NCBI RefSeq assembly: GCF_018263905.1 | Contig: NZ_JAAFZU010000043.1 | Coordinates: 1-41,311 of the forward strand | Direction of reading: 5' to 3' | Length of the DNA: 41,311 nt | Source of the DNA: Loktanella sp. SALINAS62 | GTDB taxonomy: Bacteria; Pseudomonadota; Alphaproteobacteria; Rhodobacterales; Rhodobacteraceae | In this document: positions 1 to 41,311 of the stretch, piece after piece | Layout: each line of letters begins with the position of its first letter | Position numbering within the stretch: position 1 is the stretch's first letter | Made by a program: the position numbers and the translations under genes | The notes under the pieces: generated by a model | What the model was told of the DNA's origin: nothing | The model's database searches: none | Seen by the model: only the letters and a program-made list of their open reading frames with translations

Positions 1-29
1 TCGTCCAGCAGTTCCTTGGAAATCGTCAT
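1..29 (-). CDS. IS256-family transposase, first nine residues only
   Basis: Reading leftward from the ATG at 29 gives MTISKELLD, which matches the N-terminus I know from many mutator/IS256-type transposases of alphaproteobacteria. An AAGGA ribosome-binding site sits just upstream of the start. The rest of the gene lies off the left edge, so the catalytic DDE residues cannot be seen. Confidence 0.5.
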
Positions 30-92
30 CGTCCTTGCTCCTCTCAGGAAGCATGGACCAGATCCCAGTTACACAGAAGATCGGACACACTC
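1..92 (-). mobile_element. End of an IS256-type insertion sequence (cut by window edge)
   Basis: The left edge lies inside an insertion sequence. A transposase start codon reads leftward at 29, and about 36 bases outside it, at roughly 66-92, is a sequence of the kind that forms IS256-family terminal inverted repeats (core GTTACACAGAAGATCGGACA on the plus strand). TrkH coding sequence begins directly outside, at about 93, so the element inserted into trkH. The other end and the target duplication lie outside the window. The family call is from the nine visible transposase residues plus the repeat; inference, moderate. Confidence 0.55.
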
Positions 93-281
93 TCTCTGAC
101 AGCCGCATGGACAGCTATCGCGAATGTCGGCCCCGCGTGGGGTCAGCCAGTTGGGCCGACCGGTGCCATGGATGCATTTCCAACGTCGGCAAAGTTGTTG
201 ATGATCATCGGGATGATCATCGGCAGGCTGGAACTGCTTTCCGTCTTTGTGCTTCTCGCACCGCGGTTCTGGCGCGACTGA
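93..281 (+). pseudogene. trkH: TrkH potassium transporter, C-terminal remnant
   Basis: One open frame from the IS end to the TGA at 279-281 encodes a typical TrkH C-terminus: AAWTAIANVGPAWG, then FPTSAKLLMIIGMIIGRLEL and ending FWRD. The NVGP and GM(I/L)(I/L)GRLE motifs are the fourth pore region and last helix of TrkH-type K+ uptake proteins. Everything upstream has been replaced by the IS256-type element, so the gene is dead. An apparently intact trkH of different sequence lies at 25291-26760. Confidence 0.8.
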
Positions 282-578
282 CAGAGAGTCCGGTCATGTC
301 TCGGGCGAACTGCCCGCAGTGAAGGAAAACCAAGCCAGATTGATGCAGGGCCCGTCCAGATAGACCTGGATGCGTATACCGTCTTCAAAGGTGGATCTGG
401 TCAGGCTGGACCTGTCGTGCGGCCCCAAGTGCTCGTTTAAATGCGCGGTAGGGGTATCTCTTCGGAGCCGCCCTGCGAAAGCGCCAGGCTTTAGCAGGTC
501 ATCCCCCTGGAGCTGTTGCGCGCGATGAGGCTCTGGCGGAATGTCCGTTTACTTCGTGGGCCATCGTGCGCTCGCCGC

Positions 579-618
579 TGCCGCGAACTTCCGCTTCCCG
601 CCCTCCCTGTCGATGATG
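579..618 (+). repeat. Dispersed intergenic repeat, copy 1, left part
   Basis: These 40 bases match the reverse complement of 6862-6901 at 31 or so of 40 positions by eye, without gaps (shared core GCGANCTTCCNCTNCCCGCC). Both copies are intergenic. This suggests a dispersed non-coding repeat family rather than a gene. Confidence 0.45.
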
Positions 619-688
619 CCGCAACCGCGAATAATTTTTGTGCAGGTGCAGCGCACGAAAGAAAGTCGACATAGCGGATGGTCAGTCT

Positions 689-728
689 GGACAAAAACCC
701 TTGGTCATAAAAGAGTGGCCAAATACGG
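689..728 (+). repeat. Dispersed intergenic repeat, copy 1, right part
   Basis: These 40 bases match 28937-28976 at 35 of 40 positions without gaps. The shared start is GGACAAAAACC and the shared end is CAAATACGG. The two sites are 28 kb apart and both lie between genes, so this is a dispersed repeat. Its function is unknown. Confidence 0.6.
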
Positions 729-884
729 TGGGTTTTGTCCGTGCCGTTGTTTGCTACGAGCGCGCGCTTTCTGACTTCGTCAGTCGCCACACGCACGCGG
801 TCAGGAAGGCTGCCAGTCGAATGAACTTCGGGGTGGATGCAAAGCGACTGCCCGGGCGGAAAACCTCTGAGGAAATCCTTGTCC

Positions 885-1589
885 TCAACGGGAATCGGCG
901 GGAATAAACACCTCCTGCGTCGGGGGTCCTTTCTTGGCACCATCTCTTTCCGCCCGGCGATACCTACGAAAGCGTTCGATAGCCGCGCAGAGATGTGACG
1001 TGAGAGCGGATCTTGCCCAGTCGGGGTTGCCAGATCGCAGTGCATTAACGATTTCAGTGTGCTGCCGGATGCTTTCTCGGGCATCCACGTCCGAGTAGAT
1101 ATAAAACCCGCCCGTAACCAGCGGATACTCGAGCAGGTTTGCCCCAAACATGCGCAGCCGCGCACTGCCGCAGGTCTCGTAAAGTGCCATGTGGAAAGAT
1201 AAATTCGCAGCCTTCACCTCATCGAGGTAACCCTTCGGCTTTTCATCCACAGCCCGCTCGATCCGAGCGTTGAGCGCGTCCATGCGGTCGGTATCCTCGG
1301 TCGTTATGTGCCGCGCCGCCCAAGCAGCGGCTTGTCCCTCCGCTAGCAGGCGCAGTTCAAAGACCTCTTCGGTATCGGTGGTGCGCCACTCACTGACGAC
1401 AGCACCGCGCTTGGGAGTAGCTTCCAATAGCCCCTCGGAGACGAGCCGCTGGATTGCGGCACGGACCGGGGTTCGGCTCACACCGAGATCCGCTGCGATA
1501 TGTTCTTCCTTCAACTTCTGACCAGGATCAAAATGTCCGGCAATCAGTCGGCGGCGCAATTCCGCGTGAACTTCGTCGCTGACACTCAT
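885..1589 (-). CDS. GntR-family regulator, FCD (FadR-type) subfamily
   Basis: 234-residue DNA-binding regulator. An N-terminal winged helix-turn-helix (about 5-68, with LGVSRTPVRAAIQRL) is followed by an all-helical FCD ligand domain (about 75-215). His133, His177 and His199 fit the metal-binding histidines usual in FCD domains, which commonly sense carboxylic acids through a bound metal. It begins 5 bases after the tctA stop and is the last gene of tctC-tctB-tctA-gntR, so it most likely controls this carboxylate uptake cluster and the divergent catabolic pair. The start has a GAGGA site 12 bases upstream, inside the tctA end. The ligand is unknown. Confidence 0.88.
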   Translation of the reverse strand: MSVSDEVHAELRRRLIAGHFDPGQKLKEEHIAADLGVSRTPVRAAIQRLVSEGLLEATPKRGAVVSEWRTTDTEEVFELRLLAEGQAAAWAARHITTEDTDRMDALNARIERAVDEKPKGYLDEVKAANLSFHMALYETCGSARLRMFGANLLEYPLVTGGFYIYSDVDARESIRQHTEIVNALRSGNPDWARSALTSHLCAAIERFRRYRRAERDGAKKGPPTQEVFIPADSR

Positions 1590-1594
1590 GTCAA

Positions 1595-3112
1595 TTATTT
1601 TTCCTCGTCGTTCTCGGACCCATCAGGGACACGGGTTGAGCGCAGGTTTAACTTGGGTAGCCAAGGGGCAGCAAGGGCGACGAGGACGAGAACCGCCAGC
1701 ACGATCGAAATTGGGCTTTGGACAAGATACCACAGATTGTCGCCTGAGATCAGCAGCGATCGCCGTAGGTTCTCTTCGGCGATCGGGCCGAGAATAACGG
1801 CAAGAACCGCCGGGGCTGTGGGAATAGCCATTCGTTCCATCGCAAAGCCTATGAGGCCGAAGCAAAGCATCAGAACGACCTCGAAAATGCTATTGTGGAT
1901 CGCGTAGACGCCCACCACCGTCAGAGCAAGGATCATCGGACCAAGGATCTGACGCGGCACACGCAGCACGTTGACATAGGCTTTGGCCCCAAGCTTGCCG
2001 ATGACGAACATCAGGCCCGAAGTCACGAGCATTGTCAGCATGAAGCCGTAAGTGACCTCAGCATTGGCGCGAAAGAGTTCAGGGCCCGGTTGCAGTCCGT
2101 GAACCAACAGTGCGCCGAGGATAACGGCTGCCACGGCATTGCCTGGAATACCGAGCGTCAGTGCGGGGATCAGCGTGGCAGCGGTATCAGCGTTATTGGC
2201 GCATTCCGGTGCAGCGAGTCCTGCTGGCTCGCCCTTGCCCCAGTTCGCCTTGTTTTTGGAATAACGCCGCTCTTCATTCCAAGCCATCAGCGCGGCGATA
2301 TTACCCCCAAGCGCCGGGATCAGGCCAATTACAAGACCGATGGCCGATGCCCGGATCCAAGTTGGAATCAGCGAGGACCACTTGAATCCCTTCGATCTGT
2401 CTCCGAGTTCAATCTCTCCGGTCTCAATGGCATTACGTCCCATCAGCAAGTCGATGGCTGGGGGAATTGCGTAGAGGCCGGTGAGCAGAACGATGATATG
2501 AACCCCCGAGATCAGTTCCAGCGTATTAAAGGTGAAGCGTTCCGCGCCGCTGATGCCGTCGATTCCGACGATGCCTACAACAAGACCAAAGCAGGCCGAA
2601 AGAATGCCCTTAGCGGGGTTACCCGCCAGCAAAACCGCAATCGTCGTCATTCCAAAAACGGCCAGCCAGAAATAGTCTGCCGGGCCGAATTTCAGTGCAA
2701 TCATGGCAAGCGGGGGTGCCACCAAAAGCAGTGCGACTGCGCTCACCGCACTGCCCAACGACGATGAGACGAGGGAGATATCGAGCGCGAGTCGAGCCTT
2801 GCCTTGTTTCGCCATCTCATGCCCATCGAAGACAGTGGCGATCCCGGCCGGCGTGCCGGGAATGCGCAGCAGGATCGCGGGGATCGATCCGCCATACATC
2901 GACCCGTTATAGATGCCGGCAATCATTCCGAGGGCTACGAGCGGTTCCATCGTAAAAGTAAGTGGTATTAAAACGGCAATGCCCATGGTCGCTGAAAGGC
3001 CAGGAAGCGCACCAACAGCGATACCGATCGCAGTGCCCGCGATCATGGCAAGGATTACAGCAGGATCCAGCAGGCCGGGTGCAGCGTTTATGATATTGAG
3101 AAATACGTCCAT
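1595..3112 (-). CDS. tctA: Tripartite tricarboxylate transporter, large permease TctA
   Basis: 505-residue inner-membrane protein with the length and many hydrophobic helices usual for TctA. Conserved glycine-rich stretches are present: GALPGLSATMGIAVLIPLTF near 34-53 and the later LTLGIPGNAVAAVILGAL. In this secondary transporter family TctA is the main permease, working with the small subunit TctB and the periplasmic binding protein TctC to import citrate or other carboxylates with a cation gradient. The GGAGG ribosome-binding site overlaps the end of tctB, so the two are translationally linked. Substrate cannot be read from sequence. Confidence 0.93.
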   Translation of the reverse strand: MDVFLNIINAAPGLLDPAVILAMIAGTAIGIAVGALPGLSATMGIAVLIPLTFTMEPLVALGMIAGIYNGSMYGGSIPAILLRIPGTPAGIATVFDGHEMAKQGKARLALDISLVSSSLGSAVSAVALLLVAPPLAMIALKFGPADYFWLAVFGMTTIAVLLAGNPAKGILSACFGLVVGIVGIDGISGAERFTFNTLELISGVHIIVLLTGLYAIPPAIDLLMGRNAIETGEIELGDRSKGFKWSSLIPTWIRASAIGLVIGLIPALGGNIAALMAWNEERRYSKNKANWGKGEPAGLAAPECANNADTAATLIPALTLGIPGNAVAAVILGALLVHGLQPGPELFRANAEVTYGFMLTMLVTSGLMFVIGKLGAKAYVNVLRVPRQILGPMILALTVVGVYAIHNSIFEVVLMLCFGLIGFAMERMAIPTAPAVLAVILGPIAEENLRRSLLISGDNLWYLVQSPISIVLAVLVLVALAAPWLPKLNLRSTRVPDGSENDEEK

Positions 3113-3117
3113 TTTCT

Positions 3118-3576
3118 TCAGCCTCCGAACAGCGCGAAAATAGCTTCACGTGGAAGCGGCACCGACAGAAGCAGTCGGAAGACGCCATACAAAAGGATAA
3201 CGAAGCCCAGTGTTGTAAAGACCAGGACGTTCCAGTTGCGGTATCCAAGCGCGGCGGCAAGGAACGGCACCACGATGATTGTAGAGGTAAAGAAGCCGAT
3301 CCAGGCGAAACCCAACAGATAAAGGATCCCAGTAAGAACAATCAAGGCGAACTGCTGCAGATCTGAGCGCGTTACCGGAAGCCGAGCGTTGCCCTCTTCC
3401 GGGCTCAGCCGCATTACCGAGATCACCCAAAAGAGGCACATGGCAACGCCAAGACCGGTGGCCGCAGACGGCACGTAAGATGACCGGCCACGATAGCCCA
3501 GTGCTTCGAAGAATAAGAATGCGAACAGGGCTGCTACCAAAACGGCCGCGCCGAGTTCAAGGGTGCGCTTGGTCAC
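3118..3576 (-). CDS. tctB: Tripartite tricarboxylate transporter, small subunit TctB
   Basis: 152-residue protein with four predicted membrane helices (about 8-28, 33-55, 75-100, 105-140), the usual TctB shape. I place the start at the GTG at 3576 because GGGAGGAGGCAAAC precedes it with ideal spacing; an upstream in-frame ATG at 3618 has no such site and would add a non-hydrophobic leader. It lies between tctC and tctA, 5 bases before tctA. The subunit is needed for transport but its exact role is unclear. Confidence 0.85.
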   Translation of the reverse strand: MTKRTLELGAAVLVAALFAFLFFEALGYRGRSSYVPSAATGLGVAMCLFWVISVMRLSPEEGNARLPVTRSDLQQFALIVLTGILYLLGFAWIGFFTSTIIVVPFLAAALGYRNWNVLVFTTLGFVILLYGVFRLLLSVPLPREAIFALFGG

Positions 3577-3650
3577 GTTTGCCTCCTCCCAAAGACATTG
3601 AAGACCGGCGGCAGACACAATGGCCCGCCGCCGTCAGTTATGTGTCGAGG

Positions 3651-4610
3651 TTATTGCACCCAGGGAGTCTCAGCCCAGATTTCCTCAAGCGCCGTATTCA
3701 CCTTTTCGAGGTGGCTATCGAACGCTTCCGCATCCAAGTAGTTCAACGGAAGATTTTGCTCTTCGGCTGCCTCGATAAACTCAGGGTCCTGAAGCGTCTG
3801 TGCGATCGCGTCCTGCAAGGCGGTCAGAGCTTCCTCCGGAATACCGGCAGGTGCCGCAACACCGCGATCTGAGCCCATGACAATATCGTAACCCTCTTCG
3901 GCAAACGTTGGCACGGTCGAAGCGCCATCCCACCGCTCTTCGCTCATCTGCCCAAGAGCAACGAGCGAACCTTCATCAACGTATGATGCGACTTCACTGA
4001 TATTCATGACAGCCATAGTGACGTGGCCCCCAAGCGCCGCTGCGCGAACATTTGCAGCGCCCGAGAAGGGAACGTGCGTCATCTCGATCCCGGCCATCCG
4101 CGAGAAAGACAGTGCCGCAAGGTGATCATCCCCACCGATACCAGAGGTGCCGTAGGTTACGACGCCGGGGTTTTCGCTGGCGAATGCGACGAGTTCATCA
4201 AGAGTGGTGAATTCGGAATTTGGCAAGACCGCAAAGGTGTTCGGGTCATAGACGACGTCAGCAATCGGCTGGATGTCGTCCAGAGAGTAGCGAGCCTCGC
4301 GAGAGATCGGAATCGTCATGAGGTTCGGGCTATTGATAAATCCGATAGTGTAGCCGTCGGCTTCCGACTGCGCGAGCGCAGTGAAGCCAATTTCACCGCC
4401 GGCACCAGGGCGATTAACCACAGTAATAGTCGCACCGTCCAGATAGCGCTCGATGAAGGGCGCCAAGGTGCGGGCTGCCGTATCGGTGCCTCCACCTGCG
4501 GAATACGCAACAATCATCTCGATCGGGCGCTCCGGATAGTCAGCAAAAGCAGCAGTTCCTGACAGAGCTGCAACTCCAAGGGTGACGGCAAGTGATATGG
4601 TATTGTTCAT
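3651..4610 (-). CDS. tctC: Tripartite tricarboxylate transporter, periplasmic binding protein TctC
   Basis: 319-residue secreted solute-binding protein of the TctC/Bug family. A signal peptide with hydrophobic core SLAVTLGVAALSGTAAFA ends near residue 24. The mature start YPERPIEMIVAYSAGGGTD carries the family's P(I/V)..(I/V)V.....GG.D ligand loop. The start at 4610 is set by GGAGG five bases upstream. It is the first gene of the tct cluster and presumably captures a carboxylate for TctAB. Bug proteins are very diverse in ligand, so substrate is open. Confidence 0.92.
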   Translation of the reverse strand: MNNTISLAVTLGVAALSGTAAFADYPERPIEMIVAYSAGGGTDTAARTLAPFIERYLDGATITVVNRPGAGGEIGFTALAQSEADGYTIGFINSPNLMTIPISREARYSLDDIQPIADVVYDPNTFAVLPNSEFTTLDELVAFASENPGVVTYGTSGIGGDDHLAALSFSRMAGIEMTHVPFSGAANVRAAALGGHVTMAVMNISEVASYVDEGSLVALGQMSEERWDGASTVPTFAEEGYDIVMGSDRGVAAPAGIPEEALTALQDAIAQTLQDPEFIEAAEEQNLPLNYLDAEAFDSHLEKVNTALEEIWAETPWVQ

Positions 4611-4951
4611 GGTATCCTCCCAGATTTCACGGTGACTGCACGCGTCTTGCTGACGACGTGCGATCGCCACATGTGATACAAAATAAAAACAATCGTGTCC
4701 ACTTCAGCGAGATAGAGATTCGTGAGAAAACGCTAAAACATTAAAATAGTGCTGTAAGTAAGGATTTTTACCGGAATCTGTTGATACGACATGCATCCAA
4801 ACCTTGCCAACGTGGTTCTATATTGTATTTCTTGAGGATGACTCTGATGTTTCAGGTCATCTTTCAGGCGCGTGAAACCGCGTGCCTATTTGGACAACCT
4901 CCAAGGCTTCCGGTCCAAGCTGGTAGCGCATCAGAATTTCGGGTGAGGCAA
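4611..4951. promoter_or_regulatory. Divergent control region between tctC and the dehydrogenase gene
   Basis: A 341-bp AT-rich spacer between two outward-facing transcription units. TGATAC occurs at 4674-4679 and again at 4782-4787, both inside GTGATACA- or TTGATACG-like contexts; these could be half-sites for the GntR regulator, but no full inverted repeat is clear. A frame open on the plus strand from 4781 runs into the dehydrogenase without a ribosome-binding site and is not used as the start. Confidence 0.35.
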
Positions 4952-5905
4952 ATGATCAAAAAACCAGTAGTTCACGTTTTGGAAGACATTCACCCCGAAG
5001 CATTTGATCGCCTTGCAAAATCGGCCGACGTGTTCGGCCCGGAGATCGCTTTTCCATCCGCCTGCGATGCGCTCATCGTTCGCGCCAAAAAAGTGACCGC
5101 CAATGACATCGCCGCCTGCCCGAACCTCAAGGTCATCGGAAAACACGGCGCTGGCCTCGACGCTATTGACGTCGACGCGGCGGAGGAGAGAGGCATCACC
5201 GTCCTATCGACGCCCGGCGTCAACGCGGAGTCGGTGGCAGATCTGGCGATCGGCTTCGCACTTTCCTTGATCCGCAACATTCAAGCGGTCTCAAACCTGA
5301 CGAAAAAAGGACATCCCCTACCGTCTGCACTCCGGAATGGCTGGGAGCTCGGGGAATTACCGGCAGGGATCTTCGGCCTGGGCGCGATCGGCCGCGCCAC
5401 TGCCCATCGGCTCACAGCTGGGTTCGGCGCAGAGGTTCGGGCCTTCGACCCAGGCATCCCGGATGAACACTGGCCTGAGGATATCGGGCGGGTGGACAGC
5501 CTCGACGATCTTCTGACCAGCTCAAGGATCCTATTTCTCCATGCGCCGCTCCTGCCGTCCACGCGCGATGCAATCAACGACGCCACACTCTCTGCGATGC
5601 CGGTCGGTTCCTACCTCGTTAACTGCGCGCGTGGCGGCATAGTAGACGAAGCCGCGCTGTCCGCAGCCCTGCGACACGGCCAGATCGCGGGTGCCGCATC
5701 CGACGTATTCGCACAGGAGCCGCCTGCTCCGGATAATCCACTCTTCGATTGTCCAAACTTCTTGGCCGCCCCGCATTTGGGAGCCTCGACCAACGGCGCG
5801 TTGCGCCGGGTTGGCTTCTCCATCGTTGAGCAGGTCCTTGAGGGCCTGCGTGATCGTCACATCCCCACAACCGATGCCAACGCATCACCGAAACAGGAGA
5901 AATAA
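4952..5905 (+). CDS. D-2-hydroxyacid dehydrogenase (phosphoglycerate dehydrogenase-like)
   Basis: 317-residue NAD-dependent D-isomer-specific 2-hydroxyacid dehydrogenase. The nucleotide-binding GLGAIG lies at 142-147. Arg227 (in NCARGGIVDE), an acidic residue near 256 and His275 (in APHLGAST) form the expected Arg-Glu-His catalytic set. It lacks the C-terminal ACT domain of serine-pathway SerA, so a catabolic role on a small 2-hydroxyacid is more likely than serine synthesis. Start: ATG at 4952 with a GTGAGG site; upstream codons give an unlikely leader. The stop is one base before the RraA-like gene, so the pair is an operon, divergent from tctCBA. Confidence 0.88.
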   Translation: MIKKPVVHVLEDIHPEAFDRLAKSADVFGPEIAFPSACDALIVRAKKVTANDIAACPNLKVIGKHGAGLDAIDVDAAEERGITVLSTPGVNAESVADLAIGFALSLIRNIQAVSNLTKKGHPLPSALRNGWELGELPAGIFGLGAIGRATAHRLTAGFGAEVRAFDPGIPDEHWPEDIGRVDSLDDLLTSSRILFLHAPLLPSTRDAINDATLSAMPVGSYLVNCARGGIVDEAALSAALRHGQIAGAASDVFAQEPPAPDNPLFDCPNFLAAPHLGASTNGALRRVGFSIVEQVLEGLRDRHIPTTDANASPKQEK

Positions 5906-5906
5906 T

Positions 5907-6587
5907 ATGACCATCGGATTCAGAGTTCAGCGCCGACAGGTGAAAGTGCGTGCCGAAATTGCAAAGAAGTTCGAAGCATTGCCCGTCGCGAACGTTTCGG
6001 ACTCGATGAGTCGCATGACCGCCGCTGGAAGTCGTCTTCGGCCGTTTCATGACACGAGCGGAACCATGGCTGGTCCGGCTCTTACAGTGAAGTCACGCCC
6101 TGGCGACAACCTGATGTTTCACAAGGCGCTCGACATGGCTGAGGAGGGTGATGTGATTGTTGTTGATGCCGGAGGTGATCTCACCAACGCAATCATGGGT
6201 GAGATCATGGTATACATCGCTCAAGAAAAGAAGGTCGCGGGAATTGTGATCAATGGCGCCATTCGCGACGTGAAAGAGATCCGAGAGTCCGGCGTGCCGG
6301 TCTTTGCGGCCGGGGTAACCCATCGTGGCCCATACAAAGATGGCCCCGGAGAGGTGAACGTGCCGATTGCCCTTGATGGAATGGTCATCAACCCCGGTGA
6401 TTTGATCCTTGGGGATGGAGATGGCCTTCTCTGCGTCCCAGCAGATGACGCCGAAGCCGTGCTCGCAGCAACTGAAGCGAAACAAAACGCAGAGCAAAAA
6501 GACATCGCGGCTATCCGCAGTGGGACAATCGACAGAAGCTGGGTCGACGAAACGCTGAAAGCACGCGGATGTGAATTCATCGAGTGA
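5907..6587 (+). CDS. RraA-family aldolase/decarboxylase
   Basis: 226-residue member of the RraA/class II HMG-aldolase family. The family signature runs from MGEI (98-101) to GAIRD, with Arg120-Asp121 as the substrate- and metal-binding pair, and GVTHRGP at 136-142. Relatives cleave 4-hydroxy-4-methyl-2-oxoglutarate or 4-carboxy-4-hydroxy-2-oxoadipate and often decarboxylate oxaloacetate; others merely bind RNase E. Next to a carboxylate transporter and hydroxyacid dehydrogenase, an enzymatic role on a 2-oxo acid is more likely. AGGAG overlaps the end of the preceding gene, giving coupled translation. Confidence 0.85.
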   Translation: MTIGFRVQRRQVKVRAEIAKKFEALPVANVSDSMSRMTAAGSRLRPFHDTSGTMAGPALTVKSRPGDNLMFHKALDMAEEGDVIVVDAGGDLTNAIMGEIMVYIAQEKKVAGIVINGAIRDVKEIRESGVPVFAAGVTHRGPYKDGPGEVNVPIALDGMVINPGDLILGDGDGLLCVPADDAEAVLAATEAKQNAEQKDIAAIRSGTIDRSWVDETLKARGCEFIE

Positions 6588-6984
6588 AGGGGCTGTCTCC
6601 GTAGCGAATGATCAAGGGCAGCCTACTGCGACAATGACGTCGAGGTCTTGAAACGACACAGCGTATCTGACGTAGAAGAAAACGGAATGCAAGTTGACAT
6701 CCTTCGAAAGCTGCGCGCCTTTGAACGAAAAAATCGGACGGACCTCATCGACAAATTACGCAAACTGATAGACCACCAGGGTGAAGTTTGCGACAGAGCC
6801 CGGCAGTGTGGGACCTTCCTGCCATTCGCCGTGCGTGCTCATTTTTCGCAGCGACCGCGAAAATCACCGGCAAGGACGGCGGGGAGTGGAAGCTCGCTGC
6901 AAGCTCTACAGTGGTGTGTAAGGCAGACAATTTGTCGTTTGGCGCACCTTAACCTTTGAATGGCTCCGGATCACTGCTGCTGAT
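6588..6984. other. Intergenic stretch without a convincing gene
   Basis: About 400 bp between the RraA-like gene and larB, which face each other. An open frame at 6648-6959 begins with a plausible charged helix (RKLRAFERKNRTDLIDKLRK) but then loses any protein character, and no ribosome-binding site is seen. The right half contains a copy of the dispersed repeat. No strong terminator hairpin was found by eye. Confidence 0.4.
6862..6901 (-). repeat. Dispersed intergenic repeat, copy 2
   Basis: The reverse complement of these 40 bases aligns without gaps to 579-618 at roughly 77 percent identity by eye. Both copies lie between genes. Confidence 0.4.
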
Positions 6985-7698
6985 CTAAAGTCTATTATCT
7001 TGACATTCGGCCGATGTGGAGTCCGGAGTTCCTTGCCGCAACAGCTTGATCGCTGCTGCGGCGGCTCCGAAGCCATTGTCGATGTTCACAGTGACAAGCC
7101 CTGGGGAACAACTTGACAGGGCTGACGACAGCGCGGCCTTGCCATCGGCGGAAACGCCGTAGCCGACAGACGACGGCACTGCGATGACAAGACCCGAAAC
7201 CAAGCCTGCAAGGACAGAAAACAGCGCGCCCTCCATCCCTGCGACCGCGATAAGGACACGGTATTGCGAGAGCTCCTCGGCCACCGACATGATCCGCCAA
7301 AGACCTGCAACGCCGACATCGGCAAACACCTTGTTGGGGATGCCGTTGAAGTCGAGTGTCCGCTGCGCCTCGGTCAGCACATCGAGATCCGAAGTTCCGG
7401 CGCAGACAAGAGCAACGCCAAGTCCCGTCTCTCTGAGAGTCGGCATTGCGCCGAAAATCGCGGTTCGGGACAATGCGCAGTAATTTAGATGATGGTCCGC
7501 ACTGATCTCGGTATGCATTTCCGATGAAAGCCGCGTGAGCAGTAAGTTGGCTTGCCGAGCCTTGGCCTCTGTGAGAATTTCGCTCAGGTTCGCGCATGTT
7601 TTACCTTGGCAGAGAACCGCTTCGGCCATGCCCGTCCGCGCCTGACGATCCCAGTCGAAACGGACGTGGGGTGGTTTTTCGCTCTCGTCACGCATCAT
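6985..7698 (-). CDS. larB: LarB, pyridinium-3,5-biscarboxylate mononucleotide synthase
   Basis: 237-residue homologue of LarB, first enzyme of nickel-pincer nucleotide (NPN) synthesis: it carboxylates nicotinic acid adenine dinucleotide and releases AMP. It resembles the AIR carboxylase PurE. Glu156 in VAGMEGALFSVLAGL and Cys197 in SSCSPGLVTVNIDNGFGA match Glu180 and Cys221 of the Lactobacillus plantarum enzyme, both with an offset of 24, so the catalytic residues are intact. VLCQGKT near 28-34 is the usual N-terminal motif. Its ATGATG start overlaps the end of larE, implying coupled translation. Confidence 0.9.
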   Translation of the reverse strand: MMRDESEKPPHVRFDWDRQARTGMAEAVLCQGKTCANLSEILTEAKARQANLLLTRLSSEMHTEISADHHLNYCALSRTAIFGAMPTLRETGLGVALVCAGTSDLDVLTEAQRTLDFNGIPNKVFADVGVAGLWRIMSVAEELSQYRVLIAVAGMEGALFSVLAGLVSGLVIAVPSSVGYGVSADGKAALSSALSSCSPGLVTVNIDNGFGAAAAAIKLLRQGTPDSTSAECQDNRL

Positions 7699-8491
7699 GG
7701 AGAAACGCCGAACCCCTGCGATAGGGGGCGACGCCCAAAAGAGTTTTTCCGAACTGCCCGCACTTGCGGCGTGCCAGTTTGACCAGTTCATCTCGCAACT
7801 CTTTATCGATCTGAGGTCCCTCCGAAAGCTCCAGCCGCACACCCCCGGCGACGATTCGGCACCGCACGGTTATACCGGGTGAGTAGGCCAAAATACTCTG
7901 CTCGAGGTCTTCCACCAACTTCAGATCTCTGGGGTCCACCGTGATCCCCGTCTCGATCCGACTGGCCATGCAGGGTTGGGCGGGAAGTGCGCTGATGTCG
8001 TTCAGCCCGAATTTGCGGGCCAGTGCCCTAATGTCTTCCTTACTGAATTGCGCTTCGATGAAAGGATGGACCACGCTGCGCTCCTTTGCGGCCAGAAGCC
8101 CGGGACGGTAGTCACCCAAATCGTCCAGATTGGCCCCGGAGGCAACGGTGTCGTCCGTCGCCTCTCGGATCCGGTCATACAGGTTGGATTTGCAGAAATA
8201 GCAGCGATTGACGGGGTTTTTGAGATAATTCGGGTCCGCGAATTCTCCGGCATTTAATATTGTGAGCTCCCAGCCATACCGGGCCGCATGGTCCTTGACC
8301 CGTTCTGTCGCCGTTTCCGGGACAGCGGGCGAGACGGCATGGAAAACCCGGACCTCTTCCCCCCGAAGCGCCTGATGGGCTACATGGGCCAGCGTCATAC
8401 TGTCCACGCCACCACTGACTGCAAGGGCAAGCCTCCTGTGCCCTGTGAGCACCTCGGTCAATCTTGCCAAGTCAGAACCACCCCCGCCCAT
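7688..8491 (-). CDS. larE: LarE, ATP-dependent sulfur insertase for the nickel-pincer cofactor
   Basis: 267-residue PP-loop enzyme that converts the two carboxylates of the NPN precursor to thiocarboxylates. SGGVDS at 26-31 is the ATP-binding PP-loop. Cys174 in QPCMASRIETG matches the sacrificial Cys176 of L. plantarum LarE. Cys97 and Cys100 (NRCYFCK) add a C-x-x-C, giving the three-cysteine pattern of homologues that carry a [4Fe-4S] cluster and can turn over without destroying themselves; that subtype call is inference. The ATG overlaps the dctM stop (TGATG), choosing 8491 over upstream in-frame starts. Confidence 0.92.
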   Translation of the reverse strand: MGGGGSDLARLTEVLTGHRRLALAVSGGVDSMTLAHVAHQALRGEEVRVFHAVSPAVPETATERVKDHAARYGWELTILNAGEFADPNYLKNPVNRCYFCKSNLYDRIREATDDTVASGANLDDLGDYRPGLLAAKERSVVHPFIEAQFSKEDIRALARKFGLNDISALPAQPCMASRIETGITVDPRDLKLVEDLEQSILAYSPGITVRCRIVAGGVRLELSEGPQIDKELRDELVKLARRKCGQFGKTLLGVAPYRRGSAFLHDA

Positions 8492-9768
8492 CAGAAGACC
8501 TCCAGAATGGTAAGCGAGATGGACGGAAACACGATGATCGGGATCAGCACCCCAATCAGGATGAAGATAAACGGCCATACCTCTCGCAGGATCGATGAAT
8601 AGCTCGCCCCTGACACCTGCTGAACGATAAACAGGTTAAGTCCGAACGGCGGCGTCAGCAGACCGATCATCAGGGTCAGCACTGTCACGATGCCGAAATG
8701 AATCGGATCGATGCCCGTAGCGACCGCGACCGGCAGAAACACCGGCACGGCAATGGTTAGGATCGCGATCAGCTCCATGAACATGCCCATGACCAGCAGC
8801 ACGGCGGCAATGATCAGCAAGAGGATCGTCGGGTTTTCCGTTATGCTGACGAGGAAAGCCTGCACGACCTGCGGGATCTGTTGCGTAGAGACGAGCCAGC
8901 CGTAGATATTGGCAGCTGCCACGATCAGCATGATGGTGGCCGTGGAACGCGCCCCAAGCCTGAAGCTTTCGATCACCGTGACGATTGTCATGCTGCGGTG
9001 GACCACGAGCCCGAGGAACAATGAATAGATCACTGCGGCCGCGGCCGCCTCAGTCGGGCTCATGATCCCACCCCAGATGCCCCCCAGGATTATCACCGGA
9101 AGCAGCAAGGACGGAATAGCGCTGACAAAGGCCGCAAAAATCTTGCCAACTCCAGCGAATTCTGGGTCGCGCGGGAAATTCCGCCGCTTCGCGATCACGG
9201 CGATATAAGCCATCATCGCGAGCCCCATCACAACGCCGGGAACGAAACCGGCAAGGAACAATTCGCCGATGGCAGCCCCTGAAATGACGCCATAAAGGAC
9301 AATCGGCACGGAAGGCGGAATGATCGGACCGATCGTGGAAGAGGCCGCCGTGACGGCAGCGGCAAAGCCCGGATCATAGCCCTGCTGTTTCATTGCCTTG
9401 ATTTCGATTGCGCCCAACCCCGCGGCATCAGCGACAGCAGAGCCGGACATGCCGGAAAACAGCATGGAGGCGGCAATGTTCACATGTCCAAGCCCGCCAT
9501 ATATCCGCCCCAGCACCGTGTTGGCCAACTTGAAGATCCGCTCGGTCGCACCTGAGTGGTTCATGATTTCGGCGGCCAGAATAAACAACGGGATGGCCAG
9601 AAGCGGGAAACTGTCAAGAGCGTTACCAAGCCGCTGGGAAATGATCAGCAGCGGGAGCGTTCCCTCCCACAGGATCAGAGCGAGGCTCGACAGCAGCAGG
9701 GCGAAGGCAACCGGCACCCCCGCGAGGAGCAGGAACAGGAGCCCACCAACCAGGATGAGAGTCGCCAT
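8491..9768 (-). CDS. dctM: TRAP transporter large permease (DctM type)
   Basis: 425-residue inner-membrane protein of the DctM family, with about twelve hydrophobic segments and family motifs such as GMSGSAVADAAGLG near 109-122 and ATIGPIIPPSVPIVLYG-type loop near 141-160. It forms the ion-coupled channel of a tripartite ATP-independent periplasmic transporter with DctQ and DctP. A GGAG site precedes the start, four bases after dctQ. Position between dctPQ and larEB ties it to the lar locus substrate. Confidence 0.92.
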   Translation of the reverse strand: MATLILVGGLLFLLLAGVPVAFALLLSSLALILWEGTLPLLIISQRLGNALDSFPLLAIPLFILAAEIMNHSGATERIFKLANTVLGRIYGGLGHVNIAASMLFSGMSGSAVADAAGLGAIEIKAMKQQGYDPGFAAAVTAASSTIGPIIPPSVPIVLYGVISGAAIGELFLAGFVPGVVMGLAMMAYIAVIAKRRNFPRDPEFAGVGKIFAAFVSAIPSLLLPVIILGGIWGGIMSPTEAAAAAVIYSLFLGLVVHRSMTIVTVIESFRLGARSTATIMLIVAAANIYGWLVSTQQIPQVVQAFLVSITENPTILLLIIAAVLLVMGMFMELIAILTIAVPVFLPVAVATGIDPIHFGIVTVLTLMIGLLTPPFGLNLFIVQQVSGASYSSILREVWPFIFILIGVLIPIIVFPSISLTILEVF

Positions 9769-9772
9769 TTGA

Positions 9773-10300
9773 TTACTCCAGCAAGTCGTGTTGGTTTTTC
9801 GCGTTGTCGCGATAGATCGACCCGCCGGTTAGGCAGGAAAAGAAGTTGATCGCCGTCGCCGCGATCATCAACAACGAGCCCGCGAAGATCGGATAGAACA
9901 TCCACGCGGTCGACAGCCGTGTCGCTGGACGCTGCATGTTTTCCACGACCGGGATGATCTTCCAGGTCCCTGCGGCGATGACCGCCAGCACGGCGATGCA
10001 AAGCACCATCCTGACGAGATCGAGGATGCGGTCAACGCCGTCGGATAGTCCGAATGTGTCGCGCAGATCGACCGCGATATGCGTGCGCCGCATCGAGGCT
10101 TCTGTAGCGCCTATGAACACCAGATAGATAAAGAACAACCGCGCCAGCTCGTCCGACCAAGACAGGGAGTTGCCGGTGAGGAACCGCGAGCCGATCTGCG
10201 CGCCGATCAGAAGAAGGATTATCGCAAGGGCGGTCCCGGAGACCAGGACCGCCCCGCGCGCAATCGCTTCCGCGATTGCGGGGAGTGCCTTCAGTCCCAC
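9773..10300 (-). CDS. dctQ: TRAP transporter small permease (DctQ type)
   Basis: 175-residue protein with four hydrophobic segments and the DctQ signature WSDELARLFFIYLVFIGA near 53-70. It pairs with the large permease in TRAP systems. The start appears to be the GTG at 10300, overlapping the end of dctP by ten bases; no strong ribosome-binding site is seen, consistent with coupled translation. Confidence 0.88.
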   Translation of the reverse strand: MGLKALPAIAEAIARGAVLVSGTALAIILLLIGAQIGSRFLTGNSLSWSDELARLFFIYLVFIGATEASMRRTHIAVDLRDTFGLSDGVDRILDLVRMVLCIAVLAVIAAGTWKIIPVVENMQRPATRLSTAWMFYPIFAGSLLMIAATAINFFSCLTGGSIYRDNAKNQHDLLE

Positions 10301-11283
10301 TGGGACTTAAGCTCATTGGTGAGTTCCTCGGAGTAGCCGACGATTTCGACGATGGTGTCGAAGTTCGAGCGAAAATGCTCCTTCCAGGCCTGAACATCCA
10401 CATCGATGATGTTTACGCCCTCCGCAGCCATCAGTGCCTCGGCCTCAGTGATCTGGACGGCCACTTGCTCGTTGTGCCATTCCGAGGTCTCGTTGATCGC
10501 CTGCACGATTGCGTCACGCTGCTCTTCGGTAAGGGATTGATACACCTGTTCGGCGATCATCACACCGGTTTCCTCGTAGTTGTGTTTGGAGCGCGTGAGG
10601 TTGTTCGCGATGGTATGATACTTGTTGCCGTAGAGCCAGTTCGACGCCTGTTCGGTGGCCTCCACGATGCCTTGCTGCAAGCCGGTAAAGGTTTCCGACA
10701 GCGGCATCGGCGTGGCGGCAGCACCGGCCAACTTGAAGTTCTCGATCCAACTTTCCTGTGGGGGGACGCGAATTTTCAGACCCTCCAGATCCTCGATTGT
10801 GGCGACCGGACGGGTCGAGATGAAGTTACGTGGACCGCGGTCCCAATTCTGCGCAATCACCCGGATGCCGTGGTTTTCCACCAATCGGTCGCTCATGGCC
10901 TGAAAGATCTCGCTTTCGTACATGGCGCGAGCCTGTTCCTGACCATTGAACACGTAAAGCGTGCCCGAAATCCAGAAATCCGTATCGAAGGCGCCCAGCC
11001 AGGTAGTCGCACCGACGAACATTTCGACCGTGCCCAGCTTCATCCCCGACAGCATGTCATTGGCAAAACCGAGCTGCGCGGCAGGGTAAATCTCCATGAT
11101 CACCTCGCCGTCGGTCAGTTCCTCCACCCGATCTGCGACTCGTTCCATCGCCACGACGTCAATATGTGCAGGCGGATCGATCAGGCCGACCTTTAACACG
11201 GTTTCAGCAAGGGCCGGACTCATCAGGCTGACACTCATCGTCAGCGCCAGTGCGTGGCGCCCAAAGGTCATTGATTTTGTCAT
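10291..11283 (-). CDS. dctP: TRAP transporter periplasmic binding protein (DctP type)
   Basis: 330-residue secreted binding protein. A signal peptide of about 26 residues ends at SPALA-E. The body carries DctP features: LKIRVPP near 168-174, whose Arg usually salt-bridges the ligand carboxylate, and MPLSETFTGLQQGIVEATE near 192-210. The start at 11283 has GGGAGGAATATAGCAA upstream. The carboxylate-binding Arg supports an organic or sugar acid as ligand, in line with a LarA-type 2-hydroxyacid enzyme nearby. Exact ligand unknown. Confidence 0.92.
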   Translation of the reverse strand: MTKSMTFGRHALALTMSVSLMSPALAETVLKVGLIDPPAHIDVVAMERVADRVEELTDGEVIMEIYPAAQLGFANDMLSGMKLGTVEMFVGATTWLGAFDTDFWISGTLYVFNGQEQARAMYESEIFQAMSDRLVENHGIRVIAQNWDRGPRNFISTRPVATIEDLEGLKIRVPPQESWIENFKLAGAAATPMPLSETFTGLQQGIVEATEQASNWLYGNKYHTIANNLTRSKHNYEETGVMIAEQVYQSLTEEQRDAIVQAINETSEWHNEQVAVQITEAEALMAAEGVNIIDVDVQAWKEHFRSNFDTIVEIVGYSEELTNELKSQWD

Positions 11284-11318
11284 TTGCTATATTCCTCCCG
11301 GGTTTTGCAAATTGGTCA

Positions 11319-12356
11319 CTATGGTGTCGTCTTGATAGGCCCTGTGCTGCTTCTGATGACGAGGTCGCAATCAAGGCAATAGCTGCGCTCGGGCGTCCCA
11401 ATGGGCTCGACCGCGATCTGGCCCGCAAGTTGGCCAATGCGATATGCCTCGACCCGGACAGTGGTGATCGGCGGGTCTTGGTAGGCCCCAAAATTCATGT
11501 CGTCGAAGCCGGCGATGGATACATCGCCCGGCACCGACAGCCCGCGAAGCCGAGCGGCCTTCAGCGCCCCGATAGCCAAGAGATCGGAGGCTGCGAAGAC
11601 AGCCGTTGGCCGGACTTCCATACCCATAAGGCTGTCCATCGCCTCGCGTCCTTCCAGAAGGTCGGGACGGCGCTCCATCACGATGTCAGGATCAAAGGCG
11701 ATCCCGGCTTTTTCCAGCGCATCGCGATAGCCTTCCAGACGGTGGCGGACCCGCGCCTGCCGCGAATAGGGCCCGACGATCAACCCGATACGGCGATGCC
11801 CCAGTGCTATGAGATGCTCAGTCATGCGCTCCGCGGCACTGCGGTTGTCGATCCCTACGTAAGAGATTCCCGGATCGGACCCGGGCTTCTCCCAAACCAC
11901 AACGACGCGCGTCCATCCGTCCCGGGCCAGGCGCCTGATACGGTCTTCGTTCGCATAGGTCATGCCGGTTAGGATCAAGGCATGCACGTGCCGCTCCAAG
12001 AGGGAATCTATAAGGGCCTCTTCCGTGACGGCATCATAGCGAGTGGCCCCCTGAATGACAGAGAACCCGGTTTCCGCCGTCACATCCTGCACGCCGTGGA
12101 TCGTCTCTCCGAAAAGCGTGCTGCTCGACGTCGGCACGACCAGCCCGACGACAGTCGACCGCCCCTTGAGAATATCGCTAGCCGTGACGTTGTAGACATA
12201 CCCCAGATCCTCGGCAGCGCTCCGCACCTTTTGGATCGTCGCGGAAGAGACCTGACCGGGACTGCGCAATGCCCGGGACACCGTGGCAACCGACACATTC
12301 GCCCGCCTCGCGACTTCCCGCATGTTCAGCTTCCGATCCACTACAGAACCCTGCAA
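11319..12356 (-). CDS. LacI-family transcriptional regulator
   Basis: 345-residue regulator: an N-terminal LacI helix-turn-helix (about 10-31, MREVARRANVSVATVSRALR), a hinge helix near 60, and a periplasmic-binding-protein-like sensor domain (about 70-335, ending in typical VRVEAYRIGQLAGQ). It is the first gene of the leftward lar/TRAP unit and directly adjoins the shared control region, so it very likely represses both divergent units until a substrate or derived ligand binds. 35 bases separate it from dctP. Confidence 0.9.
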   Translation of the reverse strand: MQGSVVDRKLNMREVARRANVSVATVSRALRSPGQVSSATIQKVRSAAEDLGYVYNVTASDILKGRSTVVGLVVPTSSSTLFGETIHGVQDVTAETGFSVIQGATRYDAVTEEALIDSLLERHVHALILTGMTYANEDRIRRLARDGWTRVVVVWEKPGSDPGISYVGIDNRSAAERMTEHLIALGHRRIGLIVGPYSRQARVRHRLEGYRDALEKAGIAFDPDIVMERRPDLLEGREAMDSLMGMEVRPTAVFAASDLLAIGALKAARLRGLSVPGDVSIAGFDDMNFGAYQDPPITTVRVEAYRIGQLAGQIAVEPIGTPERSYCLDCDLVIRSSTGPIKTTP

Positions 12357-12550
12357 TTAGTTTCATAACACGATGCAACAGGGTCCTCGAATCCGTCAAG
12401 GCATTTCTGCACACAAGAGGTAAATTTCTGCACAAAGGGGGCAGGCAGGTAATAAAAGCGCTAAAAAACGATAGACGAAGCAGGAAAGTTCATGCACGAT
12501 GCAATGCAAATAGTTGCAGTATTTTGACTTACAGGAGAGGGATTGCTGCC
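12357..12550. promoter_or_regulatory. Divergent lacI / larA control region with candidate operators
   Basis: 194 bp between outward-facing operons. Three patterns stand out: an inverted repeat TGCAA-ATAG-TTGCA at 12505-12518; a direct repeat ATTTCTGCACA at 12403-12413 and 12424-12434, exactly 21 bp (two helical turns) apart; and AAAGCGCTAA around 12455-12464 with the central CG palindrome common in LacI-family operators. Which one binds the regulator is unknown. A ribosome-binding site GGAGAGG precedes larA. Confidence 0.45.
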
Positions 12551-13990
12551 ATGCAAGATGTCGAACTTGACTATAGCGACACCAAGATGCGGGTGGAGCT
12601 TCCCGACAGCGCGACAATCGTCCGCTTTGGCCAGACCTATCAGGACCCCCCGGGCGTCGACCCTGTCGCAGCAACGCGCGCGGCGCTTGCAGCACCCGGC
12701 GGGCTGCCGCCCCTGTCAGATCTTGCCGGGCCCGACAAGACCGCAGCCATCGCCTTCCCCGACCGCGTCAAGGGCGGAACCCATGCGCTTGCGCATCGCA
12801 AAGTTGCGATTCCTCTGGTGGTCGAAGAGCTGCTCAAGGGTGGTACGAAGATCGAGAACATTACCTTAATCTGCGCCATCGGCCTACACCGGATGAATAC
12901 CTTCGATGAATGGCGCGACTACCTTGGTCCGACGATCGTAGACCAATTCTGGCCGGACCGCCTGATCAATCATGATGCCGAGAATCCCCAGCTGCTGGAC
13001 CTCGGACGGGACGAAATGGGTAACGCTGTCGAATGCAGTCACCTGATGGCCGCCGCAGACATCCCCATCGTGATCGGCCATTGCGCTGGCAACCCCTATG
13101 GTGGCTTCTCCGGCGGGCACAAGATGGTGGCCACGGGGATTACCGGCTGGCGCTCGATTGCCTCGCACCATGTGCCCAAGACGATGCATCGCGACGATTG
13201 GCTGGGCGCTGCGCCGAAAGGCAAAATGCGCGACCAATTCCAGTCCATCGGCAAGGCGATGGAAGCGGGCATCGGCAAGCAGTTCTTTGCCGTCGATGCC
13301 GTGATCGGCCAGTTCGCGGAAGTGTTGGGCGTGCATGCCGGAACGCTTGATTATGTCGAGGAGAAATGCTGGCCGCTGGCTAAGACCCGCACCAATGTCG
13401 AACTTCCTACTGAGGATCCCGCCGACATTCTGGTCGTCGGTGTGCCGCGCAATTTCCACTATGGGCCGGGGATGGGATCGAACCCTGTTTTGATGGGCCT
13501 CTCAATCGGAGGCCAATTGTCACGCTGCTGGAAGGCGCTGCGGCCCGATCCAGTGGTTATCGCGGTGGCAAACCTCGATGGCTGGTTCAATAAAAGCTGG
13601 TTCCCGTCCTATGAAGAGACCTTCTGGCAGATGACGAAGTATCCTCGGCAGGAGGATTATTTAGCCTCGGACGAGGCCCGAAAAATGTCAACAAATCCAG
13701 AATATACATACAGTTACTCGCATTACTTCACTTACCATCCGTTCCATGGCATGTCGATGTTGTCCGGCGGCAGTATCCCGCCCAAGCGGTGCCAGCGCGT
13801 GCTGGTCGTCGGTTCGGAAAAACCGCTTCACGCCAAGGCGCTGGGATACACCCCGATGCCCACCTATGACGACGCCATGAGAGAAGCGATCCGCTTCACT
13901 GGCAAGAACCCCAAGATCCTCTGCACGCCTGAGTGCTTTTCCGGTGGGGCTGCTCCGCACCTGCATCTCAAGGGCAGGTTGCCGTCATGA
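12551..13990 (+). CDS. larA: LarA-family nickel-dependent racemase/epimerase, divergent
   Basis: 479-residue homologue of lactate racemase LarA, which uses the nickel-pincer nucleotide to interconvert 2-hydroxyacid stereoisomers by hydride transfer. Lys191 in GGFSGGHK fits the cofactor-linking Lys184 of L. plantarum LarA, His207 fits the nickel ligand His200 (same offset of 7), and His113 in AIGLHRMNT fits catalytic His108. At the position of the second catalytic His174 there is Asn181, and the DxxR motif reads D71-RV-K74. So this is a variant with probably a different substrate. It is longer than lactate racemase (about 424). Start by GGAGAGG. First gene of a three-gene unit with larC. Confidence 0.85.
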   Translation: MQDVELDYSDTKMRVELPDSATIVRFGQTYQDPPGVDPVAATRAALAAPGGLPPLSDLAGPDKTAAIAFPDRVKGGTHALAHRKVAIPLVVEELLKGGTKIENITLICAIGLHRMNTFDEWRDYLGPTIVDQFWPDRLINHDAENPQLLDLGRDEMGNAVECSHLMAAADIPIVIGHCAGNPYGGFSGGHKMVATGITGWRSIASHHVPKTMHRDDWLGAAPKGKMRDQFQSIGKAMEAGIGKQFFAVDAVIGQFAEVLGVHAGTLDYVEEKCWPLAKTRTNVELPTEDPADILVVGVPRNFHYGPGMGSNPVLMGLSIGGQLSRCWKALRPDPVVIAVANLDGWFNKSWFPSYEETFWQMTKYPRQEDYLASDEARKMSTNPEYTYSYSHYFTYHPFHGMSMLSGGSIPPKRCQRVLVVGSEKPLHAKALGYTPMPTYDDAMREAIRFTGKNPKILCTPECFSGGAAPHLHLKGRLPS

Positions 13991-14856
13991 CGCGGGTCGG
14001 GATCATAGGTTTCGGCATTATGGGACAGGCCGCCGGCGAAAAGCTGCTGGCGGCGGGGCACGGATTATCCGTGACGGATCCTTCGCCCAATACCCCGGAA
14101 AAGGCCAAGGCCATTGGGGCCGAGTTCGCTGGGTCGATCACCGAGCTCGCGGACCGTTCCGAGGTCGTCCTTTTGTTCCTCCCCGGTCCGGAGCAGATTC
14201 GGTCTGTGGTTTCGGGGGCCCGTGGTCTGCTGGTGCAAAAGGGAAAAATACAGGTCATCGTCGATCATTCCACCGCAGACCCAGAAACCGCCCAAGACAT
14301 GGCTGAGCTGAGCGAAGTTCAGGAGGTCGGATGGATCGATGCCCCCGTACTGGGACGGCCTTCGGCGGCGGGCAGCTGGGCTCTGCCTTGTGGTGCAACA
14401 TCCGGCGCCCTTGATATCGCCCTACCCGTCCTCGAAACCTATGCCCGAGCGGTCTTTGACATGGGTGGCCCGGGTAAGGGGCACGCGGTAAAACTGCTCA
14501 ACCAAATGATGTTCGGTGCGATCAACGCTATGACCGCCGAGATGATGGCGACCTCGGAAAAGCTGGGACTGCCGCCAAGCAAGCTGTACGAGATCATCAC
14601 CAGCAGCCAGGCCGGCACGGTCAGCAACCTCTTCAGGGAACTGGGTCAACGCATCCAGCGTGACGACTACGACAACCCGACCTTCAGCGTGAAATTGCTC
14701 GAAAAAGACATTCGGCTTGGGCTGGAAATGGCTCGCAAGGCCGACATCAAGCCGAAACTTGGCACGATCGTGGCACGGATGAACGAAGACGCCATAGAAC
14801 AGGGCTATGGCGATCAGGACACATCGGTCCTGTGGAAGGCCGTCGGGCGTGAGTGA
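13987..14856 (+). CDS. Beta-hydroxyacid dehydrogenase family NAD(P) oxidoreductase
   Basis: 289-residue enzyme of the 3-hydroxyisobutyrate / tartronate-semialdehyde reductase family. GFGIMG at 8-13 binds the dinucleotide and Lys169 in GHAVKLLNQ is the catalytic lysine. The usual substrate loop DAPVSGG is changed to DAPVLGRPSAAG at 118-129, so the substrate likely differs from known members. The ATG overlaps the larA stop (ATGA), and its end overlaps larC, so it belongs to the lar pathway, presumably oxidising or reducing the product of the LarA-type enzyme. Confidence 0.85.
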   Translation: MTRVGIIGFGIMGQAAGEKLLAAGHGLSVTDPSPNTPEKAKAIGAEFAGSITELADRSEVVLLFLPGPEQIRSVVSGARGLLVQKGKIQVIVDHSTADPETAQDMAELSEVQEVGWIDAPVLGRPSAAGSWALPCGATSGALDIALPVLETYARAVFDMGGPGKGHAVKLLNQMMFGAINAMTAEMMATSEKLGLPPSKLYEIITSSQAGTVSNLFRELGQRIQRDDYDNPTFSVKLLEKDIRLGLEMARKADIKPKLGTIVARMNEDAIEQGYGDQDTSVLWKAVGRE

Positions 14857-16015
14857 ACCTGTCAGCCACCTTCATCTGGATGCCTTGGGCGGAATTGCGG
14901 GAGACATGTTCATCGCAGCGGCGCTGGACGCCGCCCCTTTCCTGTTGGACGAAGCTCAACATCTTGCGTCAGCCATTTCTCCCGACATTTCCATCGGTCT
15001 GGAAGACGCCAAAGACCATGGGCTGACGGGAAAGCGGCTAACTCTCACTCTGCCTGGCCAAAAGCGTGGTCCAAGGCATTACCCAGACTATCAGGCACTT
15101 TACCTTGGCGCACCCACCGACGCGGCCGTCATTGACCGAGCCTGCGATATTTTGCGACGGCTGGCCGTGGCAGAGGCCAAGATCCACGGTGTGGCACTGG
15201 ACCAGGTTCATTTCCACGAGATTTCCGATTGGGACTCGATCGTCGATATTCTTTTGTCGGCTTTGATAATTGAGAGGCTCAACGTCCGGTCCGCGAGCGC
15301 AGGGGCCTTGCCCCTCGGCTCTGGAACCGTTCGGACCGAACACGGGCCGCTGCCGGTCCCGGCGCCTGCAACGCTCGAAATCCTCAAGGGCGCAAGGTTT
15401 CACGATGATAGCGTTTCAGGTGAGCGTATCACGCCAACCGGTGCCGCGATCTTCAGCCACCTTTGCCCGACCGAAAGCCCGCCAGGCCAAGTGACGCTCA
15501 AAGCCATCGGTTACGGCTTTGGCACAAAGACCTTCGAAAAAATGGCCAATACCCTGCGTCTTAGCCTCTATCTTCCGGCAGGCCCCGCGGTGCGGGACAC
15601 TGTCGGTGCGATCGTTTTCCATGTGGACGACCAGACACCGGAGGACTTGGCGATTGGTTTGACCAACATTCGCGCCCAGCCGGGCGTCCTTGATGTCCAG
15701 CAGATGCCGAGCTTTGGCAAGAAGAACCGAATGGCGTCCCGCATCGAAGTGCTCTGTGACCCCGCTACTGTCGAGACTGTCGCACGCTACTGCTTTCTCG
15801 AGACTACCACGATCGGACTGCGCTACGGCATGGAAAGCCGGATCATCCTGCCCCGCGAAACCGGATTGGCGGTCGCGGATGACGCGAACGTGTGCACAAA
15901 GCGCAGCACCCGTCCCGACGGCTCGACCTCCACGAAGTCCGAAATGGACGATGTGGCGCGGGCGGGGAATGAAAGAGAGCGGCAAGCGCTGCGGCGCCGG
16001 ACCGAAAAAGATTAG
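14849..16015 (+). CDS. larC: LarC, nickel insertase for the pincer cofactor
   Basis: 388-residue homologue of LarC, which inserts nickel into the bisthiocarboxylate nucleotide in a CTP-dependent step. Conserved pieces are LDALGGIAGDMF near 8-19, QVHFHEISDWDSIVDIL near 115-131, LPVPAPATLEILKG and ERITPTGAAI. In L. plantarum larC is split by a programmed frameshift; here it is one frame. The GTG start at 14849 overlaps the dehydrogenase by eight bases. The last ~35 residues are charged and poorly conserved. With LarB and LarE it completes the cofactor pathway. Confidence 0.92.
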   Translation: MSEPVSHLHLDALGGIAGDMFIAAALDAAPFLLDEAQHLASAISPDISIGLEDAKDHGLTGKRLTLTLPGQKRGPRHYPDYQALYLGAPTDAAVIDRACDILRRLAVAEAKIHGVALDQVHFHEISDWDSIVDILLSALIIERLNVRSASAGALPLGSGTVRTEHGPLPVPAPATLEILKGARFHDDSVSGERITPTGAAIFSHLCPTESPPGQVTLKAIGYGFGTKTFEKMANTLRLSLYLPAGPAVRDTVGAIVFHVDDQTPEDLAIGLTNIRAQPGVLDVQQMPSFGKKNRMASRIEVLCDPATVETVARYCFLETTTIGLRYGMESRIILPRETGLAVADDANVCTKRSTRPDGSTSTKSEMDDVARAGNERERQALRRRTEKD

Positions 16016-16146
16016 CATGAATTGACTTGGTGAGAACGCTCTGCCTTTTGAAAAAGACCGGACAAGTGAATAGGGCGGAGCACGCTGGCCGGTGTAGAGG
16101 CGAAGTTCTTCGGTGAACTTCTGCCTCCCATGCTTGATCCCAGTCA

Positions 16147-16731
16147 TCACACCGCATCTGCAAGCAGCTCGGCAATGGCCACGTTCAGCGCCTCGATAGA
16201 AAAGAATTGTCGGTTGCGCAGGTGTGCCAGAATCCAGCGTTCCACGATCAAGACTGCGCCCTCGACCTTGCCCTTGTCGCGCGGCTTGCGTGGCTGCGTG
16301 GGCAGCACCGTCGTATCGTAATGAGCAGCCATATCGGAGAAGGTCTTGGTGACCGACGGCTCGAACCAAAACGGCTTGGCCACTGCCGCCTTGAGATTGT
16401 CGCACACGATCGCCTTGGGCACGCCGCCAAAGAACTTCAGCGCCCGAACCTGGGCGTCGATCCAGTCGGGCAGCTTCTGGCTGAGGCTGGCCCAGGCGAA
16501 GGTGTAATTGGAGGCGCCAAGCACTGCGACGAAAATCTGAGCGCGATGTTCCTGACTCGTCGCAGGATCGATCACAGGAATGGTGTGGCCGGCGTAGTCC
16601 GTCTGCATCACCGCGCTGAGCTTCAGCCGTGCTGCGACCTCACGCGCCGACAGACCTTGCTCATGCGTCAGCCGCAGTATGGATCGTATATCTTGCACAG
16701 TCGTGCGCCTCGCTTGCTTCTGTCTTGGCAT
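16147..16731 (-). pseudogene. istA: IS21 transposase IstA with internal and C-terminal deletions
   Basis: 194 residues instead of about 500. Residues 1-40 are the IstA helix-turn-helix (LTHEQGLSAREVAARLKLSA), joined directly to the DDE domain at VMQTDYAGHTIPVIDPAT. Roughly 90 residues normally between them are gone, without a frame change. The catalytic Asp45, Asp111 and Glu157 remain, but the protein ends after ELLADAV, where a full IstA continues with a long C-terminal domain. The product is almost certainly inactive. Confidence 0.82.
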
Positions 16732-16813
16732 GGTCCCTCCCGGCCTTGTTCAAGACCGGCAGAATACCGTGACATCGCAGGCGATGATCAACCGTGTCCG
16801 AGCACTCCAGGAA

Positions 16814-16859
16814 CTGTCCGGGAATTAGCGAAATCCCTGTCCGGGAATTACCGAAACCC
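16814..16859 (-). repeat. IS21 terminal tandem repeats
   Basis: Two 23-bp direct repeats lie back to back (16814-16836 and 16837-16859), each beginning CTGTCCGGGAATTA on the plus strand. Such multiple end repeats are transposase-binding sites of IS21 elements. Confidence 0.7.
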
Positions 16860-16862
16860 GCA

Positions 16863-16972
16863 GATGGCCCGACGGCGACCGCAAAACCCGTGATTGTCGC
16901 GATCCAGCGGGCGCGACCTACCTTCTCACCCAAGAGAGGTGCGGCAAGCGCGACATATGGGTAATTGCAAGA
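16863..16972 (-). pseudogene. EamA/DMT transporter fragment
   Basis: About 36 codons read NYPYVALAAPLLGEKVGRAR then WIATITGFAVAVGPS, the (L)GE...RRW(I/L)...G(F/A) stretch typical of EamA-family drug/metabolite exporters. It is cut on one side by the IS21 end at 16862 and has an in-frame stop just upstream on the other side. Non-functional remnant. Confidence 0.6.
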
Positions 16973-17063
16973 TTAACGGGGCGCTTACTTTGCATCTCGC
17001 CATTCTTTGCCTGGATCGTTTGAAGACATAACGCGGCATCTGAGGCAAGGATCCAGGTAAGAA
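16973..17063. other. Spacer between IS remnants
   Basis: No gene or signal seen. The last four bases (AGAA, 17060-17063) are repeated directly after the IS3 element at 18258-18261. Confidence 0.4.
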
Positions 17064-17139
17064 GGTAATCCCCCCCGAAAGTAAGGGGCTGCGGAAGTAG
17101 AATTTTCTCGGCAAGATGCATGAGAAGATTCAGCTGAAG

Positions 17140-17397
17140 ATGACGAGATATACAGAACCCCAGATCCTTGCGATCCTGCGCCAAGCTGAAGGCGGTGTGC
17201 CAGTGGCTGAGCTTTGCCGCGAGCATGGGATGAGCAGCGCGTCGTTTTATAAGTGGCGGGCAAAGTATGGCGGTATGGATGCGTCCATGGTCAGCCAGAT
17301 GAAGGCCATGGAAGATGAGAACCTTCGGCTAAAGCGGATGTATGCGGACCTGAGCATGCAGGCGGATTTACTGAAAGAAGCCCTTGGGAAAAAGTGA
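17140..17397 (+). CDS. IS3-family transposase OrfA
   Basis: 85 residues. A helix-turn-helix (AELCREHGMSSASFYKWRAK) is followed by a leucine-rich coiled coil (MEDENLRLKRMYADLSMQAD), the standard IS3 OrfA that binds the ends and dimerises. It ends in GGGAAAAAGTGA, overlapping orfB by a few bases in the next frame, where a ribosomal shift would normally make the OrfAB fusion. The start could also be the ATG at 17116. Confidence 0.85.
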   Translation: MTRYTEPQILAILRQAEGGVPVAELCREHGMSSASFYKWRAKYGGMDASMVSQMKAMEDENLRLKRMYADLSMQADLLKEALGKK

Positions 17398-18219
17398 TTG
17401 GGCCGTCTCAACGCCGCGAGATGGCCGAGAATGCAGTGGCACGACGTGGGGCAAGCACCGCCCTGGCTTGCCGGGCCTTTGGGGTGAGTGAGACCTGTTG
17501 TCGGTATGGCCCGAAGTTGCGCGCCGAGAACGAAGAGATCGCTGGTCTGCTGACCGGGCTAACCGACGCCCGCAAGACGTAGGGGTTCGGCCTGTGTTTT
17601 CTGCATTTGCGCAATGTGAAGGGGCATCCATGGAACCACAAACGGGTTTATCGGATCTACTGTGAGCTGGAGTTGAACCTGCGGATCAAGCCGCGCAAGC
17701 GGTTGAAGCGCGACAAACCTGACGCTTTGGCGGTGCCTGAGGAACCAAATGTGACCTGGTCAATGGACTTCATGGCAGATCGCCTTGGGGATGGCAGGGC
17801 ATTTCGGTTGTTGAACGTGCTGGACGACTTCAACCGTGAAGGCTTGGGCATCGAGGTCGACTTTTCTTTGCCAGCTGAACGGGTCATCCGCAGTTTAGAC
17901 CGGATCATCGAATGGCGGCAAGCCAGGCACCATAAGGGTCGACAATGGCCCCGAATACATCAGTGAAACGCTGATGAAATGGGCGGAGAAACATGGGGTT
18001 ACTATCCAGCATATCCAACCGGGTCAGCCCCAGCAGAACGCATATATCGAGCGCTACAACCGCACCGTCCGGCATGAATGGCTCGACCAATACATCATCG
18101 AAAGCATCAAGGAGGCTCAAGATCACGCAACACAATGGTTATGGACTTACAACAACGACCGACCCAACATGGGCATTGGCGGCATCACTCCCGCCCAGAA
18201 ACTGAAAATGGCCGCATAA
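17394..18219 (+). pseudogene. IS3-family transposase OrfB, broken twice
   Basis: The integrase-like catalytic half of the transposase. The frame is interrupted by TAG at 17580-17582, where relatives have Trp (ARKTWGFG), and again near 17912 by loss of one base, after which the frame resumes as [20 protein letters not shown]. The three catalytic acids are still visible (MDFMAD, VDNGPEY, AYIERYN). With a nonsense codon and a frameshift it cannot be made whole. Confidence 0.85.
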
Positions 18220-18411
18220 GTTCTACGAATGCACCCCGCTAAAAATGGGGGATTACCAGAAGAAGAAGCGCTCCTCGGCGAGCAGAAGTCCTTACCGAGT
18301 ACAGGAAAGACAAACCTCGAACTGAATCCCGAGCACATCATGGCGAACGCAGTCATAGATTCCGAGCTGACGCTCGGCTTCATTGAGGGCTGCAAGACCG
18401 TGCGATATTTC

Positions 18412-19371
18412 CTAATCATTCAGAAAGCGGGCCGTATAAACTGCAAGTAGCTTCGCGCAGACGTTGGGTGGGCAACCGCGCCGCCACCTCGAGGGCTCAT
18501 ACTCAGGCGACCTTAATCGCCAAAACCGATCCACAAGAAACATATGTGGCACCGTCAGCGCAGCGAGACCTATGAATATGATGCGCATTGCAGTGCCATG
18601 TGACATTGCTTGGAAGCTGCCTTCGGTAACGAGAATGGCAGCAAGCGCGGCAATTGTGACAAGTCCTGATAAAACGACAGCCATATGCATCGCGCGTCGT
18701 GCCTGTGGAAGTGCGGTAAGCGTCGCCCGGAAGTGCCTCACAGAATGCAGGCCGCAAAAGTAGACCGCGAAGAACACAAGTGGAGGAAGAACCGCCGCGC
18801 TACACCACAAGATGATCTGCTCAATCGCAGCCTGACCGCGCGCCTGGGGCTTTAGGAGCAGCGTTCCGATCAGCAGACACAATGCCAACCCACCGCCGAC
18901 TGCGGCGACATCTGCGCAGACATCCGCCACGCCGGAAGGCGCAAGATAGGAAAACAGCCGCGTCACTGCGGAATGTTGCAACAGCGCTGGAGCGCCGATC
19001 GCCGCCAACCCGCCGGTCCAGCGCAAGGGCGACACCGCACGCGACCAGTCATCGGAAAAATGCACCACGGAATAAGACAGGAATGTGATCAGGGCGACAC
19101 CCGGCACCAAAACCCAGGCCGCAATTACGGTAGCCGCGAGCCCCAGATAGACGGTGACGAATTTCAATTTGCCGCGCCACCCCTTCAGTGGCCAGAGCGC
19201 TTCCGCGACGGGCAGGTCAAGAGCTCCGTGCGGCAGTCCAAGGATTACGATCAGTGGAGCCAACAGCAGCAATTGCCGCCCAAGGTCGAGGTTCAGCGTG
19301 AGCTGCAAGGTGCTGGCCATTGCAGCCGACGCAGCAAAAACGACTGTTTGCCAGATTGGCGCGGCGGTCAT
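18412..19371 (-). CDS. blh: Beta-carotene 15,15'-dioxygenase, Brp/Blh family
   Basis: 319-residue integral membrane oxygenase that cleaves beta-carotene into two retinals, the rhodopsin chromophore. Family histidines lie in GLPHGALD (near 45-52), VVHFSDDW (near 101-108), GLHSVRHF (near 213-220) and TVPHMFLVD (near 279-287); these coordinate the catalytic iron. About eight hydrophobic helices. The ATG overlaps the crtY stop by four bases, so it is the last gene of crtE-I-B-Y-blh. The ~30-residue charged tail after LVDRFWRL is atypical and may be altered by the nearby IS insertion. Confidence 0.92.
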   Translation of the reverse strand: MTAAPIWQTVVFAASAAMASTLQLTLNLDLGRQLLLLAPLIVILGLPHGALDLPVAEALWPLKGWRGKLKFVTVYLGLAATVIAAWVLVPGVALITFLSYSVVHFSDDWSRAVSPLRWTGGLAAIGAPALLQHSAVTRLFSYLAPSGVADVCADVAAVGGGLALCLLIGTLLLKPQARGQAAIEQIILWCSAAVLPPLVFFAVYFCGLHSVRHFRATLTALPQARRAMHMAVVLSGLVTIAALAAILVTEGSFQAMSHGTAMRIIFIGLAALTVPHMFLVDRFWRLRSPEYEPSRWRRGCPPNVCAKLLAVYTARFLND

Positions 19372-20477
19372 GCCCTGGTCAGCGCCGCGCGCAAGAACGG
19401 CATCGGCGGCAGCGAAGTCATGACAGAGAGCCGGTCCAACGGATGGGTCGAGCCTGACAGGAAGCGTTCCAGCCGGTCCGGCGGCGCGTTACGGAACAGG
19501 CTCTCGAACAAAGCCGGTCCACGGTCGGGCATCGTTTGTAGCACCTGAAGAAAGACCCGATCCATGAAACGGGTGGCTTGACTGTCCAGCATCGGCCGGG
19601 GTTTGGCCCCGCTTGCCAGTGCGTCTGCGACGTGATCGGCCTGTGCTTGGATGCGGGCGAAAGCATAGCCTGTCGAAGGCCGCGCAGCACCACCGCGCAG
19701 CCCCATGCGAATTACGCTATCATCGTCCGGCTCGGCGAATCCGACCTCCATCGGTAAAGCGCCGCTTTCCTGACGCAAAATCTCTACATCACCGGGATCC
19801 AAATCGGCAATTTCCGCATCCAACCACGCCGAAAAAACGCTCCCGCCGGGCGATGCTGGAGCGAACGAGGTTACCTCGACCAGAGCGCGATCCTGCGCAA
19901 ACGGCAGGGTGTAGACAAAGTCCACGCCTTCGCTGTACCCATTGCGAAATTGCATGAGATGGACCCGGTGCGCGTCGAATACCGGACGCTCTGTACGGAT
20001 CTCCCGCCCCAGAAAGAACTGCCCATAGGTCGGGACCCGGCGCGGGGAACGCGTATCAACCACGTGCCTCGCACTCAGCGTGCCTCTGTCGGTATCGACT
20101 TGGTGGCCATGAGCCGTCTTGCGCACCTTGCCTGCCGAAGTTGCGACGACGAGGTCAGCTGATGGCGAATCCGCAAGCATCGATTGCGCCCGGTCGTAGA
20201 ACGGCCCGGCGGCGACCGTCTCGTATCGAAGACCAGACGATCCACGGGCGACCAGCCCGCTTGGACCGGTGACGTCCCAATGAGTCCAAGATGCACGTAC
20301 GCAATCTTCAAACGGATCAGGGGCAGTGCGCCAAAAGCTCCATGCACGATCATCTGTGTAGACTTCACGGGGTTCAAGAACGCACAGGCTTTGCCCAGAC
20401 GATGCCAGACGCACCGCAAGACTGAGACCTGCGCAACCACCGCCGAGGATCGCAATATCCACATCAGGTCTCAGCAT
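19368..20477 (-). CDS. crtY: Lycopene beta-cyclase CrtY
   Basis: 369-residue FAD/NAD-binding cyclase that turns lycopene into beta-carotene. The dinucleotide fold ILGGGCAGLSLAVRL is near 9-23, and DDRAWSFW near 41-48 is a CrtY signature. Length fits bacterial CrtY (about 380). The ATG at 20477 overlaps the crtB end by 14 bases; the longer open frame upstream lies within crtB and is not used. It supplies the direct substrate of Blh. Confidence 0.93.
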   Translation of the reverse strand: MLRPDVDIAILGGGCAGLSLAVRLASSGQSLCVLEPREVYTDDRAWSFWRTAPDPFEDCVRASWTHWDVTGPSGLVARGSSGLRYETVAAGPFYDRAQSMLADSPSADLVVATSAGKVRKTAHGHQVDTDRGTLSARHVVDTRSPRRVPTYGQFFLGREIRTERPVFDAHRVHLMQFRNGYSEGVDFVYTLPFAQDRALVEVTSFAPASPGGSVFSAWLDAEIADLDPGDVEILRQESGALPMEVGFAEPDDDSVIRMGLRGGAARPSTGYAFARIQAQADHVADALASGAKPRPMLDSQATRFMDRVFLQVLQTMPDRGPALFESLFRNAPPDRLERFLSGSTHPLDRLSVMTSLPPMPFLRAALTRA

Positions 20478-21315
20478 GCTGCCGATCCTTCCAAGCCAAA
20501 ACTCGCGGGCGTAGACCCGACGCCGTGGCACCTGTAACCAAGAGAAACTTGCGCCAGGTCGGTACGAACACCCGACCCCTTGCAGGGTTGCAGGAATTGG
20601 CACGCAATTCGTCACCGATGCCCGCATACATCGCCGCCGCAGCCGTCACCGCCAGACGCAGACGCAGCGGCAGCGCAGGGAGACCCATGCGGCCCGACGC
20701 GTATAGTTGATCCGCTCGCGCAAGCAGTTTGCCTACAGCGCGGCGGACGTCCGCGTGCGCCTTTTGTCTGGCCCCTGCGATCGCATCAGGTTCGTGCGGA
20801 CACATTGTGTAGGGAAGATACCGACGGCCTGCTTGCGCGTCGGTCATCACATCACGGCAGATATTGGTCAGTTGCATGGCCTTGCCAAGGTCGGCGGCCC
20901 GCCTGTGCCATTGCGGATCGACCTCGAAAAGCGCACAGACCATGATGCCCACGGTCCCGGCCACGCCCATGCAATAATGATCGAGCTCTGCATCGGTGGC
21001 GATACAGGTTTCGGCAGTATCGGAAGCCAAGGTCTTTACCAACGCGGCAAAGCTCTCCAGTCCCAAAGGCTTGCCAGAAAACAGGGTACGGGCCTCGATG
21101 GCAAGCGGATCAGTGCCTGCTGCGCTGCGCAGATCGAGTTCCAGACGGGTCAGGCGCGCAGATATGTCAGGCCCGCCGACGGTGTCGGCCAGATCGTCCA
21201 GTGTGCGACATAAGGCATATAGTCGCGCGATCCGCCCTCGATCAGCACGTGACAGCGCCCTTGTGGCAGGCGCAAAGCTTCGAGCATGATAAGATAAAGT
21301 TTCTTGTGGCGTCAT
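20464..21315 (-). CDS. crtB: Phytoene synthase CrtB
   Basis: 283-residue squalene/phytoene synthase. It condenses two geranylgeranyl diphosphates to phytoene. The two Mg-diphosphate-binding motifs are visible: CRTLDDLAD near 36-44 and NICRDVMTDAQAGRRYLP near 151-168. It is slightly shorter than many CrtB proteins (about 300-350) but has both motifs. The ATG overlaps the crtI stop. Confidence 0.93.
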   Translation of the reverse strand: MTPQETLSYHARSFAPATRALSRADRGRIARLYALCRTLDDLADTVGGPDISARLTRLELDLRSAAGTDPLAIEARTLFSGKPLGLESFAALVKTLASDTAETCIATDAELDHYCMGVAGTVGIMVCALFEVDPQWHRRAADLGKAMQLTNICRDVMTDAQAGRRYLPYTMCPHEPDAIAGARQKAHADVRRAVGKLLARADQLYASGRMGLPALPLRLRLAVTAAAAMYAGIGDELRANSCNPARGRVFVPTWRKFLLVTGATASGLRPRVLAWKDRQHAET

Positions 21316-22817
21316 GCCAAGACCGCCGCCGGAACCAAAGTGTCAAGGACCTTCGCCGACGACACCACACCGGGCAGACCCGCACCGGGATGAGTGCCTG
21401 CTCCAACGAAATAGAGGTTTTGAACTCCCTCACCGCGATTGTGGAACCGGAACCACGCCGATTGCGTAAAGAATGGCGACAGGGAAAATCCAGCCCCGTC
21501 TACCGACAGATAGTCGGATTTGAAATTCTCAGGCGTCATGGCGAACTCGGCCGTGATTGTTTCGGCGAGCCCCGGCAACATGGACTCGTCTAGAGCTGCC
21601 ACAATCCGGTCGCGCAGCTTTGGTCCCTCGATTGACCAGTCCTGGCCACCTGCAAGGTTCGGTACGGGACAGAGCACATAGAAGCTGTCCTTTCCCTCGG
21701 GCGCAAAACTGGGATCGGTCGCGGTCGGTCGGTGGACGTAAAGAGAGAAATCCTCTGCCAGCAAATTGCGGTGGAAGATATCACTTAACAGCTCCTTGTA
21801 GCGTTCCCCAAACCAGACAGTGTGATGTGCAACGTCTGGCCATTGACGGTTGGCACCGAAGAACAGCACGTAAAGACCCATTGAAAGACGCCCATTGCTT
21901 GACCGCAATCGGACCAGTGGCGATTGCACACGAGCCGGTAGCATCTGGCGGTAGACATGGAGCGGATCCATGTTCGACACCACCACTTCAGCAGGTATTT
22001 CGTCTCCGTTATCCAGAACAACGCCGGTCGCGCGCTTACCATCCAAGCTGATGCGGTCGACGGTCGTGTTCAGGCTTATCAAAATGCCTTCTTCGCGTAG
22101 CAGCCGTTCTAGCGCATCGACCAGTGCACCGGTCCCACCCTTGGGAAACCATACCCCGTGGGTCCGCTCCAGATGGTTGATCATGCCGTATATGGCGGTG
22201 GTATCAAACGGGTTGCCCCCCACCAGCAAAGGCTGGATCGAAAAGGCGCGGCGCAGGCGTTCGTCTTTCAGGAACCGACCAACCATTGACCAGACGCTTT
22301 CGTAGGATCGCAGACGCAACAGGTGCGGAATCTGGCACAACATAAACCCGATCGAATGGAACGGTGCGGCGGCAAGCCGTTGGAACCCTACGTCATAGAT
22401 CTTCTTTGACCACGCACCCATGCGGCGATAACCGTCGACGTCGGATGGCGATAGGCGTTCAATCTCAGCCTCAGTTGCAGCTTCCGTGGGTCCATAATCG
22501 AAGGTTTCGCCATCGTGAAAGTGAAAGCGGTACCACGGGTCAGGTTCTATCAGTTCCACGTAATCGGACATCCGCTTGCCGAAGAGTGCGAACAGCTCCT
22601 CGAACAGGTGCGGCGCAGTCAGCACGGTCGGGCCCGCATCGTGTCGAAACCCCTCGTGTTCAAATACCTGCCCACGCCCGCCCAGCCGTGGACACCGATC
22701 AATAAGGTGCACATCATAGCCGCGTGCGCGCAACCGCAGGGCAGCAGCAATACCTCCGAAACCGGCCCCCGCCACGATGGCACGCGGCTGATCTTCGATC
22801 ATCGTGTCACGCGGCAT
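21312..22817 (-). CDS. crtI: Phytoene desaturase CrtI
   Basis: 501-residue FAD-dependent desaturase that takes phytoene to lycopene. The N-terminal FAD fold (VAGAGFGGIAAALRLRARGY) and the C-terminal signature (VGAGTHPGAGLPGVVSSAK) are intact. The start at 22817 has AGGAG with seven-base spacing inside the crtE end; a second ATG at 22802 has a poorer site. It overlaps crtE by 11 bases and crtB by four, so the operon is tightly coupled. Confidence 0.93.
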   Translation of the reverse strand: MPRDTMIEDQPRAIVAGAGFGGIAAALRLRARGYDVHLIDRCPRLGGRGQVFEHEGFRHDAGPTVLTAPHLFEELFALFGKRMSDYVELIEPDPWYRFHFHDGETFDYGPTEAATEAEIERLSPSDVDGYRRMGAWSKKIYDVGFQRLAAAPFHSIGFMLCQIPHLLRLRSYESVWSMVGRFLKDERLRRAFSIQPLLVGGNPFDTTAIYGMINHLERTHGVWFPKGGTGALVDALERLLREEGILISLNTTVDRISLDGKRATGVVLDNGDEIPAEVVVSNMDPLHVYRQMLPARVQSPLVRLRSSNGRLSMGLYVLFFGANRQWPDVAHHTVWFGERYKELLSDIFHRNLLAEDFSLYVHRPTATDPSFAPEGKDSFYVLCPVPNLAGGQDWSIEGPKLRDRIVAALDESMLPGLAETITAEFAMTPENFKSDYLSVDGAGFSLSPFFTQSAWFRFHNRGEGVQNLYFVGAGTHPGAGLPGVVSSAKVLDTLVPAAVLA

Positions 22818-23643
22818 CCAATAACTCCTGCAAGGCGCGGTCCATTTGGTCGGCGAGGTTGCAATAGGCCTGCCCTGACCCGGCAGGCAATTGGGCTGCG
22901 AGGATACGCATCTCCTGCAGCGCCTCGCGCGCTTCGCGACGGGCTTCACACGCCGCCTCGATCGAGCTGGCGCCATTGGCTTCGAGGATCAGGCAGATAT
23001 TGACGCTACCGATGGCAAGATCGGCCTCGCGGTCTTTAATGTCGTCAAGCACTTGGTAGGCGATGGCGAGCCGCGCGCCGATAGCTTTGGCGGTCTGGTC
23101 GCCGGGGGCACCTGCGGCGCTAAGGGCAAGACGCATGGGCAACGCCAGCAAGGGACCGCTTTTTGCCATGGCGATACTTTTATATTCTCTAAGCGACCCG
23201 GCACGCGCGCGTAGATCTTCAGACTGGCCTTGTGTAGTCCGACTGATGGCATCGTGCATGATCTTGAGCGCGCGTGCCGGGTCCGGGTGTGCAGCAAGAC
23301 TGGCGTAGGCGGCCGACATCATTAAATCACCAACGCAGATTGCAGTCGCTACGTTGAACTTCTGCCAAACCGTTGGCCGATTTCGGCGCGTTTTGTCGGC
23401 ATCTTGCACGTCGTCATGCACAAGAGATGCGTTATGCAATAATTCCGATGCCGCAGCGCAGGACAGCGCGGTGGTGGTGTCGAGGCCAAGCCTCGCCGCC
23501 GCATCCAGCGCAATTTGAGCACGGATCCGGCCACCGCCGCCGTTCATGTGATGCGCCGCAGCCTCTGCTACAAGGCCGCTTCCCAGAAGGTCGCGCATCA
23601 GCGCCTCAGTCGCCTGGTCCCCACGGAGTTGCTGATGTGTCAC
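22807..23643 (-). CDS. crtE: Geranylgeranyl diphosphate synthase CrtE
   Basis: 278-residue trans-prenyl diphosphate synthase. The first aspartate-rich motif is LVHDDVQDADKTRR (near 74-87) and the second is YQVLDDIKDREADL (near 196-209). It supplies GGPP to CrtB and is the first gene of the retinal operon. The start is GTG at 23643 with GGAGC eight bases upstream. Context, not sequence alone, argues for C20 rather than C15 product. Confidence 0.9.
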   Translation of the reverse strand: MTHQQLRGDQATEALMRDLLGSGLVAEAAAHHMNGGGGRIRAQIALDAAARLGLDTTTALSCAAASELLHNASLVHDDVQDADKTRRNRPTVWQKFNVATAICVGDLMMSAAYASLAAHPDPARALKIMHDAISRTTQGQSEDLRARAGSLREYKSIAMAKSGPLLALPMRLALSAAGAPGDQTAKAIGARLAIAYQVLDDIKDREADLAIGSVNICLILEANGASSIEAACEARREAREALQEMRILAAQLPAGSGQAYCNLADQMDRALQELLDAA

Positions 23644-23816
23644 GTCAAGCTCCGCTGGCTAGGCAAATTGCAATGAGCGACTGAAATTGCGCGAGAGCAA
23701 ACATGGTGTTCGGTCGAAGTTTTCGACCTTTTCGCGACTTGATTTGGTGTTTTTGAGGGCGTGGCGCGATCAAGCATAACGTCGTCCTCTCATGAGTTGG
23801 TCGGCTTTGCTGTGAG
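23644..23816. promoter_or_regulatory. Region upstream of crtE
   Basis: Contains a short perfect hairpin, GGTCGAA at 23712-23718 and TTCGACC at 23722-23728, about 70 bases before crtE; it could be an operator or mRNA structure. A PpsR-type TGT-N12-ACA site was looked for and not found. Whether crtE has its own promoter or is read through from the rhodopsin gene cannot be decided by eye. Confidence 0.3.
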
Positions 23817-23854
23817 GGCACAGGAGAAGGCTGAATAAGCTCTCCTCCTGTGCC
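23817..23854 (-). terminator. Hairpin after the rhodopsin gene
   Basis: A ten-base perfect stem (GGCACAGGAG / CTCCTGTGCC) with an 18-base loop lies eight bases after the rhodopsin stop. No U-run follows in the direction of transcription, so it may be a weak terminator, a processing site or a stabiliser that sets rhodopsin mRNA above crt mRNA. Confidence 0.5.
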
Positions 23855-23861
23855 GTGCTGG

Positions 23862-24680
23862 TCAGCCGCGCTGTGAGCCTGCTTCGGAACGGCTTTGAAT
23901 GATCGCAACCTGACTCAGCATCAGTCCGAACACGGCTTTGGAGACCACATCCGAAAATGTATAGCCCAGCTGGCGTATCACCACCCAGTCGGCGGACTGA
24001 TTGATCCCAGGAATGCCGGGGACAAGGTAGACGAAGCCGTAGATAAACCACGTAACAATGAGGAGCGTCCACGCCCGGCTCATCCACGGTTGGGCATCCT
24101 GCGATAGGGATTCAAGACCCGTTTTCACGCTGTCGTTGGCCACGTAGAGCAAGTAGAAGAACACAAGCCAAGACAGTCCACCCCAGATCCAGAATCCGGC
24201 GCCCGACCCTTGAACAAAGCCAGCAACCTGCGGCTCGTAGTATTGACCGATGTAGCCGAGAATGATCATTGCGGCGCCTGCGATCGTCAGCTTTGCCCAA
24301 CGCTTCATGAACTCCGCGCCAGCAAACTGCAGGACAACAAGAAATTGTGTCAGAAGCATCGGCACGTCGATCAGCCAGTTCGCGTAGCGGTAGCCATTTG
24401 CAAAGATCTGCCCTTCTGCTCTGGTGTAGACCATTTGCTCCGCGTCGTAGGTAAAGCTCGAGTTCCACATCAGGTAAAGTAGACCGAGCTCGATTGTCGC
24501 CGAAACCATGACGACACCTGAGATATAGAAAGTGCGTCGGTATTTTTTTGTCGCTTCACTTGCCGTCAGAACAAAGTAGAGCAGTGCTGCGGCAAAAACT
24601 GCGGCAGTGAAACTGAAAGCGTGACGAATAACCTCGTATTGCCAATATTCAAAAACAAAGAAATTTTCATAATTTGGCAT
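23862..24680 (-). CDS. Microbial rhodopsin with NDQ motif (predicted light-driven Na+ pump)
   Basis: 272-residue seven-helix rhodopsin. Helix C reads RYANWLIDVPMLLTQ, giving Asn101, Asp105 and Gln112 where proton-pumping proteorhodopsins have Asp, Thr, Glu. This is the NDQ triad of sodium pumps; against KR2 (N112, D116, Q123) the offset is a constant 11, and Arg98 fits R109. Lys248 in FSDVVSKAVFG carries retinal and Asp244 fits KR2 Asp251. His20 fits the KR2 oligomer-interface His30. Leu109 occupies the colour-tuning site, suggesting green absorption. Start at 24680 by AAGGA. Retinal is made by the adjoining crt-blh operon. Ion specificity is inference from motif. Confidence 0.93.
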   Translation of the reverse strand: MPNYENFFVFEYWQYEVIRHAFSFTAAVFAAALLYFVLTASEATKKYRRTFYISGVVMVSATIELGLLYLMWNSSFTYDAEQMVYTRAEGQIFANGYRYANWLIDVPMLLTQFLVVLQFAGAEFMKRWAKLTIAGAAMIILGYIGQYYEPQVAGFVQGSGAGFWIWGGLSWLVFFYLLYVANDSVKTGLESLSQDAQPWMSRAWTLLIVTWFIYGFVYLVPGIPGINQSADWVVIRQLGYTFSDVVSKAVFGLMLSQVAIIQSRSEAGSQRG

Positions 24681-24717
24681 TTTACAGGTCCTTCGTTTTA
24701 AGCCTATCAGATTTGTA

Positions 24718-24742
24718 AACGATGCTCTGTGAAAATGGTTCC
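24718..24742 (-). promoter_or_regulatory. Candidate EcfG-type promoter of the rhodopsin gene
   Basis: On the minus strand GGAAC (24742-24738), a 16-base spacer and CGTT (24721-24718) match the alphaproteobacterial general-stress sigma factor EcfG consensus (GGAAC-N16/17-CGTT). It lies 38 bases before the rhodopsin ATG, leaving a short leader with the AAGGA site. Seen by pattern only. Confidence 0.5.
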
Positions 24743-24833
24743 GTGGACGCAATACATTGCCGCAGTTGGGGTGCGCTGCCGCATCATCCGCTCTGTTTTT
24801 ATGCAGATTATCGACGACGTAAGCTAAAGAACC

Positions 24834-25289
24834 TTAGTCTGTGCTGTTCGCGTTTTCGACATCGGTTTCTGTGCGTTCACGTGTGTTGTCGCCAGTCTCC
24901 AGAGAGGAGACAATGCTGCGTGCCACTGTTTCGTGTGGCATCACCACCTCATCAAGACCAAGTTCTTCGCAGATCGGCAAAAGCTCTGGCCGAATTATTT
25001 GGACCACAATGCGTTCGACCCCGATCGACCGCCCGACAGCGGCGCCCAGAATGTTTGCCTCATCATGATTGGTAAGCATCATGAGGACGTCTGCCCCGTC
25101 GCCTATCGCTTCCCGCAGGATGGAAGGTAGCGTGCCATCTCCATGAACCAGACCGCATTCAACTTCGTCGGAAATGTCGTCAAGCCGTTCCCGGCTTTGG
25201 TCCACCAGGACCGCCTCGTGCCCTTTGTCCATAACCTGCTTAAGGGTGGCGACCCCGAAGCGCGACGCGCCAACGACGATGATACGCAT
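24834..25289 (-). CDS. trkA: TrkA-type K+ channel regulatory subunit, single RCK N-domain
   Basis: 151-residue cytoplasmic protein with one TrkA-N Rossmann domain (about 1-125). It has the usual LVDQSRERLDDIS after strand 2 and HGDGT after strand 3. The glycine motif is GASRFG, with Ser at the usual middle Gly. There is no TrkA-C domain and only half of the classical TrkA, so it resembles a minimal regulator that gates TrkH by nucleotide binding. The last 20 residues are charged and variable. Start at 25289 by AAGGAG; it begins one base after the trkH stop. Confidence 0.85.
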   Translation of the reverse strand: MRIIVVGASRFGVATLKQVMDKGHEAVLVDQSRERLDDISDEVECGLVHGDGTLPSILREAIGDGADVLMMLTNHDEANILGAAVGRSIGVERIVVQIIRPELLPICEELGLDEVVMPHETVARSIVSSLETGDNTRERTETDVENANSTD

Positions 25290-25290
25290 G

Positions 25291-26760
25291 TTATTGTCTC
25301 CTTTTCGATGCCAGGTACCTTCCACGGATCCAGGTTTTGGGCAGAAAAATCGCTATAAGCGCGATAAATTCCAAGCGGCCAAGCAGCATCGCCACGAGCA
25401 GAACTGACACAAGGTGTGGCGGCAGGTCTGGCGCCGTGATGCCTGACGACAATCCGACGGTTGAGACCGCTGAAACGACTTCGAACAAGGCTGGCAGAGC
25501 TGGCTGCGAGGCTGCAAGAAAGATGCTCCAGCAAATTAAAACCGTGGCGATATAAAGGACCAGAACGGCACCTGCGGCTGTAATGTCATCGCTGGTCTGA
25601 CGCTTTCCCCGATCCCGGAGATGAAGCACTCCGTGCGTCGGCAATAGTAAACGATGGAAGCTTAGGCGCACCATCTGGATAGCAACGGCGATACGGCCAA
25701 TTTTCATACCGCCTGAGGTAGAGCCAATATCGCCTCCGATCACCATTCCCACGAGCAGCAGCACGACCAGAAGTGGTGATGAAGAAACCGGTGCCGCGCT
25801 GAACCCCGCTGTCGTCAAACCACTGATGAAATTCAGGCTGCCTTCAATGACCGTTGCATCGGTATCGGGAAAAAGAAGTGCAGACACAAAGGCATAAAGG
25901 AGCGTTCCGGCGCAAACCACACCGATGTAAAGAACCACGTGACCGCTTGCGATGGCCTTCCGGAACCCGGCGCGCCAGAGCATAATGTAGAACAGAAATG
26001 ACACCGAGCTCATGACGCAGATCCCCATTACGAAGACCTGCGCGGCGACAGAATAGCTGGCGAGGCTATCGGCCTGTGGGGTGAACCCACCTGTCGAAAC
26101 TGATGCCAGCGCGATCGAAACCCCCTCCCACCATGTCGGGAGCAAAAAAAGACAACCCGCTACCGCAACGCCAGTGAGAGCGCCGTAGAAGGCCAGTAAA
26201 AGCTGCGCATGCTTGCGCATTGATGTCATCTTGTCACGCTCTTCGAGAGTGGACTGACCAAGTTCGCGCAACGCCGAAGTGTGGTCGTGCAGAATTGTCA
26301 GGCCGGCAAAGGCCAAAGCGAATCCGCCACACCATTGGAGCCAGCCCCGCAGCAGATGTGCTGCAACGGGCCACACTGTCGCATCGCGCGCCACAGACAG
26401 CCCAGTCGAGGTAATGCCTGACGTCGCCTCGAAAAACGCGTTCAAAGGTGACATTCTTAAAGCCAAAAAAGGCGGTGTCGAAATGAGGCAGGCAAGTAGA
26501 AACAGTGTTGCGAATAATACCACCGCTTCAATGCGCCGTGTGAATTTCGGCGCCGGGCGTTTATAGCTCGTGACCGAAATCGCCAACAGCACAGCCGATT
26601 GGGGCGCCAGCGCTGCGAATAAACCCCAGCTTCCGAGCGCCGCTGAGACAAGGCAGGGCGGAAGCACTACCGCAGAAAGCACCGGAGCTTGTTTCAAGCA
26701 AAGTCCGACGACGACACTGAACCGCGCAGAGTGGACCGCACCAAGCCTGCTCAAATACAA
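25291..26760 (-). CDS. trkH: TrkH-type potassium uptake protein
   Basis: 489-residue membrane protein of the TrkH/KtrB family. The four pore-loop repeats with selectivity glycines are visible: SGITSTGLS, SVSTGGFT, SGLTTAGFS and SAVSTVGLS. The Gly in each lines the K+ filter. It is translated with trkA as a pair. The start is uncertain: the first codon is TTG at 26760, an in-frame TAA lies three codons further up, and no good ribosome-binding site is seen; IS debris lies directly upstream. K+ influx driven by membrane potential fits the adjacent ion-pumping rhodopsin. Confidence 0.87.
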   Translation of the reverse strand: MYLSRLGAVHSARFSVVVGLCLKQAPVLSAVVLPPCLVSAALGSWGLFAALAPQSAVLLAISVTSYKRPAPKFTRRIEAVVLFATLFLLACLISTPPFLALRMSPLNAFFEATSGITSTGLSVARDATVWPVAAHLLRGWLQWCGGFALAFAGLTILHDHTSALRELGQSTLEERDKMTSMRKHAQLLLAFYGALTGVAVAGCLFLLPTWWEGVSIALASVSTGGFTPQADSLASYSVAAQVFVMGICVMSSVSFLFYIMLWRAGFRKAIASGHVVLYIGVVCAGTLLYAFVSALLFPDTDATVIEGSLNFISGLTTAGFSAAPVSSSPLLVVLLLVGMVIGGDIGSTSGGMKIGRIAVAIQMVRLSFHRLLLPTHGVLHLRDRGKRQTSDDITAAGAVLVLYIATVLICWSIFLAASQPALPALFEVVSAVSTVGLSSGITAPDLPPHLVSVLLVAMLLGRLEFIALIAIFLPKTWIRGRYLASKRRQ

Positions 26761-26851
26761 AACCGCTTATTCATTTTCATGAACAACAAACGCCGACTGT
26801 GATCGACAGTTCCCAGTTACCGAGATATGGGCAAAAGTTGGTGACGCCTGA

Positions 26852-26970
26852 TCAGGCGGCGGCTTGAAGTTGGCGGATCCCGTCGCGGAACTCAACCCCT
26901 TGGACGATCTCTGGAATGCCAATTGATCGAGCGGAGTCGGGCCATCTTGCCGCACCTCCGGAACGCCGCC
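26852..26970 (-). pseudogene. Probable transposase C-terminal scrap
   Basis: A short frame ends IPEIVQGVEFRDGIRQLQAAA at the TGA (26852-26854), followed by a sequence that looks like an IS end (GAGATATGGGCAAAAGTTGG, 26822-26841) and a 12-bp perfect palindrome GCCTGATCAGGC at 26846-26857. I think this is the tail of an insertion sequence, but I cannot name the family. It sits immediately upstream of trkH. Confidence 0.3.
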
Positions 26971-27020
26971 CCCCCCAGAACGTTGGTATTATAGTATGAA
27001 GTAAAAAAGAAATGAGAAAA

Positions 27021-27191
27021 ATGGAAAACTTTCCCTTACTGGCCGCTTAGGCTCTGGGCACCTTGGGTATTGTTCTGGTGATTATACTGTTCGCCAAGCG
27101 CGCGATAGACAAGCGCTTGAGAAATAAAAACGCTACAAAATCCACTCTGTCGAAAGATAAGGACTCACATGGCACTCCGCCGGATGTATGA
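27021..27191 (+). pseudogene. Small single-helix membrane protein ORF with in-frame TAG
   Basis: Reading from ATG 27021 gives MENFPLLAA, a TAG at 27048-27050, then ALGTLGIVLVIILFAKRAID and a charged tail to TGA at 27189. The part after the TAG has one strong membrane helix followed by positive residues, a normal small-protein shape. No ribosome-binding site is clear. Most likely a decayed gene; start at the downstream TTG (27064) is possible. Confidence 0.35.
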
Positions 27192-27507
27192 CGCGGATTC
27201 TGCACCATAAAAGTATCTGTCGAGTCTGACTGCCCTGCCTGCCTGATAGAGTGGTTGATAGTGTCCACCATCGATAGATTGGATGGTTGCCGCCCTCCCC
27301 AGACGGCATCGCAATGTGCCAAAATGGTGGTCTGTAGGCCATTGTACAGAGAGGACTCATAATCCCGCACATTGACACAGCGAGGCATAGGAGAATGCGC
27401 TGGAGAGGGTCTCGTCGAGGAATATCTCGCGACCCAGTTAAATCCGATTGAAAGCACGTTCGCCACCGTCCGGCACCATCTAACACGTCGGCCTGAACCA
27501 CTGACGT
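27192..27507. other. Spacer with an IS256 transposase scrap
   Basis: No intact gene. At 27435-27479 on the plus strand, TQLNPIESTFATVRHH matches the well-conserved NPIESTFATVR motif of IS256-type transposases; flanking codons show no related sequence, so only a fragment of a few dozen bases survives. Confidence 0.55.
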
Positions 27508-28731
27508 CTATGATTCAGTTTTTTGTAAGACTTCTGCACGCCATGCTGGCAAGCGAATTATCGCAGTGGTGCGGTCTGGGTCGGCTCTGACTTCAAAGTC
27601 GCCTCCGTGCAACTCAACCAGCTTGCGGGTCAACGGAAGTCCAAGGCCAAGCCCGCCTCGCGTGTCTTTGTGATTGAAACTTCCACCGACAACGAACGGT
27701 TCATATAGCTTCTCAAGCTCGACGTGGTCTCCGAGATTTCCGTCGTCAGAGACTTGAATTTCCAGGTTACCCTCTAAATCCCGAAACGCGTTCAAAGTGA
27801 TTTCTTGGCCACCGTGATTGATGGCGTTGAGCACCAGCGCGTTGAGGGCAAGTCTGATTTGGTCTGAGTCGATCAAGGCTGACTGCGGCATCGACGCCTT
27901 GTCCACGGTAATCGATTTGAGTTCGCCGTCTGCACCCGGAAGCCGTAGATCTGCCATTTCTTGGAGGAGCGCATCCAACTCACTGCTTTGTTCGTTCAAC
28001 TGCAGCTCGCCAGTGGTTGCGTCGCTGAACACGATGATCGTTTCAATCAGGCTCTTCAAGTGTTCAACTGACTTGCGTGCTGAACTTATCAGCTTCTCAT
28101 TGGTGCCGCCTCCGCCTGAGGCTTCGAGCAGTCGTAGGCTCCCAAAGAGAATTGTCAGAGGCGTTCGCAGCTCATGGCCAATCAGCGCAATGAAACCGGC
28201 TTTTACAGCTTCATCCTCAGTCTTTTCGACAGGTTTGGGCGGGGTGGCTTCAAACGCCGCGACAACGGCTTTGCCCAACTCTGCAAGCACGGCCATTTGC
28301 TGGTCGGAGGGCTTTTCATGAGCGACCAAGTCGAGCGCACAAAGACTGCCGAGACGATGCCCAGAGGAAAGTACAAGCGGTACTCCGGCATAATACCGAG
28401 CTCCCGGACCTCCCTCGGCCACCATTGAATGCCGTTTGAACCGCGGGTCCTTACTCAAGTCGGGAACAACCAGTGGGGCATCGGACATGATGGTATACGT
28501 ACAAAAGCTATTCTCTTTAGGCATGCGTTCCAAATCGATGCCGACAACCGATTTGTACCACTGCGTGTCATCTTCAACGATGCTTATGTGTGCGATAGGG
28601 CAGTCGAGTAATTTTCGCGTTGCTTCGCAGATTGCTTCGAAGACCGCTTGGTTGCCTTCGGTCAAACCAGGAACCGCAAGCAGGGACCGCAGGCGGGCTT
28701 CTTCATTGAACGGGATGGGGTAAGTTCGCAT
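27508..28731 (-). CDS. Soluble GAF-domain sensor histidine kinase
   Basis: 407 residues with no membrane segment. A GAF sensor domain (about 20-165, with FCTYTIMSDAPLVVPDLSKD) is followed by the dimerisation/phosphoacceptor domain, H-box GHELRTPLT with His186, and the ATPase domain (N-box ALNALVLNAINHG, G-boxes VSDDGNLGD and GLGLGLPLTRKLVE). GAF domains of this type bind small ligands or chromophores; no bilin-attaching Cys can be assigned with confidence. There is no response regulator beside it. GAGGT precedes the start. Confidence 0.88.
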   Translation of the reverse strand: MRTYPIPFNEEARLRSLLAVPGLTEGNQAVFEAICEATRKLLDCPIAHISIVEDDTQWYKSVVGIDLERMPKENSFCTYTIMSDAPLVVPDLSKDPRFKRHSMVAEGGPGARYYAGVPLVLSSGHRLGSLCALDLVAHEKPSDQQMAVLAELGKAVVAAFEATPPKPVEKTEDEAVKAGFIALIGHELRTPLTILFGSLRLLEASGGGGTNEKLISSARKSVEHLKSLIETIIVFSDATTGELQLNEQSSELDALLQEMADLRLPGADGELKSITVDKASMPQSALIDSDQIRLALNALVLNAINHGGQEITLNAFRDLEGNLEIQVSDDGNLGDHVELEKLYEPFVVGGSFNHKDTRGGLGLGLPLTRKLVELHGGDFEVRADPDRTTAIIRLPAWRAEVLQKTES

Positions 28732-29106
28732 AATGCGACCTCGTTAAGCCAGAATGACAAGCACGGATGCAGCATAGCAGCGGATGGGACGAATTTAGGG
28801 CGCTTTCGTGGCGTTAAGTGAAAAACACGCCAAAGATATGCGCCCCGTGCTTGTTGGTCACAGAAACCGACACCGTTATCCCACCACTCGAAGAGCGGGG
28901 ATTGACCGCTTTGTCTGCACCTCTGCCGCTCGACATGGACAAAAACCTTTGGTCATAAATGGCTGGTCAAATACGGCCGTTTTAGGTGAAACTACGGTCT
29001 ATCAAATGTTGTGTTTTGGTAAGTTGGGCTTCCCGAGCCGCTTAGACAGCGGCCAAAGGCGGCGTCTTGGGTCGCCAGCGGCACTTCGGCGGATTCTGTT
29101 TCGCTA
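28732..29106. other. Intergenic stretch with dispersed repeat
   Basis: No credible gene between the kinase and the SH3-like protein gene. It holds the repeat at 28937-28976. The rest shows no clear promoter or hairpin. Confidence 0.45.
28937..28976 (+). repeat. Dispersed intergenic repeat, copy 3
   Basis: 35 of 40 bases match 689-728 without gaps and in the same orientation. Similarity stops at both ends, so only this core is shared between the two sites. Confidence 0.6.
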
Positions 29107-29883
29107 TCAAGGGATTGACCATTCACCGTGGTTAATCCGCATGATCCGCACCGGGGCATCGGGCTGGACGGGATCGGCGCGCAAATTGAACGTGACGGTC
29201 TGGGGCTGGCCGAAGTTTGTGAACTCTGCGCGCACAGTGATCATGCCCCGCAGCATTGGCTGGTCAGGATCCGACATCACCCGAAAGTTGCTGATATCCG
29301 TGTCCTGAGCGTTATAGAGTGGGTCTGCTTGCCACTGCGTTTGCGCCAGGTCGTTTGCGATATCCGCCATAAAGAAGTCCAGCGCCCGCGATGCGCCGAA
29401 TGGCGCCAAAGCCTCGCCTCGCATTGACTGCTCGTGGCGGGCGTAAAGTCGCCTGACCAGAGATACTGCGTCGGCGAGCATCCGGTTGCTGGTTTGATCC
29501 GGCGTCGCTTGCCCTGTCGCCTCCATCAAGAAACGCGCAGCGACCCAGCCGTGGCTTTGCCCGTTGCTCATCAGGCACCAACGCGGCGGCAGATCGAGAA
29601 AACTACGTTCGGCCTGTGACAGCATGATACCTTGGCCTTCGGTCATGAATGGCACGCAGGTGGTCTTGGTCAGTCCCATCGCATCTGAAGAAAACGATCC
29701 GATAATCGGATAGTCGGTGCTCGGTCCCATGCGCAGGTTCAACCAGTCGTCGCTGGCGACACCCGTTACCTGCCACGCGTCTGGGCCGTGCCCGTCAAAC
29801 TGCGCGATAGCCTGAACCGGAGCGAGGGCGGCAAATAGCGACAAATGCGCGGTGCAAATACCCGTTTTCAAAAAGCTACCCAT
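29107..29883 (-). CDS. Secreted protein with SH3-like domain
   Basis: 258 residues. A signal peptide of about 27 residues (ending QAIA-Q) is followed by a bacterial SH3 domain (about 37-115; ASDDWLNLRMGPSTDYPIIG is the typical SH3b start). A C-terminal domain of about 120 residues (from about 135) is not recognised. Such proteins often bind peptidoglycan or other envelope targets. Start at 29883 with AAAGGA. It lies 116 bases after the end of the leftward secreted-protein pair and may belong to the same unit. Confidence 0.75.
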   Translation of the reverse strand: MGSFLKTGICTAHLSLFAALAPVQAIAQFDGHGPDAWQVTGVASDDWLNLRMGPSTDYPIIGSFSSDAMGLTKTTCVPFMTEGQGIMLSQAERSFLDLPPRWCLMSNGQSHGWVAARFLMEATGQATPDQTSNRMLADAVSLVRRLYARHEQSMRGEALAPFGASRALDFFMADIANDLAQTQWQADPLYNAQDTDISNFRVMSDPDQPMLRGMITVRAEFTNFGQPQTVTFNLRADPVQPDAPVRIMRINHGEWSIP

Positions 29884-29999
29884 GAATGTTCCTTTGTCCG
29901 GGGCTCTGTTTTCTGCCGCCGCATCATCGGCGTTGATGGTTTTGACCGCTTACTGAGTCTCTTGTGACGAGGTGTTGAACGTGTTTGTGAAAAACGACA

Positions 30000-32162
30000 T
30001 CAATCGATCGCTATGGTGCGCAACGTTCCGGCGTCGCGCATCAGCACGGTGCCCGAATCCGTCGCGGCGATAACGAAACGGCCCGATATGGACAGCGGAA
30101 CGCGCGTCTCCGCGCCCTCCCATTCGAACGTCGGCGTCGATCCGCCGCCCTCGCGCATCGTGTGCTCGATATCGAACCGCAGGGCAGTTCCGGCGAGCCG
30201 CAGGCGCCCCTCGACCGTCCCGCCGCTCATCCGCTCGATCGTCACCGTGCCGGCCACGGCCTCGGGCATGACCATCTGGCTCTGCCCGGTGAAGGCTTCC
30301 TGATAGGGAATATAGTCGTAGAACGTGCCTTCGTATCGGCTGAAGATCGGGGCGAAGTCCGCGCCCTGCAGCCCGGTGAGCCGCGCCGGGTAGCTTCGCC
30401 CTTCCTCCAGGTCGTCCTCGGACACACCGATCAATTGCACGTGCACCTGCGCCTTCGCGTTCGCGGGCCAGCCCTCCCAGCCGTCATGGGCGACCGACAT
30501 GCCGTCGAACCCGCCACCCATGACCGTGACCGGGGCTGGGGTGAAGAGGGAGATCACCAGATCGCCGCCAGCGCCACCGGGTCCCATGGCGGCCAGCGGA
30601 TCGGCGCAGGCCAGCCCACCCGCGCGGATCCCGCCAAGTCTTAATTCGAGCGCGCCGATCGTGGGTTCGATGGCGGGCGATCCGCCGCCCAGTATGCCTC
30701 CCAAAAGCTCGCGGAGCTCGTCAGGAAGGTCGTCACCGGCACCCACGCCCGCCGCGAAGGCACCGAGCATCTTGTACATCTGCGGGTTGCTCAGGGCCTC
30801 CATCGTCTCCGCATCGCAAAGGCCGACCTCGCGCACGTCCACCTCCAGCTCGTAGAGGGCCGAGGCAAGCTCCGCTTGGGGCCGCGGCGCGAGCGCAACG
30901 CCCGCGTTGAACGTGCGGTCCGTGTCCGAGGGAAAGAAGATCAGGCTGGCCTGCAGCATTCCCTTCACCGTCCGGTGCAGGTCACCGTCCACGATCAGGT
31001 GCAGATCGGGCATCTTCTCCTCGACGTTCGGCCTGGCGGTGAGCGTGACCCTGACGGGACGGGCGTGCTGCGGAACATCAATGGTCCAGCCATGAGTAGC
31101 AAGGGGGTGAACCCGGCGGTCGGGAAAGCCGATCATGGCACCGACACGCCCCTTCGCGGTCCTCGCCTCGCGAAAAAGCCGGTCCATCCGCGCGCCCTCG
31201 GTGACAATCGTGCGCATGATCTCGGGGTAGAAATGATTGAGGCCGCGCGGATGATGCACCCGCAGCGCCTGGTCCAGCGCGGCGGCGACCTTGCCACGTT
31301 CGTTTGCCGCCGGGGCCGTAATGGAGGTGTAGAGAAGGTCCAGCGTCACCATCGCCCGGCTCGTGGGTCTGAAGTGCGGATTGCCGCCCGTTCCGCCGCG
31401 CGCAAGCGCCTCGGCGAGGCGGGTGAACAGGATGGCGTTCGACCGCCCGCGGTCGCCTCTCTCCGATCCGCTCGGGTTCTCCCGGGGCTCGCAGCTCGTG
31501 TCGATCTCGGTTCCCGACAGTCCGCCGCCGGCCTCGCGATCCTCGGGAATATGCCACGGAACGTCGAAGTCCCGCCCCGGAACGGCCGGCCGCCCACGGT
31601 AATTCAGGGCGAGAAGGCCGCCCGCTGCCCCGGCCAGCCCCTCCTGCAGCCACAGCGCGCAACTGCCAGCCTGATCGGGTCCGGCAGCGTAGCCCGCAGC
31701 GGCGCCGGAATAGAGCGCATGGCCCACCTGGCTGAGATTCGCGGGGTCCGTCGGGTCGCCCGGTCCGCCATCCGTCACCCTCGCCAGGAATCGGTCGAGC
31801 GCGACGAAATGATGGGCCAGCGGGGTCTGTCGCCAACGTCCCCCGGTCGCTCCCATGTCGTAAATGGTCAGTACATCATTGCTCTGGCCTAGTCGGGGTG
31901 GAGGGACCGCGTGCATCGCGAACCATTCCGATGCAACGGCGACCAGCGCCGTCCAATACGCCTTTTCCTCGTCGACCCCGCTGCTGTCCGGCTCCGAGCA
32001 AGGGCCAAGGAGTTCGCTTGGCAATCCGAGCATTTGTCGGTCGGACGCGGTGGTAAAGGCCGAGTCGCAGGAAAAGATGACATCGTTTGGCCAGGTCTCC
32101 GCCCTCGCCGGAGAGAGCGTGCAGCAACAGGCCGCGAGAGCCGCTGTCAGCACCTTCTTCAT
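30000..32162 (-). CDS. Secreted 720-residue protein of unknown function
   Basis: A signal peptide (about 1-21, ending PARA-E) precedes a long periplasmic or surface protein. WLQEGLAGAAGG at 171-182 resembles the W(L)xEG(L)A helix of gluzincin (peptidase MA-like) metalloproteases, but no HExxH is found upstream; PLAHHFVALDRF at 114-125 is the nearest His-rich helix. So it may be a degenerate or non-catalytic relative. The C-terminal half is Gly/Pro-rich with beta-type sequence. Cys pairs (C32, C55, others) could form disulfides. The ATG overlaps the stop of the upstream gene, so they are translated together. Confidence 0.6.
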   Translation of the reverse strand: MKKVLTAALAACCCTLSPARAETWPNDVIFSCDSAFTTASDRQMLGLPSELLGPCSEPDSSGVDEEKAYWTALVAVASEWFAMHAVPPPRLGQSNDVLTIYDMGATGGRWRQTPLAHHFVALDRFLARVTDGGPGDPTDPANLSQVGHALYSGAAAGYAAGPDQAGSCALWLQEGLAGAAGGLLALNYRGRPAVPGRDFDVPWHIPEDREAGGGLSGTEIDTSCEPRENPSGSERGDRGRSNAILFTRLAEALARGGTGGNPHFRPTSRAMVTLDLLYTSITAPAANERGKVAAALDQALRVHHPRGLNHFYPEIMRTIVTEGARMDRLFREARTAKGRVGAMIGFPDRRVHPLATHGWTIDVPQHARPVRVTLTARPNVEEKMPDLHLIVDGDLHRTVKGMLQASLIFFPSDTDRTFNAGVALAPRPQAELASALYELEVDVREVGLCDAETMEALSNPQMYKMLGAFAAGVGAGDDLPDELRELLGGILGGGSPAIEPTIGALELRLGGIRAGGLACADPLAAMGPGGAGGDLVISLFTPAPVTVMGGGFDGMSVAHDGWEGWPANAKAQVHVQLIGVSEDDLEEGRSYPARLTGLQGADFAPIFSRYEGTFYDYIPYQEAFTGQSQMVMPEAVAGTVTIERMSGGTVEGRLRLAGTALRFDIEHTMREGGGSTPTFEWEGAETRVPLSISGRFVIAATDSGTVLMRDAGTLRTIAID

Positions 32163-32923
32163 TCGACCGTGATCTCCGCCTCGGCCAGCACTTCAAGCGA
32201 CGGCACGGCGACGTATTGAAGAAGGTATCGGCCTGGCAGCTCCGGCGCGGTCAGCGTCATCGCCTCGTCAGTGCCGCGCTGGCGCTGCATGGCCCATCCG
32301 GGTCGCCCGTCGTCGATACCGACGAAATCGTCGCTCGGATCGTCAGGCACGACTGGCAGGAGCACGTCGATCGGCGCGCCGGGCGCGAAGGAGTGAACCA
32401 CGCGCAGCTGCGCGGGCGGGCTGGGTCCAGTGTCGCCGGGCGCGGAGACAATCACGTCATCGTCCGGAAGAAGCGTCGAGCCATCGAGAGTGACGGCGCC
32501 GGGCATGGCTCTCTCTGTCTGCGGCGGCCCCGGCTCCTCGCGGTTCATGCGCTCCATCACCACGTCGATCAATCCGGAATTGTCGGGGGTCAGCAACAGA
32601 TAGGCGGACACCGGTTCGCCATCGCGCAGCGTGGCGCGGTGCTCGGCTGCGGCACCGCTGGAAATCTCCCATACGGTAACGCGGTATGCGCCCGCCGGCA
32701 GGTTGAAGGTCATGGACGGCAAGGCACCATGCTGTTCGGCAAGGCTGAAATTGCCCGGTCCTTCGATGACCCAGCGCGTATCGCCCGACGGCGGAGCCTG
32801 CTCGAAGCTTTGCGGATTCAGCACCGAAATATCGAGCGTCAGCTCCGCGGTCGCGGCCGGAGTAGCCGCAAGGAAGCAGATCGAAGCCGCCATAATCAAA
32901 GGGTTTGGGAACATTTTGCGCAT
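32159..32923 (-). CDS. Secreted protein sharing domains with the VWA protein
   Basis: 254 residues from the ATG at 32923, chosen because a signal peptide (ending AATA-E) then starts properly. The N-terminal domain contains FNLPAGAYRVTVWEIS, similar to the LLPGTYTATVLWTRT region of the VWA protein at 35255-37729. The C-terminus ends MTLTAPELPGRYLLQYVA, which matches the end of the VWA repeat (LVMPGEPGSYELRYVA). It thus looks like a VWA-less relative with one repeat. Function unknown. Divergent from the LuxR gene and coupled to the 720-residue gene. Confidence 0.65.
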   Translation of the reverse strand: MRKMFPNPLIMAASICFLAATPAATAELTLDISVLNPQSFEQAPPSGDTRWVIEGPGNFSLAEQHGALPSMTFNLPAGAYRVTVWEISSGAAAEHRATLRDGEPVSAYLLLTPDNSGLIDVVMERMNREEPGPPQTERAMPGAVTLDGSTLLPDDDVIVSAPGDTGPSPPAQLRVVHSFAPGAPIDVLLPVVPDDPSDDFVGIDDGRPGWAMQRQRGTDEAMTLTAPELPGRYLLQYVAVPSLEVLAEAEITVE

Positions 32924-32985
32924 CGCGTAAACATTGCAACGACAGATCGTTTCCATCCATGGGGCGAATGCCCTATCAAAGACCC

Positions 32986-33933
32986 ATGATCCTGACCGCA
33001 TCCGATATCGCTGTTCTGACAGCCCAACAATCCGCGCTTTTGTCCCACAGGCTCGACGATGAGGGGCGCGTCAGACAGATTCTGACGGCCCTGTCATCCC
33101 TGATCGGAGCGCAACGCAGCTTCGCGGCCTTCACGCTCGGAGCGCAGTTTCGGTTTATCAACAACGGTGCCGGCCCGCAGATCGAGGCCTATCTTGCGCG
33201 CGTGTTCAGAGGCTTCGACCGAAACGGCAATGCGCTGATGTGCGATCCCGAACTGGAAGAGATCAACCTTCGGCGCCGACAGATGGGCCCGGGCGTACAT
33301 CACGAGGCGAAATTGCAGCTGCGAGAACGGATCGAGGCCAGCGCTTATTTTAAGGAGGCTTTCGCGCCGGCGGGAATGCATCATGTGATAGGTCTGACCG
33401 CGCCTCTGCCGATCGGCGAGGCGGTCTTCGCCTTCGGCTTCGACGGCGACGATGACCCGGGCTTCGCCGGGACGCGCGCGGTCGATCTCCTGCGGCTGGT
33501 CCTGCCCGCCTTCCAGGCGGGTTTCACCGCATGGGACGCGCGCGCCACCGCCCAGCAGGAACTCGAAGCGGCACTGGCCTCCGCACCGGACATGCGGCTC
33601 GTTACCCATGCCGCGCCGGAGACGACCGAAGCGATACGGGTAATTCCGGGGCCGCCTCTTCCTGGATATAACCGCAGCTGGATCACGTTTGAGACCAACT
33701 TTGCGACGAGGCCGGAAACTCGCGCTCGTGCGGCTGCAAGGCATGGGCTGACCGCGCGGCAGACCGAGGTGATGGGCCTCATGCTCGAAGGTCTCACGTC
33801 CGCACGAATCGCCGAGCGGTTGGGCATCTCGCCCCATACCGCCCGGCGACACTGCGAGGCGGTGCTGTCCCGACTCGGAATACGGTCCCGCGCGGCGATA
33901 TGGTCGGCTCTCTCCGGAAATCGAGAGGCATAG
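32986..33933 (+). CDS. LuxR-type transcriptional regulator
   Basis: 315 residues. The C-terminal helix-turn-helix is clearly LuxR/FixJ type (about 250-310; GLTARQTEVMGLMLEGLTSA, ISPHTARRHCEAVLSRLGI). The N-terminal ~230 residues show no receiver domain and no recognised autoinducer-binding motif. It stands between two groups of secreted-protein genes facing away from each other and probably controls them. In-frame ATGs at 32959 and 32968 are alternative starts; none has a strong ribosome-binding site, so the start is uncertain. Confidence 0.78.
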   Translation: MILTASDIAVLTAQQSALLSHRLDDEGRVRQILTALSSLIGAQRSFAAFTLGAQFRFINNGAGPQIEAYLARVFRGFDRNGNALMCDPELEEINLRRRQMGPGVHHEAKLQLRERIEASAYFKEAFAPAGMHHVIGLTAPLPIGEAVFAFGFDGDDDPGFAGTRAVDLLRLVLPAFQAGFTAWDARATAQQELEAALASAPDMRLVTHAAPETTEAIRVIPGPPLPGYNRSWITFETNFATRPETRARAAARHGLTARQTEVMGLMLEGLTSARIAERLGISPHTARRHCEAVLSRLGIRSRAAIWSALSGNREA

Positions 33934-34003
33934 GGCGATATCCCTATGCGCTATCCGAGAATTTGCACGACACTTTAGTTTTAATCCACTGGAGACCGTC
34001 GAC

Positions 34004-34780
34004 GTGTTTGAAGGCCGCTTCCCGAAATTTCTGCTGTTTATCTTGCCTCTGGCTCCCACAACCGCGTTGGCCCAGGATTCTCCCGTTCCCGGCCTCGCCG
34101 AAGGTCAGGTGGACGGCGTGCCGTTCAGCATCCCGCTGGATTGCGCCCGTTGGGACAACGATCAGCGAATAATCTTCAGCGCCGGCGACGACGACGGCCG
34201 GCGCGATGACAATGGCGACGGCATGCGTCTGACCTTCAGCTATTTCGAACCGGCGGCGGCACGGACGAGTGGCACGCTATGGATCGACGATCGCGAACTG
34301 ACGCTGAACTCCGGTTTTCGGCCAGGTCCCGATGCTCCCAAGTGGGACGTGACCGATACCGGCGCCGCCTTTTTGGGCCCGACCGCCGGGGCCGACAGCG
34401 CCGAGGTGTCCATCACGATCGACTGCGCCCCGCGCGCCGCATCCGAGCGCGGCTTCACCGGAACGGTCACGGGGTCGATCGATGGCATTGTCGTGGGCGA
34501 GGCCCTGTTTTGCGGGGCGTGGGATCAACCCAACGCGATCCAGGCCCGGACCGAGGAAGAGCAGGAGCCTTCCGTCGAACTTTTCGTGATGCGCGAAAAC
34601 AGCCAGGGGACGATCACGGTCACGGCCGGGACCGAGGAATACCAGATCGTGGTGGCGCCGATCGCGGGCAGGGAATTCGGCATGTCGGCGGATCGGGTCA
34701 CTTTCGCCGACGAACTGACGTCGCGCGGGACTGGCGAGACCTACGATGTCGATCTAACCTTCGATTGCACGGATCGCTGA
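34004..34780 (+). CDS. Secreted protein of unknown function, long paralogue
   Basis: 258 residues from a GTG preceded by GGAG. A signal peptide ends near TALAQ. No known domain. Its C-terminal half (VTGSIDGIVVGEALFCG ... YDVDLTFDCTDR) resembles the whole of the next gene product (VTGTIDGHIINEAVVCD ... FDFDLTFNCTEG), so the two arose by duplication. Conserved paired cysteines suggest a disulfide-stabilised beta fold. First gene of a three-gene unit with 3- and 6-base gaps. Confidence 0.7.
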   Translation: MFEGRFPKFLLFILPLAPTTALAQDSPVPGLAEGQVDGVPFSIPLDCARWDNDQRIIFSAGDDDGRRDDNGDGMRLTFSYFEPAAARTSGTLWIDDRELTLNSGFRPGPDAPKWDVTDTGAAFLGPTAGADSAEVSITIDCAPRAASERGFTGTVTGSIDGIVVGEALFCGAWDQPNAIQARTEEEQEPSVELFVMRENSQGTITVTAGTEEYQIVVAPIAGREFGMSADRVTFADELTSRGTGETYDVDLTFDCTDR

Positions 34781-34783
34781 GCG

Positions 34784-35248
34784 ATGATCACGCGCGGTCG
34801 CGCAACGTTCCTGGCCAGTCTTATGCTTCTTGCGCCGTCGGCCTCACCGATATCCGCCGGGACACAGACGGCAGAAGGAATGGGGCATTCTTGTGTCTCG
34901 CGCGACGCCGCGCAGCAGGACGGCGGTGGCTGGGTTACCGGAACGATCGACGGTCACATCATCAACGAGGCGGTGGTATGCGACCATCCGAAGGGCTCGG
35001 GCGCCTTCTGGGCCGGGACCGTTGACGCCTGCGACAGCATCGTGGAAATTTCCCTCAACAGCGAGACTCGTGCAGGAAGGCTCGACGTGGTGACCGACGT
35101 CGAGGCGTATCGCATCGCTCTTGGCCGGAGTGCTGAAATCAGGGCGGATATATCGGAAGGCAAGCTCGCTCTCGCCGGCAGTCCGATGAAAAGCACGACC
35201 GGCGGGAGCTTTGATTTTGACCTGACATTCAATTGCACGGAAGGCTGA
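34784..35248 (+). CDS. Secreted protein of unknown function, short paralogue
   Basis: 154 residues with a signal peptide (about 1-25, ending SPISA-G). It corresponds to the C-terminal half of the preceding gene product, sharing the TG(S/T)IDG...(E)A..C and final DLTFxCT motifs. No known domain. It starts three bases after the preceding stop and ends six bases before the VWA gene. Confidence 0.7.
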   Translation: MITRGRATFLASLMLLAPSASPISAGTQTAEGMGHSCVSRDAAQQDGGGWVTGTIDGHIINEAVVCDHPKGSGAFWAGTVDACDSIVEISLNSETRAGRLDVVTDVEAYRIALGRSAEIRADISEGKLALAGSPMKSTTGGSFDFDLTFNCTEG

Positions 35249-35254
35249 GCCACA

Positions 35255-37729
35255 ATGTTTCATCTGATTTCCCGTCTCGCCGCCCCGCTTCTGTCCGTGG
35301 CGCTTGCAACCTCGGTCGCCGCGCAGGACGGGCGCACGACGTTGGTGCTCGATGGCTCGGGCTCGATGTGGGGCCAGATCGACGGCGAGGCAAAGATCAC
35401 CATCGCCCGCCGCGCCCTTGTCGGGCTGATCGACGGATTGCCCGCCGATGCGGCGCTCGGCCTTGTGGCCTACGGCCACCGCGAACGCGGCCAATGCAGA
35501 GATATCGAGACGCTGGTGGAACCCGGCTCCGGCACGCGTGAGGACATCCTCGCTGCCTTGGATGACATCTCGCCGAAGGGCAAGACCCCGCTTTCCGAAG
35601 CCGTGCTGCACGCCGCCGAAGGGCTCGCCTTCACCGAGGAGCGGGCGACCGTCATCCTGATCTCGGACGGGATCGAGACCTGCGAGGCCGATCCATGTGC
35701 GGTCGGTCGGCGGCTGGAGGAGACCGGGATCGATTTTACCGCCCATGTCATCGGCTTTGACGTCGATGGCGAGGCGGCCGAACAACTCTCCTGCCTGGCA
35801 GAGGCAACAGGCGGCACGTTCCTGACGGCGGCGGACGCGGGAAGTCTGGCCATCGCGCTGCAAACGGTCGCCGAAGCGCCGGTTGCTGACTCCGTCTCCG
35901 TCACCTTCACCGCCGTGATAGAGGGCACGGGCGAGCCCATCGGCGAAGGTCTTGTCTGGACGGTGCAAGAGGACGGCACCGACATCGCGCCGCTGCAGGA
36001 CGCGCTCGACGCCGCGCCGGTTGTGGATCTTCTTCCCGGAACCTACACCGCCACCGTTCTGTGGACCCGGACCGAGGAAAGTGCCAGCGCCGCGGTGACC
36101 GTTCCCACCGATGCCGCACCGTTCACGGTCACGCTCGAACTGGCGGCGCATCGACCCGATGCCACGGTCGCCCCGCCCCCCACAGCGCCGGCAGGGGCGA
36201 AGGTCGACATCGAATGGACCGGGCCGGGCGCCGGCCGCGACTTCGTGTCGATCGCCGAGCCGGACGCGGCGGGCGGCGCCTACGAGACCTATTCCTACGT
36301 CGAAGGCGGCTCTCCGGTGTGGGTGGAGATGCCGATCCGGCCCGGCTTCTACGAGGCGCGCTACGTGACGGCGGATGGCAACCGCGTGCTCGCCACTGCT
36401 CCCGTCGAGGTCGTGCCCGTCCCGGCCCGCGTGGCGGCTGCGGCGACCGCCCCGGCCGGAGCGACAATTCCGGTCGAATGGGACGGGCCGGGCTATAATC
36501 GGGATTACGTGACCGTGGCCAAGCCGGACGGTCCGGGCAATGCCTACGTGAACTATACCTATGTCGGGGCGGGCAGCCCGCTGAAACTGGTCATGCCGGG
36601 CGAGCCGGGATCCTACGAGCTGCGCTACGTGGCTGACCAGGACGGCACGATCCTCGCGCGTGCTGCGATCGAGGTGATCGATGTGTCCTCCACCATCGAC
36701 GCGCCCGACAGCGCCGATATCGGTAACGCGTTGAATGTCAGCTTCACGGGGCCGAGATACGATGGCGACTTCTTGTCCGTCGCGCGGCCCGAGGACGCGC
36801 CGGGTGCCTACGTGAACTATACCTACGTCGGAGCAGGCAGCCCGCTGAACCTGGTCATGCCGGGCGAGCCGGGCTTTTACGAATTGCGCTACATTCTCGC
36901 GGAAGGACCGCGCATCCTTGTCAGTCGGCCCATCACTGTTACCGCGGTCGCGGCGACCATCGATGCGCCGGAGGAGGCGATGGCGGGCAGCGTGCTGCGG
37001 GTCGGCTGGACGGGTCCGGGTTATGACGGGGACTTCCTGAGCGTCGCCCTCCTCGAAATGGCCCCGAACGGCTACGAACACTACGCCTACCTCGAAGGTC
37101 CGGAGATCGGCCTGACAATGCCCGCCGAAGCCGGGACCTACGAACTGCGCTATGTCCTGGAGGAGGACTACAACGTTTTGGTATCGCAGCCGATCACCGT
37201 CACCGAGGCCATAGCCACGCTGGACGCGCCGGCCGAGGCGGTGCGGGGCACGCACGTCTCGGTGCGGTGGACGGGGCCGGATGGGCCGGGCGACTACGTC
37301 ACGGTCGCGCGACCGGACGCGCCGGATACGGAATACGAGGATTACGCCTATACGCGCAACGGCGCGGAGCTGACCCTGCCCGTTCCGGAGGAGCCGGGGG
37401 CCTATGAGCTGCGCTACGTTCTCAGCGGCGGCCAGCGTGCCATCGCGCGGATGCCTTTCGCGGCGACGTTGCCATCTGCCCGGCTGGCCGCACCGCCGCA
37501 GGCTACGGCGGGCACCACGCTCCAGATCGCCTGGCAGGGGCCGGGCGGCGCGGATGACGCGCTGGCAATCGTGCCGGTCGGCGGCGATGACGGCGCGGCG
37601 CTTGCCCGCGTGCCACTGTCCACCGGCAATCCGGTCGCCATGGACCTGCCCGACGCTCCGGGTGCCTATGAGTTGCTCTATGTCCAAGGCGGAACAGCAT
37701 TGGTCCGACAGACGATCACGCTGAACTGA
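35255..37729 (+). CDS. Secreted von Willebrand A protein with six tandem repeats
   Basis: 824 residues. A signal peptide ends at VAAQ (24). The VWA domain (about 27-205) has a complete metal-ion adhesion site: DGSGS at 33-37, Thr111 and Asp138 (ISDGIETC). A linking domain (about 210-296) contains LLPGTYTATV. Then six repeats of about 88 residues run from ~297 to the end, each with a WxGP(G)YxxDxxxVA core and a PGxYELRYV end. VWA domains bind protein ligands through the metal; the repeats look like stacked beta domains. No membrane anchor or sorting signal was found. Last gene of the secreted trio. Confidence 0.85.
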   Translation: MFHLISRLAAPLLSVALATSVAAQDGRTTLVLDGSGSMWGQIDGEAKITIARRALVGLIDGLPADAALGLVAYGHRERGQCRDIETLVEPGSGTREDILAALDDISPKGKTPLSEAVLHAAEGLAFTEERATVILISDGIETCEADPCAVGRRLEETGIDFTAHVIGFDVDGEAAEQLSCLAEATGGTFLTAADAGSLAIALQTVAEAPVADSVSVTFTAVIEGTGEPIGEGLVWTVQEDGTDIAPLQDALDAAPVVDLLPGTYTATVLWTRTEESASAAVTVPTDAAPFTVTLELAAHRPDATVAPPPTAPAGAKVDIEWTGPGAGRDFVSIAEPDAAGGAYETYSYVEGGSPVWVEMPIRPGFYEARYVTADGNRVLATAPVEVVPVPARVAAAATAPAGATIPVEWDGPGYNRDYVTVAKPDGPGNAYVNYTYVGAGSPLKLVMPGEPGSYELRYVADQDGTILARAAIEVIDVSSTIDAPDSADIGNALNVSFTGPRYDGDFLSVARPEDAPGAYVNYTYVGAGSPLNLVMPGEPGFYELRYILAEGPRILVSRPITVTAVAATIDAPEEAMAGSVLRVGWTGPGYDGDFLSVALLEMAPNGYEHYAYLEGPEIGLTMPAEAGTYELRYVLEEDYNVLVSQPITVTEAIATLDAPAEAVRGTHVSVRWTGPDGPGDYVTVARPDAPDTEYEDYAYTRNGAELTLPVPEEPGAYELRYVLSGGQRAIARMPFAATLPSARLAAPPQATAGTTLQIAWQGPGGADDALAIVPVGGDDGAALARVPLSTGNPVAMDLPDAPGAYELLYVQGGTALVRQTITLN

Positions 37730-37755
37730 CGCGGAGCGGCGAAAGTCGTCGTCCC

Positions 37756-37799
37756 TGCCCGTGGTCCTGACCGGCTTGCCCTCAGCGCAGGACCGGGCA
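37756..37799. terminator. Bidirectional hairpin between convergent genes
   Basis: TGCCCGTGGTCCTG and CAGGACCGGGCA can pair as a 12-base stem with a two-base bulge and an 18-base loop, between the VWA gene and the convergent membrane-protein gene. No U-run is seen. Position suggests it ends transcription from both sides. Confidence 0.45.
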
Positions 37800-37801
37800 T
37801 G

Positions 37802-38627
37802 TTATTCGGCCGCACCGGGTTCCGCCATCTGCCCCCTGCCCCGCTCTGGCGTCCAGTTGCCTGCGCGCTCGCCCAGCTTGCGGAACTTGCCCGTCATGTG
37901 CGACAGTCTCGCGTCCCATTCAGGATCCGGGGACTGCCCCCTCAATGGCGCGGAAATAGACTTGCAACATGCAGGCGATGGCGATAGGTTCGATCAGCGC
38001 CGCTTTCGCCGCCCAAGCGAACAGCAGGGCGAACACGACCCCGCCCGCCGACCACGCGCCGGGGATCACGTAGACCAGCGCCGCCGCCGGTGCCAGCATC
38101 ACGATGAAGATGATCGCCGCCAGCCCGTAGACGATGATCGTCAGCCAGAAGGCGTTCTTCAGCATCGGTTTGTAGTTCTGTCCGTAGAGAACCAGCGCCG
38201 TCTGCGCGCCGCGCCAAGGATTCTCCGACCGTTCGCGGATCAGATAGCCGAGGATCACCTCGTCGATCAGGCCGACGGACAGGCGCAGGAAGGCGCGAAC
38301 AATGACCATCACCTGATTGACGCCCGGGACCGGCAGGACGTTGGCGAGACCCTGAACCGATCCGGTGACCGCGCGCAAAACGCCCTTGATGAGAACATCG
38401 ACACCAAACAGGACGTTGGCAGTCGCGAAGCGCTCTTTGATCATGGCCTGCGCATGGGTGATCTGGGCACCGCCCGAAGGCAGATCGCGCCCCTCCATCA
38501 ACTCCACCATGACGGCAATATGACCCGCCTTGACGATGTAGAGAATGTACTGCCGCAGAAACAGGATGATCCCTGCCGTCAGAACGAACCCAAGCGTCCC
38601 GCCCCTGGCAATGCGACGGAACCGCAA
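37802..38627 (-). pseudogene. Conserved membrane protein gene with one-base frameshift
   Basis: A multi-helix membrane protein starting near the TTG at 38627 (GGTLGFVLTAGIILFLRQYI) stops early at 37920. If one G is removed from the GGGGG run at 37937-37941 (plus-strand C5), the frame continues as EGQSPDPEWDARLSHMTGKF, RKLGERAGNW to the TAA at 37802-37804. That tail has clear protein character, so a one-base insertion has broken the gene, or the base is a sequencing error. Upstream codons (NELSTPETFRQLALRFRR) also look coding, so the start may be further up. Function not known. Confidence 0.65.
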
Positions 38628-38948
38628 AGCAAGTTGGCGAAAAGTTTCGGGAGTTGACAGTTCATTGGCGGAAACTCCAGTTTGGACTTTTCCCGCAGCA
38701 TAGGGATTATGATACCTGCGTCATAGTGCATTCGCCCTATTCGCGGTGGACGATAGCTCGATCACGACTGCCTATCCAAAGCTGTGCCAGACTCCGTCTG
38801 CAGCATAATTCGATCCCCCGAGTGCCACCGGTCCCTTGATTGCGCCGCCAGGCACTAAAGGGGGAACTGGAGATCACGCTGAGCGTACTCGATCCTGCAA
38901 CCTTCGCGCAAAGATCCCCGCCGGGCGGATCGCGCAATGACGCGCTTG

Positions 38949-39032
38949 TCACATAGCTGGCGCGGGCGGGTACGTGATCTCCAGCAGCGTTCCATAGGCG
39001 TCGAAACATACCGCTTCAAAGCCGTCCAACAC
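38949..39032 (-). pseudogene. HAD-family hydrolase, N-terminal fragment
   Basis: From GTG 39032: VLDGFEAVCFDAYGTLLEIT and then a stop seven residues later. FDAYGTL is the catalytic DxxGT motif of haloacid-dehalogenase-like hydrolases at its usual N-terminal place. Only 27 codons remain of about 220. Confidence 0.6.
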
Positions 39033-39042
39033 CCGCGGCCGC

Positions 39043-39345
39043 TCAGTCGCCGAGGCCGTAGCCGCGATCCGTATCCCTGTCGATCCCGCGCTCCTTCTCG
39101 ACCTCCCGGTCCTTTTTCGTGTCGCGCTCGTCCTCCAGCTCCAGCCGCGCGCGCGGCCTGTTCAGCGCCTCCCGTAGCCGCTCCTGCGCCCGGCTCCGGT
39201 CCACGCATTCCACGCCCGTCTCCGGCACGTCCCGATCTAGACCGTCCCGCCCGACGATCCGCGACAGGCGCTCCCGGCACCCAGAACCTCCGCAAACTGG
39301 CCAAGTTGGTGCCCATGCCAGTCCCCGCGTGACCGGGACTGGCAA
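39043..39345 (-). pseudogene. Charged C-terminal fragment of an unknown protein
   Basis: The frame ending at 39043 reads DGLDRDVPETGVECVDRSRA then long Arg/Glu-rich helices and ends RGYGLGD, ten bases before the HAD fragment. The even, charged helical character looks like the tail of a real protein, possibly a Mob-type relaxase, but I cannot identify it. The first ~30 codons of the frame do not look coding. Confidence 0.3.
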
Positions 39346-39416
39346 TCGGCTCAGTTTGGATGCTGGTCAGAACGCTCTGATCGCCGACTTTTTCAACAGT
39401 ATCCGGACATTGCGGT

Positions 39417-39563
39417 CTTTCGCCGCGGCGGCGCGATCTGCGCTGCACCCGCGAAGGCACTCGGGAGGAACGGCGGGACAAAGCCATTCTTAGAGAAAGG
39501 GAGAAGATCAAGAAACTGATGATCCGGCAGCGCCGCTTACAACATCAAAAACAAGCAGCGTAA
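39417..39563 (+). pseudogene. Charged C-terminal fragment on the plus strand
   Basis: A frame ends REREKIKKLMIRQRRLQHQK-QAA at TAA 39561-39563. It is helix-forming and Arg/Lys-rich like the tail of a relaxase or similar protein. No start or upstream domain is present. Confidence 0.25.
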
Positions 39564-39745
39564 TCAATCACACAACAGAACCAGAGCCTCCAATGTTCAA
39601 GCAGCTCTGATGTCCCATTTTATATGACGACGGACATTATCACTCGGCAGGCGCTCTCAAGACGGCGCAAGGCCAACTCATTTCCTTTAACCACCAATGT
39701 CATCGCCCGCGATTGGTTCCCGCATTTCTCGCACGCCCGCATGCA

Positions 39746-41311
39746 TCAGCCCAGCCGGTCAGGCCCGAAAAGCACCCTTCCCGCACGGATGCCCAACGAG
39801 GAATAGGCAGGGACCAGAACCATCTGCAGCACTGACGCGAACAGCACGCCCGCCCCCAACGAAACTGCCGTGGGGATCAGGAACTGCGCCTGAACCGACG
39901 TCTCGAGCATCAGCGGCGTGATCCCGAGGAATGTCGTCAGCGTGGTCAGCACCACGGGCCGGAACCGCCCAAGCGTCGCTTCGACGATCGCATCGAGCGG
40001 CGGCGCGCCACGGGCTTCGCGCGCGCGGGTGAAATCGACGATCAGCAGCGCGTCGTTGATGATCACGCCCGCCAGTCCGATGACCCCAAACAGCGAAAGG
40101 ATCGTCAGGTTCAGCCCCAGCGCCGCGTGCCCCAACAAGGCCCCGACAAAGCCGAAAGGGACCACCCCAAGCACGATCAGCGGTTTCAGATAGCTTCCGA
40201 AAGCCAGCGACAAGAGTGTATAGATCGCCAGAAGGGCAAGACCGAAATTGGTGGCCAGCGCAGGCAGGAAACGCCCCTGCTCCTCCTGCTCGCCGCCTGC
40301 CGACACGCGCAGACCGGGATAATCCTCGCGCAGTCCCGGCACGACCTGCGACATGACGCGCGCGGTTTCATCGGCGCCGGTCGTCACGCCGACATCCACA
40401 TCGGCCAGCAGCGTGGTGATGGTGCGCCCGTCCACGCGGGTGATCGCCGTCGACGCAGGCTGGAACGACAGATCAGCCAGCACCGTGATCGGGATCATCC
40501 CTTGGGACGTCGGAATGCGAAGCCGCTCCAGATCGGCAACCGAATTGCGCTGGTCTTCGGGCAGGCGCAGGCGGATGTCGACTTCCTCGCGATCACGGGC
40601 GAACTGATCAACCAGGACGCCGAAGAACGCGCCACGTACCTCGCGAGCGATATCGGCAAGCGTCACCTCATAGGCGCGCGCCGCGTCGCGCAGCGCAATC
40701 GTGATTTCCTGAGCGGACGATACGGAATCGTCGCGAATGTCGAACACGCCCGCGCGCTCGGAAAGCGCCTCGCGCAGGCGCGACGTGGCCGCATCTCGTG
40801 CGGTCTTGTCCTCTGCAGCGATCTCCAGGTTGATGGCCGCCCCGACACCGACCACTGACGAGGAAAATATGACCTCCTTAGCACCCGCAACTTCGCCCAC
40901 CTCCGCGCGCCATGCCTGTTTGAACGCCTCTGCCGACGTCTCGCGCATCGCCGAAGAGCGCAGACGCGCATCGATCCGCGCGGTAGAGGACGGATTGACC
41001 CCGCCGGTGTCGTCAGGCCCGCCGTCGGTGGAAAAACCGATGGAAATTGCTGTTGCCTCCAACAGACCTTCTTCGTTCAGATCATCCGCCGCGCGCTGTG
41101 CCGCCGCCACGAAAGCATCGGCACGGGCGCGGGTCGCGGCCTCCGACGTGCCTTCGGGCAGGTTCAACTGGGCGGTGACGAAATTCCCCTCGATCGACGG
41201 GAAAAAAACAAAGCGCACGACGCCCGCCGCCAACAGCCCCGCACCCGCCACGGCAATGGCCACGCACACCACGATGGCGAAGACGGGATGGCGCACGGAC
41301 CCTTTGACTAC
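39746..41311 (-). CDS. RND-family efflux permease, C-terminal half (runs off right edge)
   Basis: 521 residues of an inner-membrane RND transporter, open through the right edge. It starts at the seventh membrane helix (VRHPVFAIVVCVAIAVAGAG), continues with the second large periplasmic loop (about 40-330) and helices 8-12 (GLALLAIYTLLSLAFGSYLK, LFGVIGLAGVIINDALLIVD, LTTFLGITPLMLE). GVIINDALLIVD is the helix-10 motif of AcrB-like pumps. The N-terminal half and any adaptor gene lie outside the window. Substrate unknown. Confidence 0.88.
   Translation of the reverse strand, partial: VVKGSVRHPVFAIVVCVAIAVAGAGLLAAGVVRFVFFPSIEGNFVTAQLNLPEGTSEAATRARADAFVAAAQRAADDLNEEGLLEATAISIGFSTDGGPDDTGGVNPSSTARIDARLRSSAMRETSAEAFKQAWRAEVGEVAGAKEVIFSSSVVGVGAAINLEIAAEDKTARDAATSRLREALSERAGVFDIRDDSVSSAQEITIALRDAARAYEVTLADIAREVRGAFFGVLVDQFARDREEVDIRLRLPEDQRNSVADLERLRIPTSQGMIPITVLADLSFQPASTAITRVDGRTITTLLADVDVGVTTGADETARVMSQVVPGLREDYPGLRVSAGGEQEEQGRFLPALATNFGLALLAIYTLLSLAFGSYLKPLIVLGVVPFGFVGALLGHAALGLNLTILSLFGVIGLAGVIINDALLIVDFTRAREARGAPPLDAIVEATLGRFRPVVLTTLTTFLGITPLMLETSVQAQFLIPTAVSLGAGVLFASVLQMVLVPAYSSLGIRAGRVLFGPDRLG

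What the first reader, a model, noticed from the sequence alone, without database searches (positions are those of the whole stretch)
23862..24680. Predicted sodium-pumping (NDQ) rhodopsin in a Rhodobacterales-like genome
Seen: Asn101, Asp105, Gln112, Lys248, Asp244 and Arg98, each at a constant offset from the KR2 positions. Known: the NDQ triad marks light-driven Na+ pumps, while most alphaproteobacterial rhodopsins are DTE/DTK-type proton pumps. Inference: this strain pumps Na+ with light, and likely gained the gene by transfer, given the IS debris on both sides.
Basis: partly seen in the sequence, partly recalled or inferred. Interest (0 to 1): 0.85.

Follow-up and report, generated by a model that had tools for sequence, protein, structure and literature searches.

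The report
Plasmid light-driven sodium pump gene cluster
A marine-type bacterium carries, on what looks like a plasmid, a complete kit for a light-driven sodium pump (the pump, the genes that make its retinal, and a potassium-uptake pair beside it); the pump belongs to a known group, while the potassium-uptake neighbour is a testable association that I did not find reported.

Summary
The ORF is real, intact and on the MINUS strand (24680..23862, 272 aa). All six named residues are present, but the offset to KR2 is 11 in helix C and 7 in helix G, not constant. The protein falls inside the NDQ clade, in 'Subgroup 2' of Podoliak 2024 (extra counterion E64). Nearest characterised relatives: ErNaR and, very probably, JsNaR. 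Like JsNaR it has Gly at the helix-F colour switch, so red-shifted Na+ pumping (near 550 nm) is predicted, not measured. It heads a full retinal operon (crtE-I-B-Y-blh). The contig carries repABC and a relaxase; IS remnants lie on both sides. The genome has a second rhodopsin operon, of DTE (proton-pump) type.

Beyond the finding: (1) a divergent TrkG/TrkA K+-uptake pair lies just upstream; a TrkH-family gene lies within 2.5 kb of 4 of 8 E64-type, 3 of 79 L/I64-type and 0 of 43 DTE rhodopsins examined; (2) its retinal genes group with those of a DTE operon from another genus, so the pump seems to have been swapped in. The rhodopsin is a new member of a known kind; the K+ link is inferred from linkage only.

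The parts
23862..24680 (-). NDQ rhodopsin, Subgroup 2 (E64) light-driven sodium pump, 272 aa; G215 at the helix-F colour switch, F51 at the KR2 N61 position
22807..23643 (-). crtE, polyprenyl (GGPP) synthase
   Evidence: Pfam polyprenyl_synt E 2.8e-42
21312..22976 (-). crtI, phytoene desaturase (called start overlaps crtE; the true start is probably internal)
   Evidence: TIGR02734 564 bits, above cut-off
20464..21315 (-). crtB, phytoene synthase
   Evidence: Pfam SQS_PSY E 2.3e-50
19368..20627 (-). crtY, lycopene cyclase (called start overlaps crtB; the true start is probably internal)
   Evidence: Pfam Lycopene_cycl E 1.1e-58
18412..19371 (-). blh, beta-carotene 15,15'-dioxygenase, makes retinal
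   Evidence: TIGR03753 165 bits, above cut-off 95
24834..25325 (-). TrkA-like (RCK N domain only) regulatory subunit of K+ uptake, 163 aa as called
   Evidence: Pfam TrkA_N E 2.7e-20; 46% to D. shibae, 55% to G1577
25291..26760 (-). TrkG/TrkH-family K+ transporter, divergent subfamily; four filter-like motifs kept (TSTGL, STGGF, TTAGF, STVGL)
   Evidence: Pfam TrkH E 5.4e-32; TIGR00933 170 bits vs cut-off 331; tree; motifs, their role as filter recalled
17064..18263 (.). IS3-family element (about 1.2 kb), left border of the cassette
   Evidence: about 84% over 1.2 kb to plasmid copies, one annotated IS3; rve domain in 17607-17966
16147..16731 (-). IS21 transposase fragment
   Evidence: NF033546 174 bits, above cut-off 160
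26822..26914 (.). IS256-like fragment, right border
   Evidence: 92.5% over 93 bases to an annotated IS256 transposase
27210..27326 (.). second short match at the right border, possibly from a mobile element
   Evidence: 84.6% to an unannotated stretch of a Roseicitreum plasmid record with three places

Best explanation
A Subgroup 2 NDQ rhodopsin: light isomerises retinal on K248, the Schiff-base proton moves to D105, Na+ enters from the cytoplasm past the F51/S256 region and leaves outward. E64 next to D105 should keep D105's pKa low, so pumping is expected to be little affected by pH (as in ErNaR). G215 in helix F should shift absorption towards 550 nm (as in JsNaR). Retinal is supplied by the co-directional crtE-I-B-Y-blh genes. 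As a less certain addition (about 0.35-0.4), the TrkG/TrkA pair upstream is proposed to use the membrane potential made by Na+ export to take up K+, a light-powered Na+-out/K+-in system. Shown by sequence: residues, clade, gene order, plasmid genes on the contig. Inferred: Na+ transport, colour, co-transcription, functional link to Trk. The confidence given is for the sodium-pump part.
For: NDQ and Subgroup 2 residues present: E64, L68, R19, D102 replaced by Q91 (criteria from PMC11006869). Clade placement. Fold. JsNaR, a natural NaR of J. seosinensis with Gly at this switch, is reported as a Na+ pump with lambda-max 550 nm, its Gly-to-Pro mutant 523 nm (PMC6491443 passages); that species' NDQ protein (L004) is 58-59% identical to the query and has the Gly. 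Full retinal pathway. TrkH-family gene within 2.5 kb: 4 of 8 E64-type, 3 of 79 L/I64-type, 0 of 43 DTE rhodopsins. The window TrkH subfamily (over 130 bits) is in 5 of 8 genomes with an E64-type NaR and in 0 of the other 44 genomes (next score 92 bits).
Against: No transport or spectrum measured. F51 sits where KR2 has N61; in KR2 bulky residues there change ion selectivity (review PMC10608830), so strict Na+ selectivity is not assured. The close relative L174 (76% identity) has no Trk gene within about 9 kb, nor do L004 and L006. A D. shibae plasmid carries the same TrkG/TrkA pair with no rhodopsin in the 20.8 kb shown and no rhodopsin hit on its plasmids (its chromosome was not searched), so the pair is not exclusive to sodium pumps. 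Three of the four E64-type Trk neighbours are from one order. 76 of 79 L/I64-type NaR have no Trk neighbour in the DNA held. A 153-base gap between TrkA and the rhodopsin leaves co-transcription open; promoter scan uninformative.
Confidence: 0.85

Rival explanations
1. The rhodopsin is a sodium pump, but the Trk pair is a chance neighbour, one more accessory ion gene on a plasmid built by IS insertions.
For: TrkG/TrkA stands apart from any rhodopsin on D. shibae pDSHI02; the closest NaR relative L174 has none nearby; this genome has four TrkH loci plus a fragment, so chance neighbours are not negligible.
Against: 0 of 43 DTE controls have a TrkH within 2.5 kb; linkage occurs in four lineages (this genome, Parvularcula and its order, Lewinella, Cyclobacterium-like) in three kinds of arrangement; the TrkH subfamily co-occurs with E64-type NaR in 5 of 8 genomes, including G1577 where the genes are not neighbours.
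Confidence: 0.45
2. The pump moves other cations as well (K+, H+) because Phe51 replaces the KR2 N61 filter residue.
For: F51 in window, L174 and L003; KR2 N61L is listed with K+ and N61Y with K+/Cs+ pump activity, N61W as dead (review table).
Against: ErNaR has Ala and L004 has Ser at this position and ErNaR and JsNaR are reported Na+ pumps, so N61 is not required in Subgroup 2; the review notes that the structure of a filter mutant (G263F) conflicts with the size-filter idea.
Confidence: 0.15
3. The sodium pump was not swapped into the retinal operon; an ancestor had a tandem sodium pump plus proton pump (as in L003) and lineages lost one or the other.
For: L003 has NDQ, then DTE rhodopsin, then crtE-I-B-Y-blh in one run.
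Against: No remnant of a DTE rhodopsin found in the 218-base NaR-crtE gap of the window or in the L174 gap (best E 0.38); NDQ genes are rare in the family (2 of 374 genomes), so many losses would be needed.
Confidence: 0.3

Closest known systems
ErNaR (Erythrobacter sp. HL-111), Subgroup 2 NDQ rhodopsin, PDB 8QLE/9TBD
   Same: NDQ, E64, R19, L68, no KR2 D102; TM 0.93, 48% identity
   Different: ErNaR has Pro at the helix-F switch and Ala at the KR2 N61 position; the window protein has Gly215 and Phe51
JsNaR (Jannaschia seosinensis), natural red-shifted Na+ pump, 550 nm
   Same: the NDQ protein of that species (L004) has Gly at the G/P switch, Ser247 and E64; 58-59% identity
   Different: Ser instead of Phe51; no Trk or retinal gene found in the flank held. 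That L004 is JsNaR is inferred from species and residues: the paper numbers the Gly 216, L004 gives 215
KR2 (Krokinobacter eikastus), Subgroup 1
   Same: NDQ, H30, S70, R109, D251, K255 all kept
   Different: KR2 has Leu74 instead of E64, and Pro219, N61, D102; 38% identity
DTE rhodopsin-crtE-I-B-Y-blh operon (contig C47 of this genome; G003, G008, G1516)
   Same: same gene order after the rhodopsin; crtI 73-84% identical
   Different: DTE (proton-pump type) rhodopsin, about 30% identical, in the first position
TrkG/NAD-binding protein pair of Dinoroseobacter shibae plasmid pDSHI02
   Same: same subfamily and gene order, 39% and 46% identity
   Different: no rhodopsin or retinal genes in the 20.8 kb shown

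Membership tests
NDQ sodium-pumping rhodopsins | R109, N112, D116, Q123, D251, K255 (KR2 numbers) | tested here: met
   R98, N101, D105, Q112, D244, K248
NDQ sodium-pumping rhodopsins | phylogenetic placement with NDQ, apart from DTE rhodopsins | tested here: met
   66-row tree, 9 E64 rows one group, SH-aLRT 94; 27 DTE rows apart, 99
NDQ sodium-pumping rhodopsins | light-driven outward Na+ transport | not testable with these tools
   needs expression and assay
Subgroup 2 NaR (Podoliak 2024) | Glu at KR2 L74 | tested here: met
   E64
Subgroup 2 NaR (Podoliak 2024) | KR2 D102 absent or replaced; extra Arg at ErNaR R19 | tested here: met
   Q91 and R19; criteria from PMC11006869
Red-shifted NaR (G/P switch) | non-proline at KR2 P219 | tested here: met
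   G215; Pro in 78 of 78 L/I64-type NDQ rows with a residue read there (one broken row has none) and in 41 of 41 DTE rows
Red-shifted NaR (G/P switch) | absorption near 550 nm | not testable with these tools
   spectrum needed
Trk/Ktr K+ uptake, broad family | TrkH Pfam family and four filter-like motifs | tested here: met
   PF02386 above cut-off; four motifs
Canonical Trk (curated NCBIfam models) | TIGR00933 and TrkA model cut-offs | tested here: not met
   170 of 331 bits; best TrkA model 105 of 293 bits, N domain only; hence 'TrkG/TrkH-like', divergent
Functional NaR-Trk unit | co-transcription and light-dependent K+ uptake | not testable with these tools
   only linkage and co-occurrence were tested

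The most novel reading that the evidence does not exclude
The cassette TrkG-TrkA-NaR-crtE-I-B-Y-blh is a transferable, plasmid-borne light-driven Na+/K+ exchange unit: the rhodopsin exports Na+, the electrical gradient drives K+ in through a TrkG subfamily that keeps company with sodium-pumping rhodopsins, while a second, DTE proton-pump rhodopsin in the same cell handles the proton gradient. This would be a two-component, light-powered analogue of the Na+/K+-ATPase, with TrkH-type genes having joined sodium pumps independently in several lineages.
Probability: 0.35. Interest if true: 0.75.

Novelty: new member of a known kind. Interest (0 to 1): 0.45.

Why it matters
What bacteria use sodium-pumping rhodopsins for is, to my knowledge (recalled), still debated; one metagenome paper suggests keeping internal Na+ low in salt-adapted cells (PMC4766312, passages). 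A recurrent K+-uptake neighbour, absent beside the DTE rhodopsins examined, gives a concrete test (light-powered ion homeostasis). The retinal operon also appears as a platform in which the pump gene is exchangeable, and the protein is a further natural Gly215 pump, a candidate red-shifted, pH-tolerant optogenetic tool.

Tried and rejected
Reading on the + strand: stops. A proton-pump or chloride-pump reading: the motif is NDQ, not DTE or NTQ, and DTE rows and most NTQ rows lie apart in the tree (two NTQ rows, L075 and L076, fall among L/I64-type NDQ). A broken gene: the frame is intact, pLDDT 94. NaR on known plasmids: only two weak hits (27%, Polymorphobacter). A shared origin of the two NaR operons (window and L174): their crt/blh genes as one clade rejected, p-AU 8e-43 on two trees; a leftover DTE gene between NaR and crtE: none found. 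Na+-NQR as a partner for a Na+ cycle: no nqrF above cut-off in any of 13 genomes searched, this one included. Promoter and terminator scan: close to chance (6 against 3.9 expected, 10 against 9.7). Flanking repeats: nothing over 23 bases and none bounding the cassette.

Literature for a NaR-Trk link: 0 papers; 3 papers, of which one, also the only one (PMC4094778), was looked at in passages: Salinivibrio, proton-pump type rhodopsins, trk genes 'dispersed', no link stated; the other two were seen as listings only. One search gave one paper (PMC4766312, passages), with 0 occurrences of 'Trk'. 'Trk' also has 0 occurrences in the main text of PMC11006869, PMC5118547 and PMC10608830. One search (NDQ, rhodopsin, Alphaproteobacteria) gave 0 papers although such papers exist, which shows how narrow a word search is; the library holds only open-licence PMC papers, so absence is not proof. 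Papers seen: PMC11006869 outline, abstract, passages and one section; PMC6491443, PMC8514524, PMC5118547, PMC7979833, PMC10608830, PMC4094778, PMC4766312 in passages; others in listings only.

Left out of the neighbour counts: 19 short genome-search loci. Most were fetched again as longer stretches, are window copies or hold only TrkH genes; three (L040, L041, L042, weak rhodopsin hits of G054, G044, G055) were not fetched again (no TrkH in them). Also 3 duplicates (L064, L066, L077). Five pieces of the broken L073 and L074 genes are not counted; one further piece of L073 is among the 79 L/I64-type. Controls were fetched in part: 20 of 61 weak Cyclobacteriaceae hits (the first 20 or so by rank that were not cut short), 5 of 17 weak Balneolales hits, 18 of 26 hits plus L005 for two more and 5 weak ones plus one piece left, and 2 new of 28 Saprospiraceae hits (both NTQ; a third is L008, 25 weak ones left). 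Some loci are cut by contig ends; L003 begins 519 bases before its NaR, L176 about 1.2 kb before its rhodopsin.

Full report
1. Observation. The interval holds an intact gene on the minus strand, ATG at 24680, stop at 23862, 272 aa. It is a Bac_rhodopsin (PF01036, E 1.1e-30). The claim of one constant offset to KR2 is not right: 11 in helix C, 7 in helix G.

2. What the protein is. The best solved relatives are the sodium pumps ErNaR (E 5e-74) and KR2 (E 8e-48). An AlphaFold2 model from 18 aligned sequences has mean pLDDT 94.2 and matches ErNaR best (TM 0.93, 1.5 A, 48% identity), then KR2 (0.90, 38%). In a 66-row tree (short search, SH-aLRT only) the nine E64-type rows form one group (94), with window next to L174 of genome G1577 (82, not strong), then L003 (95), L006 (88), L004 (98) and ErNaR (97); the 27 DTE rows are apart (99). 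The protein meets the stated criteria of Subgroup 2: Glu at KR2 L74 (E64), no D102 (Q91), Arg at R19; it also has Leu at Q78, as ErNaR (PMC11006869). According to that paper ErNaR pumps Na+ with little dependence on pH and shows negligible proton currents without Na+.

3. Colour and filter. Helix F has Gly215 where KR2 and ErNaR have Pro. Among rows with a residue read there, Pro is found in 78 of 78 L/I64-type NDQ and 41 of 41 DTE; of 7 E64-type rows 4 have Gly (window, L003, L004, L006), 2 Thr, 1 Pro; L174, read, also has Gly. The natural Gly pump JsNaR of J. seosinensis absorbs at 550 nm and its Gly-to-Pro mutant at 523 nm; KR2 P219G absorbs at 535 nm (PMC6491443, passages) and is called the least red-shifted of the P219X set (PMC8514524, passages). 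So the shift of the window protein could be smaller than JsNaR's. The J. seosinensis protein found here (L004) also carries E64, so JsNaR very likely belongs to Subgroup 2, although PMC11006869 states that only SrNaR of that subgroup had been studied. At the KR2 N61 filter position the window, L174 and L003 have Phe; KR2 variants with bulky residues there move K+ or fail (review table), so selectivity should be tested.

4. Retinal supply and second rhodopsin. Downstream on the same strand lie crtE, crtI, crtB, crtY and blh, the route from prenyl diphosphates to retinal. The genome holds a second rhodopsin, on contig C47, with DTE motif and the same crtE-I-B-Y-blh order. Of eight same-genus genomes two have a rhodopsin match, both DTE with that operon, and six have none.

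5. The sodium pump in the proton pump's slot. A tree of concatenated crtI-crtB-crtY-blh from 10 operons puts the window operon with the DTE-rhodopsin operon of G1516 (100/99) and the other NaR operon (G1577, L174) with the DTE-rhodopsin operon of G1405 (100/100); joining the two NaR operons is rejected (p-AU 8e-43 on two trees, model-dependent; DTE motifs of G1516 and G1405 read). Yet the two NaRs are each other's nearest rows (73-76% identity). The simplest reading is that the pump gene was exchanged at the head of the retinal operon more than once. The NaR gene's GC (0.523) is below that of the crt and blh genes (0.585-0.613). A tandem ancestor with losses, as L003 suggests, is the rival; no remnant of a DTE gene was found.

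6. Mobility. The window is the first 41.3 kb of a 76.8-kb contig that carries RepA-type, RepB and RepC homologues, a MobA/VirD2-like relaxase, a TraG/TraD-type coupling protein and ArdC; the best-listed matches of its repABC are roseobacter plasmids. The contig is therefore probably a plasmid (not closed). An IS3 element (17064-18263) and an IS21 fragment flank the left, an IS256-like fragment (26822-26914) and another short match (27210-27326) the right, so the unit TrkG to blh (26760-18412) lies between mobile-element remains.

7. The Trk neighbours. Directly upstream, same strand, are TrkG/TrkH-like and TrkA-like genes that overlap by 35 bases as called; TrkA ends 153 bases before the rhodopsin. 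In the fetched loci a TrkH gene lies within 2.5 kb of 4 of 8 E64-type NaR (window, L005, L078, L079; not L003, L004, L006, L174), 3 of 79 L/I64-type (L008, L035, L070), 1 of 9 NTQ (L005, with the NaR between) and 0 of 43 DTE (41, plus L175 and L176; all eight Glu64 read, L079). Requiring 2.5 kb of sequence on both sides unless a TrkH is present gives 4 of 6 (4 of 7 with L174), 3 of 59 and 0 of 35. 4 of 8 against 0 of 43 gives p about 3e-4 by hand arithmetic (one search printed 1.5e-4 for 4 of 7, and 0.045 for all NDQ, 7 of 87, against 0 of 52); these ignore relatedness. L005, L078 and L079 are of one order and L035 and L070 near copies, so independent events are about four, in three arrangements (upstream, downstream, divergent). 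Searching the window TrkH in 52 genomes, the only matches above 130 bits were itself, G1577 (43%), G1011, G1001 and G423 (30-33%), all with an E64-type NaR; the next was 92 bits. The three other E64-type genomes (G421, G422, G424) lack it. These five, with D. shibae TrkG (plasmid, no rhodopsin near), form one group (92/90, not starred) apart from the other TrkH rows. The TrkH genes beside the Bacteroidota pumps are of another, Ktr-like branch, so the linkage is not of one TrkH subfamily throughout. G1577 carries TrkG/TrkA as a pair on another contig.

8. Mechanism proposed. Light drives Na+ export (well supported by homology); the resulting potential drives K+ uptake by TrkG/TrkA (inferred from linkage and co-occurrence only). 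Whether TrkG here is Na+- or H+-coupled or a gated channel is unknown.

9. Verdict. The finding is correct in essence: a new member of Subgroup 2 NDQ sodium pumps. What deserves follow-up is the Trk association, the pump exchange in the retinal operon and the plasmid context. I found no paper that reports a NaR-Trk link (with passages in 98 and 99; open PMC library only).

Noticed in passing
L044 (G000:C47), rhodopsin 10484-11311: Second rhodopsin of the same genome, DTE type, with its own crtE-I-B-Y-blh operon: two full rhodopsin-retinal sets in one cell.
   Followed up: partly
L004 8016-8831: The J. seosinensis NDQ protein (probably JsNaR) has Glu64, so it belongs to Subgroup 2, although the 2024 paper says only SrNaR of that subgroup had been studied.
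   Followed up: partly
L008, L035, L070: KR2-type sodium pumps of Lewinella and Cyclobacterium-like genomes have divergently transcribed TrkH genes next door.
   Followed up: partly
L003 520-2882: A MAG labelled Halomonas has an E64-type sodium pump and a DTE rhodopsin in tandem ahead of crt and blh genes; the bin label may be wrong.
   Followed up: no
L009 2281-3042: A contig labelled Thalassobius carries a KR2-type rhodopsin that groups with Flavobacteriaceae; transfer or misbinning.
   Followed up: no
L073, L074: NDQ rhodopsin genes of two Cyclobacteriaceae genomes are split over several frames, probably decaying.
   Followed up: no
window 3-278 and G000:C98 end: C-terminal piece of a TrkH at the contig start and an N-terminal piece at the end of contig C98: perhaps one gene cut by a contig break.
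   Followed up: no
window 30000-38000: Block of higher GC (0.63-0.69) with a VWA-domain protein and long unassigned ORFs, unlike the rest of the window.
   Followed up: no
window 12269-16015: Lactate-racemase-like (Lar_N) and nickel-insertion genes; TctA/TctC-type transporter genes lie further left (1595-4670).
   Followed up: no
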